NCBI GenBank assembly: GCA_003194525.1
Contig: NBIV01000113.1
Location: forward strand, 124,001-188,000
Source of the DNA: Gracilariopsis chorda
Taxonomy: Eukaryota; Rhodophyta; Florideophyceae; Gracilariales; Gracilariaceae
DNA length: 64,000 bases
Direction: 5' to 3'
The notes beneath the pieces were generated by a model that saw only the letters and a list, made by a program, of their open reading frames with translations, searched no databases and was not told the DNA's origin. Of this stretch, positions 1 through 64,000 are shown in pieces. The position numbers and the translations under genes are program-made. Each line of letters starts with the position of its first letter. The first letter of the stretch is position 1.

Positions 1-1560
1 TTGCAGAGGAACAACTCTTAGAGAAACCAGGTAGATGGGTCTCTCCAGCAGAAACTCGAAAGATGTACTGCGTGGAACATGACCGCAAAACTCGCTGCAT
101 CAAGAAAGGTATCTCTCAGCAGCATGACACGGGAATTTAACCGAGAAGGGTGCATTGAACACTTATCACTAGAAAAACATTCATAGTACACGTCGTGGAC
201 ACCGCATCCCGATATTCTACGGGAGTATTGGTCGAAGATAACTGGATAAAAAGGGCCATCCTGATATTCAGCATTCTAGCCTCCAGAATCCGTTCTCCTG
301 GACCCGGCGTTTGACAGCACGGTATTCCGAGATTATCTTACGGATATGGGAAATGAAACTTTCTCCATCCCTCCACGCAGGCACAATAAGAATTTGCTGG
401 AATCGGAGCACCGAGTTCTCCGTGATACTTTTCTATGGCTGAAGTCGGACACTACCATCAAGTCAGAATGCTTTGCAGCCTTGTTGGTACAGCAAACGAT
501 ACGGATTTCAAATGATTTGTATCGTAGCGACGTCATGTGAGTGCACGAGCCCGCAAAGGGGTACACACTACTGATAGAGCGCGGACGCACACCGAAACGA
601 CTTCCTCAATATTTGCTTCAGGCTCATCAGAAGATCCTAGTGAAGCGCAGACTGACGCTCATTTTGCGTTATAGAGCGGTGAAAGACTTTCCAGTGGCTA
701 TTGGAGACAGGGTGCAAATCGTTATCAAACAGCAGAACAAGAAGAGAGAGAAATAGACGCAACCGAGAACAATCATAGGTTTTGATTCGCACAGCAGAAC
801 GGTAACGGTGCCTGTATAAAAGGAAGAAGGGTGAAGGCCGTGATTAAAGATTTCAGGCCCGCAATAATCTAGAACTAGCTAGCTATGGATAGTATTACGC
901 ATGACCATAATCGTGAGACATCGAAAACCTCCAAATCGAGAACAACACCAATTGATGCGGAATTTAGCAACACAGGACCCGAGGAAACTATCCATGTGCA
1001 GGAGCACGACACTAAAGCTGCAGAAGAGGAAACACCATATCGAGAACCCGAGGGTGGAAAGAGAATCGAATTTTAATGGCGATTGTATGTTGCGTTTCAT
1101 GAACGTACAATATCAAGGAGCAATCCGCGAACCGACAACCACAGCATACAGTACAGCGACTGACAGAAAGAAGCTCTTCGTCTGCAAGAAGAAACGAGGA
1201 AAATATTTGGATGTGGAAGATGCTCGAAAAGGTACTGCAGAGACCACCCAGTCACCAAGTAGAACGACCGCAAGCGAAGTGCAGTTCCCACCGAGACAGA
1301 AACTCCAGAGCATTGAAAATGAAACAATGCATACCTACTACTAAGCGTCTGGGTCATCAGAATTCATGTTACACGAAGCTCAGCGACCATTTGTTACGCA
1401 GAACAAATACAATGGTGTAGAAAACCTATTCAAGCGCATTGTTCGCAAAATACCGATCGCAGAAGTTCTATAAGAAGCCAATTTCATCACGATTCATGTG
1501 TTCTATAAGCTGAAAAATGTGAAGATGAAGCGCTATCTCCCAGTAGAAATCCAGGATATA
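1..1560 (+). pseudogene. copia-1: decayed Ty1/copia polyprotein (integrase to start of RT)
   Basis: Remnant of a Ty1/copia pol gene. Bases 177-324 read as an integrase-core segment (VHVVDTASRYSTGVLVEDN). A frameshift follows, and 346-756 reads PPRRHNKNLLESEHR (residues after the catalytic Glu region) and HEPAKGYTLLIERGR, then the integrase C-terminal segment, with in-frame stops at 538-540 and 754-756. The same frame goes on as TQPRTIIGFDSHSRTVTV. Bases 885-1076 encode a Glu-rich linker, and about 1430-1550 resembles the start of the RVT_2 reverse transcriptase (FITIHVFYKLKNVKMK). The order matches copia-4 at 46.4-49.5 kb, whose corresponding segments support the call. The rest of the RT and any LTRs are not recognisable. 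The element is clearly dead. Confidence 0.7.
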
Positions 1561-2232
1561 ATACTGATATAGAAATGATAACTCATGAGGACATAAGTAT
1601 GCTAAGAGGAGTATAAAGGTTTGATATAGTAAAGATATACTAATCAGAAATTTTGCTTATATTTGGATATTCTCTAGATGTGTGTACGATATGTCATTGA
1701 TAGCGAGTCGGAGGGACTACGAAAGCTTCTGATATAGGTCTGATATATTTTGAAATTTCCGGTATCAGAAACTGTTGCAACTTACCTCAGAAATATATCA
1801 CATCTATATCCTCATCTTACGTGAGAGTCACAGAAATATGGTCTGTAGAAGACCTGTTAGTTCAGGACCCGCGAGTGGTGCGGAGTACTCAGCGTAGTCT
1901 ACCTCCCCAACGTCTGCTATTTCAGGGATAGCTAGTATCCCGGAGTAATTAGCACGTACGCGGTACATATCAGCGTTATTTCAGGGGATTGGAATCCCCA
2001 GAGTAATCGCCTGAGAAGCCAAAGGGTTGTCTTGTGACGGTAGTTCCGTGTTGGGTTATTCTTGTTCTTCTTCTTCCACAAAGTGACGCGTAGCAGCTAA
2101 TCTGCATCTACTCTTATACACCCTCCAGCAAAGTCACAGTCATATATTCGCCCTGCAGTTAAGTCGCAGTTCCTAATTGTAGTACCAATATTCGTGTAAA
2201 GTAGTGTGGACGGTGCAATCTCCAAACTTGCG
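1561..2232. other. AT-rich stretch without recognisable gene
   Basis: No reading frame or family signature is visible apart from the three tandem hairpin units at 1861-2006. It could be the degraded 3' part or LTR of copia-1. No partner LTR was found. Confidence 0.4.
1861..2006. repeat. Three tandem ~59-bp units, each with a different perfect hairpin
   Basis: The frame TTCAGG....GGAGTA occurs at 1861, 1921 and 1979. In each unit the variable middle forms an inverted repeat: CCGC/GCGG (1869-1872 with 1880-1883), GGGAT/ATCCC (1925-1929 with 1937-1941) and GGGGATT/AATCCCC (1984-1990 with 1993-1999). Pairing is kept while the paired bases differ between units, which suggests a conserved RNA or DNA fold. 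Function unknown; it may belong to an LTR or leader. Confidence 0.6.
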
Positions 2233-2565
2233 TTATTCGGTGCTCTGCAGTACCTCAAAGCACGCAAATGCATCATATATGTCGCGCGTATGTCTGTTCG
2301 GCGACAATATCATTTTGCAGAGATTTGTTCCGTGAAACAGAGCAGCAGGCTGAAGTAAATGGCTTCCAGTAACGGCAGTGAAATTGTTTGGAAATCTTTT
2401 AAGAAGCCGCTCTTGATCATGCAGCTGCGCATGTGAAGTGGCAACGACAGGGTTCAAAAAGGACAAAATCTCACTGCCACACCTTCGTACGTTGTGGTAC
2501 ACGCACCGAACTTGGATAATGACTGTTGATTCTAAAAATAGCAGCTCTGAACTGGCATAGGGCAA
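2233..2565 (-). CDS. Unrecognised 110-codon open frame
   Basis: An uninterrupted minus-strand frame of 110 codons from an ATG. It contains no motif I recognise, no signal peptide and no membrane segment. A second open frame of 73 codons lies just upstream on the same strand (2582-2803). Together they may be a worn fragment of a larger minus-strand gene, or chance. I do not assign a function. Confidence 0.15.
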   Translation of the reverse strand: MPYASSELLFLESTVIIQVRCVYHNVRRCGSEILSFLNPVVATSHAQLHDQERLLKRFPNNFTAVTGSHLLQPAALFHGTNLCKMILSPNRHTRDIYDAFACFEVLQSTE

Positions 2566-2803
2566 GCGTTTGGATTGAATCTTAGCTAAATAGATGCGTA
2601 TAGTCCATTTGCGGTTTCAAAGCTGTTTTGTTAGGCTTCGTAAGTTGATGGGAAGAGTTTAGGGCCTCTTGAAGATGTGTGTGCAAAGTGTCAGCGGAAA
2701 AGAGGGAGTGCCAAATTTGTGCTGAGTTTTGTCCCTTTCTCTGTCTGAGAACGGGTGGAATCGGACAAGTCGGAACGTTCCAAATCGAAAGAGGCCTGTA
2801 CAT

Positions 2804-3384
2804 ACGACGTTTCTATGCCAAGCGAAAGGGTACGAAAGTAAGCAAATAAGTTCTTCACAGGCTTAAAAATTGTGGTGGCACTGGCATAGTTCGTTTTTCC
2901 TATTTTTAGTAAGCTTGATGTGTTTTGCTGCGGTGCTACAGAGATCTACGAAGGACCCCAAATTGTGGTCCACAGTGTGAGCCCTGAAGATTGAACTGTC
3001 CGCGTGATGAGTTTGCAGGTCTCCTAGCTCTACTTATACTGGTGTCCCGCAGTCGCCAGTAGTATTGTACTGTTCACAGTGCGTGAGCATCTGGTTGCCT
3101 TTTGCAGACAACGCGTGGGTATATGTGCTGTGAGGGTGTGCTAACAATGTGCACTGCAACGTGAACAAATAAAAGCAATGCCGCTCGACGGCAGTGCCAA
3201 TGCATCGTCGAGGGCACACAGGCCGAGCCGTCCGATCCATCCCACTTACCCATGGCACTCCAGATGGTGTCATTGTTGAAACAGTTCAGCAATGATGTCA
3301 TAATGGGAATAGATGACACGTACACAAATGTAACAGCAATGATGAACTTTGCAATGCGGATGTACGTTCACCTAATCGCATACT
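2804..3384. other. No supported gene
   Basis: Only short overlapping frames on both strands. A 7-bp inverted repeat (CTCGACG/CGTCGAG) near 3185-3215 is the only structure noticed. This sequence is the left flank of the piggyBac-type element. Confidence 0.4.
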
Positions 3385-3431
3385 CTAGTGTCTATCGGAC
3401 CGGTGCGCTGACCTCATATGAGGTCAGCGCA
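3385..3431 (+). repeat. Left terminal inverted repeat with 28-bp perfect palindrome
   Basis: CTAGTGTCTATC, then GGACCGG, then a perfect palindrome at 3404-3431 centred on CATATG (core TGACCTCATATGAGGTCA). It pairs with the right end at 6184-6219. Palindromes of this kind suggest binding of a dimeric protein, plausibly the transposase (inference). Confidence 0.75.
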
Positions 3432-3548
3432 AGGGCACGCAAAATTAAAAAAAAAAATTGAAATCTGATCCACATGGCCCCACATTTCAAATTTTGAACT
3501 TGAAACATGGCCAACCGGGTGGTCTTTCAACTATAAGTACTTGTAGAA

Positions 3549-3625
3549 GACGACCACTGAGCCATAACAGCAGCTCAGTGGTCGTCAGGTCACATGCGAG
3601 CAACAAAACATGAGTTCGAACGTCA
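3549..3625 (+). other. 14-bp perfect hairpin plus tRNA-like A/B boxes
   Basis: Arms 3549-3562 and 3573-3586 are exact reverse complements around a 10-nt loop. The right arm contains AGCTCAGTGGT (3572-3582), close to a tRNA A box, and AGTTCGAACGT (3613-3623) resembles a B box. The sequence cannot be folded into a normal tRNA, so at best it is a tRNA-derived SINE head inside the transposon. Confidence 0.35.
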
Positions 3626-3953
3626 CTGAGTTTCATAAAACTCCAAAACTCCTTCGGGAGCTCGACTAATTCTAAATATCTTTAAACTCTCAGAACGTTT
3701 ATAACACCCACTTGAACAGCAGAAAGAATACGGTGACATCTGTTAAAGGGGCAGTTTCGTAATAGAGTTTAAATAATCTAGCAAGTCTAAATAACGCGGA
3801 TTGAATTAGTAGGGGGCCAAAGGTAAAATGAACTTATTGTAAACTTTTGCATTCAAACATAGATTTTTAATATAAAAAACGAAGGTTGACAAGGTTGTGG
3901 ACATCTTCGTCAGCTTCTGAACTTCATTATACCGTGACACTCTTCAATGTGTT

Positions 3954-6011
3954 TCATAAAACAATCTCTATTAGTACCAGTGTGACATAAAACACTTCTT
4001 TTTCCTTTCTGATATAGCAGCCAGAACATAAAAACTTGGAATTTGTATTACCTTTGCAGAAACTGCATCGTCCTTGATATAAATCTTTTGTAATCTTGCC
4101 ATCCTTGTTTTTTCTCCTTCTATTCGTCTGCATTAACTGCAAGCCAGTGCCTGCAAACATTGGCTTCTCATGATCATTTTCACATTCTTTCTCATCTCTG
4201 CTCATTAGACCTGTAGTATCCCATGTATTCTCAATTAGTTCATCAGCCATTTGGCAATAGAAGTGGTGCGGACTTTTCACGTTTCGGGTTCCATTTGCGG
4301 CTTTGTACAACTTCCAGGCGTCCACAATACAAATCGATTAAAGAGAGAAGTTCAATCGAAATGATCACTCTTTCACTTCAATTTTCTTCTCCAGATTCAG
4401 ATCATCTTGTCTGCATCTGTTATGGCGATCGACCATTGAACAGTTTTTGTAATACTCTTCACACACTTCGGGAATTGCGACCTCCATTTCCACTTTCTTA
4501 GCATTATTTCCCTCCTATCTCCACCTTTCTCGAATAATAGGACAGCCAGGACTAACCGTGCCAGAGGTTGATACGAAATACCTTCTTTCGCTGTCCATCC
4601 ACATTACAGCCATTATATCATTATTGATAATGCTTCCTTTCGATAGCATAGATACAAAATCTCCCCTGTCTGATAAAGTATTTTCGGAGAGATGTGTCAT
4701 GGGATATTCACGAGTAGCATTTTTGACAACTCCAGTAAACCTTAAACCTTTTTCCAGTAATGCTTTCGCTGTATTGAAAGACGCAAAAAAGGAATCCGCA
4801 CATACCAACCTTTCTGATCCAAACCATGGTTGCACTAAGCGACGTAAGACTGCCGTTCCATGGGCGTTATCAGAATCAAAAACTTGTTCCGGAATATTTG
4901 CACCAATATTGAGCTCAATGTTCAGCATTATGCCACTTCGTGCACAACATACGGCCTTCATTTCAAGACCATTTTCCGGCTTTCTGTCTAATGCCGTATA
5001 GTGCGGAAGCCCGACATCAATCCAATTACCGCCTAATCCGTACCATCGTGACATTCCTTCGCCAACACATAAGGCATGTGATGGCGTGACAAAAGACCGA
5101 CGATGGTCATTGATTGCCTTCACGAAATCTGTTACGAAACACCAACGCGCGATTCCCTGCTCTTCAGTCACACCATTTCCGATGAAGCATATTCAACTTC
5201 TAAGCATTTCGAATCTGTTCCGTGACATCGCAAGACCAATATTTGGCTGAGGAATAAACTTAGAAAAAGGCTCGAGGCTCCAAAGATCCCGTCTGTTAGA
5301 GAACTCAATGCGAGTCATGAGGATAAGAATTCCAAAGAATTTGAGCAATTCTCCCCCTGAAGTCCTCCGAACGTCTTTGCTTTTAACCCAACATTTGTTC
5401 TGTTCACTATGAACTGCAAATGCTGCATAGGGAACATCCAAAGAAAGAAATCTAATGCACTCATGTTTGGAGGAACGTGACGCGGTGAGATAAAATCTCC
5501 AGCTGGGCCAACCACTTTCCACTGATGCATTTGCATACAACCATTCCAGAGGACTCAACGTCGTACAGGTTTCCCACACACGACCATGAATCACAGTTGA
5601 TTGGATAGGTGCATTTTCGCTTAATGAACTTGTTTGCGGTTGCAAAACTTGCATCTGAGATGGTGTCACAAGAGCATCTTCCTCGATATTTTGCGTATTA
5701 ATGGGTTTAACCTCGGTAATAGGCTCTTCTGCAGCATTCACGGCTTCGTCAACACTGGTACCTAGCTTGACACTAGATAGAGCAAGAGCTACTTCTTTTT
5801 CTCGGTTCGGTAGACTAAATTTCACAGTCAGAAACGTAAGATTTCGATTGTTGATCTTACGAATGTCAACATTGAGGAAAGAACCGTGTACCGTTGTTGA
5901 CTTCCATAGAGATTCGTGATAAAGTTTGCATTCAGCGTCATTTGTAACCAGACGAGCACGGCTGTTGACAGTTGTTCCAACAGTTCTGCGAAGATCTGTT
6001 GACGGGGCCAT
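3954..6011 (-). pseudogene. piggyBac-like transposase (DDE_Tnp_1_7), inactivated
   Basis: Starting at the ATG ending at 6011, one single minus frame runs the whole length: N-terminal region, DDE domain, and a C-terminal Cys cluster (CSFCKGN...CSGC) near 4010-4065. Family hallmarks are RWYGLGGNW, ALDRKPENGLEMK, ERLVCADSFFAS, FTGVVKNATREYPM and VDRHNRCRQDDL. It is broken by in-frame stops only: TGA at 5193-5195, TAG at 4515-4517, a TGA near 4370 (where the family has Trp) and a TAA near 4344. No frameshift is needed. The first catalytic Asp of the family (V-D-E-S) reads V-G-E-G near 5062. The protein is therefore dead both by stops and by active-site loss. Confidence 0.85.
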
Positions 6012-6183
6012 TGTGTACGAATGTTGTTGACAATAGTGCTTGATGTGACAGCTACGACTGTTGGTGATGTGTTGTGGACATGTTTCAGCGCTGCCGGCGT
6101 AGAAGAACTGATGAGAAGATCAAAGCGAAAAAGTTTTTGGAAAAGTTTTAAGGTTTTGATAAAGTTCTAGAGTAATTAAAATT

Positions 6184-6219
6184 GACCTCATATGAGGTCG
6201 CTGGTCAGATAGACACTAG
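6184..6219 (-). repeat. Right terminal inverted repeat of the piggyBac-type element
   Basis: Contains the 16-bp palindrome GACCTCATATGAGGTC (6184-6199) and ends GATAGACACTAG at 6219, the reverse complement of the left end. Between palindrome and tip it is shorter than the left copy by a few bases. Confidence 0.75.
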
Positions 6220-6480
6220 GCATAGAGCGCTACTGCCCTTTCGAGTAAGCCCTTGCTTCCGCTTGTAAGGACCAGGCCCACTCCGTCTCAATGAACGAAT
6301 GAAAGGGGACCACCTTCATCACTGTATATATCATTGTCACTTTGTCTGGTAGTCGAATTGAAGTCCTACTTGGCAAGTGACTCCATACGATATCCCTCAC
6401 TCCGCTCGCACTAAAAGCGACGTTCGCGAATCTAATCTCTAAAAGTGCTTGCATCAAAAGCTGTACCTTTCTTTTGTATC
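6220..6480. other. Leader region before copia-2
   Basis: No gene. It probably holds the degraded 5' LTR and leader of copia-2. No matching LTR partner could be found because the 3' half of that element is absent. Confidence 0.35.
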
Positions 6481-8515
6481 ATGGAAAAAGCAGAAGAACC
6501 GCTTGGAGACTCAACACCTACAGTCTCTGCTTCACAACCCACCAACCATCCTACTCCTGTTCAAGCTCCTAACTATTATGAAAATGGTCTTCCTGACAAT
6601 GTACCAGAGATGTTACGTTGTTGTCCATCAACTACTCCGTCTACTTCCACTGAAGCAGAACTTTTAAACGGGGTTTGAGAAGCATTGCAACGCTGTGGTA
6701 AATCAGTTACCAGAACGCAACTTATCGAGACAATCGAACAAGACTTCTACTCTGAGTTGCTTGCGCCACCTGATATCGTCAAGCGATCTAACCTCCACCG
6801 TGCATTGATAACAAAAATCTCTGAGCTTGGCGTAGCAATACCTCAATTCACCGCAGGGCACCGCAAGTCTAATGCAATGCGTATTGCTAACATAATTTGG
6901 AGCGGTCCGGACTACCAGCATGAACGTGATGTCGTAGAATGAACGAGATGTCGTAGAACATATTATTGTGTACAGGCTTACGCCAGACCTCACCAAGGCC
7001 ATCAATCTCCCAGCATCGATGGTTAACGCTAATTCTTCAGGCCACCCCCCTGCGCCCACGCACCAGTTCTCAACTCCAGCCCCTTAGTCTGGCACCAGGA
7101 CTCCTTAAGGTACAACACAACCAAATAATCCAACTGAAGCAGTCAGCTCCACATATCCCAGTTAACACCCGTCTGCCACATCATCCAGAAATGAGATCAC
7201 GCCGAGCTATTTCAAAGATGTGCAGCGCTCTTCAGTCTCATTCAGCTCTAAGCAGAGCCCCAGGCTCTCACTATATCGCATATGGGAACTCCTTCCCATT
7301 ACTCTGATAGTCTCCCTTTTCGTCGGCAGGGCAATCCGCACTTTACAGTCCCAGCACAATCCGTACAGGAATTCAGCAGTGTATCTCATCCCAGAGCATC
7401 TCCCACCAGCCAGAAGTCAATAAATCCCAGCCAAAATTCGGACAGTCGGAAAAAGCTAAGTTTGACCGCATTGTAAAACTGAGCAATGCTTTTGCCTCTG
7501 CCGTTCGTGAGGAAAAGCAAAAATAAAGCGGCCATATCGAGGGCTCATGTCCTTAGAAACTAACCAATTTTTGAATGCTTATTAGACCTGTATCATGTGG
7601 AGAAAGAAGAAGCTGTAAAGCTACTAAGCACAATGTTCACTGGGGACGCCCACGTGTTTTATCAGGACCACATCAAAGGAAAGATCAATGACCACGACCA
7701 AGCCGTGGCAGCTATTAAGGCTCGATGCCATGGAGAGACGACCCAGGAAGGCATTGTATCTACGTTGGAATCTCTGCGTTTTGAGTATTTGGTCTTGTAA
7801 GGTAAATCCCCAATGACATCTTTGCTGCCCTTTGCTGTCGTATCGAAGACTTCTTTCTTCGAACTCCACCTGATTTCAACACGGATACAATAAGTTACGC
7901 GTTATAACACGTGCTGTTATGGATCAATCATGGACGACTCAGACGTTGTATCGCTCCAAGTCCGAACTTTCGGATTACTCATCATTGGCATCCGCTCTTG
8001 CTTCTGTGCTGCAAAAGCATCTTGAGGTCTCTCGCCGCAAAGAAACCATTAAAGCACCTGAGAAACAGGATGCCTTTCATTCTAATCCGCGCTATGGGTG
8101 TCCAAGTGTATATCGTGCCCGCACTGGTCAGATCAAAACTGCTCCCCACTCTCGTCACTCTCACTCTAACCACGCCACCCATCATCACAATTGTCAGCGT
8201 GCTGCATCGTATAATGGTTCTTTCCGCTGTCATCTCTGTGGCTCGCCGAATCATTTCATACGGGATTGTCCTCTTCGGAAGCGCAACCATGAATTCATCT
8301 GGTCTCTGTACCATCTGCAAGGTCAGAGTAATACGGCTCATCGTCGTCGTAGCATCCTTTATCTAATTGAAGACGCCATGCAGATACTTCAACTCAGTGA
8401 CATAAGCGAGGAGGAGTTAGCCCAGTTGAATCTCACCACAGCGGATACACCCTCTACTTCTACACCGGCATTGTTAACAGAACCCGATCCCATCAACGAG
8501 AACACCATAATCTAA
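6481..8515 (+). pseudogene. copia-2 gag region with CCHC zinc knuckle, decayed
   Basis: Starts at an ATG (MEKAEEPLGDST). The frame has an in-frame TGA at 6676-6678 and continues with a gag-like helical segment (KSVTRTQLIETIEQDFYSELL). The frame is then lost several times. A capsid-like piece (EEAVKLLSTMFTGDAHVFYQDHI) is at 7597-7800, and 7919-8515 carries a nucleocapsid zinc knuckle, CHLCGSPNHFIRDC (C-x2-C-x4-H-x4-C), at about 8229-8270. At least two frameshifts separate these parts. The zinc knuckle followed by a protease-integrase region gives the retroelement call. Confidence 0.7.
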
Positions 8516-8869
8516 TCACCAAGTGATCCACTTGGTGGAGATAACTCTGTTCATATCATGCAATTTCATGCATTGGAACAAGCGGCGATCACGCATGCTG
8601 CCAATAATAACAAGGAACCCGAAGATGTGGGTTTTTATACGGGAGCCAAGTTGGCCGATTGCCTCCCTCCACTAAGCCCCCCAGTCCCGGAACAGCAACC
8701 TCCTCTTACTCTTCCTCCCGCTCTACCTCCCCCGACCTACCAAATGTTCTGCCCTTCAAACTGAATCCGAGAACTCGAAAAACCCTTCTTCAACTAATCT
8801 GGTCAGGCATATCTCTTGGTAAGTCTAAACTTACAATCATCCATGCCGTCCGTCTTTATCTGAAACGCC

Positions 8870-10720
8870 GTGTACCCGTTGCCTCAGTATCAAAAAAATA
8901 TCCCGGAGGTCTATATCACTGGTCAGCAATCCGATCGGCATTTGTCCTTTCTCGGCGCCTGTATCGATTTAGAAGCTTTCCGTAGCGTAATCCGACAGCG
9001 GCAGCTCAAGCTCTTGGCCGCCGAATTCAACCGTGATATTCCATTGCAAGAGACCGGATGCTGTTCAAGTTTGGAGATGGCCCTCAAAGGAGCATTGGTA
9101 CGACTGATCTCTCATTCCCAACGCCCAATAAAGGTTCTATATGCATCCCAACACATGTCGTCGCCGCTAATGTTCTCTTGTTGCTCGGATTGGATGTATG
9201 TATGCGCTACCACCTAGTTCTCGACATTCATACTGCGTCCGTGCATAGCAAACTTGATGGTTGGACTGAGTCCCTTCATCTGCAAACATGGAAACCTTTC
9301 TTCGACATGGGATCTCAACGATCTTCGCGTTTACTCTTCCCACATTGCGTATGCCACTTCTACGGGCGTAGAAGTGGCATATGCAATGTGGGAAGATGAA
9401 ATGCCCCCTTTCACTCTACCTGAACCCCGGAAGCTGCATTATGACTTCTTCCACCCATCAGCTAAGAAATATTATAACCTGGTTCGTCGTGCACAACAGC
9501 AGAAGCTTTCTTCCCATACCCTTTCCGTGTTACACGACATTTCTCTTGCCTGTGCTACACGCACTCGCTTCTCTTCCAGACCTCTTCGTTTTAAAGTTGT
9601 TCTTCCTAAGAACGCGATTGTCTTAAATCATGAAGTGGCTCTCGACCTGTTGTGGTTTGAAGGTAAACCCATTTTGGATGTTGTGGACCTCGGCACAGGT
9701 TTTTCTAAAGCCATTTTTCTTCAGGGCCAATCTGTCTCTGATATTTGGACTGCATTCACTCTCTGCTGGTCTACGACATATTGTGATCATCCCAACAGCA
9801 TGCGCACTGACTCTAGATCCATTTCTACTTCCCAACGGTGGCACTTGCTCACCAGTGAACATGGCATCATCCTAAAAGTAAGTGGAGAGGAATGTTATAA
9901 TTATTTGGGGATTGGTGAACGCCACCACTCTCCTTTACGCCGACTGTACCAACACATTCGTCATGATGCCCCGGAATTGTCCCCTCCTCTTGTTCTCCGC
10001 CTCGCAACCAAGGCCATAAACGATACTGTTGGTCCTCAAGGTTTTATACCCTCCCTTTTAGTTTTTGGTTCGCTTCCACGCTTCCCAGCAGTGAAATCTA
10101 CGCTCCCCGATCAGTCCAACCGTCTTCGCGCTCTCGAGTCAGCTCAAACCGAGTATGCCTCCATCGTTGCTCGCCTTTGCGCGCAACAGCCTTTTTGATC
10201 TCGTTTGCCGCCTGTCTCCAACTATTTGTTTTGCCCCAGGTGGACTGGTTGACGTCTACTGGGAAGGAAATAAAAAATTATCGGCCCATTACGGATTATC
10301 CGTGTAGATGGCAAAGAGATTTATGTCAAACATAATAATCTACTTGTCCACTACATCATCTCCCAAGCTGTACCGTCATCTATTTTTACTGACCATCACG
10401 CTACCACTGTTCCTCGTCAGCAACTATCTGGTTTCCGACCGGCATATCCGCCTTGCTCTCTGGCCCCTTCTAAGGCACCTCACACCCCCGCCGTTCTCAT
10501 CACTGAATTTATTCTCTTTAATGACCCCCGTAATGCCGACCCTATATTCCACTCAGCGAAAAGGAAAGCAATTGAAGGATTGATTCGCAAAGGAACTTGA
10601 AAAGTAGTATGTCAAGAGGAAGCACCAGAGGATGCAAATATTATCGGTGGTCGTTTTGTGCTCGCTATAAAGGACGCTGAGACTAATGATCCCCTTTACA
10701 AGGTGTATTTTGTTCATGTA
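8870..10720 (+). pseudogene. copia-2 protease, integrase and start of RT, truncated
   Basis: Protease-like IDLEAFRSVI (family D-T-G-A changed to D-L-E-A) at about 8965-8995. It is followed by FKFGDG..SIGTTDL and THVVAANVLLLLGLDV in another frame. Integrase at 9254-10198: KLHYDFFHPSAKKYYNLVRRA, LDLLWFEGKPILDVVDLGTGFSKAIFL (first Asp), MRTDSRS (second Asp), GERHHSPLRR (Glu). Then VPRQQLSGFRP, and AKRKAIEGLIRKGT with IIGGRFVLAIKD, the start of the RVT_2 domain, near 10550-10700. All later RT and RNase H sequence is missing; the element stops where unrelated sequence begins at about 10725. It belongs to the copia lineage widespread in fungi and algae (recalled, not searched). Confidence 0.75.
9335..9396. 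repeat. 62-nt near-perfect hairpin inside copia-2
   Basis: Arms 9335-9364 and 9367-9396 are 30 bp each with one mismatch (a G/T wobble as RNA) and a two-base loop. It falls between the protease and integrase codons and adds about 20-25 codons absent from related elements as I recall them. That suggests an insertion by inverted duplication or a tiny foldback element that left the frame open. Confidence 0.8.
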
Positions 10721-10724
10721 CATT

Positions 10725-11006
10725 ACCTATACGAGACTTCAAGAACAGAAACGCAGAGCTCACATTTGACATCGTGAACGATGACTCTCCACTAACAGTC
10801 AGAATTCACTTCAAGCAATACAGAACGACAATCTTCATAAGCGAACCGCCTACCCTCACAGTGAAGAGACCTACAAATGTTTCAGAAAGACAGTTCGACA
10901 TATATCTCACTGGAGAATCCTCATTAGATAGAAGGTCCAGAATCGCCATTACACGTTCCGTCAGAGCCTTCATTAATACCAACGCAGGTATACTAAGGCT
11001 AAAAAC
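10725..11006 (+). other. Orphan open-frame fragment between copia-2 and gypsy-A
   Basis: An open frame of unknown identity (NRNAELTFDIVNDDSPLTVR...) runs up to the gypsy-A 5' LTR, which interrupts it at 11007. I found no continuation beyond the 3' LTR at 27664. It could be a piece of a host gene or another element. Confidence 0.3.
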
Positions 11007-11703
11007 CATAGTGCAACGCGTTCGCAGAGGGTTATCGCACCTTGCGACTCATATATGCAGAGCTACCGCATTGCGGCGGACGTGCTCGATATATGAATCG
11101 GAGGTCAATTACTCGACGCCGAGGTTACTTGCACGTTTTAATGGAAATTAGTTTACTTGTCACTTTGGCACACTTAACAGGCGTGTAAGTAGGAATAGCT
11201 ATATTATATTTATCTCAATTAATATAGCTGCCCGACAGAGGGCCGGCGCCGTCAATACTTAGCAGGCGACTGGGACCCCACTGCGGGAAAGGTAAACATA
11301 ACAACCGAGTGTTTGGCTCTTACTCAGGAACCCCTGGTATCTGGTACACTCTATCGGAGAGCCAATACCTGGTGCGGGACTAGGTACTCTACCTCGTGGC
11401 ATCTCGAACCGCATTCTGCGTTGCGATACCGTCCGCTCTGCGTGTTTTACTATATCTTCTATATTTCTCCTGATACAGGCAGCACCCTTGTGTTTGCCGG
11501 TAATTCCTCATTTCTTTCTCGCTTGTCTTGCGCTTCCTTTCCGGTTATACCATACAACTGCACGCCCGTCGTGACAGTGAGCCTCGGAAGTACACCTGTC
11601 TAGCGCACCCACCGCAGGTGGCTTTGTTTACTGTTGCTACCCTTTACGGAAAAGGACTCGAACGCATTCGCGTGTCTTTCCCTTTGCAGGGTATTGTACC
11701 AAA
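11007..11703 (+). repeat. 5' LTR of gypsy-A
   Basis: Aligns along its length with 26948-27663, including AGTGCAACGCGTTCGC, CGCCGAGGTTACTTGCAC, GGTGCGGGACTAGGTACTC and CTTTGCAG near the end. The start reads CATAGTGC where the 3' copy keeps TGTAGTGC, so the TG terminus is lost by transitions. The end is set by comparison with gypsy-B (..TTGCACCACA). The LTR copies differ at many positions, so the insertion is old. Confidence 0.85.
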
Positions 11704-11706
11704 AAC

Positions 11707-11724
11707 TGGTCTCCCGACCTAGAA
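11707..11724 (+). promoter_or_regulatory. Primer binding site of gypsy-A
   Basis: TGGTCTCCCGACCTAGAA lies three bases after the LTR end, starts with TGG (complement of CCA) and is identical in gypsy-B at 54417-54434. That conservation is what marks it as the PBS. The primer tRNA is not identified. Confidence 0.7.
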
Positions 11725-11850
11725 CGTGGCACAAGACTCAGGTTTTCTGGATCGCTTTTCGTCTATACGATTCGTCGCTCTATTGTTGGATTATTGTTGT
11801 TTTCTTTTTGTTTGTTGGTCTCGACTCGAGGTTTTTCTTTCGCAATCGCG

Positions 11851-13869
11851 ATGGGTTCTGGAAGGAAGCCGTCCCGAACTCGGAGGAACTCACGACCGAG
11901 GTTGGTTGGTGGAGATTTACCGCCGCGCCCGCGGTCAGCTCCTGGTAACCAGGATATTGCCAGAAGAAATGCCGAAGATGGGAAACAAGCTGCTAAGCCG
12001 TCAGCTGTCCTAGTTACTGGGCCTTCTACTGGTCATAGGGAGGTCCCTCTGACCATAACTGTGGATAATGATGCGCTGGCTGTCGAGATGGAAACATAAG
12101 TTCGTCACTTGGAGGGTCATATGTCTGTCCTACAGAGATCTCATGCCGCCCTCCTCAGTGAGGTGGATACGCTCCGTATGATGTTTGATACCGAACTCGT
12201 CGGTGGTGTATCCGAAGACATTAGTGTTTTACAAACTGATGTTAACTCTCTTTTAGAGTTATTAAGTGGATACCCTGATATATTGAAGGGAATCGCCTCG
12301 AAGTTTAATCGCGTATTGGCTTGTATGGAGAATTTGAAGAATACCATCTGTGATGGAGAGGCTGGCCCTGGTTCAAAGGCTGAACGTTCCCATCGGAGAT
12401 GTTTTAACCACCGTAGAAAGAAGTATCCCAAGCAGGAGAATGATCGCGACTACGAATCTGATTCGTCCCGTTCATCGGATCGTTCTGACCGCTCGGTGGG
12501 CTTGCATCGGTCTGAGGCCACCTATGGTGTGATTAGATTCCGTTCTAAGGGCAGGCGCCACACCGGTTTGAAGGAACTAGGGCCTACGAAGCCCTTGTAT
12601 ACGGAGCATTTATTTTATTGGTACTACCGCTTGGAAGATTCTTCTTTGGATCGGACACCCCGTGGTACGGGCCAGGTGAGGGACTGCATCAAGCAGATGG
12701 CTCTTTCATTTCGTAACCAGTTATTTAGTGGGGAAGACCCTATCCTTGTATTGGATTTTCTTGCACGCTTTGTAGCCGAAGCAGATATCCTCGGCATGAA
12801 TGAGGGACAGGCGTTCGTTGCGTTGCCGTATTTTGTACGTCGAATCGCTGAAGATCAATTCAACACTATCAGAGGATCGTCACGGCCCTCTGACGGAAGC
12901 GTTACTCGTTGGCCAGAAGCTGTTCAATACCTACTTTACTCATATGCGACAGGGAATGCCATTGATGAGGCTACCCTTGCACTACAAGACACTAAACAGC
13001 GCCGCAAGGAAACGGAAACCAAGTACTCAGTCCGACTGAACAAGGCTTTCCACCGTTGTGGTAATGTTTTCTCGTCATTCGAGCGTTGTACCATGTTTAT
13101 TGATGGACTGGATGAATCTATCGGCACCCTTGTTGCGCAACGCCGCGAGGATAAGCGGAAGGCTACGTACTTGGAGCTACTTCAATACGAAAAAGCGGAG
13201 GGAGACACTATGCGTGCACGTTCCGGTAGCCGGGTGAAGTCTAGAGCACTCTACTTGGAGGCCGTCCCGTCATCGAATCCCATGATGACCCACGACTACG
13301 TCCGCACCGAGGTGGATGATTTGCACCTTGCTCATGAGGATCAGGCATCCGTCCCCAGTACGGAGCTTCCGTCGACAGAAGCCTCGCAGAAGGAGAATAC
13401 CCAACTGCTGTATGAAGACCGTCCTTGCGTTCGAGCCCCACGAGTACCCCATACCACTGGGCTCCGTTCTCAGAGGCCTGGTTGGGTCGATAAACGCACT
13501 GCGGCGACGTTCCAGGACAATAGACAGAAGGCCAAACCCATTCGAAAGTGTATATGTCAAATTTGCTATGAATATGGGCATAATTCTCCGCGCTGCGTTC
13601 TCACGGTGAGAGAGATGCCCACAATCATGTTTCGTTATGAAGCATTGACTGCGGAGAAGAAGGCATCAGTTCCGAGAGCTTCGTATCTTCGCGCTAAAGC
13701 AGATTTATCTCATCAGAATTGCGCTAACGCGTCGATGCTGGCTGTGCCGCCAGTTCACAATCCGGTTCTCAACATCGCTGTTGCAAGTGGACCCGCCGTT
13801 TGGGTTGACCCACAGCCAACGCTGGCACAGAATGCCGCCCCCGTAAGAGAAGCCGCTCAGGGAAACTGA
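11851..13869 (+). pseudogene. gag: gypsy-A gag, one premature stop
   Basis: Frame 1 from ATG 11851 (MGSGRKPSRTRRNSRPRL, basic) to TGA 13867-13869, interrupted once by TAA at 12097-12099. The remaining 586 codons from 12109 are open. Order: basic N-terminus, coiled-coil-like segment, Arg/Ser-rich stretch (about 12390-12500), capsid homology region (ILVLDFLARFVAEADILGMNEGQAF, about 12740-12830), and a zinc knuckle CQICYEYGHNSPRC at 13555-13596 (C-x2-C-x4-H-x4-C). The gag of gypsy-B matches along the length. This gag is strikingly open next to the pol, which has 14 stops. Confidence 0.85.
13860..13869 (+). promoter_or_regulatory. Probable -1 frameshift site at the end of gypsy-A gag
   Basis: G GGA AAC followed directly by the gag TGA, in the correct phase for simultaneous slippage. 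The pol frame is exactly the -1 frame and is open across the site (LSGGVSVGEASD). A small stem TCTC/GAGA follows at about 13880-13893. Gypsy-B has G GAA AAC TAA at the same place. Confidence 0.65.
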
Positions 13870-16800
13870 GTGGGGGAGTCTCTGTTGGAGAGGCATCCGA
13901 CTTGAGGCCTAAGGCACCCGAGGCGTCAAAGCCTCGCTCCCGGGTCACTATCCATTCAAGGGAAATGGCCAACACAGACGTGGATTCGACGGCCATCGGT
14001 GTGTTGCGTCGCCCGTGGATACGGTTCAGGAACAATCTGATCCCGGATAGAGTCATGGTCATGGCCAACCGAAATTACAAAGTCTTTGCTGACCTTTGCC
14101 TTTCCACCCAGTATATGGTGCGTCACCTGCCCATCTTGGATACATGTGCCGGCCCGAATTTCATTATTGAATCGTTCTTACAGCCGTAAATCCGTGCTCA
14201 CGTTCCTTAAGGACCTGCTATCGGCATTGCCAACGCTAAGAATAACCCATTGAACACCGCCGGTATCGTTTCACTCGTTGCGAGGATTGGAAACTGCGTT
14301 GTGCAGCTGGAATTCATCGTTTGCAAAACGCTTGCCGCTCCCGTTTTCTTTGGTTGTGACGTTTGTGAGCGATTTGTCGATTCGATTCGGCCGCAGTCAC
14401 GGGAGGTTGAAATGGAAGATGGTTCGACAGTACCTATTATACGTCGCTCCCTGCGTAGGGCTTCTTCAAAGTTGGTTCCTTTACCACCCCCCTTGCAGGA
14501 TTGCACGCCTCCGAAGAGGTCGCCGAAGCTTCGTGTCGCACGACCCGTCGCTATTCCTCCTGAATTCCAAGTAATGATCGATGTCACAGCCACTCCTCAA
14601 GGGTAACGAGTTGTTCAACCGCTGAACTCATTTTATGAGAAGTATCAGCTCGCCCTAGCGAATTGTGTTGTTCAAATATTGAATGAACACCATTCCCAGG
14701 TCTTGATTGCCAATCTTGGTAAACCGGCCCAGTATCTGGCGAAGAACCAATTTTTTGAAACTATACTATCGCACCCCACGGCTTTGATACCCACCAAGGT
14801 ATCAGCCCCTGAAATAATTGGAATCATTCTGACCTTGGAAGACGCTCCTCAGCCTAAGAAAGGAGAGAGTAATGATTCTGTTTTGCAACAGGTGAAAAAC
14901 ACGAAAGATTCGGAAATGAAGACCGTTACTACGAGTTATGATAAGCTCGACCCTGTTAAGTAGTTGGAAGAGTTTAATCTCGGACATGTTGGGGATTCGC
15001 ACCGCGAGAAACTGTGTGAGATGTTACGTGAGTTCACACCTATGTGAGATGGCTCTCTTGGAGAGATGTCAACCACAGAACACTGTAGTGACCTCGTGCC
15101 TGGTGCGCGGCCGACTGCTCAGCACCCGTACCGAGCAGGCCCGACAGCACGGGAAAAGGAACAATTTCAAGTCGATGAGATGCTCAGTGCAGGCATTATT
15201 GAGCCCCCTCCGTCCCCTTGGGCATCTTCAGTCATACTGGCCCCGAAACCGGATGGTTCCTGGCGTTCTTTTATCGATTATCGACGCCTCAATGCCGTTA
15301 AAATCAAAGATGTGTATCCGATACCTCGTATGGACGAGTAAATTGACTCTCTTGGTGAGGCAGCAGTGTTCTCCACATTGGAAGTGAACTGGGGCTACTG
15401 GCAAGTATCCGTTCGACCGGAAGACTGTGATAAGACCGCATTTGTATGCCATTCTGAACATTACCGCTTTAAGCATATGCCATTCGGATTAACGAATGCC
15501 ACCGCTACATTTTAGCGTGCGGTGGATATCCTACTATCCCGTTTCAAATGGCAGGGTTGTCCCGTCTATCTTGACGATATCATTATCTTCTCCAGTAATC
15601 TGGATGATCATATTGAACAACTTCAAGGGATCATGGCCACGTTACGTGATGCTATAGTTACCTTGAAGTTAAGGAAGTGTGAATTCTTTGCAGACTCGGT
15701 CAAGTATCTTGAGCATGTTATCCGTCCAGGACGGCTCTTGATCGAGGAGGCTCGTGCTAAGTCCTTCAGAGAGGCTAAGCACCCAACCACACAGACTGAG
15801 CTCCGCTCCTTTCTAAGACTTTGCAACGTCTACTGACGCTTCATTTTCGGCTTCGCCAGGATCGCTGGACGGCTCAAAGTACTCCTGAAGAAAGAAGAGC
15901 CGCCAAAAGTGGATTTCCTTACATTCGCTCAACCCGAAGCCTTTGATTCTCTCAAAGAGGCAGTTAATTCTGCCCCGATATTATCGTTACCCAAAAAGGA
16001 TCTACCATTCACCGTAGATACGGATTCTAGTGCTTACCAAGTTGGTTGTGCATTGTTTCAAACTACATACGATGGGGAACGAAAGCTAATTAGATACTGG
16101 TCAAGAACGCCCAACGTTCATGAACGAAACTATTCTGTATCAGAGAAGGAATGGCTTGCCATGGTATGAGCGTTGCAGACATTGCGGCAATATCTTATGG
16201 TCACCCGCTTGACCTTCAACACGGATGATTCTGCCTTACGTTGGTTGATGTCGATACCCGAACCTTCCGGACGTCTAATGCGTTGGAGGCTTCGGCTCGC
16301 CGAGTTTGACTACCAAGTGACGTATGAGAAAGGTAATATCACCGCTCAAGCGGATGCATTATCTCGTTTAGAAACGGAAGGTGCAGCACTCCCCGTCGAT
16401 GCAGACGACGAGGAGATTTCCTGCTTTCTCCTTCAGGAAGATGACTAAGACTGGGATCTGGTATCAGACGATGTCTGTGATGACCTATTCGTTTCGAACG
16501 GAGAAGAACCGAAGTGGGGATCTTCAACCCCGACTACCCCCAACGAGCTGATTCGTGAACAGTTCGGAGATCCGTTTTGTACGAAGATACGCGCCCAGAT
16601 TAATGGCGGTGCTGATATCCCATTTGGAGTTAAATCACAGAGATACCTGGTCAGAACAGTCCGTCCTAACCCAAGGATCGTGGTTTCTCATTCGCTTCAA
16701 TAGCGAGTCCTACGTCTATCCTATCACTCGAACATGTCGGCTCACCCTGGTGCTAGGAAGCTTTACACGACGCTTCGTCTGGATTTCTACTGATCCGCAC

Positions 16801-16954
16801 TAGCAATTGATTGTTAGGCAGTGGTGAAAGGTTGTATGCACTGTGCTCGCGCACGAGTTGAGTTTCGTCACCATGCGAAGTAACTGACGTTGTTCTTGGC
16901 ACGGGCTCCTTTGGATTTTGTGGCTATCGATGTTGTCGGTGAGTTCCTCCGGAA
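13866..16954 (+). pseudogene. pol: gypsy-A pol, part 1: protease, RT, RNase H, integrase start
   Basis: One continuous -1 frame without any frameshift. Protease ILDTCAGPNF at about 14136 has D-T-C where the family has D-T-G. RT: SPWASSVILAPKPDGSWR and PVYLDDIIIFSS (YLDD at 15567-15578). RNase H: TVDTDSSAYQVGCAL, ADALSRL. Integrase: HHCC region with CMHCARARVEF, then DFVAIDVVGEFL, where the Helitron interrupts at 16954. Fourteen in-frame stops: 14187, 14208, 14604, 14961, 15045, 15339, 15513, 15834, 16167, 16446, 16701, 16791, 16815, 16881. Against gypsy-B some replace Trp (TGG to TGA), one Gln, one Ser, one Tyr and others Leu, so the changes are of mixed type. Confidence 0.9.
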
Positions 16955-17008
16955 TCTCAACACCACCCCGTACTATAATGATTTACACATGTATGAGGGG
17001 GGTATTGT

Positions 17009-17328
17009 TGATTGACGGGAGGCGTTGCGCCAAAAATCCCCTTGCACGCCCCGTTCAGTGCATGCAATTTTCACGCCTCCCCGCCAATCAAAAAATTCAG
17101 CTGCAGCAGCTGCAGCAGCAGCAGCAAAGCGTACAGCTTAATGGCTGCTGCTGCATGCTGCTGCATGTTGACTGCCGCAGCTGCTCAGTGGCTGGCACTA
17201 CAGTAAATGACTGTAGTGCCTGCCACTCAGCAGTAGTTGGCTTGCACGACACGTGGCTGCCTTTTTGCACTGCGCCAGTGCAACACAATGCACAGAGCAT
17301 ATATACTGCACTGGCACACTGCAAAAAG
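17009..17328. repeat. Four consecutive inverted repeats in the Helitron 5' leader
   Basis: IR1: 17009-17025 with 17073-17090. IR2: CAG/CTG-rich arms about 17099-17126 with 17144-17170. IR3: 17184-17204 with 17210-17230 around AAATG, one mismatch. IR4: 17261-17282 with 17307-17328, two mismatches, with CATATATAC in its loop region. It could be a nested foldback element or a structured leader. Confidence 0.75.
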
Positions 17329-17339
17329 CATCTCACTTG

Positions 17340-17971
17340 CTGACCCTAACCACTATTTTGCATCCCATTTCAGGCTGGCCAATAGCGCAGTGTCGTAACC
17401 TTTTGCTACTTTGGGCACTGTTTGCTGGGCTGGGACCTAGGCAAGGCCGAGCTCGTGTGCAGGTCGCCACAAGAGTAACCCACTAAGTACCACTGATCTG
17501 GGAAAGTTCAGATGCTCCTCTGTGGTATACTGGTCGTTTGACGGCGATCAGGAAGTCTGAGGATTTACCGGACCTAATATCAGCTTGCTGTGCAGGGTCC
17601 GGGGCGGCCGCCGTGTCATACCTCTTGGGGCCGGAAAGCACACTTCGGTTTGTGAATAAAGGCAGACCAATCCTTACAACCGGACGCGGGTTAAAAATAA
17701 AACGGCTTGAAAACCGGCTGGGCACACTCCGCCCGTCATAATCCAACAGGAGTGTGTCGAAAGTCCCTGTGCTGCGCACGACTGCATCGGGTAAATATAA
17801 GTCTTGCAGCAATTTTTTTAATTGGTCATGCAACTAGGCCCGGTGGGTGCAACGCAACAAACTGCAACCATTTTTCACTTTCAACTTTTTTTTTTGGATA
17901 TTATTCTGGAACTCTGGCAAATATTTTACCGGTTAAAAAAAATAGAATTGTTTTTTTTTTGGTAAATTGAA
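17340..17971. other. Helitron leader without gene
   Basis: A 116-codon open frame on the minus strand (17483-17833) shows no motif and lies antisense within the leader. The stretch just before the Rep start (17880-17970) is T- and A-rich. I see no other feature. Confidence 0.4.
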
Positions 17972-20900
17972 ATGAGGCGAGGGGGTCCACGTCTAAACTC
18001 TGGTGGGGCCAGACCGAACTCTGGAGGAGCCAGAGCAAATTCCGGAGGAGCCAGAGCGAATTCTGGAGGTGCTCGGGCAAATTCGGGAGGTGCCAGGGCA
18101 AATTCTGGAGGCGCCAGAGCCAACTCGGGAGGGGACAGAGCGAATTCTGGCGGCGCCAGAGCAAATTCGGGAGGGGCCCGGGTGAACTCAGGCGGAGCAA
18201 GGCCAGGAGCTGGACGACCTCGACGATTGCCAGTTCCTCCCGCTCCAGATGAGATGCCAGTAAATGAGAGCGGAGTGCATGTGCAAGGACCCATTTTTCC
18301 GGCCGTGGAAGAGGACGAAATTACTCCTCCACCCACGTGCGTCGGTGGGGCAAGTCGTTCCAGGTCCACATCACGATCGACTTCATCTCCTATGCCTCCA
18401 TCTCTCCCACCAATTCCTGCGCCTGCTGTCAATGATGAGGGCAATACAACCGTGAAGACAGACGCGCGTCATCTGCAGCAATTTGAAGAAGAAGAACAGA
18501 TGCCCGTTCCGATGGAAGTGGAGGAGGGCGAGATCAATCCTCCTCCCTCACAGCCGCGGCAGCAGCCTTCTCTGCCGCAAGTTGAAGAAGAACAACAGAT
18601 ACCAATTCAGATGGGAGTGGAAGAGGATGAGATCACTCCCGCCCCCTCACAGCCGCCACAGCAACCTGCTCTGCCACAAGCCGAACAACAAGAAGAGCAG
18701 ATGCCAGTTCCCATGGACGTTGAAGAGGATGAGATCACTCCTGCTCCCTTACACCCACCGCAGCAGCAGCCGCAGCAGCCGCAGCACCCACACCAGCAGC
18801 TTGATACGACGATCATGCAGTGTGCTGGACGTCCTGATCGAGGACTGTATCGCGTGTACTATGCGTGGGATACCGTGGCAGATGAAGCTTGGAATGATCC
18901 AGACATCCGTGCAAGCATTCCAGAGTTTGAGACGCTTTCCACTGCGGGTCAAAGGCGATGCGGAAGATACGGCGAGCACGCACACACGCTCTCCTCCTGC
19001 ACGTACCCGGACTGGACATTGAGAATTCATAGCTGCAAGTTCTGCGGATGCGTTTTGCTAGGCAAAGAGAGCAATGGAGTGTGCTGTGGAATGAAAAGAA
19101 TGTCAGGATGGGGGGTCACGTTCCGCAGAAGGCATAGCAGCGAGTGGGTTTGCAGTCTTTATAGCCTGAGAGCCTTTCACAGCCATTTCCTCAACTTGAA
19201 TACGCTCTTTGCGACGACGCAAGCGTTCATGGACATGTCGTATGTGACGGGAGGCGGTCCCTCTTTTCTCAGACTTGAGGGCAACGCAGCTCTCGCTGTG
19301 GCCACGCAGAACCAGAACAACACGCGCTACAGCTTTCTGTGGGGTACTGATCCGCCTTCCTTGGATCCCTCTCACTATGCGCGTGCCAATTTGCGTGCGT
19401 TCATTCAAGACATCAACGTACGAGACATCGTGCCCAAGTTGTACGATGTGATCCAGCCCAAGCCAGACTTGGTGCGTGAGCGGTACCAATCCATGCTTAG
19501 CACGCAACAACAACAACAAAATGCAGATACCGCCGTCGATATCAGCATGCAGGCAGCAGAAGAGGGAGTAGTCGTACGTGGTTACGAAGGAACCCGAAGT
19601 GCCACAGTCAGTGCTCCTCATGCAGGTGCTGGGCCTCTCCCTGAAGATGCTCCTGGTGGGGGGCCAACCATGATGAGAATGCTCGTCGTGGATCCGACTG
19701 GCCTGTACCAAGTGGAGTCTCAAGTACCGCGCTTGGTAGAAGGAACCGTAACAGAAGAGCACGCCGTCGTGACGGCTGCTGCTGCTGCTAATGCTGGAGA
19801 TGGGGCGACTGCGAATGCCGCAAACAATGCGCAAGTGCGCTACCGCCTTATAAAACCGGCATCCAAAATGGCAGAGAAAGGCACTTTCCCTCTGCTCTAC
19901 CCGTACGGCGATCAGCACGAACTGTTTGACATCGGCGTGTTTCTGGAGGCAAAGAACTCAACACAGCAAATCTCAGGTCTCAGCTTCAACGAGTGGAAGC
20001 TCCGAAAGCTCACCTGGGCTGAAAACGCGAAGAGACGACTGTACTCAGACAACATCCTTCTGAACAGTGGACCGTTGATGCAGATGTGGATGCTTCGCAC
20101 CCACACAAACATTGAGGACATGCGACTGAGTTCCTTGAAAAGAGAACAACGCGCACGCATTGTACAAGAGCAAGAAATGCAGCAAGCACAACAGCAAACC
20201 GGTCACGTGCCACAATCCCAGTTCGTGCAAATGGGACACATCTTTCTGCCCGATGACTCGGTCAACTCAGCAGCATACTGGAAGAACAAGCGCATGGATG
20301 TACAGACGATCGTGGCGCGGAGAGGACCGCCTTCTCTGTTCATTACAATCACCATGAACATCTGGCGAGAGGATATCCAGCGTCTTGGGATGGACACCAC
20401 CAATCGTGGCGCATTTACGGCACAAAGTAACCGCCCTCGACCGTTTGACCGACCCGATCTGATTGCAAGGGTGTACAACCAGTACGCAAACAACTTCATG
20501 AAGGACTTGGAGAAGAACTCGGAGCACATCTTTGGATTGAAGTGCCTGGGGCTTGCATCAAAGCTCGACTTTCAAGAGCGCAATGTGCCTCATCACCACA
20601 TGCTCGTGTGGCTCGAAGGAGTCGTGATTGAAGACGTTGATGTGATGGACGAGCTCATTCGTGCAGAACTTCCCCTTCCAGGCGAAGACGACGCGTTGCG
20701 TGCTCTCATTCGTTCCATGCACAGGCACCGCCACTCCACCTATTGCCGGAATCGCGCTGGGCGGTGCAAATTTGGATACGACAGCAATATGATTGTGCCG
20801 GAGACGTACATTGAAGAAGGCACGAATCGCGTTATTTACCGCAGAAGAAGGCAAGAAGACCTCAAGATTGTGCCGTACAACCCAACTCTGACCAAGAAGT

Positions 20901-23447
20901 ACCGCTCTCATATCAACGTAGAGCGCACGCAAGAAGGGGGCGCAGTGGCTTATCTGATGAAGTACGCGTTTAAGCAGCCCAAATCTCAGGAGGTGGTGCT
21001 CAATGTGATTGATGCTAATGAGACAGGGCCACAGGTGCAGAACGACATTCGTGCATACATGCGAGCGAGTGTGGTGGGCGCCGTCAATGCAGCTTGGAGA
21101 CTTTTCGAGTTTCCACATGTTCACATCGTACCAAAAGTAGAGCGACTGGCCATTCACTTGGAAGGAGAGCGCACATTTCTGCTGATAGGTCCAAACCAGC
21201 TCTTTTCTGCATCACAGCCGTCTACAATGGAGAGATACTTTGCAAGGCCCGAAGCATATGCAAACCTCGACTACCTTTCGTACTTTGAAAAAGTGCGTTT
21301 GTATCGCACGCTTCCAGTCCGAGTGCTTAACCAATACGACGGAGACAGCACTCAGGTGACCACAGACGACTGCGATCCGCCCATGTACGTGGTAGAGCGC
21401 ACGGAAGACGAGCAGTGCGTCGCAAGGATCAGAGGTGTTTCACCGTCAGACATTGAGCTCTTTGCTCTGCGCTTGCTGCTCATGAATCATGGCTCGAGCT
21501 CTTATGAAGACGCAAGGACTTTCAACGGAGAGCAGTATGGAACGTATCGTGAAACTGCGATTGTAAGCGGACTGCTCGCGTACGGATCCGAGTTTGATAT
21601 TGCATTCCAAGAAGCAGTGCAGATATACAGCACGCCCTCCGAGCTACGACGTCTGGTTGTCACACTATACCAACAAGGCGCAGACCCAGAAAAAATGGCC
21701 GTCGAAAACTGGGAGGCACTATGTAGCGACATACATACTGGAGATGAGCAGCAAAGAAAGCAAGAAATGTACCGACGTGTGGTGGAGATCTCAGACCGGC
21801 ACGGTGGGCGACTGATTCGCGATCACAGCTTCTTCTCCCAACACCTACAGCAGAACCATGCAGTATTGACTGAGGCGAATCGAGCTACAACAACTCGAGA
21901 CGCGCGAGTGGTGCGAAACTCGTCAACTTTGCAGTCAAGGTACGCCACCTTAAAACCTCGCCAAAGAGAAGTCATTGACACCGTCATTGCAACAACGACA
22001 GGCGCTGCAGGAGCGAACAAGCACTCCTGGAAACGTGTTCTTTGTGCAAGGATCCACAGGAACTGGAAAGACATACGTGCTCAACCTCCTTCGTGATATC
22101 GTTGAGTCGGAAGGAATGCTCGCCGAAATGAGTGCTACAACAGGCATTGCAGCTTCGTTGTACGAAGTCGGCCGCACTTTACATAGCCTGCTCGGACTGG
22201 GTGTAGCTGATAGGGATAGAACAAGCAGCCTTACAGCCACTTTGTCAAAGTATGGTCCCCGATCTCAACGTGCAGAACTGCTACGCGAAATACAACTGCT
22301 CGTCTTGGATGAGGCGTCCATGCTCTCACGAAAGCTTTTCGAACTCATGGATGCGTTGCTCAAAGATCTTCGCTGCAGTGGAATGGAAAACCCGCCTCCG
22401 TTAGGGGGCTTGACCATCGTTCTATCCGGCGACTACTCCCAGCTGCTTCCAGTGGTGCCGCAGGTGTACATGGAGGCCGAGCCAAGTGGAAATGTGAGAC
22501 GAGTGTACACAAACATTCTCAACGAATTGCCGTGGAAGAGTGATCTGTGAACATTGTGGTCGGTTCAAGTGCTGTACCTCACGGAACAAGTACGCCAAGC
22601 CGATGATCCGGCATTTGCGTCGCTGTTACGTTCCATTGCACGAAACACAATATCCAACAACGCTCCACTACCACTCAGATCTACCGGTGGCATGCAAACC
22701 GCCTACAAATTCCTGTGGAAGTGGCTCACAACACGACGCAAGGAGGATGTGGATCTCAGCAAAATGCTCATTGCCTCCACAAACCAGTTGGTCGACGAAC
22801 ATAATGCGGCAGCGTTAGATCTGTTTCCCGGTGATCGCTTCACTCTTCCGTCAGCGACAACCATGCAACCTGACGGTCTACAGAACTCACAGCCCGACGT
22901 CATCAATACCATTGTTCCCGAGTTTGCATATCAGTATGCACCTACTGGAGTACCACCTCATAACTTGGATTTGAAGATTGGTGTGCCAGTTATGGTCATT
23001 GGGAACGTGCTGCATCCGGCTGTGGTCAACAGAAAGCTGTTCGTAGTCGTGCGTGTCGATCAGTTTACGATGCAGGTGGCTCGATTCGACGAGAATGGAC
23101 AGGTACTGGAACGACAGCTCCTGCATCGTATCGACTTCGAGTTTTCTTTCGCAGACATTCGCGTGATTCGAAGGCAGTTCCCCATTCGTCTCGCGTTTGC
23201 AGCTACCGTTCACGAAGGACAGTGAAAGACGTTGGATGGCTTGGTTGTGGATGTGCGATCCAACTTCTTCTGCGCCGGTCAGCTGTATGTCGCATTGTCG
23301 CGCGTTCGAAGGAACGACGATGTGCTGCTCCTGCATGACCCGCAGCTTACATCCGCGAATGCGCACACAATTCATCCCATGCCTGTGGCCATCGCCAACC
23401 CAGTGCTGCCTGAAACCATTCATTTCTGCATCCCTCCACAACCATAA
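17972..23447 (+). pseudogene. Helitron Rep-helicase, one frameshift and two stops
   Basis: Initiates rolling-circle-type transposition (Rep, HUH endonuclease) and unwinds DNA (PIF1-family helicase). Order: NSGGAR repeats (residues about 8-80) ending in an AT-hook-like GAGRPRRLP; acidic, Pro/Gln-rich linker to about residue 290; Cys-rich zinc-binding segment CKFCGC...CCGM near residue 355; Rep domain with NVPHHHMLVWL (HUH, 20588-20614, residue about 873) and AYLMKYAFK (paired Tyr, residue about 993-997). After a frameshift near 22020 comes the helicase: GSTGTGKT (22050-22073), VLDEASML, LSGDYSQLLPVV, LTEQVRQ and FCAGQLYVALSRVR. Stops at 22548-22550 and 23223-23225 are in frame. The Rep frame of 1374 codons has no stop at all, so decay is recent. 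The true start is taken as ATG 17972 after an A/T-rich leader. Confidence 0.9.
17995..18210 (+). repeat. Tandem 21-bp repeats encoding NSGGARx heptads
   Basis: About ten copies of a seven-residue unit N-S-G-G-A-R-A/P/V at the Rep N-terminus, with synonymous variation between units (GGA/GGC/GGT). It runs directly into GARPGAGRPRR, an AT-hook-like basic motif. It is likely a disordered nucleic-acid-binding tail. Confidence 0.85.
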
Positions 23448-23550
23448 TCGTATTTCTTGCGTTCTTCATTTATTGAATTAAACTACTTGCTTTTCTGCTT
23501 TTGCTTTCTCCACCCTTTTTTTCCTCACCGCTGTTTATCACTCCTCCACC

Positions 23551-23584
23551 GCGGCGCGCAGCGCCGCCCGCGGCCGAAGGCCGC
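23551..23584. repeat. Paired GC hairpins at the Helitron 3' end
   Basis: GCGGCG/CGCCGC (23551-23567) and GCGGCC-GAA-GGCCGC (23570-23584), the second ending nine bases before the 3' tip CTTG. Helitrons normally show one hairpin about 10-12 bases from the end; here there are two in tandem. Confidence 0.8.
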
Positions 23585-23593
23585 TTCCTCTTG

Positions 23594-25575
23594 TTCCCGT
23601 GCACATAAGTATTTGCTCGTGATCACGGATAGGTTCTTCAAATTTGTCCGGACAGTTCTACTGAAGAAGAGTACCGCTTCCAATGTTGCGGAAGCTTTCG
23701 TCCGTGACTGGGTCTAGGTTTAGGGCGCGCCGGTTAATCTACTTTCCGATAATGGACCAAGATTTGTGGCTCGCTTCTTTCAAAGCGTATGTGGAATACT
23801 CGATGTGAAGAATTTGTTTACAACAACCTATCATCCCCAATTTAATGGGCAGGTGGAACGGTTTAACCGTACCCTTTTACCAGCACTCCGTGCTTATACG
23901 GTTGAACATCCAAGGACTTGGGATCTTTCAACGCATAGAATTACCTATGCGTACAATACCAAGTTCACAGAGTTACTGGTTTATCTCCATTTGAACTGGT
24001 ACTCTCACGTTCACCAACATTTGTGGCGGTCAAATCTCAACCTACGTTGGATAAGTTTCCGTCCACAACCGATCACTACACCCAATGGAAGAATTTTCTA
24101 AGTACGATTGTATCGTTCGCTGATTCGTCTATGGTGAAGGCACAAAGCACTTGTAAGCGGAATTTCGATGCTCGGATCCGCCGGCCTCTTGCATTTCTTG
24201 GGAGAGGACAATTGGCCTTCGTTCGCAAGGAATACTATAATCCTGAGAAGGAGAAACGCCAAAAACATTCATCCATCGTGGATGGGTCTTATAAGGTCGT
24301 CAACTTCGACAAGGACACAGTGGTCCTGGACGTTGGTGACAATCACGAACGCTTTTCTTGAGATCAAGTGGTTCAAGCCCCTACACTCCATACGGAGGCA
24401 CTGCCTTCACGTATTGTAACGGACGATACTGTGGTAAACAAAGCTTCACAGAACGATATCGGCATTATCCCTACAGGGATAACGATCCTTTCGCGCGGGC
24501 TTACTGACATACCGTCGTTTTCTTCAACCGATTCTTCGGATACGAGCCAATTGGTTCATACACCCTATTTAGTGCCTGTTAATACACCCACGGACGAGCT
24601 TACGGCTCCCGATGTCTCTCCACCTAAGGAGGGGAGAAGATTGCCCGCTCTGGCCAGAAACATTTACCAGTGTCGCGACCGTTGCCAAGCGCTCGTGATA
24701 CACAGATTTCTGAAACGGAACAGCCTTTTGGGGATACCGAAGTCGGCTCAGCTGAGATTTCTCCGAATCACGGCACCGCAACGCCGCATTCGTGTGCTTA
24801 CGCTGAACAGATACTACACCCGTTGCGAGGGATAGTAACCCTGTTACAAGGACGTCTCGCGCTCATCAGATGGGAACCGCGCCCTTCAGACTGCTGAATT
24901 ATCTCATGCCGTCAAGGACGTATCGCCAATTGCTGATCGCTCCGGCGAAGCGTCCTCGACGCAGTCGGAACTGGACGAGAACATCCCGAACCGACAGGAG
25001 ATAGTGGGCACAGAAGCCCTGGTTAAGTCTAGATTGGTTAGCCCGGATACTCTGTCGTCCACAGACCACGCCGTCACTGACGTCGTGTCGTTGTCGGAGC
25101 TCGCTGCGCGTTCTAAAACAGTGATGGCAGATCCCGGTCTAATCAGCAACCGCTCTTCGGATTACAGGGCACAATATGAAGTGGAAAATATTCGCCCCGA
25201 GATGGGTCATGTTGGTCTATCATCGTCACTTAGCGTGGGAAATGCACATGATGCCCATCAAGACGGCCAGAAACGCGAGGGGATGGAAAGTGAAAGTTCA
25301 ATTACAGCCCTGCCAAGGGTAATTGACATTGCAACTGCAGGAGCACTGTCGCGCGCCAGTGCACGCACCGTGCCACGCGCCAACACTAGTGGAGGTTCAT
25401 TGCCGCCAGTGCGCATTGTTGGAACCACCCCCGTGAACGCGCAGTTGTCCCCAGCACGTGACCTCGGCACAACCGATCCGCCTCCCTGGTCTGAACCGTC
25501 GCACCCCACGAGCAGGGAACCAGTCAATTTACGGAATCTCGGCCCCTCGCACTTGAGGAATCTCGGCAGCTCCTG
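23594..25575 (+). pseudogene. pol: gypsy-A pol, part 2: rest of integrase and C-terminal extension
   Basis: Continues the integrase after the Helitron: KYLLVITDRFFKFVRTV, LLSDNGPRFVARFF (second Asp), VERFNR (Glu). Two TAG stops at 23715 and 23721, a frameshift near 23965, then HRVTGLSPFELVLSRSP and a GPY/F-like VRKEYYNPEKEKRQKHSS...GSYKVV. A TGA at about 24359-24361 is followed by a long Ser/Thr/Pro-rich tail to 25575 in the same frame with another stop. No chromodomain is recognisable, in contrast to gypsy-B. Confidence 0.85.
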
Positions 25576-26936
25576 AGGGATCGGATGCGATGATAAAGTG
25601 TCGGTGAGATATACCAAAGAAGATACTGTTCGTAAACCTTTTGGAGGAAGTATACCGCTGCTCGCGCAGCCCACTCCGTGTTCACAACGGACCACCATCC
25701 CGTGAACGGGTTGCTAAAAAGACGGCTACCCACGTAGGTGATGCAGGGTGGGAGTTCCACATAGCACCCATGGCACACTTCGCTGGAGGCCCACACGAAA
25801 GGGATCGGAACATACCTCCCACGCATGTGGCGAGGGCGAATTCTATTCACTTCAGTGTTCTGATAAGGTATAAGATATCCCCAACGGGAGCAGCTTTGTC
25901 GTTCAAAACGGATCATCCTTTGAAGATATAAAGATCGTGATTCACGTGAAAGATATCGGAATTTGGCACGCAATAGCGGACGCGTCCAACACAATAGGTT
26001 GTTGTGCACAGGATTACCCTGGTACTGTTCGAAAGTGTTCGCGAGAAGCGCGAGGTTCTCTCCATATTAGATCTCCCGGATTGTTCGGTAGAAGGCCACG
26101 TAAAATCGAAAGTTAGTCGGAATTGGACTATCTGAATAAGTTCGGTATAACCACTGATGGACCATCCTGATGAGGGCTGCTCGCGCGTTCGTGTCGCTTT
26201 CCACAGGATAGTGGATAATGGTTTGAGGAGTAACGGCAATCCGGGGTGTCCAGTCAAATATGAAAGTGATATAGACGTGCAACTCACCCGGTAACCGGCC
26301 TAAGCCATCGGCATATGATTCGATGATCATCGAGAGGCGGACCCCGTGAGAGTGAAACCAAGGAGTCCGTAGGTAGGGCACTGCAATCTATCGGGAATCG
26401 AACGCTTCAAACGCTTCATAAGAGACCCACGGTTCCTGAGGGAGGTTTCCTGGCATCATCCGTTGCGAGGGCCATTGCCATGCCGGTAGATTTGCTCGTT
26501 GAGGCTGCATTGCAGGTTGATACATCTGCTGGGCAGTAGTTCTGTGAGCACGGCACAGCAGTCGCTGGAGGAAGAGTCACTGGAGGTAGAAGAGCTGTGT
26601 TGAATCCACCTACAAATTGCGGAGGATTCCACTGCATCGCAGGATGAGGTTCAAGATTGTTGGCAGAGGCCGATAGATTTGGAACGTTTGAAGCTCTGCC
26701 TTGCGGTTCGCTGGTTGAGTTTCTCCAATTCATAGTCACACGAGGAATCGAGGAGAAGCAGAAGAAAACGTCCAAGAAATCGAGATAATGTGCGCTGAAG
26801 GCGAAGATTTAATCGAGTTGCCAGGACAAAGTCTGTGCTGGTCGTGAGAAGACGAGCCAGGATCGGCAATGCCGAGGAGATGCTTAAATAGGCCCGCGTT
26901 GCGGTGGTGATCGTCGCTCACGGGGACGTTTTTCAT
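25524..26936 (-). pseudogene. Antisense reading frame in the gypsy-A 3' region
   Basis: On the strand opposite to gag-pol, between pol and the 3' LTR. The part 26381-25524 stays in one minus frame with a single stop (about 26065), encoding an aromatic-rich protein (LRTPWFHSHGVRLSMIIESYADG; MRGRYVPIPFVWASSEVCHGCY). The upstream part 26775-26416 is Pro/Gln/Asn-rich in another frame, so a frameshift is needed. No family recognised. Antisense frames at this place are known from some large plant gypsy elements. Gypsy-B has no counterpart. Confidence 0.45.
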
Positions 26937-26947
26937 TCAGGGGGATA

Positions 26948-27663
26948 TGTAGTGCAACGCGTTCGCGGAGGTGTATCGGCCTTGCGATTCATATATGCAG
27001 GGTTACTGCATCGCGGCAGACGTGTTCGATATAAAAATCGGAGGTCAATTACCCGACGCCGAGGTTACTTGCACATTTTAATGGAAATTAGTTTACTTGT
27101 CACTTTGGCACACTTAGCACATGTGTAGCTGGTGGTTGTACCTATTGTTTAGGAAAAGCTATATTCTATTTATCTAATTTAATATAGATGCCCGACAGAG
27201 TGCAGGCGCCGACTATACTTAGAAGGCGACCGGGACCCTACTGCGGGAGGGTAAAAAAAAAAAACCGAGTGCTCGACCCTGACTCAGGAACCCCTAGTAA
27301 TTGGTAAACTTCATCGGAGAGCCAACACCTGGTGCGGGACTAGGTACTCTACCTCGTGGCATCTCCAACCACATTTCACGTCGCGTTACCATCTGCTCTG
27401 CTCGTTATACTATATCTTTCATATTGTTTCTGGTACAAGCAGCACCACCGTGTTTGCTGGTGATTCCTTATTTCTTCCTCGCTTTTGTCGCGCTTCCTTG
27501 CCGGTTATACCGTACATCTGCACGCTTTTCGTGACGGTGAGCCTTGGACTTACATCCGAATAGCGCGCCCATCGCAGGTGGCTCTCTTTACTGTCGCTAC
27601 TCTTTACAGAGAAGGATCCCAACTCATTTGCGTGTCTTTTCCTTTGCAGAATATTGCACAACA
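26948..27663 (+). repeat. 3' LTR of gypsy-A
   Basis: Starts TGTAGTGCAACGCG after a polypurine tract (CAGGGGGATA, 26938-26947), and ends ATTGCACAACA, inverted to the start (TGTTGTGCAAT). Contains a run of A's near 27249-27260. Confidence 0.85.
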
Positions 27664-27819
27664 TTTCCTTCCCCCAAATATGACTTTATGCCTCCATCCT
27701 GTATATGCATCTATTTGGCGGTAATTCAAGTATGCCTTAAGGCGTCTTCTTGTTGACCATATTTTACTATATGTTGACTCGGAAAATAAGCCACCAGCTC
27801 ATGATCGAGGGGTATTTTA

Positions 27820-28674
27820 AATTAGGAAAGCGATCACTACATATGATGCTGTTCGTCTCATGGCAAAAGCCTGGAATATGGTACCCAACTTTGTTGTGCT
27901 TAATGGCTGGCTGAATAAAAGACTTTTGGCACCTTTTCAAATGGATGAGATTCGCTATATCAAAGAAAGAGTTTTACGGGAATTCAAACCGGTTTTTAAA
28001 AAAAACAGAAGTTGGTAGTTGAATATTAATAAAAAAAAGCACATCAGCCACAGCGTGCTATTATTGCGAAAGGAAAGGGTGATAAATAGCTCAAGGCAAG
28101 ATTTTTAGCACGGTCAGTATGCGATATCTCATTTCATAATGTCTCTAACAGGTGCGATGTGGAGAATATTGCTGTTATTATTGAGAATGCTTGCAAGTTT
28201 AGGGACTTGCAAGATTTTCAGGATCTTAACGACGATGATCTGGCAAAATTTTTTAGTGGCGAAGAGTGTGTTTCTATTTGTCAAGAATTCGGGGCAGAGA
28301 ATACATTTGACGTAGCTGTGGATGCAGCTTTAGATTTGGCGAAAGACAATGAGGAGATGTGTTGAGAGGAAAAGTGCAATTCGGACGCCGAGCAGGAAGC
28401 GCAAAAAATACATCAATTGCCAAAGGCGTCACTGGACGAATTGCAGCTGAAGGCAGAAGCATTCCAAAGGCAAGTCAAATTGCTCATCGACGAAAATGAT
28501 GACGTTTGTAACTCGTGTGGATGTGATCTGCCTAGTATTTTAGACGTGCAAATAGAAAACGTCAAGGCATTTAGGAAGAATTGCGCACGCCAAACGTGCA
28601 TTAATGACTTGTTCGGTAAGCAGAAGCGACGTGAGGCGTTCGTAGTTTGTTTTAGGTCCATAATTTTAATTTAA
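27820..28674 (+). pseudogene. pogo/Tigger-type transposase C-terminal remnant (pogo-1)
   Basis: ITTYDAVRLMAKAWNMVPNFVVLNGWLNKRLL matches the segment after the DDE_1 core of pogo/Tigger/CENP-B-like transposases (..AiYmiaeAW..v....I.NcW..). It is followed after breaks by an acidic tail, MENIAVIIENACKFRDLQDFQDLNDDDLAKFF, with a TGA at 28363-28365 and more acidic, Cys-containing sequence to 28674. The DNA-binding and catalytic parts are missing; gypsy-A abuts on the left. Dead remnant. Confidence 0.6.
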
Positions 28675-28727
28675 AAAGTAGCTTAGTACAGTGATTATAC
28701 AAGATTATAGGGTGATGGTGTCGTAGT

Positions 28728-28848
28728 GGTCACTATAAGGGGATGGGTCACTGTAAAAAGCAGAATAAAAATGGCATAGGTGGCGGTTCTTTGGACGCGC
28801 AGGGGTCACTATACTGCGGATGGTCACTGTACCGGGGGGGTCACTATA
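28728..28848. repeat. Five copies of GGTCACTRTA
   Basis: Same orientation at 28728, 28746, 28804, 28822 and 28839 (GGTCACTATA or GGTCACTGTA). They lie downstream of the pogo-1 tail where a right terminal or subterminal repeat is expected. Likely transposase-binding or terminal repeat units of that element (inference). Confidence 0.6.
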
Positions 28849-28849
28849 G

Positions 28850-29640
28850 CGAGATTTTTCCGTGTAGGCGTCTTTTAAGCGCGTACAAAAGCAAGCATCC
28901 TTTTTTTTGTGCATGTACATGGTTGAAAAGCGAGAGAAGAGTATATGCCATCGGATTCATGTTGGGCTTTGCACACCAACAAAACTTTTTCATGCGGAGT
29001 CGCAGGTACAATTTTTTTCACGGTTCTAAAAAGGTAGTGGTGGCAAAACGTTGAAGTTTAGTTGGTTTGGGCCGACAGCTGGGCGCTTCAAGGGCACTTT
29101 TTGCAATAGGCTGGCACTGGAGTCAATGGTGCTGCTAAGTGGCTTGTATTTGTGTAGTGGCAGCCAATAAACGTAGCCTTACAATAAGTAAGGACGGAAG
29201 GTCTCAAACGGAGAGGAAGGTACAGATTCTTAAGCGTGCAAGGCGTATTTATTGTGGTTTGGCAGACTGTACATGTGTGCTGTAAGTGTTCTTTGTTGCT
29301 GCTAATCACGTGTACAAGTGATTGTTTGGCTATCGTGACACGGTGGCTGGGCAAAGCAGTGGTGCAGCGGGAGGCTTCACCGATATTGAAGGTGGGCATA
29401 TGCGGCCGGTGGTGCTTGATGGATAATGTGAGCTGTAATGCGGTGCACACTTTGCACTTATGTGAAGTGGAACGAGTGGACAGCCTTACACGTGTCACGT
29501 AACGGCAAGGACTCGCCGTTTCACACATTTGAGCCGCATCGCATGGGGTGGGGCCGACGCGCTACCGGTGCAGCAGCAGAGAAAAGCAACCGGTGCACGC
29601 GCCACGGGTGCGCCCGAAGCGCCACCGCGCCGATGCATTG
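28850..29640. other. Region before the ZIP gene, no supported gene
   Basis: A 146-codon open frame on the minus strand (29088-29528) is Cys/Thr/His-rich and unrecognised; I treat it as unsupported. G+C rises sharply from about 29480 towards the ZIP gene, consistent with a promoter region. Confidence 0.35.
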
Positions 29641-29642
29641 CG

Positions 29643-29664
29643 TGCGCGCGCGCGCGCGCGCGCG
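29643..29664. repeat. (CG)n dinucleotide tract
   Basis: About ten consecutive CG steps, some 240 bp upstream of the ZIP start codon. Alternating CG can form Z-DNA. It is probably part of the promoter region. Confidence 0.9.
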
Positions 29665-29900
29665 TGCGCCCGCCTTTCGCCACACACGCCGGGACCGCCA
29701 TCATACGCCGCACGCACAAGTGCAGCGCGCGTTGGTGCCAGCGCACTCGCTCGCCCTACAACACACCGTAACGGTTGGTTGGTGCCTCGCCACCTTTAAA
29801 GACCGCCTGCCGAGCACCAGTGCCGCCCGTCCTCGAATCACCTGCTCCCGTCTTGCACCTTTCCGCCACCACCGCTCCCCCCTCCCCCGCGGCACCCATT

Positions 29901-30980
29901 ATGAGCTCTTCTTCTTCTTCTTTCCAGTTCCTCGACACCACCTCGCGCCTGCTGTGTGACAACGGCTGTTTGCGCTCGTGGAAAATCGGCTTTGCCGCCA
30001 TCCTGCTCGTTGAGGGCTTGCTGTTCGCTCACATCGTGTACTTCCTCAAGAGAGCTTCCACATCGAAAACGCACTTTTTCAACGCCGCCCTCCGTCTGGG
30101 AAGCGCTCTCTCTGCCGGCATCTTTCTTGCAACCGGCCTGCTCCATATTCTGCCGGAGGCCTCCGCTCTCTTGGACCGCGGGGAGTCCCACCATGACGAA
30201 CAATCGCACCGTCTCCAAACCGCAGCTCGTCGCGTCCTGTCAGCCCTCGTCAGGGACGAGCACGGGGACGAGCACGACGACGAACACGACGACGAACACG
30301 ACGACCACCACGAAGAGCACCAAGGAGAAGACGCACATCATCAATTTCCGTGGTCCTTCCTCGTCACGGGTATCACCTTCTACCTTCTCTTTCTCGTTGA
30401 ACAAGTGCTGCTGCCAAAGTTTGGCCCATCTAAACAACAGGACGGTCACAGCATGATTCACAAGGACGATGAAGAGCACAAGTCCGAGCCACCCTCTCGC
30501 CCCGGCAAGGGTTTCGCATCGGCCGAGTTCATCCAGGGATTGGTGCAGGTGATTTCCCTCTCTGCACACTCGCTTTTCGAGTCCATGGCACTGGGTTCGG
30601 CCACCTCCTTCAATTCCGTGCTCAACATCTTCATCGCAACGGTCACACATCGCTGGGCCACGAGTGCAGCACTAGCGTTCAAGCTGGTAAACAACCTGCG
30701 CTACATTCCGTTTCTTGTACTGGTGTCCGCCTTTTCAGCTGCTGTTCCAGCCGGCATTGGAATTGGGGCTGTGCTCAGTGGCTTGTCCACCCAAGTGCAG
30801 GGGGTGCTGTTCTCCGTCTCCGCCGGTGCATTCCTGTACATCGGTGTCTTCGAAATTATGGCTGAGGAGTTTGTCAAGCACCGTGACTGGAAGGTGCGCA
30901 AGTTCCTGTGCACTGTGCTCGGTGCCGCCATCATCACCGTCATAACTGTGGTGCTCAACCTCACGGGCGTCCATGCGTAA
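29901..30980 (+). CDS. ZIP-family divalent metal (zinc/iron) transporter
   Basis: A 359-residue membrane protein moving Zn(II) or related cations into the cytosol. Start chosen at ATG 29901 (MSSSSSSFQF); an in-frame ATG at 29775 would add a Pro-rich, non-membrane leader. Eight likely membrane segments: about 28-49, 65-83, 152-171, 211-232, 237-262, 267-290, 300-320, 334-354. The long loop between TM3 and TM4 holds an Asp/Glu/His run with repeated D-E-H units (residues about 119-147), typical of ZIP metal-sensing loops. TM4 has the signature H223-S-L-F-E-S-M-A-L-G232, and TM5 has H250-R-W-A-T-S. TM7 carries E318 and E322-E323. No introns and no breaks; length is normal for eukaryotic ZIPs. G+C is much higher than in the neighbours. 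The only intact host gene in the window; substrate metal not deducible. Confidence 0.93.
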   Translation: MSSSSSSFQFLDTTSRLLCDNGCLRSWKIGFAAILLVEGLLFAHIVYFLKRASTSKTHFFNAALRLGSALSAGIFLATGLLHILPEASALLDRGESHHDEQSHRLQTAARRVLSALVRDEHGDEHDDEHDDEHDDHHEEHQGEDAHHQFPWSFLVTGITFYLLFLVEQVLLPKFGPSKQQDGHSMIHKDDEEHKSEPPSRPGKGFASAEFIQGLVQVISLSAHSLFESMALGSATSFNSVLNIFIATVTHRWATSAALAFKLVNNLRYIPFLVLVSAFSAAVPAGIGIGAVLSGLSTQVQGVLFSVSAGAFLYIGVFEIMAEEFVKHRDWKVRKFLCTVLGAAIITVITVVLNLTGVHA

Positions 30981-31252
30981 TCGCCATTATCCAATGCCGC
31001 GCCCTTACGCGGGTGCGTGCCACTGGGTCCACCTCATAGTTCCGCTCTCTCGAGAGCTTGCTAGTGGGCCAGAAGCAACCTTCCAGCTCCGACAAGCTCC
31101 AGAGGAAGGCGGTCCCCATTGGTATCCCCAGCCTTGGCCGTCAACTCGCCTCATCGACTGGTATCTTGGTCTATGTCTATGCAAAGATGCGCTCCATCAA
31201 ACAACAGCTTCGTGAGATGTAGTAATCCTCGAGGACCCCCCAAAAAGTTTTG

Positions 31253-31258
31253 AATAAA
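31253..31258 (+). promoter_or_regulatory. Candidate polyadenylation signal of the ZIP gene
   Basis: AATAAA about 270 bases after the ZIP stop codon, the first such hexamer noticed downstream. Confidence 0.4.
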
Positions 31259-32320
31259 GCAAGGAGAAAAGAGTCCAACCCATTTTTGCTCTCCTCTTTT
31301 GAATTCTTCAGTCTACTCCTATCTATTGACAGCGACGCCTCTGCACCCTCATCACATGCGCGTTGCAGACGGCTGCGGTGAACTTGTAATAACCTTGTAA
31401 TATTCGTGGATCTATACCAAAACAACGCCACCGTCCTCTGCGCGACAACCCTTCACGTCAACTTCCATTTACGCTTCTGGGCAAAACCCTCAGTCTCGTG
31501 ATTGGGCCCTTGGTTTGAGAGAAGCTTGTTCGGGACGAGCTTCTCGACATGCCGTCCTGGTATACGAACGCATAACAGAACAGAGACGGGCGTGAAAACC
31601 AATCTGAAACTGTACCTGGCAGAGGCTCCAAGCATCTGTAATTGGCCCTTTGCAGCCTTCATGCAAAAGGGTGAAACGGAAAGAAGGTGCGCACACGCAA
31701 ATACAGCGCTTTTAAAATGGACCCCACGATCCCCAATTCGTGGTAGGGCCAACTTGCCCCTCTGATTCCCAGGAAATTTATGGCCGTCCTCATCATTAAT
31801 GACGGAGAGGACCACCAAATTCGTTTTTTCCTGATACGTAACCACGAGAGCAGCAGTGAACGACAGCTAGAATACTGCTATGTTTGCCTACACATCAAGC
31901 ATCTGTTCAAACATTTTCTGCATCTGAGCCATCCATTTACATCGTTTCAAATCGGGTCCACAAGCATCGTACTGTTCCCCCTTTCGTCTCGATTTGGTCG
32001 GACATCGTTGAGCGTATCGGTTGGAATTCGTTCTCAGACGATAGCTATTCTGCGAAGGAAACTTGACCACTACACCTTGCGAGTCATACTTTGGTCCAGG
32101 GCACCAAACGTCGACGGATGATAACCCGTCAACCTCTTGGGACCTTGTCTCGTGAAAAGGTACGTTAAAGCATTCCCTGACACTGAGGCTTAACTATACG
32201 TTCTGTCCAAGCCACTCACATCCTCCACGTATTCTTTGGATCTCATACAAGCGAAATACTTGTATCCCCGAAAAGCAGTATCTGGCTGGGCTCCCCTAGA
32301 GGCCAATGTTACCCTCGTCG
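31259..32320. other. Unresolved stretch with minus-strand frames
   Basis: One minus frame stays largely open from about 32330 to 31453, with a few stops (pieces 32070-31888 and 31845-31453). It lies directly downstream of the THOC1-like frame but in a different phase. No motif recognised. It may be the 3' end of that gene, a worn element or chance. Confidence 0.25.
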
Positions 32321-34027
32321 CTACGTCATGTAGAAAACTCCTGACCACACGAATTTGTGCGTGAAAGAGTCACGGGAAGAAGCTCGGTTCAGCGTTGACT
32401 GCCTGCCCTTCAGATCAGCAGCACTCGCACCGTTGGTACTTTTCGGGTCGAGTATGACATCCAGATCAAAATTCGGTGCTTCTGACAGTTTCCTCAACGC
32501 CGCAACATCTTCATCCTTCAGCGTTCGCAAAGCCCGCCATTTACAGTTCCGGTCATTCTTCCTCTTCAGTTCCACCTCCAAGCCTTTTTCGTCCACGTCT
32601 TCCTGCAATGATTTTTTCAGTTCGTTGATACCGGGCACTGGCATCCTCTCATAATATGCGCTGTACAGATCTCCTTTCTGCGGCTGGAACTCCAGCGTTT
32701 CAATTCTTTGCATTCAGCTGTTGATCCCATTCGTCTTATTCTTCTGATGCTACAACACGATGCGCCTCTGGAACACGGAGAGTGAATTCACTTTCCCGGT
32801 GTTCAGATGACCATAATTGGTGCATTTCTTCCAACGTATCCAAACTCGTTCTCTCTGAAGTGACCACTGTATGAAGTGCTTGAGTCTACCTCCATCGTCC
32901 TTCTCCAGCAAAGTAAGTACTGGAGCTTTCAATCGTTCCCCTTCCCCATTCCTTGTATACAGCTTTCCACAGAACTCGATGTTCTTCCGTATTGTTCGAT
33001 TATCCTCTCTCCAACCGGCAAAGAACCCGCCGTTTCAAGATGATGCAAAAATATGGCATACATACTGTACAAGCATGTGTCGTCGAAAATGGTTATCAGC
33101 AAGTTGCAGATGAAGAACACCTGGCGACGTTGGGTAATCTACTCCATAAGGCACCGTATCGCTCTTCGCTGGTGTGCTCTCAAAGGCCGGTATTACGATA
33201 CCGAGTGGTTCCGACGCTTCTTTCCAGGACCTTTCGGCCCCTGCTAAAGAAGAGCTCTGTAGAAACTCCTGCAAGCGCCAGAGCGCGTTTTACAATGCCC
33301 ATTCCACACTGTTCTGCGGAAGCGCGTTGTAAGCAATTGGATGGATTGTGTATGTTCCACGACGGTTCACAGCTGATGGGTGCGACGCTCGCAGCGACTC
33401 TGCCAGCAACAGGCGGAAGCAACCTGATCGTACCGCATTCAGCCCATGCATATCTCGTTCAATCGCCGACTGAAAGAGTTTAATGAAATACAGTTGAAGC
33501 AGAGGAGTACGTGGTATGGCGGAAACGCGTTTTCGAATCGCCTCCAGGTTGGCCACAAGATCGTCCATAGTAGCGAATGAGAAAACGTAGTGAAGAAACG
33601 TCACAGGGGCATGCGGATCAAAATGGCCTTCCACGGAAAGCTGGGTTGCTTTGTCTGCAAAATGCAGAGCGTCAAATGGGGACGAGGTCTTCAACTGGCT
33701 GGTGAGAATGCCCAGTAGAGTAGCAAGAAAGTTCGCCTTAGGGAATTGATTCAGCAAATCGTTGGTTACCTCCTCCGGAGGATCCTTCAGTCTCTCCGTC
33801 AAAAGGGATTTGAGAGGCTCCTTCTTTGTCAGGTATTCTTCAATCATGTAGGGTACCAGGGCATGGTTTTCTTTTTCATCCATTGCAAAAAATTGCTTCG
33901 AGCAATGTCTTGGTTCACTCTCCACTAAACTTGGTGACTGCTCCGCTTTATTGTACCTGAATGTAGCAAGTGTGGAGGAAGTGCGTCCCGAGAGGTAGGC
34001 GCACCTTAAGATAAAGAATGCAACCAT
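32321..34027 (-). pseudogene. THOC1/HPR1-like THO-complex subunit with in-frame stops
   Basis: THO couples transcription to mRNA export in the nucleus; THOC1/HPR1 is its scaffold subunit. Matching segments in family order: LLQLYFIKLFQSAIERD with GCFRLLLAESL (about 33400-33530), ALWRLQEFLQ (about 33265), LHLQLADNHFRRHMLVQYV (about 33080-33140), ERVWIRWKKCTNYG (about 32825) and NCKWRALRTL (about 32535). All lie in one minus frame of 569 codons from the ATG ending at 34027 (a later Met, MDEKENHAL, is the alternative start). The frame contains stops at 33290 (TAA), 33035 (TGA), 32750 (TAG) and 32714 (TGA) but no frameshift. All three stop codons appear, so recoding is unlikely. Most likely a decaying copy; a functional gene might exist elsewhere. 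Confidence 0.65.
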
Positions 34028-34161
34028 GACGGAAAACGGAATTGTTTCAAATCCAATACCAAGGTCTTATCCCATGCAACACACCTTTGCCACAAGCAAT
34101 AAGAATAGCCTACTGTGTTACACTGGATCGTACCGAACCAGTTAGGATAGCTGAACGGTCC

Positions 34162-34588
34162 ATGATTATCTCACTGCGTTGGGTGTTGCTATCGATATTG
34201 GTGCTTGGTATTATTTTTTTGTTTTTCTTTTGTTCATTTCTGAACCATTTCTGCCTTGCGGTTGATTAGCAACACGACGAGCAACAGTGCGATAAGCATA
34301 TTATATCGAAGAACTTCTACAAATTCGGGTCACAAGAAGGAAAACTGGTATCGTTGGTACGTCGCCTTCGGTTTGGGACCAAGTTTGCTCTTTCTCGTGC
34401 CCCGCAATCCGCGCTCGCGGGTTGTTCATGCCCTTTCTACACTAGCACATTTCACGTTGCATGCTGTCCGAGAAACCAAGATTTTGGAGATTCAGCACGC
34501 AGTTGTTTTTTATCACAAAAATGCTGTAGCAGTGATCACAGACGAATTCCACCGCGATATATTCCCTTCCAGACAAGAATATCTTTGA
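34162..34588 (+). CDS. Unrecognised small membrane-anchored frame(s)
   Basis: ATG 34162 opens MIISLRWVLLSILVLGIIFLFF, a strong single membrane helix, ending at 34269. An overlapping frame (34256-34588) continues with WYRWYVAFGLGPSLLFLV and a soluble tail. A one-base frameshift would join them into one protein of about 140 residues. It diverges from the THOC1-like gene. No family recognised; could be a broken gene or two chance frames. Confidence 0.25.
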
Positions 34589-34599
34589 AAAAGGTTAAT

Positions 34600-35590
34600 A
34601 TGAAACAAAAACCAAGAATCCCTTTTCAAATAGAACCTTGGTAACGTTATTAGATTTACGAACAATAAATTCTCTTATGATAGGCTCTGACCTCTTCTCC
34701 ATTAAGCTACGTCTCTTTGATCACCAATGTTCTTACACTTGGTAGTATCATATCACCAAACGATATTCTTGATCTCTTGGATCGAAACGCAGAAACAGTT
34801 CAAACTCAAATATAGCGTTTAAACGACTTTGCATCACTCCGCGCTCCCTGCACAGTCGTTCAGTACAAGCTCTGATTCTAGTCCTAAACGACAATCACAT
34901 CACTAGCTATGACCATATTATCCCAAAGTGCACCAAACACCATGGTTACACTTTTTATGCGTAAACCAACCCTCGGCAATCACAAAACGACGCAATAAAG
35001 AGTCCAAAAGACTGCAACAAGGAAGAAGAAAGGTAACTTGTTAACAATACTAGACCATGTCCTCAATGTTTTTTTGCACTAGCCTTTCGATTGGAACAGT
35101 GCAAAGATTATGCGATGCAATGAAAAAAGCAGAGCAAACAAAACCTAAGTATTGTGATAGTGAGCAAAACTTTTAGAGCTGGTCGCCCGACCGTGCTTTT
35201 CGAAGAAAAACAACAACTCATTTTCGACATTTTCGTATGTGTTCTATCTCGAGAATATGCTCCAGCAACTTAAAAGTTGAAAAATATAGCCAGCAAGCTC
35301 GCAAATGATGGAGCAAAAACATTTCCCAAACTGTTCGCGGTCAGGTAGTCTGGTACGCTTTTTTTGTGCACGGCACCGCGATATTGAGTTGCGCAATCTG
35401 AAAATAAAGACGCCAAAAAGATCGCTTTTGAACATTCTCACCATGTAGAGAGCTTCTTACGAACATTGTAAAAGTGTGAAAAGGCAAACCCAAGGATTGT
35501 GTCGTATGTAGGCCGCATATAGAATATAGATGAAACCACAGTAGCGGGAGAGCACAGAAAGCACAAAAAGGCTTCTTTGTCGTCCTCGGC
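34600..35590. other. About 1 kb with no feature seen
   Basis: A+T-rich, short frames only. The DNA-binding half of pogo-2 would be expected at its right end but I cannot recognise it. Confidence 0.4.
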
Positions 35591-37166
35591 ACATTATGGG
35601 GGTTACATTATGTCCTTCGCCAAACCAGGAAAGAATTGAATGCTTGCATACTTGCGTATGCTTCCGGACAGAAACTACCTCCGTTTGCTCTATTCGCAGA
35701 GAAGAACAATATGGTTCGTTGTTACCATGCCTTGGCTTCGGACATCTTTAACGACCTAACAGGAGCCCTGCAGTGGTTGAAATTCACAGATTGGTTTCCG
35801 GATAGTGTCTCTGCTTGGCCAACTGAAAATGGTTCCCTGACAAAGGAAACAATTGGATATGTTATGAGCCATATCAATTTCCACGCAAAGAGGAAACCAA
35901 AATCAAATCACAAGATACTACTTCTGTTGGATGGAAACAACTCACGAAATGGAGTAGTGTGGTTAGAAAAGGCAAAGCTCTATGAAATCGAAGTAATTCA
36001 AAACCCAGCAAATACATCTCATTTCTTACAGGCATGTGATAACCCCATCAACCATATTTTCCAAACTACCATTCGCCGAACACAAGATTATTTGAACACT
36101 TTCTCTTTTTTTGCGACTTTGCTGACATAGATATGCGACTTAAGCGTGCGGTTGCGAGATACAGGGGCTTGTCCGAATCAGTTGTACAAAAATCATTTGT
36201 AGATGTCGGATCATTTCTCATTGACTTCCGATTTCTCGATTAAACTTGACAGAAATATGAGGCCAGAAAAAGCACGACCTTGGCACGATCAACTCGATTA
36301 GCAGTGCGCAGAACGATTCTTCAAGTTAAGAAAGTGCGGACCGTCTTACAAGAAAGAACGCCGCCGGCTGAAGCGTGGCGATCATTGAATGAATATGTGA
36401 ATGATGCCAATAAGGATCAAGACGTGATTGCGTGCAAACCTACCTCCAAGAAGATGCACAAGTATACCATTGAAGACCGATCTTGTTTTGATCCACATCT
36501 TCGGGAGCACCAGAAGCTTATCTCACCCATAAGTATGTCATCACCTGGCGCATGAAAACTGTTAAAGAGGTTGATAAGCTCGCCAAAGAAAAACGCAAAC
36601 AAGAGGCGTTGGAACGTGAGATTCGTAAAGCAAAGACTGCAAAGAAACGAAACGAGAGACAACAAGCAGCACTGATCAAGCTCCAAAAGAAAATCGAGGC
36701 GCAGAAAGCGAAGAGCGACAAGCGAAAGCAGCGAAAGAAGAAAACGAACAAGCAGGAAGGTTTGGTTGATGCGGAGAAAAAAAAGGAGTATACACGCACC
36801 GAATGCGTCTTACATAAACAACAGCATCTCTCAAAAAAAAACGGAGTTTGTACCGCAAAGTCACAGTCTTTTAAGGAGCGCATGGAAGCAACAAGAGCGG
36901 AACCCGCTTTTGTGGCGATCAGAAGGGCAGACACGGAACACAATGCTAAAGAGACTGCAAGGGTATTGCTGGAGAGGCACAAAATGGACCCCGCACTTGC
37001 AAAATTGCACAAAATAGTATTCCAAGACTCTTATGGAGGTCAAACATGTCTAGAGGGCGCGGATTTCAAACCATTTTTGTTGGTTTGGGAAGACGGCCGT
37101 GTTCCAAGTTTCCCTGGGACACGAGAGGGGAGGGGTCTAGGAAGCAGTGACAAGAATGGGATGTAG
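35591..37166 (+). pseudogene. pogo-type transposase (DDE_1), broken (pogo-2)
   Basis: Bases 35636-36130 encode the DDE_1 catalytic core: ACILAYASGQKLPPFALFAEKN, NGSLTKETIGYVMSHINFH, ILLLLDGNNSRNGVVWLEKAK (catalytic Asp) and NPANTSHFLQACDNPIN (Asp). After a TAG and frame changes, 36280-36555 and 36552-37166 continue with the tail. The latter is a Lys/Glu/Gln coiled coil (LEREIRKAKTAKKRNERQQ) typical of these algal/fungal transposase C-termini. The N-terminal helix-turn-helix is not found. Inactive. Confidence 0.75.
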
Positions 37167-37470
37167 TTTGACGAAGTGCGCATAACGCGTAAGAGAGTAG
37201 GTGTGGGTGTTGGCCACAGCTGTTTGAACTTTCCAGACAAAATTGTAATTAAATTGGTAGGATAGGAATCACGAGAGCACGACCTCACCAGAAAATTGTT
37301 CCAAATATCTCTGGTCTGGAAGGGATATCGTAAATATTCTGAACTCATGACCAAAATTTTCCGACATGATTCTTCGATTACGCAACAAGCACAAATTTGT
37401 CTTATCTCTCTCATGGTGCAGCTTGTTCCGAGTTTTGTACCATCTATTTGTGTTTATTACAAATGAGCTT
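37167..37470. other. No feature seen
   Basis: Short frames only; spacer between pogo-2 and the Harbinger fragment. Confidence 0.4.
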
Positions 37471-37475
37471 TGGCT

Positions 37476-38096
37476 CTCAAATTGAACGAAACAACCCAAC
37501 GTTTTGCGACGCCTTACCCAGGGATTCAAAATTTGCATGTTTCTTTCTATGTGCTGCAGGCTTTATATGCAAAAATGCAGCTAAGCAGCTGTGCGTAGGA
37601 CCAAGTAGGATTCTGCATTTGTCTCCGAAATCTCTCAAGCAGTATTTTTCACGTTCAAAGACCGCATAAAAGTTCCTACCAGCGCGCTTATTGTGGCAGC
37701 GGCAATGAAAAGATTCCAGGATATTGCAGAACTTACTTATTGTGTAGGTGCTGTCGATTGTACTCAGATAGAATGGGCAGCTGGTCCTGATAACTTTTAC
37801 GACTAATATCAGTGCTGCAGAAGATTTACAAGCATCGTAACATCTGCAGTGGTGACCGTGAATCGAAAGTTCATCCACTTAGATATTAGAAGTGCCGACC
37901 TTCTTGGAGTTGTAACTATTTACGATTGGTCTACATTGAAGAAAAATATTGACATCGGGGTTTCATTACGAAATGAAATTCCCAACATGTTCATGGCTGA
38001 CGTCCCAACTAAACCAAATGTAATCCGACATTGCGCGTACACGCTCACCATGAATATGATGAACTCTTGCTACTTTAGGGAGCAAAATGCGAATAC
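37476..38096 (+). pseudogene. PIF/Harbinger transposase, 5' part
   Basis: DDE_4 transposase. ALPRDSKFACFFLCAAGF and ILHLSPKSLKQYFSRSK in one frame, then a frameshift near 37655 into KDRIKVPTSALIVAAAMKRFQDIAELTYCVGAVDCTQIEWAAGP, the family's G-A-I-D-G-T-H-I region, where the catalytic Asp is kept. A TAA sits at 37804-37806. It continues with VTSAVVTVNRKFIHLDI and DCAYRL-like RHCAYTLTMNMMNSC, then is cut by gypsy-C at 38096 and resumes at 43455. Confidence 0.8.
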
Positions 38097-38340
38097 TGCA
38101 ACAACACAACATTAGCATAGTAGTTCACCCCATACCACAACCACATCCTTCGTGTCTCGCCGCTTCTCTAGGAAGCTCCACGCTGGATCAAGCCAGGTAC
38201 GCAGCCCTAGCTTGATCTAACAACTTCTATAAATAAAATCCCGCCCCAGGCTGATAGCTTAGAGGGGGCGGTCAGACCTTGTCTCCGACTCTTTAGTCGT
38301 ATTTCGTGCGAAGCATCTACCCTACGACTGCTTTGTTACA
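38097..38340 (+). repeat. 5' LTR of gypsy-C
   Basis: 244 bp; contains TATAAATAAAATCCCGCCCC (38228-38247), a plausible promoter or polyadenylation element. Followed by TC and then TGGTAGCATC (38343-38352), a candidate primer binding site complementary to a tRNA 3' end. Confidence 0.93.
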
Positions 38341-38431
38341 TCTGGTAGCATCTTTGGTCTTTCTCTGACCGCTGATTAACGCATACTTCCACTCTCTATC
38401 CCCTGCACCCCGCTCCATCCCCGTTCTCGAC

Positions 38432-39705
38432 ATGTCGTCCAACCCGCCGAACATACCGAACCCGCCGGTGTACGCCAGTGAACGAGATCCTCCGCAACTC
38501 CTGACGCGCTTGAGAGCCTCCAACTCCAGGCCAACAGGCTCCAGGACATGATTTATGGTGTGCAGACCACTCAAAATGCGCTCCATTCCCTTCTGAACTC
38601 GTTCATGAAGGACCACATGGTTACTTCAGACGACATCAAACGTGCGTTCGGCACCCATGCACAGGACCTCGAAAAGCTCAAAGAAGACTTTTCTACGCTG
38701 ATGGCACTTCTCCGGAACTCACAGGCCGCCCCAAAACCCGTTTACATACATCCTGCCACACGAAGCCCACACACGCCACCCCTCACCCGTGACTTCCCCG
38801 AACATGCGAACATATCCCCTCCGTCGGCCCCGGCTCTGAGTGTGCGTTCAATGCCGCCACTGCCACCCAACTCTACCCTACCCCCAACGGGCAACAAGGG
38901 ACGACCGTCGTTGGCATCAATCTTTAAAACCGCCACATTGGAAGCATTCAGTGGCAAAGCAGATGAACGCTCTTCGATCCGTATTCGCAGATTTATCGCA
39001 TCTATACGCCGTACGATGCGTGTGGCAGGTGTGGAGCACCACCACGAGATGGTGGATGTCGCCAAGTGCTTTCTGGAAGGAGCGGCCAGTACCTGGATTA
39101 ACCGAGAAGAGGCACAAGGCACTGAATTTTCCAACCTCGACGCATTGGAAAAGGCCTTAATCGAGGAGTATGTCCCCGATAACGAAGACGCCCAAGCACG
39201 TTCGAAGCTCATGCGTTTTCAATTCAAGTCCAACTTGGAGCGCCACATCTCCGAGTTTCGTGACCTCATTGAACTCTGCGGACCCCATCCTGGCGACGCC
39301 CACAACTATTTCTTCATGAGCCTACCTGACGAGTACAAGGCAGAGCTCGCTCAGCGTTTTCCCAAGGGCTCTACGGACCTGAAGGCCGTCTACAATTTCG
39401 TGCGTAACCTCGAAGTCGCACAGTCCTGGCGGGCACCATCCGCCCAACCCCCACGCCGTCGATCATCCAATGGGTTCCCCCGCACATCATCCAGACACAC
39501 CGGCGCCACCAACTCTCGCACAACTACCCCCCAACATGACCCAGCAGCCACTTCATGGGGCCCGTGCGACAAGTCTAACGCACTGGAACGCCAACGCTAC
39601 CGGTCGAGCGATCGCTGCATGGCATGCGGAGGCGAAGGTTGGAGCAAACCAACCCATGTCTGCGACCTCACCGCCAAGGACAGCGCCGGAAAGCCAAAAA
39701 ACTAA
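38432..39705 (+). pseudogene. gag: gypsy-C gag
   Basis: ATG 38432 (MSSNPPNIPNPPVYASE) runs in one frame and must shift by one base near 38480-38510 into the long frame 38548-39705 (LQLQANRLQDMIYGVQ). The N-terminal break may be a mutation, or translation may start at 38548. The body has a coiled-coil segment, a Pro-rich spacer and a retrotransposon capsid (ASTWINREEAQGTEF, YFFMSLPDEYKAELAQRF). The C-terminal CMACGGEGWSKPTHVC is a zinc-knuckle-like cluster. The frame ends TAA 39703-39705, directly after a slippery heptamer. Confidence 0.85.
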
Positions 39706-39728
39706 CGCCGCCGCCTTGGAAGGCGGCG
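39696..39728 (+). promoter_or_regulatory. Programmed -1 ribosomal frameshift signal of gypsy-C
   Basis: A AAA AAC at 39696-39702 in the correct phase, the gag stop TAA right after it, a 6-base spacer, then an 8-bp GC-rich stem (39709-39716 with 39721-39728, loop TGGA). The pol frame begins exactly in the -1 phase (39702). Confidence 0.85.
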
Positions 39729-42700
39729 AGCCCCCCGGGTACCGATCCTCATTTTCTATTGCGCCTCACAGGACTCGAATCAGATGATACGGAGTTCCAT
39801 TATGATGCATTTCTCAATAATTTTAACGTGGTGGCAAATATAGATCCGGGCGCGTCACACGCATTTGTGTTGCCCGTGACTGCCGCCGCGTGTGGCCTCT
39901 CGGTTACACCAGTGACCGACGCATATGTTGAGCAGGGAAATGGACAACGCATCCCCGTTCAAGGTTCCGTGCAGGCCCCTCTGCGGCTGGGCACTTCGGA
40001 CCACCTTTTGTCGGCTTTCGTAATTGACATGCCAGACGATATGGACGCCCGGCCTTACATCATCGTTGGCCGCCAGTGGCTGCGCGCATGCGCACCGCAG
40101 ATCTGCTGGAGTACTGGGTATTTACTGCTAAGGGGCCCTGAAGGTACGTAACGGCGGATTCACACCAGACAGCGACCTCGATCCAGGCGTCCACCGGGAC
40201 TTACCTTCAAACTGATCTCTTGGAAGCGTGCCGCTCGCTTTCTCACGCACAAACGCAAAGGCTGTGAGCTTTTCGCCATCAAGCTCCGCCCGGAGGTACT
40301 GACAGGATCCACACATCCTAAAATCCTTCCACTAGTGGAGGAATTCGCCGATATCTTCCGATCCGAACTTCCACATGAACTACCCCCAACACGCGCGATG
40401 GACTTCTCTATTCCCCTCAAGTCCAATATTCCCCCACCAGTGCGACCGGTCATCCGTCTTTCGGCAGAGGAGCTTCAAGAGCTAAGGCGTACCCCCCACG
40501 AACTCCTAGACAGAGGCTATCTTCGCCCCTCGACTTCACCATACGGCGCCCCAGTTTTCTTCGTCAAGAAAAAGAACGGCGAGCTTCGTCTGGTCTGCGA
40601 CTACAGGGCTCTCAACCGCATTACCATTCCAGATGCCACCCCGCTGCCACTCATCGAAGAGGCTTTCGATCAACTCGCAGGCGCAACCGTTTTTTCGCAG
40701 ATTGACCTCGTCGGCGCATGCCATCAGATGCGCATCCGCGACGAGGATTGCCACAAAACCGCAATAAGAACACGTTATGGTTCATTCGAATGGACCGTTC
40801 TTTGTTTTGGCTTAACTAACGCGCCAGCTGCCTTCTCCCGACTCCTCGCATCCCTGCTTCGCGATCTCAATGGGCGATCCCTCATTCTTTACTTGGACGA
40901 CATCTTGGTATACAGCCGCAACATGGAGGAGCACCAAGCTCATTTTCGGGAGCTATTCACCATCATGCGTAGGGAAAAACTGTACATTCACCCTACAAAG
41001 TCCCATTTCGGAGTAGCCGAAGTCGACTTTTTGGGCCACAGGGTCTACTCTGCGGGTATTCAAACCCAAACCCGCCTAGTTGATGCGGTAAGGAACTGGC
41101 CCACTCCCACCTCAACCAAAGAAGTCCAACAATTCGTCGGACTAGCCAACTACTATCGCCGCTTCGTAAAGGCCTACGCGGACATCATGCGCCCAATCAA
41201 GGACTTATTACGCCGCGAGGCGTTCAACTGGACAGCGGCACAAGCCGAAGCATTCCGTGCTATCAAACAAGCCCTCACTGCCGCTCCGGTCCTCGCAATA
41301 CCTGCCGCCGACAATACGTTCGTTGTGTCCACAGATGCATCACAACACGCCGTCGGCGCCACTCTGGAACAAGATGAACACCCAGTTGCGTACCTATCCC
41401 ATCGCCTATCTCCAGCAGAGTCACACTGGGACACCGGGGACCAGGAGCTACTCGGGTTCATTATCGCCTTGCGTAATTGGAGCCACTAACTCAGGGGAAG
41501 ACGTTTCATCTTCCGCACGGACCACCGCCCATTGCAGTATCTCCAGTCCAAGGCCACTCTCTCCGGCAGGCAATGCCGGTGGCTAGATTTACTTCAAGAA
41601 CACTCCTTTGAAGTACAACACGTCTCTGGCCCTTCGAACACGGTCCCGGATGCCTTGAGCCGCCGCCCAGACCACCTCGCAGGAACCCTTACCCGATTGA
41701 TGATCAGTGTACAACCCTTCCTCCAGCGCATTCGAAGTGCATATGAGCAGGATCCGTGGGCCAAAGAGATGATCACCGCCCTACAACACCCACAAGATGC
41801 CTCCCCCCCCAGGATACAACGCCAACGCGCTCTGTTTTCCTTCGACAACTCCTTGCTTCGTTGGATTGGATTTCAATCCTCCCGACTATATATCCCCAAG
41901 CTCCGCCGTCTGCGACGAGATGTCGCGTTTCATTTTCACGGCTTGGGCCACCTCGGTACCGACAAGACTTTTTCCGCCGCACACCGCTACGTCTACTGGC
42001 CCAACATTTACCGAGAAATTGTAGGGTTCCTGGCTGCTTGTCATCAATGCCAGACAAACAAACACTCCAATTGCATCCCAGCAGCCCCCCTTCAACCGCT
42101 CCCGATCCCCAACGAGTGCTGGGAGGTTATAGCGGTCGATTTTCTATCAGAACTACCTCGCTCCGTCAACGGGAAGGACATGATCATCGTCATCGTGGAC
42201 AAGCTCTCCAAACGAGGCATCTTCGTTCCGGCATCTAAGACGGCCACCGCGGTGGAAGTTGCTCAGGTCTTCACGGGTTTGGTTTTTGCGAGACACGGGG
42301 TTCCACAGACTATCATCTCTGACCGCGATGGTAAGTTCACCTCCGCCTTCTGGCAAGAACTACAGCGCATCTACAAAGTCAAACTCAACATCGCCACGAC
42401 CGGACACCCTCAGACCGACGGCCAGACAGAGAACTTCATCCGAACCGTCTCATCTATGCTCCGCTCCACAATCCAATCGTCTCTGCATAACTGCGATACA
42501 CTTCTCAGCGTGTTTGAGTACGAATACAACGCCGCCAAACATCACTCCACGCAGTTCTCGCCCTTCGAGACCGATCTTGGACGCGTACCACCCTCACACG
42601 CAGCACGCGAGATATGCCACAACTCTCTTTCCCAGAAATCTACCGACTACGCCGCACAGCGTGAAGCGTTCCGCCTCGCAACACGTGACAACCTCCTTTG

Positions 42701-43229
42701 CGCTCAGGAACGGCAGAGGTTCTACGCCGACCTCCGAAGATCCCCCGTGTCTTTTTCGCCCGGAGACTTTGTTCTTTTACAGGTTGCTGGCCTTTCTATA
42801 GAAAGGCGCACGGATCTGCCGCAGAAATGGAGGCCTAAATTTGTCGGCCCTCTCCGGATCCTCGAGAAGATCGGCCCCGTAGCGTACCGTCTGGAACTTC
42901 CTCCCGATATGAAGAAGGCGCATAACATATTCAATGTCGACAGAATACGCCGCTATACCCCGGATGATACTACAGCCTACGTCAATGTGGTCGTGGACGC
43001 GAAAGGAGGCATCGAACAGGAAGTCAAAGCTATTCTCCGCCATCGCGGTCCCAAGACTGGTCGCCAATTTCTAGTACAGTTTGTGGGAGAAACACCAAAT
43101 GCCGCGCTTTGGCATACTCGGACAGATCTAAAACACTGCCAGGATCTGTTCTACGAATACGAGAAGTCTCTGACGACGTCCCGGAGGACGTCTTCTAGGA
43201 AGCGGGTGAGTGCAACAACACAACATTAG
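39702..43229 (+). pseudogene. pol: gypsy-C pol: protease, RT, RNase H, integrase, chromodomain
   Basis: A single -1 frame to a TAG at 43227-43229 inside the 3' LTR, broken only by TAA at 40149-40151 and 41487-41489. Protease: ANIDPGASHAFV (D-P-G-A, 39840) where D-S/T-G-A is normal. RT: DYRALNRITIPD and LILYLDDILVYSR (YLDD 40890-40901). RNase H: VVSTDASQHAVGATL, FRTDHRPLQY. Integrase: zinc motif ending CHQCQ, then VDFLSE (Asp), SDRDGKF (Asp), QTENF (Glu). The C-terminal EQEVKAILRHRG...QFLVQFVG...ALWHTRTDLKH (43003-43140) is chromodomain-like. Apart from the two stops it looks complete. Confidence 0.9.
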
Positions 43230-43454
43230 CATAGTAGTTCACCCCATACCACAACCACATCCTTCGTGTCTCGCCGCTTCTCTAGGAAGCTCCACGCTGG
43301 ATCAAGCCACGTACGCAGCCCTAGCTTGATCTAACAACTTCTATAAATAAAATCCCGCCCCAGGCTGATAGCTTAGAGGGGGCGGTCAGACCTTGTCTCC
43401 GACTCTTTAGTCGTATTTCGTGCGAAGCATCTACCCTACGACTGCTTCGTTACA
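43211..43454 (+). repeat. 3' LTR of gypsy-C
   Basis: 244 bp, near-identical to 38097-38340. Preceded by the purine-rich AGGAAGCGGGTGAG (43197-43210). Confidence 0.93.
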
Positions 43455-43753
43455 AATACTGTCCTTCGCACATCGAACAAAATAGTGAGCAACACGAATA
43501 AACCTGTGGAATGCGCTTTCTGAATGTTGAAACACAGATTCATGGTCCTCAGGGAAGGAATTTGGCGACAGCAAAAAGAAGGCATAGTTAAGTTTTCATT
43601 GACTTGTGCAATGCTACACAATATGAGCATTGGCAGTGGCGATGTAGTGCTACCTGCTGAGAAAGTAATGAATCAAGAGGAAATTTTAACAGTTCAATCC
43701 AGCGCAAGGAAGAAACTCTCTCCTTTACTTTGTTGTGGACAACTGAAGTGATT
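43455..43753 (+). pseudogene. PIF/Harbinger transposase, 3' part
   Basis: Continues the transposase after gypsy-C: TVLRTSNKIVSNTNKPVECAF, a TGA where the family has Gly, then MLKHRFMVLREGIWRQQ and FSLTCAMLHNMSI. VECAF holds the catalytic Glu and CAMLHN is the conserved C-terminal motif. The frame ends at 43749-43751. Confidence 0.8.
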
Positions 43754-44140
43754 TCTGAGAAGATTTCTATGATCAGTTTGTCTAACAAACGTTGGAGTAC
43801 ACCTCGAGGTTTTCGCTCTCTGCGTTGCTGCGCTGCAGTTTTGCAGTGATCTCAGCGGTACTAATCTCTTGCTTTTTGATGAAATCTTAAGGACCATATC
43901 CCGGGAAAGGTTGATACGTTTGCTCCTTGAAATCGGAACATTGTTTATAGTGTTTCTCTTCTCAGTAACATATTGCGCCTGTAAAGTAATGTCCGTTGAC
44001 GGGATATCCTTCCAAGGTGTTCGTGGCCTTGCCCTCTCGCGAGGTATAGTCGGCAATAAAGCCCTCCGTAGCACACAGTGTTCGCTTCTAAATGATTGCA
44101 AGACAGCTGACTTCCGTTTTACCAGAGAACTGATCGTCTA
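43754..44140. other. Harbinger downstream region
   Basis: A 135-codon minus-strand frame (43694-44101, overlapping the transposase end) is basic and Ser/Arg-rich. Harbinger elements often carry a second, Myb-like gene in this position, but I cannot see Myb residues, so this stays unassigned. The copia-4 LTR begins at 44141. Confidence 0.25.
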
Positions 44141-44373
44141 TGGAAGGCTGAGTCGTCGCTGGGTTCGGAGGGTTGGATTGCCAGAGGCGAAAACATGGGG
44201 GACCGAGAGGGACTTAATTCCGCCGTATTCCCTTGGCTGTCCGCTCTCACGCCAGCGTCGTGCTGGCGCTTCTTCATTCGTTTTAAGTCGCGCTCCTCAA
44301 AAGCTCTCTTGCACCTCCGTGCCGGGAGCAGCGCGGAAGATGCCGAGATCGCGGCATGGCATGACAGTGTACA
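44141..44373 (-). repeat. 3' LTR of copia-4
   Basis: Read on the plus strand it starts TGGAAGGCTGAGTC and ends GACAGTGTACA, matching 51200-51433 with roughly one difference per ten bases. Immediately inside it the minus strand carries a G-run (ACAGGGGGGGTG), the candidate polypurine tract. Confidence 0.88.
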
Positions 44374-44575
44374 CTGGTATGGGTCACACCCCCCTGTTTT
44401 CGTCAAACGATAAGGTACGAGAAGTACAAACAACTGGGAGCGTGTGTCGCGCTAGATGTCGAACGCGTGTAACGGCGGCGCGACGGCAAGAACGGCAGCT
44501 GCATTGAGACAAATGCGCTACGAGATGGCGCGGCAAAAGGTGAGCTGCAGACGCCAGCGCAGTTCGATGAGCGCC

Positions 44576-44660
44576 GGGGAGGGGTAGTGCATGGCTGGGA
44601 GGCCCTGGGGGGCGTGGAGGAGAGCGGCGGGGCGAGGAGGCGGGGGGGGTGGGGGGAGTC
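44576..44660 (+). repeat. G-rich, G-quadruplex-prone tract
   Basis: Runs of 3-9 G's on the plus strand (for example GGCGGGGGGGG and GTGGGGGG). It lies about 350-420 bases before the antisense frame of copia-4 and could be its promoter region (inference). Confidence 0.6.
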
Positions 44661-45002
44661 AGACGGTGACATGTTTGTGGAGAAGGGCTGGGGCTGGGAG
44701 AGAAGGTGGGCTCCGTGCAGGAAACGGTGGAGGCTTTTTGCGGCACTAAAGGTTCCGCGCGGAACAAAGGTGGTTCGGGTGTTTGAAAGTTGTAGCACCG
44801 TTATTGATCTGGGTGAAAGCGACGTTTTCGGATATTTGGGGTCGTACCGGTGGCGACATAAGCATTTGAACAGTGCAACTCCGTTGGATCCGATTGACCA
44901 TAGTCGATAGAGCGTACTCGCAAAGAGGTCGTCAATCTACAGATTGCTCTAGGCTCTGGAGGGTGTTCAAAGGCGCGCTTAATACTAACCTCCTTTTTAA
45001 TC

Positions 45003-46372
45003 GTGATGCATTTGAAGTGTTTGGTGCAGAAGAAGTTCACCGCGCGTATTGATCCTGATGGAGGAAGCCTGTATCAGTTCAAGAAGAAGAAGTTAGCGAC
45101 GGTCGCGCGTGGCGCAAAGGAGAGTTGTGCAGGAGTAGGTGTACAGGACTTGGGGGACGTAGTACGTCGTCGTACAGAAAAATATGTTGCTCAAAGAAGA
45201 AAAAACGCCACTTTTCTTCTTGACTCTCCGTCAACAGAACAGGGTGGTTCTGGATGGACTATGGCGGAAATCGTGTCAACCACTAGGAGTGACGATCGTG
45301 GGCATGTGCGATTCCATTTGGAACATGTCGAAGGTCGGCATCGGGTTGTGAGTCAGGCGAATCTACTGACAACAGCAGGAAGGGTCATACTTAACTGGTG
45401 TTTGGCACGCCCGAATGGGTCCTTAGATCACGAAATGGCCTTGGGTTGGGTCTTGTAGCATGATGAAGTTAGTGGGGAAGAATGGAGTGTGGACGCTGTT
45501 GTTTTTGTTCTGCATGACAGTATTCTCCGATCGGCGCAAGGAGTGCGTTGCGTTCAAGGCCCTGCATATTATGCACGCAATCACGACGAACTGCATTGTG
45601 GTTGACATGAAGTACGGCTGCACACGCTGGACGGGCCAAGTTTGTGCAACGCGCTTGGAAAGGCCGGGATCTGGAAAGGTGGTACACAGTTTTCGCTGCA
45701 GTATGACTCATTGACCGACGCGAATCAGATTGTGCCTCGAGCGGCGCCTGGGGCAATTGATGCTTTGGATGAATATTGCTTGCAGGACCCCTTTGTACCT
45801 GTTCGTGTTTCGAGTCCAGGTGCTCGCGCTGCAACTCCAGACACAGATCCATTTCTACTGAAAGAGGATCAAATGCTAATTTGCAACACAAAGGTGTTGC
45901 GCTTACAAGCGTCACTTAGTAACGTGATTGCGCTTGTGATTAGCGAGGAGTATGCAACGGAAGTGATGCTCAAAGAGGCTCTACCACCGATTTTGTCTTT
46001 TGTAAACGCTGCACAATGGATTAACACGCACGCAAAGTGGGTGATTTTAAATCGTGTCCACTTTGGCGCTGAACATTGTGAGAGTAAGGTTGAATGGTTG
46101 GTAGCCCAATCAAGTGGTGTCTTTCTTGTGAGGCTGCGCGTGCAAAACGTGGATCATGTTGTATGTCTTGACGCGACGCGGCGCATGATTTGGATTCTGT
46201 CGAGCAGTTTCCAATGAGCTTGAGCGTGAAAGCACTGAGATGCTGTGTTGGTAGTGCTGATGGATTTGAACGTGTGATGGAGGTCCGCAAATTGGAAGAG
46301 CTGCGTCGATCTAGTGAAGGAAATCTATTTTCGTTGAAACTTTGTCATTGCAAACGACAAAAGGTAGGGTAA
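45003..46372 (+). pseudogene. Reading frame antisense to copia-4, family unknown
   Basis: Plus-strand frame 0 from ATG 45003 (MHLKCLVQKKFTARIDPDGGSLYQF) to about 46183, with stops at 45456-45458 and near 45608. A one-base shift then leads into DSVEQFPMSLSVKALRCCVG to 46370-46372. Segments such as EEWSVDAVVFVLHDS, RCVQGPAYYARNH and WKGGTQFSLQYDSL look like real protein. VDHVVCLDATRRMI (about 46150-46185) resembles the His-...-Asp part of papain-fold peptidases, but the matching Cys is not identified, so this is only a hint. About 440 codons with few breaks in the wrong orientation argues for a captured or element-specific gene. Confidence 0.45.
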
Positions 46373-46419
46373 GGCGAGGCAGGTTACAAAAACTTGCAGT
46401 GACGAAACATATAGGACTT

Positions 46420-49400
46420 TTAAACTTGCAGGACCTCGATACACTTGAGCAAACTTTCGGGAATTGCACCATCGTTCATAGATTTGTTCAGCATCTTGAG
46501 CGCATTAGGATTGATCTTCGTCAACGCGTCTGCAAGGTTAAGTGGACCTGGTATCCAACTTAGCTTGTTGATCTCGTTCGATTCGAACGAGTTTCGCAGG
46601 CGTGCGATTGTTGGTCTCGAGCGATAATCCTTTTGTTTGTGAAGGAGATATCCTTGAAAGCAATCCGTGCGAGTCCACCAACAATTGCAACATTTGTCTA
46701 GTGGTTTCACTGTTCGAACTCATGACAGACGGGAGTACCTGTGCTAGGTGGATGGCCCTGTCCGCTGTGTGAGCATCGGCAAGAATCTCTGCTCCTGCAG
46801 AGGAGAATGAAACTCGTTGCTGCTTCGAGGTATGCCAATCTACATAGTGCTGGACTAGATTTCAGTCCGAATGGCAGGGCAGGCAGCATAGTGTGCCCGT
46901 TTGCCCATAAGAGCCAGTGCCACTTGACGCATCGCTGATTGCAACTATAGTGACCGGGACTCGGCCGGGAGCATACGGTTCACAAAGTGAGCGGAAGGTG
47001 AGCTTGGGGTTGAAAGACTTCACGTGAACTAGAGCAGAGTTCAATTGGCGGATATGTGAGACAAGAAGGCGTGACACGTTCTGTTGCATCTTGCTAGCAA
47101 CAAGGGATGCTTGGAGAAGGATGCCATGCCCTAGGAAGTTCAACTTCCCTGTCAACGTTTGGAAGTGGCTTAGTTCTTCCTTGGTGCATTGTGCGTCGTT
47201 TTCCTTTTTACGCGCGTGTGTCAACTCAATCGGCTTGATGGAGTCCGCAAATTCTTCCATAGACACTCTTATGGAGAAGTCGGAATGTTGGCAGATGAAC
47301 AGTCGGTTGAAGACTATATCCAAACCGGAGGTGAACCTTCCGACGTCGACCGTAGTGCTTATTGCTTCCCGGAAATGGGTGGGCGCCGAAGGCTTTCCGT
47401 CGAATATCATGTCATCTGCGACCTTGCTGAGCATCAACTGACATTCGGAGTCTTTCCAAAGAAGAACGAGTTGGAAAAAACCCGGGACGAACGCGAAACC
47501 TTGCTCAAGGAGCCATTCTTCAACGCAGAGCTGCGACAGGCGGCCGGAGTCCACTAGTCCGTACGTTGGGGCCAGAAGCTTCCACACTACATCTTTGTAG
47601 TGAGTCCAGCCTCTTAGTGGGCGGACGTATACATCTCTGTTGAGCTCGCCTGCTTGCAAGTAAGGGGATTTAACATCAATCGAGGCTAGTGTGAAGTGGA
47701 AGATTGGAGCGAGCGAAAATGAGAGACGGATGGTTCGGAACTGCGCAGTTGAAGAATCGGATCGAAGTTCGTGCTTCTGGTTATCCTTGTTTTCATGATT
47801 TACAAGCCTGCACTTGAGCTTGAGAGTGTTACTCTCGCCGACATGCTTGATGTCAAAGAAGTGGTGTGACGAGATGAGGTTTGCCGATGGCGGCAGGAAG
47901 CGTATCGATACAGGCTGGAAGGTCTTCCGCTTGGGGTAAAACAGCTTCTCCTTCTCCATAGCCTCGTCTATCAACCATTTGGGAGCACATTTCAGCTTAT
48001 TCTCAGTTAGAGGCTCGTTCCCTAGGCATTCGTATACCTCTCGGAGGATAGCTTGTTTGGCAGACGTGAGCTGAGCAGTTTGTGGCAAAGGGCTCTTCAT
48101 TAGAGCGTAGCCTCCAATGTCTTTCGACGGGCAGTTGACTGGGCGCACGAGCTTGTTTTGCGTCAGATATGCCATGCTTGAATGATTGTCGTTCCACTCG
48201 GCAAAATCGTTAAGGCCAAGTTCGTCGTGTTCGAAGATACTCGGTGGTTCCTCAGTTACTTGAAAGAGGTCATTGGTTGAAGTGTCGTTTGGAGAACGTG
48301 AAGGTGGAGATTCGGGTGGAGGTTGCTCCCGTTCCTCCTTGGGGAACTCGTGCCAGCCGAGTTCTATTTCTTCAATGTCACGGAGGAGGTTGGATCGTGG
48401 CTTGAGGCGGAGGGCTTCATATGAAACAGTGTGGCTGAAGCCTTTAAAGTTCTTCGTAGTAGACACAATTGCATAGTGAAGGTGCCCCTCCCTCACCAAT
48501 CCGGAGTATCACTGGCCTCGTCTCGCTCCTTTCTTGAAGAAGTAGATGGCTGTTTCAGAAGATAGCAACGTCGGGTCGAGACTTTTTACATACTTCGAAC
48601 GCAGGAAGGTGTGGAGAGCGTGGCGGGTGGTCTTCTCGTGATACGCGTCTAATAGCTCTTTGCTGACGGGGCTTTGATCAAAGCCCGAGAGAGCTGGAAG
48701 GGATCCCCTATCCAGCTCAAAGCAGGAGAGGTATTTGGAGCCGAGCAGCGTATTTTTCAAGAAAACGGCACGAGCCAACATCTCCTGGTCAGAATGAACC
48801 GGCAAGCTGTTAGACGAACCGAACTTGTGTTCCTTAAGCAACCACTTTGCGAGGTATCGATTCGCCTAGTGAGAGGATTCGGATACTCCTGTTTTGTTGT
48901 CACGGTGCGCTGGCCTTGCAGAGTACTTGATGGAGTGAGACGCACACATGGTGGCGAATTCATTTGTGAAGAACTCGGGATCCCCGTAGATCCCTGCTGG
49001 GGGGCCGTTGACCAATATCCATTGCACGAAGAAGTTCCTAAAAGCTTCCTTCATCGTCCTCGAGAGCGATAGAGCCGCCGCGGAGAAGCCCGTTGCGGCA
49101 TTCTTAATGTGGAGGATGGGAAGGTTCCCTATTTTGGCGATAAACATGAAGTCTGCTTGTAAGTGCACGTTGAAAGCCGTCAAAAGTCGACCAAAGAATA
49201 CCTTTCGAGAGGAAAGCGGCCTTCCCGTCGAGACACATTATTGACATGATGAGAACGAGTCGGACAATAGAGACTCGAGAGTCCTGGTAAGCACACCGGC
49301 CCTGTTACAGATTCTGTTCATGTCCCTCGGAGGGAAGTGGGTGTACAGGGGGAAACGCTTAACGAAACGTTGGTCATTTTCGATGAGCTTTTGCGGAGAC

Positions 49401-49910
49401 AAAGCGGTCTTTGTACGGGATAGGAGCGACTTGACCGAAGCGTTGCTGGATGGTACTAGCAGCACATTTTGCTCTTCGACAGGTTTGTTCCGTTGTAATA
49501 CGTCGACAGGATGACAGGGCTCTCATTAGAGAGAACATCGACAGGGACCTGGATCCTATTTAGGTTCCCAAGTATGTCGCAATGAGACAGAACGTCTAGT
49601 CCAAGAAGAATGGGGCAAGTGCCCTCTACGACGTAGAAGCGAATAGAGAATGAAAGGTCATTCTCGTCTTGACCATGAAGGGTCCACCTGGCGAAGGTGG
49701 GCCTTGCGTCAGTGCAGGTCTCTCCAAAGCCGTGGAGGAAGGGCTGGCAACCCAATTGTTGAAGGACGAGCTCCACCCCTAACGAAACGCAAAGGCGGGA
49801 TATAGCATCAAGCCCTCCAACAATTTTCGGACAGCCGGGATCGAGGACAGGGTTTGGATCTTTGGAGAATGGGGGAACATCTGAATAGCCTCCTTCCCCG
49901 GCAGTTAGAG
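46420..49910 (-). pseudogene. pol: copia-4 pol: protease, integrase, RT, RNase H
   Basis: Protease PNPVLDPGCPKIVGGLDAISRLC (D-P-G for D-S-G) and CPILLGLDVLSHCDI in the -1 frame relative to gag to 49456. Then a frame change into one long frame (49465 to about 46620) with stops at 49238, 48866, 48509 and 46862. Integrase: DFMFIAKIGNLPILHIKNAATGFSAA, IYGDPEFFTNEF. RT: LISSHHFFDIKHV, LASIDVKSPYLQA, SKVADDMIF (the Y-x-D-D motif without Tyr). RNase H: VSFSSAGAEILADAHTADRA, then a frameshift near 46620 and INKLSWIPGPLNLADALTKINP. Order and motifs are standard RVT_2 copia. Confidence 0.85.
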
Positions 49911-51215
49911 ATGACTGCGTTGTGAGGGGTTGGAGCCCTGGCGAAAAGCCCAGTTGCTTCTTTCCATCTTAGTATCCTTGGGATTGCTTCGTCGTTCTGC
50001 TTCGCTTCTGATCTTCTTGGTCAGGAAGCTAGGGCACTTGCACTTGGAAACTCCACGACATTGCTCTGGGTCACCACAGTCGTAGCAGAATTCGTGTTCC
50101 GGTCGGTTTCTCTTGCCAGAGAACCCTCGATTTGAAGGCAGTCTGCTATTGTTACTGCCGCTGTTGCGAGGCGTTTTCGCAGAGTGAGAGTTATGGTTGG
50201 GCTCGTTTCGCTTCTGAAAGGCTGCAAGAGCTTGTTGAACCCGTTGTCCGACCATGTTCTCTATGTCGGCCTTGGTGTAGGCCTTTTTGGACTTCTTGGG
50301 AGTGAAGGGATTCATTATTACCTTTACCGCATCATCAAGGTGGAGCTTGCAGCGCTCACCAGTAGAGAATATGTCACGAGTGATTGACTGCTGGTTCGTC
50401 ATCTCCGTTGTGTAGTTGAACAGTTCGGAGTTGCGGTATATGAGTTGACGGGCACAGTTAACCAAATCAGTGGCCTTGCGACGAACGGTATTAGCGTTGT
50501 CGGGGGGCTGTGGTGTGGCGTCGTCGTTCTCATAAGATTCGGTGATCTTGCGGATAAACGTCAGAAGTGATTTGTCAGAAGACTTGGACATGGACAATTC
50601 GGGTTCAACTTCAGACCTCTGACGTGCGTCTGCTAAGGAGATAAGCTGAAGCTTTGCGTTTGTCATGGTTTCCTCGCTAAGCATGGTATTTTTCAGCAGG
50701 GTGATTGCCAAGACTTTGCTAACTTGGGCGGACTTCGAAAAACCAAATTACATCAGATGATCGGAAGCTAAATATCGGCCGCGTGAACCAAGGACGCTAA
50801 GGTCCTCATCACGAAGACGCTTACATTGAGTGATCTGATTGAACGAAGATATCAGCCTAGTGACAACTGCAATAGGTGGGCCAATTGCGATAAGCTGCAA
50901 AATCTGCCTAACTTCTTCAATTTGATCGTTCTGCTTGTAGTCGATGATTTTCTTGGCCTGAGCTTCATCCACGATAGATTCTTGTTCTCGGGGTGGTCCA
51001 CGGTCGTACAAATGACGTGCAAGTGTAGCATACACGGTTTCGTACAAGCAATCCGTGCCGTTTTCAGCGGCAGCTTGACTGGTTTCCACCCAGCGAGTCA
51101 CATCGTGACGATATTCTTGTAGATCGCCTTCTGGGTTAAACATCGGCTGATCAGTCGGTGCAAGTGGTTTTGAGGGCGTTGAGCCTGGGCCCATAACTAT
51201 GGAAGGCTGAGTCAT
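49905..51215 (-). pseudogene. gag: copia-4 gag with Cys-rich nucleocapsid
   Basis: One minus frame of about 436 codons with a single TAA at 50748-50750. The first ATG (51215) lies inside the LTR and reads through the PBS, so true initiation is probably further in. The C-terminal part has a basic stretch and CYDCGDPEQCRGVSKC near 50050-50095, a zinc-binding cluster replacing the usual CCHC. The last codons overlap the -1 frame that starts the protease. Confidence 0.75.
51186..51197 (-). promoter_or_regulatory. copia-4 primer binding site (initiator-tRNA anticodon arm)
   Basis: Minus strand GTTATGGGCCCA directly inside the 5' LTR is complementary to TGGGCCCATAAC, the anticodon stem-loop sequence of eukaryotic initiator tRNA-Met. 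Drosophila copia and relatives prime from exactly this half-tRNA. Confidence 0.75.
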
Positions 51216-51433
51216 CGCTGGGTTTGGAGGGTTGGATTGTCAGATTCGAAAACGCCGGGGACTGAGAGGGACGTAATTCCGCCGTATTCCCTTGGCTGTC
51301 CGCTCCCCACGCCAGCGTCGTGCTGGCGCTTCTTTATTCGTTTTAGGTCGCGCTCCTCAAAAGCGCCCTTGCACCTCCGCGCCGGGAAGAGCGCGGGAGG
51401 TGCCGAGGTCGCGGCATGGCATGACAGTGTACA
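51200..51433 (-). repeat. 5' LTR of copia-4
   Basis: Partner of 44141-44373. Shares the block CCGCCGTATTCCCTTGGCTG and the hairpin ACGCCAGCGTCGTGCTGGCG. Confidence 0.88.
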
Positions 51434-51636
51434 CGTGTATATGTCACATCATCACCTCTTTCTTAAGTAGGCATTGTAAAACCTGCTAAACCAATACCTT
51501 AATGAAGACCACTAGCACAGGGGGTCCATCTATCACAAACTGTACCTCACGTAACTACTCTGAAATGTAGGAAAATGTATTTTCTGTAAAATTATATTAC
51601 GCAAGGTGTTGAATTCATACTCTTACGTGATAAGTG
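51434..51636 (-). repeat. Probable 3' LTR fragment of copia-3
   Basis: Lies immediately downstream (minus strand) of the copia-3 stop codon. The minus strand begins TGTGACACTTATCACG, a plausible TG start. The partner LTR is outside the window. Cut by copia-4 at 51433. Confidence 0.45.
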
Positions 51637-53587
51637 TCACAGGCTACTGTCATCATCCCTCCCCATCACGGAAGAGTCAACAACTCCAAAATCCCTCCAT
51701 ATCTTTTCAAATCGAGTTTTCTGAAGAGGCTTTGTCATGATGTTGGCTGTCATTCTCTCCGTCGGATAGAATTCAATATAAACAATCTGCTCGTCAAGAG
51801 CATCCTTGACAAAATGATATCGTATGTCAATATGCTTACGACGTTTCTGGGAGCCCGCCCACGCTATTGCCCCTGCGTTGTCTTCGTAAATCTTTGTAGG
51901 TGCTTCCTGTTGAAATCCAATCTCACCTAACATGTCTCTCAGCCACATTAATTCCTTCAAGCATTCCGATAGTGCAATAAACTCTGCTTTGGAGGTAAAC
52001 AGAGCGACACACTTCTGTTTCGTAGTTTTCCATGATACTAGGCATGGACCAAGGAAAATAACAAATCCATACAACGACATTCTATCCTCGCAGGATCCAG
52101 GCCAGTCACTGTAAAAGAGTGCGGTGAGTCGCAGATCTGATTTCTTCGAGTACGAGTAGTATAGCGCAGACTTCTTCGTCTCCTTCAGGTAACGGGGGAT
52201 TCTTTTGATGGCAAATACGTCGGTTCGTGTGGCTCTCATCTGAAGCCTGCTCATTCTGTTGACTGCTACGGATATATTTGGGCGGGTACGACATGAGATG
52301 TACAGCAAAGATCCAAACGTCTCTCTGAACCTTATCTGCTGCTCTTAATCAACAATTTCGGTGTCGTCACCAACTTGCACAGTTATCACCGAGGTGGCCA
52401 CGCCCTTCGAGTTGTTCATGTTACATCGTTGCAGTAGAGAGATGGTGAAGCCCGACTGTGGGAGTAAGAATCCGCCCCAGTGTCGCAAGAATTCTACTCC
52501 ATGGAAGGAATTCACAGGACCAAGATCCTTGAGCTGGAAAGAAGCTTGCAATTTGCTCTTAGCTCGCTCATTGGCACCCGGAGATTGGGAAACAATAATT
52601 GCATCATGGACGTATACGATATCTCATACAATCCCGGCCTTGGTCCGTTTGATGAAGAAACATTCTTCGGCCTGACAGGTTGGTACTGGATGTTCAAGAG
52701 AGTTTCTTTCCATTTTTTCGACCAGATCTTGTTTGAATTCTTCAAGCCGTAGAGTCCACGCAGTAACAATAGCTTCATCTTCCTTCAGACCAATGTCCAG
52801 TCCTTTCGGTGGGACCATGTAGACTTGGTTTTGCTCTGGTAGAATGCCGTTCAAAAACGATGAATAAATGTCCATCTGGTGTGCTTCGTATCCGAACATG
52901 GCAGCGAGCGCATTTATCACTATTACACTTTCGTAGTCAGCAACAGGTGCATACAAATCTTCAACCACTCCCTGTTGACAGCCCTTGGCAACTAAGCATG
53001 CTTGTTACTTGTCCAATCTGCCATCCGCAAGTTTCTTCATAACAAATATGAACTTAGACTGACTGATGCGAATTCCTGAAGGAACTTTCACCTTCTTCCA
53101 TGTCTGGATTACTTCAAGAGTTTTCAGCTCTTCTTCGACGGCATTCCTCCAATGCTCTGCATCAACTCTTGATAGCGCATCAGAAATTGACTCTGGTGGT
53201 ACATCAACCTTTTCAGGCACAAGTCTTGTTGTTCTCATCAACTTAGATGCCTCGTAACGCAATGGAGGTCTCCGTTCTCGCTCAGGATACCTTCGAATCG
53301 GGTAATGCGTTACACATTCCAGCTGCTCCCTAGAGAATTCTTCAGATTGCTGTGAGGTACTGGTCGTAGGACTAGGCTGTTCGTTGAGATCATCTACTTT
53401 TCTACCGTGGTTACCAGGTGGGGGCGAAAGACTAGCATTGGTAACTTGATTATCGTCATCCGCTGGTAGCTTGTTCTGATTTTGGAGTGTTTCGTCGCCT
53501 TTCAATTCGATTTACAGCTCCTCAGCACTGCTCTGTCCTTTTTCAGCTTGGCTTTGAACGATTCCTCTTCCATGGAAAAGTTCGAAC
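51637..53587 (-). pseudogene. pol: copia-3 pol, C-terminal half: RT and RNase H
   Basis: Minus strand, RVT_2 reverse transcriptase and copia RNase H. From 53505: linker YPIRRYPERERRPPLRYEASK, then ESISDALSRVDAEHWRNAVEEELKTLEVIQTW, KLADGRLDK, a TAA, then QACLVAKGCQQGV, APVADYESVIVINALAAMFGYEAHQMDIYSSFLNG, and VYVHDAIIV-like after a TGA. Then FQLKDLGPVNSFHGVEF, a TAA at 52345, and YISCRTRPNISVAVNRMSR...GFVIFLG...SKAEFIALSECLKELMWL...EDNAGAIAWAGSQKRRKHIDIRYHF...ANIMTKPL to the stop at 51637. The integrase that should precede is missing; gypsy-B sits there. Confidence 0.85.
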
Positions 53588-54413
53588 TGAAGTGCAACGC
53601 CCACAGGGAGGGATTCCTGGTACTTGATCGTTTTCCCGATATTATCGGTTGTGTAGTGTGTATATGAACTACGCCCCATGATGGGTGGCATGGACAAGTG
53701 GGACACGGTTTTGGGTCAATTGCCGGTTGGCCACAGTAGTGGATGTTGCCACGAAATGTGGAGTATTTTAGTTGATTTTATTTATTATTTTCACACCCAT
53801 TTCTGGGAAGCTAGTGCTTAGTGCAACGGCGCACTGCCGTCGCACCAGTAAACCTTCCCCAACAAGGGACCCCAACCTGGGGAATTGGCTCTTGTTGTTA
53901 CCGCTTGCGCGCGTGCTCTACTCCTCCTTGGAGGGAAACGCCGTGAACCACGAGACATCTAACCCCCTTGCACATCTAAAGGGACCCATCACTGAGAGTC
54001 ATATTATTCCAATTGCATTCGTGTTTCGCCCTGTATAGGGATATTGTTACCGGCATCGCCGTTCGCCCCCGTCGCTCTCGCGACTCACTTCGTCCTCTCT
54101 CCCTCCTCTTCGCCCTTCCTTTTTCCCCTTTTTAGGGTAGCACCTCCCCCTATCCGCGGTTCTCGTGTGCGCATCCGTCCACACACCCCCACTTACGTGG
54201 AAACATACCTCTACTGAGGATCACACCCCGCTCACGAGGATACCAATTCTTCGCCTTCACCTCCCTGCCCGAGTCGCGACAGGTGTCCCTGGTCTTACAA
54301 ACCGGCTTCGCCGTGACACCTCTGGGAGGGCTCTACCCCACTGGGTTCACCTCCACGGAGGAAAGATCCCGAACTTCTTTCGGTGTTTCTCCCCTTTGGG
54401 GCGTTGCACCACA
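53588..54413 (+). repeat. 5' LTR of gypsy-B
   Basis: Starts TGAAGTGCAACGCC and ends GTTGCACCACA (inverted match to the start). Hairpins such as CCGAT-att-ATCGG, CCCT-gtat-AGGG, CCAC-ttac-GTGG and CCCC-ttt-GGGG recur through it. The final hairpin ACCAC-aaa-GTGGT spans the LTR end and the PBS. Confidence 0.9.
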
Positions 54414-54416
54414 AAG

Positions 54417-54434
54417 TGGTCTCCCGACCTAGAA
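54417..54434 (+). promoter_or_regulatory. Primer binding site of gypsy-B
   Basis: TGGTCTCCCGACCTAGAA, identical to gypsy-A, three bases after the LTR end. Confidence 0.72.
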
Positions 54435-54518
54435 TCAGTTTTTGTTTTCCCTCTTACGAGGTTTGTTTTTATTTACCGGAAGTTCCGTGATCGTTTCCCG
54501 TCGTAACGGTATTTTCTG

Positions 54519-56691
54519 ATGTCGAGAAATCCCTCCGATGCGGAGCCAGTGGTTACGCGTAGTCGCTCCCGCGACAACGCGGACACTTCCGAAGTTCGGT
54601 TCGTACCCCGTATCCCTATACGGACAAGTTCCAGCCGTACTGGCGCCGCTTCATCGCGGAATGATACCCCGACCGGGAACCCCGGAACCTCCTTTTGCCC
54701 TCGTTATCACCCCCGCAGGGGAATGCAGCATCAACTCCGGCTGTTGCCTCAGTGCCCCAGGCACCCCGGCCTGCTCCCGCTGTCGCGGCTTCAAGCCCCC
54801 GTGGAACGGGCGATAACAACCCCCAGGGGACTTCCCTGGAATCCCAGGTCCGCGCTCTGTGGACCGCCCATGACACCCTTGTAGGGGAACTAAAATCCCT
54901 CCAAGAGGTGGTCTTGGCAACCCCCGTAAAGGAGGTTGCCGAGGAACTCCGTATTTTACGGTCTGACGTCAACTCCGTGTTGGAGAGTTTGGGGCAACCC
55001 GCCACCTTCATCGAAGGAGTTGAAGCCCGATTTGATCGGATTGGTGCCCGCCTGGAGACGCTGGAGCAGTTCGTCCTCATGGACAAACCATCCCAGGATG
55101 ATCCCGTAAACGAGGCATCGCACAACGACCAGCTTGCTGGGAAGAAGAAACGCCGTCATCGACGGAAACGCCACCAAAAATATTCGGATTCCGATTCTTC
55201 GACATAGTCGGACTCATCCCGAAACCATTCGGTTAGCTCGAGCTCCTCAGACCCCGACTCGGAGGACGAGAAGCGAGGCTACTCCTCCCGCTCGAAGCGG
55301 ACATCGGCCACTAAAGGTGTGATCCGAACCCGCCAGAAGGGGAGAAGACACCCCGATCTCCGGGAATTGAAACCGACAAACCCGGATTACCGGAAGCTTT
55401 TATCATACCGGTACTACCGGCTCGAAGATTCGTCACTTGGACGTACGCCCTGTGGTACGGGAAAGGTGCGAGAATGCATTAAGCGAATGCAGCTCTCGCT
55501 CCGCAACCAGTATTTTACTGGAGATGCCCGGTCCTAGTACTGGATTTCCTATCCCGCTTTGTAGCGGATGCCAATATCCTCGGTATGAATGAGGGACAAG
55601 CCTATTTGGCTTTACCGTATTTCTTACGGGGAGTGGCGGAGGACCAATACAACTCTGTCAGAGGATCTTCTCGTGCCTCCGAGGGAGGGGTTACTTGTTT
55701 GCCGGAGGCTGTGCAGTATCTTCTGCGCTCCTACGCCACAAACATCGCTATTCAGCAGGCTATCCTCGCTTTGCGAGATACACGCCAGCGTGCTGGAGAG
55801 ACCAAGACCGATTACTCGGTGCGCCATAACAAGGCTTTCCACATATGTGGTAACGTATACCCCGCTGGGGAGCGTTGTACCATGTTCATCGATGGTCTTG
55901 ACCAGGCAATCCGGAGTTTAGTTACCCGTTATCGGGAGGACAAGCGGAGGATCACCTATCTCGAGCTGGTACAACACGCTCGAGCGGAAGGGGATGCATT
56001 TCGTGCAAGAACTCCGAACAATCGGTCTAAATCCGCCACGGCGTTGTTGCTAGAAAGTGAAGCATCCTCACTCCCGCTCACTGCGGATGGGAACCCTGGA
56101 CAGGGATTTGATACCGTGCATTTAGTGCAGGGGGATGGTGTGTCGATACCCACCAGTGATTTGCCGTCGACGATGGAGATGACCCGTGATACGGGAACAG
56201 AAGATCCCGTTCTATACTGTGGTAACGGTCGGGTCCAACCCCAATGACTCCCGTTTTCAAACGGTCATTCCCGTTATCAACGGCCTGGATGGACTGAAAC
56301 CCGCCCTGCGGTTCGCTTCTCCGATACTCGGAATAATAATCCGCGTGTCGCGCTGTTAGCTCTCATTTGCCACCTTTGTTATGCCAATGGCCATACCTCG
56401 CCTCAGTGTATCTGCTCACTGAAGGATATGGCCAAGGTGGTGGCAAACCTCGAGGCCCTCACTCCAGAGGAGAAACGTTCCGTCCCGACGGCTTCCTACC
56501 TTCGTGCTAAAACGGACTTTTCCCATGCCCTACCACAGACCGCGCGTGCGCGGCAAGCTTCACACACCCCGATTCGGGAGATCATGCAACCACCCGTTGC
56601 AACCCCCGCTTATGCGGATAGAAACCCCCGTCAACGGGATGAAGCACTCGTTGTCGAGGAACCCAACCCACTGCCGAAGGCGGAAAACTAA
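54519..56691 (+). pseudogene. gag: gypsy-B gag
   Basis: Starts ATG 54519 (MSRNPSDAEPVVTRSRSRD). A frameshift near 54685 leads to the coiled-coil and Arg-rich part (to TAG 55205-55207) and onward to a one-base loss near 55530. The capsid region then runs ANILGMNEGQAYLALPYF... to a TGA at 56245-56247. After it the zinc knuckle CHLCYANGHTSPQC (56368-56409) and the end PKAEN, TAA 56689-56691. Collinear with gypsy-A gag. Confidence 0.85.
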
Positions 56692-56706
56692 CTGAGGGAG
56701 TCTCCC
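56682..56706 (+). promoter_or_regulatory. Degenerate -1 frameshift site of gypsy-B
   Basis: G GAA AAC then TAA: one base away from the G GGA AAC of gypsy-A. The -1 frame is open (LTEGVSPLGEAS). A stem TCTCCC/GGGAGA with loop CTTT follows from about 56701. Confidence 0.5.
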
Positions 56707-59700
56707 CTTTGGGAGAGGCGTCCTCAGACAGGAGGATGTTGGCGCCCGAGGCGTCCTCGCCTCGCTCCCCACTGAAAGTCCTCTCGAGGAAAGACACCGC
56801 TGACGCGACTCTGCGCACCTCGATGTGTTGCGTCGCCCGTGGATACGGAGTAAAAATCCCCGGATTCCCGGTAGAGTCTTGGTCTTGGCCAAGCGCAATT
56901 ACAAGGTCTATGCCGACCTTGGCCTTGATCCCCAGTTTATGGTGAGGTTTCTCACCGTCCTGGATACAGGTGCAGGCCCCAACTTTGTTGTGGAATCATT
57001 GTTACCCCCGCTTGTGCGGTCTCGTATCCGCTCTGACGCGATCCCCGACATTTAGGATGGGAACAACAATCCGTTACCAACGGTGGGCACAGTGGACCTC
57101 GTCGTGAGACTTGGTACCTCTGTGGTGAAGTTGGACTTCATCGTTTGCTGTTCATTGGCAACACCAGTCATACTGGGATGTGATTACTACGACAGATTTG
57201 TCGACGCAATCGGACCCCGCCTCAGGCGTGTAGAACTTGACGACGGATCGTTGGTTCCGATTGTTCGCCGCCCGCTAAAGCGGTCCTCCCGGAAACAAGT
57301 TCCGCTCCCTGCTGCGCAGGAACCACTGCCCGCGTCCCGCGAGTCCACCAAGCTCTGCGTCGCTACCTCCGTTTCTATACCGGCTGAGTCCCAAGTCTGG
57401 GTGCAGGTAAATTCCCGTCAACACGGTCTTCGGGTTATACAACACCTCGCCTCGTTGTACGAGAAATCCCAGGTGGCGCTGGCTAATGGAATTTTCTCCA
57501 TTTCCCCGGATGTTCCTTTCCGGATATTGGTTGCCAACCTTGGCAAACACCCCCAGTAGCTCGTCAAACACCAATCAATTGGGAGTGTAACCCCCCATCC
57601 TATGGGAATGCTGCCAACGAAGATGACAGTGGGCGATGTACTCGGAGTTACCACCTCTTCTGAGGAGTTTGCCCCGCCGTCCGAAAACGTCAAGTCTAAG
57701 GAGGGGGAGGAAACCGCTACTTCAGCGTCAAACATACCGAGTAACTCGGAATTGCGTACCACACCTGTTCCACAGGACAATGCTCCATCGAGCAACGACC
57801 GGATTGATCCGGAAAAGGCACTTGAAGCGCTGGACTTCAGCCACGTGCCAGAGTCGCACCGCGACAAACTCCGTACAATGTTACGGGAATTCACCACAAT
57901 GTGGGATGGCTCGCTTGGCGAGATTAATGCAACGGAACACCGGATCGATTTATTCCCCGGTGCGCGACCGGTTGCACAACCCCCTTACAGGGCAGGTCCG
58001 AAAGCTCGGGAAGAGGAGCAGTCCCAAGTGGACAAGATGCTCCGCGCAGGTGTGATTGAGCCCGCTCAATCACCCTGGGCATCCCCAGTTGTACTGGCTT
58101 TGAAGGCCGACGGAACCTGGAGGTTCTGTATCGATTACCGCCGTCTCAATGCCGTGACTGTTAGGGACACGTAACCTATCCCTCGTATGGACGAGTGTAT
58201 TGACTCCCTCGGAGACGCCACCGTTTTCACGGCTCTCGATGCCAATTGGGGATATTGGCAAGTACCTGTCAGACAGGAGGATCGCGACAAAACCGCATTC
58301 ACCTGCCACACAGGAACGTACCGCTTCAAGCGGATGCCATTTGGGTTACCCAACGCCCCCGCCACCTTTCAGCGTGCAGTAGATATTCTATTCAACCGCT
58401 TTAGGTGGCGGAGTTGTCTGGTCTACCTTGATGATATTATCATCTTCTCCAACTCGTTGGACGACCATCTCACTCACATCCGAGACGTGCTGACCGTACT
58501 CCACGATGCGGGAATTACCCTCAGGTTGAGGAAATGCGAGTTTTTCACGGATACTGTGAAGTATCTGGGTCACATTATCCGTCCTGGACGGTTAGCGATC
58601 GAGAAAGCTCGAGTCAAATCCCTCGTTGAAGCGAAAGAGCCCCGTACTCAAACGGAACTGCGCTCCTTTTTTGGGCTGTTCAACGTCTATTGACGGTTTA
58701 TCCCAAACTTTTCGGATACTGCGGCGCCCCTGAACGCGTTGTTGCGAAAGGGGAACCCCCCAAAACTGGGAAGATTTACGCCCGAGCAATCGGAAGCCTT
58801 TAACTCCTTGAAGGAGGCTGTCACATCAGCACCAATCCTACATCTCCCAAAACTTGGGTTGCCATACTCCGTAGATACGGACTCGAGCGACTACCAAGTC
58901 GGGTGTGCTCTTTTTCAAACCACCCCCGAGGGGGAACGACATCCAATTGGTTATTGGTCACGTTCGCTCAATGCTCATGAGCGGAACTACTCCGTATCGG
59001 AGAAAGAGTGCCTCGCCGTCGTATGGGCGATGACCACTCTGCGCCCCTACCTTATGGGAGTTCACTTCACCGTGTACACGGATCATTCCTCATTGAGGTG
59101 GTTAATGAATATCTCCGACCCGTTGGGACGCCTCATGCGCTGGAGACTCGGCCTCGCGGAATATGACTTTCAAGTCATTTATAAAAAGGGCGCGCAGAAC
59201 ACCCAAGCCGACGCCCTGTCGCGTTTACCCACAAGTGGGGAAGCACTCCCAACGGAGGATGATGAAGTCCCATGTTTCATGGCCATAGACCCGGATTATC
59301 CGGAATGTGCCGTCGAGGCTGGGCCAGAAAACTGGGACGAGGATGCTGACTTTGACGAACTACTCGCATCGCGAGATGAATCTGAGAACCCGTTACCGGG
59401 AAACTTTGTACCGGTATCACCGGAAGAAATGATCCGAGAACAACTCGGCGACCCATTCTGTACGAGGGTTCGTGCCCGTATCAACGGTGGTGAAGATCTC
59501 CCTTTCGGGGTAAACGACAAAGGCTACCTCTTGAGGAAGGTCGAAGCCCCTCCACAGATTGTGGTACCTCATTCCCTGCAGTCGCGGGTGTTACATCTAT
59601 CACACTACGCCCCCATTGGAGGTCACCCAGGTGGGAGGAAACTCTACCTAACCCTGCGAAGGGATTTGTATTGGCCCGCCATGGAGGTGGATTGCTACGC

Positions 59701-62417
59701 AACCGTGCGGTTTTGTAGCGAATGCGCGAAGAATCGCGTCAAGCTACGCAAAAATGCGAAGAAGATGAAACTATTCCCCGCAAGGGCGCCGCTCGAGTTT
59801 ATCGCGATCGATATTCTCGGACCACTACTCACCACGAAACGTGGAAAGAAGTTTCTACTTGTCATTACCGACCGCTTTCCTAAACTGGTACGGACTGTCC
59901 CTCTTCGGAGGATAACCGCTCTCACGGTGGCCCAGGCTCTGGTGACGCACTGGATTTTCGTCTACGGTCCCCCTGTGGAGGTGCTCTCTGATAACGGGAA
60001 ACAATTCGCGAGCAAGTTCTTCCAGGATGTTTGTCGCATCCTGGATGTCAAAAACTTGTTCACGACTACCTACCACCCCCAATGTAATGGGAAAGTTGAA
60101 CGGTTTAACCGGAAGTTACTCGCGGCGTTACGTTCCTACGTCGCAGACCACCCAAAGAACTGGGAAATGTACGCTGATGCGGTAACCTACGCGTACAATA
60201 CGCAGGTACACCGGACTACCGGAGTTTCGCCATTCGAGTTGGTTCTATCTAGAACACCCCCGCCTGTGGCGCTGGGACCCCAAGCTACCTTGGACAATTT
60301 CCCATCAGTGGGTATCTACCGGCAGCAATGGAAGCAATGGCTTTCCAAGCTGGTCCTCGCTGCGCGGAAGTCTATGGCACGGGCCCAAGCCGCTTACAAG
60401 CGGGATTTTGATGCTCGTTTGCGAGGGAAACCGTCCCCGATTCGGGCGAATAACTATGTCTTCATCAGGAAGGAGTACTACAACCCGGAATGGGAGAAGC
60501 GCCATAAACTCTCGCCTGTGGCGGATGGACCATTCAAGGTCATCTCTGTAAACACCGACACTGTCGTGGTAGAGATGGGCGACACGCACGAACGGATTTC
60601 CCGTGATCGTGTTGTCGTTGCCCCTCCTCCCTCGTCAGAGGTAGTCCTGGATCCAGGCAACCCCGTTTCTACGGACTCTGCAACACCGGAATCATCCGGG
60701 AGTACTAGGCCTACGCTACTACCACACCCCAGCCGGGGACTCTCAGACCTACCGACCCTGTCGGACTCACCGGCTCAGCCGGGGAATTCGGGCCTCTCAG
60801 TGCCCGCCCCTACCACGCCTGCCCCACTGGCGCGCATTTATACCCGCCAGGCGGGGAATGTTATCCCTTATCCTGCCACTCCGTTTAAAGAGGGGGAGGA
60901 GAACACTCGTTTTCGAGGAACGATATCGCCGTCGCAACGGGAAACACATCGTAACATACGGAACACTGACCGTGGAGCACGGAGTATGTCGCGCGACACT
61001 AATCCCCCGTTCTCTGGCAGTGCTGTGCAACAGGAACCAGACGCGCAGGCCCCGCAAAAGCGGCAAATACACCGTTTGTCATGGGAAAACGAGTAGCCTC
61101 CCTCCAATACCGCAGCAGCGGAAATGCAATCGCCCGATCCATCCCCGGAGGCATCGCCACAAACGCGGGAAATATACCATGCTACACGGGAAGCTGAAGC
61201 GCAACTACCGCACACCCCTGTCAGGGAAGGATCCCCGATAAGGGAGTATGGTGACGATTGCCCCCAATCTCCTGGGCAGAGCGATGCATCGAAGCCGCCA
61301 TTGGCGGAAGCCCCCGCGGAAGCGGTTCAATTAAGTCCAGCAGACCCGTGCCCCGCGGGGAAGAGGTGCCCAGATACGCCAGCCTCACAGGGAAATACCC
61401 ACACCCCTCTTGGGGAAAAAGGCAGCCAAGCCGCAGTCGAAGCTTCAGGCCCTGGCGCGCAAGCGACGGAAACGCCTCCCGTCGTCGACGGAATGGAAGC
61501 CCCCGTTCCGGGGAATAATTTGCGCCAACTTCCGCAACGCTGCGGCGAAGAACCGAGGAACTCGGGAAAAACGCGCGCCATCGCACGCTCGAAACCGGTC
61601 GTACCGGACGCTGCCCCTCATCATGGAGACGGTGCCCCGCGCCTAGCGGCAAGGCCCCTGAAAAGGGTGTCATCGGCAACTGCCCGGCACCCCCCAAAAG
61701 GGGAATTTTAACCACAATGCCGGTGTACCGGAGTTAGCCTTAGGCAACCCCCCAGTAGCCGGGGACACCACGGCACAGCCGGAACGTATGGCAGAAAACG
61801 CTCATGACTCCCCAGGGGAGGCAGAACGCTTACCAATCACCGTGTCGCACGGGACCCCGCAGGGGATGTCGCAAACACCGTTCCCGCATACGCGGCAAAG
61901 ACCCCGCAAGCTCGCGGTTCGCGAAGAAGACCGCACTCGCGGAGTTCAAGTCCCCCGCCGACTGGCGGTTCGCCCGGCCTACCGTGATGACGGGAACAAC
62001 GACGCCCCTCTGGGGAATAACTTGGCTGTGAAAACCATGACGCCAAACACCCTCTTGAGGGATATCCTCCCGCACGAGCAGCTGCCGCTACCACAGTGCA
62101 CGGCAACGCCGGAGTTATCGCCGAACACCCTGCTAAGGGACATTATACCGCACCGCGGGCAACCCTCACAAGGGAGTACAATCACCACCCGGCACGGCCG
62201 GCAGGTCTACAAACAAGAGTTCGTAGTAGACCGACTTGTCGGACACACCTGGGACCAGGATAGTATTCTACAATACCGCGTCCGCTGGTATGGGTATGAC
62301 CCCAGTGGGGATACGTGGGAGCCAATCGAACACCTCCCACGGTCGCAGGTCGTGCGATACCACTGTCAAACGGGAACTGCAGCTCCAGCCAAGCTGGTAA
62401 ATGCCCAAGTGGGGTAA
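56688..62417 (+). pseudogene. pol: gypsy-B pol: protease, RT, RNase H, integrase, linker, chromodomain
   Basis: Starts in the -1 frame, shifts near 56820, then stays in one frame to 61711. Protease TVLDTGAGPNFV (56960). Stops at 57053, 57557, 58172 and 58691. RT: GTWRFCIDYRRLNAV, CLVYLDDIIIFSN (YLDD 58424-58435). After TGA 58691 a frame of about 800 codons is open: RNase H (SVDTDSSDYQVGCALF, YTDHSSLRW, ADALSRL), zinc motif HYAPIGGHPGG...CSECAK, integrase FIAIDILG (Asp), LSDNGKQF (Asp), VERFNRK (Glu), GPY/F-like IRKEYYNPEWEKRHKLSP. A stop at 61094-61096 lies in a very long Pro/Ser-rich linker. After a frameshift near 61720 the chromodomain follows: YKQEFVVDRLVGHTW...ILQYRVRWYGYDPSGDTWEPIEHL (about 62208-62340). 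Confidence 0.9.
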
Positions 62418-62673
62418 CGTTGCCGCGCGAACGTAGGGCGATAGGGAAGGATAACAAGGCAAGGTCCGTCGAGTACGGGGAACTCAAACGAGAATCACCG
62501 TTCTAAACGGGAAAGTTTAGTCAAGGGAGCAGCTAGCTCCCCACAACACTATACTACAATAGCTGGCTATGGCAGGAAAGAAGAACCGGAGACCGCGCAC
62601 GCACTTTTATCACCCATTTTCGTCTGGGAATCCTCCGCGTCCGCGGTCGTTTTCCCGTCTTAGGGGGGGGATA

Positions 62674-63168
62674 TGAAGTGCAACGCCCTCAGGGAGGGAT
62701 TCCTGGTACTTGATCGTTTTCCCGATATTATCGGTTGTGTAGTGTGTATATGAACTACGCCCCACAATGGTGGGTATGGAAACGTGGGACACGGTTTTGG
62801 GTCAATTGCCGGTTGGCCACAGTAGTGGATGTTGCCACGAAATGTGGAGTATTTTAGTTGATTTTATTTATTATTTTCACACCCATTTCTGGGAAGCTAG
62901 TGCTTAGTGCGACGGCGCACTGCCGTCGCACCAGTAAACCTTCCCCAACAAGGGACCCCAACCTGGGGAATTGGCTCTTGTTGTTACCGCTTGCGCGCGT
63001 GCTCTACTCCTCCTTGGAGGGAAACGCCGTGAACCATGGGACATCTAACCCCCTTGCACATCTAAAGGGACCCATCACTGGGAGTCATATTATTCCAATT
63101 GCATTCGTGTTTCGCCCTGTATAGGGATATTGTTACCGACATCGCCGTTCGCCCTTGTCGCTCTCGCG
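62674..63168 (+). repeat. 3' LTR of gypsy-B, truncated
   Basis: Follows the polypurine run TTAGGGGGGGGATA (62660-62673). Matches the first 495 bp of the 5' LTR and then breaks off at GCTCTCGCG. The last 331 bp are missing. Confidence 0.9.
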
Positions 63169-64000
63169 CGTGATAAATTACTTGTTTCCGCCAACGCTTG
63201 CCGTACTTAATGGACCACATATGTCGGAGAAGATTATTTCCCCAACATCTAAGGCCTTATTGGTTCCTCCGATTAAAGGTTATCTTGACATCTTTCCTTC
63301 AAGGCATGGAATGCAATTCATTCCCTGGTCAGCCTTTGCCTGGATGTCTAGTCCATTCACAAAACCATCAGTTTCCATTTGTTTGATGCGGGTTTGGTCC
63401 GCGTGGCCAAATCTGCAAGGCCAGAGCTCGATCCCGGTTTGCCGTTCTATATTGGTGACATAAGCTCTATATCCATGGATGGGAAATCTCACCACTCCAT
63501 TCAGCTCAAATAGTCCTTGACGACCACGTTTTCTCGTGTCTTTATAGGTTCCGTTCGACAGTGTACACCCGTTGTTGTCAATGGTTATGCGTATCCCACT
63601 GTCGGTAAGGGCTTGGAAGGGAACGAGGTTACAGTCCAGGTCTGGTACGACCAAGACATTCCTAAGCTGTAGGCAAAAGGCCAATGGCTGCGGGCGTTGT
63701 AGTCCGGACTTCGAGGTTTCCGACCAAATTAGATTCAATACTCCTTCCATCACCAAGGTTAATGGTTCTAGGGGTTACCGGTCGGAACCTGCTAGCCAAA
63801 CTAACGTCGTTCACCATATCGCAGGTGGCTCCCGAATCGATGACAAGCGCAGCCTGCTCTCCCCAGGGCTGCCTTTGTTCCCGGGTTACCAAATCAAACT
63901 GCTGAGTGTTGTTGTGGTTCTTGATCCTGTCCTTTTTTCTTCTGCATTCTCGCCTGTACCGGCCAAAGTTTCCCCATTGGTAGCACAGTGCTTTGGCCTT
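63169..64000 (-). pseudogene. copia-3 gag end, protease and integrase start
   Basis: Minus strand. CYQWGNFGRYRREC (about 63945-63985) is a CCHC zinc knuckle with Cys to Trp and His to Arg. AALVIDSGATCDMVND (63800-63850) is an intact protease site, with LGDGRSIESNLVGNLEV downstream. Then NVLVVPDLDCNLVPFQAL and GLFELNGVVRFP, and the GAG-pre-integrase segment LWPCRFGHADQTRIKQM...CIPCLEGKMSR with one stop. FSDICGPLSTASVGGNK is the beginning of the integrase core, followed by TAA where Tyr is expected, just before gypsy-B. The same element continues at 53587-51637 without its integrase core. Confidence 0.8.

Follow-up and report, generated by a model that had tools for sequence, protein, structure and literature searches.

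One lineage of Ty3/gypsy chromodomain elements, made up of gypsy-A, gypsy-B and the families related to them as sisters, carries hairpins of 11–15 nt at about three times the chance density. The lineage was followed from two members in the window, that is, the whole 64-kb stretch of DNA that was analysed, where gypsy-B occupies positions 53588–63168 of the forward strand. Compared with 100 dinucleotide shuffles of this interval, gypsy-B contains 464 stems of at least 4 bp with loops of 2–8 nt, or one per 21 nt, against 230.1 ± 16.8 (z 14.0), and 147 stems of at least 5 bp with loops of 3–8 nt against 51.4 ± 6.8 (z 14.0); limiting the loops to 3–5 nt leaves 119 of the latter, one per 81 nt, against 27.9. 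The first-pass annotation had guessed a chance rate of about one per 300 bases for this last class, close to the one per ~340 given by the shuffles, and all nine hairpins that it quoted were found at their positions. Its estimate of a 4–6-bp stem every 20–30 bases overlooked chance 4-bp stems, which occur about once per 42 nt. The excess it described is real, not for hairpins in general but only for total spans of about 11–15 nt: from 11 to 15 nt the successive ratios to expectation are 2.94, 3.19, 2.94, 2.15 and 1.58, and at spans of 16–30 nt the ratio is at most 1.16. Hairpins of 12–14 nt, the class used for most comparisons below, number 274, or one per 35 nt. We also looked for a density in gypsy-B no higher than in its shuffles or in gypsy-C, the outcome named beforehand as contrary to the claim, and it does not occur.

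Judged by its sequence, gypsy-B is a Ty3/gypsy LTR retrotransposon with a chromodomain, as indicated by its LTRs, the order reverse transcriptase–RNase H–integrase–chromodomain, a CCHC motif and a DTGA motif, all on the forward strand. The LTRs (53588–54082 and 62674–63168) are 97% identical, and a polypurine-tract-like run of eight G, read in the sequence, lies directly before the 3' LTR at 62663–62670. Motif scans placed a Gag CCHC zinc knuckle of the nucleocapsid type at 56368–56409, in a frame of this copy, and the protease DTGA motif at 56963–56974; Pfam matches identified a reverse transcriptase piece at 58187–58693 (RVT_1, E 7e-33), an RNase H–integrase piece at 58739–61096 (RT_RNaseH, Integrase_H2C2 and rve) and a chromodomain piece at 61788–62417 (Chromo, E 2e-10). 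The region 53500–63250 contains no known RNA family, its single match (E 0.4) falling far below the gathering score.

The hairpin excess is present in nine of nine segments tested along the element. The LTRs share it, as had been claimed, with 12 hairpins of 12–14 nt against 4.4 expected in the 5' LTR and 15 against 4.5 in the 3' LTR, and so does the stretch behind the 5' LTR (54083–54890; 24 against 7.4), at least the first part of which is probably untranslated, since all three forward frames contain stops upstream of 54662. Within the coding pieces we used synonymous-codon shuffles, which keep the protein and the codon counts. All six gypsy-B ORF pieces remained in excess (4-bp stems, loops 3–6; z 3.0 to 7.5), with 89 hairpins against 39.4 ± 6.6 at 58739–61093, 17 against 9.3 ± 2.5 in the reverse transcriptase piece and 28 against 9.6 in the chromodomain piece; in the piece at 61124–61708, 5-bp stems reached only z 1.5. 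The pattern is indifferent to coding, occurring in translated pieces as well as in the LTRs and directly downstream of the first of them. An artefact of composition or coding, for which the abundance of CC and GG in the element might be cited, is rejected on dinucleotide, synonymous and codon-order shuffles.

Is the pattern a property of the element or of its host? Gypsy-A, likewise on the forward strand, shares it as the first-pass annotation had suggested: it is split into a 5' part (11009–16333, with an LTR at 11009–11699) and a 3' part (23787–27659, with an LTR at 26950–27659), whose internal pieces contain 77 hairpins of 12–14 nt against 41.5 (1.85x) and 47 against 28.7 (1.64x). The Helitron-like insert that splits it (approximately 16600–23700, forward strand; Pfam Helitron_like_N, E 6e-25) serves as an internal negative control, with 74 against 66.9 (1.11x). 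Gypsy-C (38097–43454, forward strand), the negative control, has 38 against 44.6 (0.85x), and neither its three ORFs nor the Helitron ORF has an excess of 5-bp stems over synonymous shuffles. For the copia element on the reverse strand (44138–51448), the ratio for 12–14-nt hairpins is 1.22x (80 against 65.4, z 1.9), a value reached by 9 of 200 shuffles, and a separate comparison gave a range of 0.97–1.30, hardly any excess; broader stem counts are mildly raised (1.21x and 1.44x, z 3.0), including 21 stems of at least 6 bp against 9.2. The claimed absence therefore stands for gypsy-C, and for copia it stands for the 12–14-nt pattern rather than for every stem. Other DNA of the window has these hairpins at chance (0.96x and 1.05x), and a host-wide property finds no support in host DNA, gypsy-C, copia or the Helitron-like insert.

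Beyond the window, the excess recurs in 72 of 72 retrieved loci of the related families B, D, E, F and G, with ratios of 1.6–3.7; the pattern is replicated in B1, D and E and also in F and G, families with 64–72% DNA identity among them. The copy of family B in the window, with 97 hairpins in 3.5 kb, stands below 27 of 28 other full-length B loci (93–113). A foreign relative of 43% identity, the one such locus obtained from a scan of genome contigs, is without the trait, and two scans of viral contigs returned no relatives. We are highly confident that hairpin density is a trait of the element lineage.

The geometry of the favoured hairpins is narrow. They have loops of 3–6 nt, Watson–Crick pairs and a stem base of the form 5'-CC...GG-3', and most combine 4 bp with a 4-nt loop or 5 bp with a 3-nt loop; the loops themselves look random, the CC/GG base being the shared part. 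In the 208 cases of CC-N8-GG, successive inner pairs match at frequencies of 0.59 and 0.57, then 0.25 and 0.20, and in the 227 cases of CC-N9-GG at 0.48, 0.50 and 0.45, then 0.25, where shuffles give about 0.25. Inner pairing falls to chance after two pairs in the former and three in the latter, so that the unpaired centre amounts to a 4-nt loop in one and a 3-nt loop in the other. With 3-nt loops, stems of at least 6 bp (13 against 5.0) are less enriched than 5-bp stems (101 against 14.7). Stems with 1-nt loops are in excess (5 bp, 19 against 8.2; 6 bp, 15 against 1.8), which can be read as 4-bp and 5-bp hairpins with 3-nt loops whose loop ends match by chance. Inverted repeats without a loop occur at chance (4 bp, 27 against 26.4; 5 bp, 6 against 6.7). 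Pairing bounded by a loop, together with loop-free repeats at chance, fits a strand folding on itself rather than a duplex palindrome bound by a dimer. Duplex palindromes of a dimeric DNA-binding protein were rejected on the arbitrary complementary interiors of the hairpins and on these loop-free counts; taken together with an artefact of composition or coding, which the shuffles oppose, we give this kind of account next to no credence.

The hairpins show no clearly regular spacing, distances between centres having only a mild excess at 16–27 nt. Apparently A-rich flanks mostly shrank against a CC/GG control; the clearest remainder is a scarcity of G, which beside CC..GG hairpins has a frequency of 0.13 at position +1 against 0.24 in controls and on the sense strand is scarce at both flanks. 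This scarcity, the short span and the predominance of C-G over G-C as outer pair (130 against 27 at span 12) are what one would expect if an upstream CC caught each new GG of a nascent strand and so hindered R-loops or polymerase backtracking. We regard such masking as improbable: the pattern is absent, or almost absent, from host DNA, gypsy-C, copia and the Helitron-like insert, all in one genome with these elements, and such sites read CC-first on the opposite strand as well, which makes the direction uninformative.

The first-pass annotation offered genome-wide folding of the RNA as one reading, and this fared unevenly. If pairs may span no more than 15 nt, the sequence folds more stably than its shuffles, with mean z of -1.7 to -3.3 per 150 nt, but the sense and antisense strands gain about equally, and admitting long pairs removes half to 70% of the advantage in kcal. 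With long pairs, the sense MFE ratios (3.5 kb per family) are 1.14 for B1, 1.08 for D and 1.04 for E, with mean z per 150 nt of -1.59, -0.95 and -0.48, compared with 1.02 for gypsy-C, 1.03 for host and Helitron and 1.04 (z -0.40) for copia; the gain in stability is clear for B1 and D, and E gives no clear signal. G.U pairs are hardly enriched: middle positions hold 187 against ~159 expected (A.C, 186 against ~179), the middle pairs of stable stems 38 against 30.0 on the sense and 50 against 35.0 on the antisense strand, and one-sided changes show no preference for G.U (596/2611, control 3585/15693). A hint of the antisense strand in the G.U counts was set aside, since splitting by position traced most of the signal to the pairs at the two ends of the stem. 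Preferences in the flanking pairs are nearly strand-symmetric. With the strands about equal, much of the gain lost to long pairs and G.U hardly enriched, folding of the element's RNA is no more than a possibility.

Another explanation is genome-scale ordered RNA structure (GORS) like that of persistent RNA viruses, in which folding as such would shield the RNA against RNA interference or further kinds of host sensing and position would be irrelevant. In RNA viruses with GORS, e.g. coronaviruses and HCV, stem-loops follow one another by the hundred along coding RNA, mostly without branches, and their positions and pairings show little conservation among related viruses (PMC7642675). The lineage resembles it in its serial stem-loops in coding RNA, its locally stabler folding and its density kept while positions turn over, as in coronaviruses (PMC7642675). 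It differs in being an LTR retrotransposon with 4–5-bp stems packed into at most about 15 nt and no excess beyond, stems of at least 6 bp being less enriched than those of 5 bp, and in its sparing use of G.U, its CC/GG stem base and its near equality of strands; folding as such would not obviously yield the limit of span, the weaker enrichment of longer stems, the stem base or the likeness of the strands. We hold this explanation to be quite unlikely.

How the hairpins come and go bears on whether they are selected or written. Between families, 245 of 1570 hairpins are kept at the homologous place, compared with 528 of 8626 equal stems with 14–60-nt loops, and two-sided changes preserve pairing in 351 of 758 cases against 1451 of 3973 in the control; these counts come from ordered pairs of six families and are not independent, pairs with B2 being excluded from the pool. 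About 84% of hairpins have no counterpart at the corresponding position of a sister family. Quasipalindrome template switching turns imperfect inverted repeats perfect, and reverse transcription might write hairpins in this way, the polymerase copying its own fresh strand folded over a loop of 3–6 nt, as a by-product that needs no function. The use of Watson–Crick pairs, a frequency of near-perfect stems that hardly departs from chance at middle positions, the sharp size limit, the indifference to coding, the near symmetry of strands and turnover with some pairing-preserving change would all suit this account, as would the polarised differences between subfamilies B1 and B2, of which 37/156 create hairpins where neutrality predicts ~12%. 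A further 42/156 destroy them (~34% if neutral), and these polarised changes fall between the selection and the templated-bias models.

Private changes, those confined to one copy, tell a different story. They create hairpins in 33 of 297 cases (~10% expected) and destroy them in 81 of 297 (~26% at random), with 165 of 538 two-state columns skipped, mostly for other changes within 16 nt; among variants common to at least two copies, 13 of 76 create and 20 of 76 destroy. Among 42 clusters of such changes, the number of hairpins goes up in 4, goes down in 9 and stays the same in 29. Changes in one arm only show no excess between families (0.298, control 0.332), and divergence is nearly alike in the 5' and 3' arms (0.343 and 0.355). 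Because private changes are random, clusters rarely raise the count and one-arm changes are not in excess, a host-side mutation bias is disfavoured. The earlier suggestion of repeated template-switch correction, taken as a bias that acts only during reverse transcription, is weakened. The private-change tests are weak for errors of reverse transcription, since most private changes may be host-born, and so is the cluster test, since no burst would be produced when just one base is corrected. Fixed B1/B2 differences are rarer in arms (40/881 and 29/811) than outside (121/2214 and 139/2325), which also speaks against writing by reverse transcription; private changes are somewhat fewer in arms for B1 (16/882 against 54/2219 outside) and not fewer for B2 (34/812 against 99/2330). 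On balance, writing by the polymerase seems to us a doubtful though serious contender.

Positions turn over and private changes are neutral, from which it follows that the replicating lineage maintains the density of hairpins and not their positions. Between selection and a bias of reverse transcription we lean somewhat towards selection, even though the polarised changes fall between the two models and private changes in B1, too, hit arms somewhat less often. Our preferred account, itself tentative, is weak selection on folding, with the hairpins perhaps acting as condensation sites for Gag/nucleocapsid. Such selection in the replicating lineage would keep the density up by favouring a single-stranded intermediate of replication that folds locally, a single hairpin being worth little. 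The hairpins might then be interchangeable docking or condensation sites for Gag/nucleocapsid along the genomic RNA or the first-strand cDNA, and the CC/GG base and the upper limit of ~15 nt would be what this putative reader accepts. We put docking forward with low confidence, as rather less probable than the selection itself. The first-pass annotation had likewise named selection on packaging, or else nuclease resistance, as a possible reading. The CCHC knuckle of the gypsy-B Gag (56368) was counted in its favour; near-strict Watson–Crick pairing, odd for RNA, and the nearly equal excess on both strands count against selected folding of RNA, and stability by itself probably accounts neither for C-G rather than G-C as the outer pair nor for the limit of about 15 nt.

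Partial parallels exist in the literature. RNA viruses such as MS2 have multiple dispersed packaging signals, many small degenerate stem-loops along the genome, and in this resemble the lineage; in MS2, recognition resides in a motif of the apical loop and a bulge (PMC6281560), whereas the present hairpins have loops that look random and a constant stem base and are at most candidate binding sites. Ty3 and Ty1 are LTR retrotransposons with dispersed RNA structure, Ty3 being of the same superfamily, but as described there theirs is a mosaic of structured regions covering up to 30% of the RNA rather than a uniform array of 11–15-nt hairpins (PMC11381356). Template-switch mutation at imperfect inverted repeats is described as a matter of mutational hotspots, in contrast to the element-wide pattern and the unbiased private changes seen here (PMC7202029). 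Among the titles and abstract openings listed for open PMC papers, none describes such hairpins in a retrotransposon.

Genome-wide structure in RNA viruses has been hard to explain, as it is diffuse and unconserved; in this gypsy lineage the unit is a tiny hairpin with sharp limits that can be counted. A single genome offers sister families with the trait, other elements that lack it and numerous resident copies gaining and losing hairpins neutrally. With a countable unit and built-in controls, selection, mutation bias and function therefore become separable by experiment. If mutation bias is the true cause, an error mode of the reverse transcriptase, of a kind whose description we have not met so far, would be reshaping the element's own genome. 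If selection is, a structural code would have arisen in dispersed form from one end of the element to the other: perhaps, and we offer this only tentatively, a second code of some 200–300 interchangeable micro-hairpins per element, each with a CC/GG stem base, 4–5 Watson–Crick pairs and no more than about 15 nt, maintained in number but not in position, that would exist alongside the protein code and serve packaging or copying through a dedicated hairpin-reading protein.

Counting maximal perfect Watson-Crick stems against dinucleotide-preserving shuffles gave, for the Ty3/gypsy chromodomain element gypsy-B (53588-63168), 464 stems of at least 4 bp with 2-8-nt loops (230.1±16.8 expected) and 147 of at least 5 bp with 3-8-nt loops (51.4±6.8 expected). 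The saturation with short hairpins proposed in the first-pass annotation thus exceeds what shuffling produces, and all nine hairpins quoted there were found in the element. When shuffles preserving protein and codon counts served as a second null on six gypsy-B ORF pieces, the excess persisted in all six (4 bp, loop 3-6 nt: z 3.0 to 7.5), and for 5-bp stems one of them, 61124-61708, reached only z 1.5. Hairpins spanning 12-14 nt, both arms and loop included, total 274 in gypsy-B, one per 35 nt. Nine segments of the element, which omit two short gaps, hold 267 of these against about 87 expected, and each is raised 2.6-3.4 times (200 shuffles per segment), LTRs and coding pieces alike. The stretch 54083-54890, the first part of which has stops in all forward frames, holds 24 against 7.4. 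At the LTR edges as aligned, no target-site duplication is evident in the flanks (53578-53587 and 63169-63178), and the LTR end is not CA; the true edges may lie a few bases off.

In 1-kb bins the excess runs through gypsy-B from LTR to LTR; it also spans the related gypsy-A (11009-27659), drops out over most of the Helitron-like insert (~16.6-23.7 kb) and then returns. Gypsy-A is the less saturated of the two, as had been claimed, with a ratio of observed to shuffled counts of 1.6-1.9. The insert (Helitron_like_N, 16600-23700) carries a long ORF with 21- and 99-nt tandem repeats. Isolated bins in the rest of the window reach 1.8-2.2 (19001, 49001). For the two broader stem classes, gypsy-C (38097-43454, plus strand), the Helitron-like insert and other window DNA lie near chance (0.26-1.26x), and their 12-14-nt ratios are 0.85, 1.11, and 0.96 and 1.05, respectively, so the reported lack of the pattern in gypsy-C is borne out. 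For the copia element (44138-51448, minus strand) the same report holds at 12-14 nt, where the ratio of 1.22 was matched by 9 of 200 shuffles, but not for the broader counts, which are mildly raised (1.21x and 1.44x, z 3.0). Copia is mildly enriched in longer stems (at least 6 bp, loop 3-8 nt: 21 vs 9.2±3.1) without a CC..GG pattern. Gypsy-C runs the other way from gypsy-B: in three of its copies CC-N8/9-GG pairs fall below shuffles (23-27 vs 36-37).

The geometry is narrow. Tables of stem against loop for gypsy-B, one copy each of subfamily B1 and sister families D and E, and the pooled set peak at 5 bp/3 nt (pooled 101 vs 14.7), 5/4 (54 vs 14.1) and 4/4 (178 vs 53.4), with further peaks at 4/3, 4/5 and 4/6; enrichment is lower for stems of at least 6 bp (loop 3: 13 vs 5.0; loop 4: 9 vs 4.9) and slight once the loop has 7 nt or more. 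Spans of 11-13 nt are enriched 2.9-3.2 times, 14 nt 2.15 and 15 nt 1.58 times, and no span from 16 to 30 nt exceeds 1.16; the 1.6 at 9-10 nt probably reflects nesting inside longer stems. Within CC-N8-GG (n=208) the next two pairs match at 0.59 and 0.57 and the two central pairs at 0.25 and 0.20; within CC-N9-GG (n=227) three pairs match at 0.48, 0.50 and 0.45 and the following one does not (0.25). Because matching ends at the centres, these are hairpins with 4- or 3-nt loops whose interiors are arbitrary yet complementary. The two outermost pairs strongly favor C-G over G-C (130 vs 27 and 122 vs 38 at span 12; 78 vs 8 and 74 vs 7 at span 13). This preference is absent from inner pairs, A-T pairs contribute too, and loop sequences appear random.

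In the 91.3-Mb assembly (1081 contigs; the window is G000:C113:124001-188000), 12-14-nt hairpins were 1.63-3.67 times shuffles in 68 of 68 loci. These loci belong to subfamilies of gypsy-B (B1, B2 and a few more) or to families D and E; eight of them (L001-L008) contain LTRs together with flanking DNA on both sides, and three (L001, L002, L039) represent the copy in the window. Four further stretches agree: families F (L071, 2.51) and G (L069, a relative of gypsy-A, 1.61), and another copy each of E (2.26) and of D (2.49). DNA identity is 64-72% between families, 74% for G-A and 93% for B1-B2, with protein identity of 65-75% among B, D, E and F. Four copia loci show little or no trait (0.97-1.30), it is absent or nearly so in three gypsy-C loci, one being the window's own (0.74-0.96), and the ratio is 0.95 in L080, a relative whose best segment is 43% identical and whose open frame measures 1674 aa; the contig carrying it was filed under a Moorena bin. 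Since the sister families have the trait and these do not, or nearly not, it belongs to one lineage and is not Ty3/gypsy-wide. Among the 120 protein relatives listed for the RNase H-integrase piece, Chondrus crispus and Agarophyton chilense, both red algae, are the only organisms named, which makes a florideophyte red alga the probable host. On the Ty3/gypsy-like L080 contig, at 5494-7149 and downstream of the long frame, lie nine 19-nt hairpins (8 bp/3 nt) of near-constant sequence, type CCGGCGCCTACGGCGCCGG; conserved in sequence, this repeat is of a different kind from the gypsy-B hairpins. Gypsy-C matches lie ~5.1 kb apart on one strand of several contigs (G000: C953, C873, C857, C230), as if in tandem copies with LTRs in common, and six copia RT matches, spaced ~2.7 kb on one strand of C383:36202-50459, perhaps form an array.

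The folding strand could be the RNA, the first-strand cDNA, or both. With pairs limited to 15 nt, both strands have folding energies well under those of their shuffles (mean z per 150 nt, -1.7 to -3.3); when long pairs are permitted, half to 70% of this gain disappears, leaving sense ratios of 1.14, 1.08 and 1.04 for B1, D and E and 1.04 for copia, so that at full span E is no higher than copia. At middle pair positions G.U slightly exceeds A.C (187 vs about 159 expected for G.U; 186 vs about 179 for A.C). Flanking-pair preferences are nearly equal on the two strands, and sense-strand G is rare beside CC..GG hairpins (n=212; +1 0.13 vs 0.24, -1 0.15 vs 0.21).

Across six families, compared as ordered and hence non-independent pairs against equal-length stems with 14-60-nt loops, hairpins are retained at the homologous place in 245/1570 comparisons and control stems in 528/8626, so ~84% of hairpins do not stay there though density persists. 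Retention despite sequence change (69/1570 vs 145/8626) and two-sided changes with pairing intact (351/758 vs 1451/3973) exceed the control, and one-sided changes to G.U are not commoner (596/2611 vs 3585/15693). If the reverse transcriptase corrected quasipalindromes, Watson-Crick pairing, a size limit and turnover would be explained, and all three are observed; we nevertheless regard such a copying bias as rather doubtful. Between families there is neither surplus one-arm change nor marked arm asymmetry. Under a copying bias, new changes should also tend to complete hairpins, which changes private to a single copy, most of them probably host-born, do not show: 33 of the 297 usable ones create a hairpin and 81 destroy one (165/538 two-state columns were skipped), against about 10% and 26% at random, and 42 clusters of such changes raise the count in 4 cases, lower it in 9 and leave it unchanged in 29. 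Changes common to several copies create in 13/76 and destroy in 20/76.

We favor, as somewhat probable, weak selection maintaining the hairpins, under which arms would change less and some surplus creation would be expected. Arms are somewhat spared in B1/B2 fixed differences (40/881 and 29/811 vs 121/2214 and 139/2325 outside), spared in B1 private changes (16/882 vs 54/2219) and not in those of B2 (34/812 vs 99/2330). Of B1/B2 differences, 33/189 could not be polarised; the other 156 create in 37 and destroy in 42, neutral values being about 12% and 34%. These data fall between the predictions of weak selection and copying bias. The gypsy-A ratio, with LTRs 81% identical, corresponds roughly, by our own arithmetic, to neutral decay from the young B level. 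As positions turn over, private changes look neutral and gypsy-A approximates such decay, density is most likely maintained within the replicating lineage rather than among resident copies.

Among the titles and abstract openings listed by searches of open PMC papers we found no account of such a pattern. The nearest known kind is the genome-scale ordered RNA structure (GORS) of RNA viruses, whose numerous stem-loops are mostly unbranched and show little conservation of position (PMC7642675); dispersed packaging signals are alike in spirit (PMC6281560), whereas Ty3 RNA structure is described as a mosaic and differs (PMC11381356). Any function of the hairpins is something we only infer. The array itself is a real and sharply defined property of a retrotransposon lineage.
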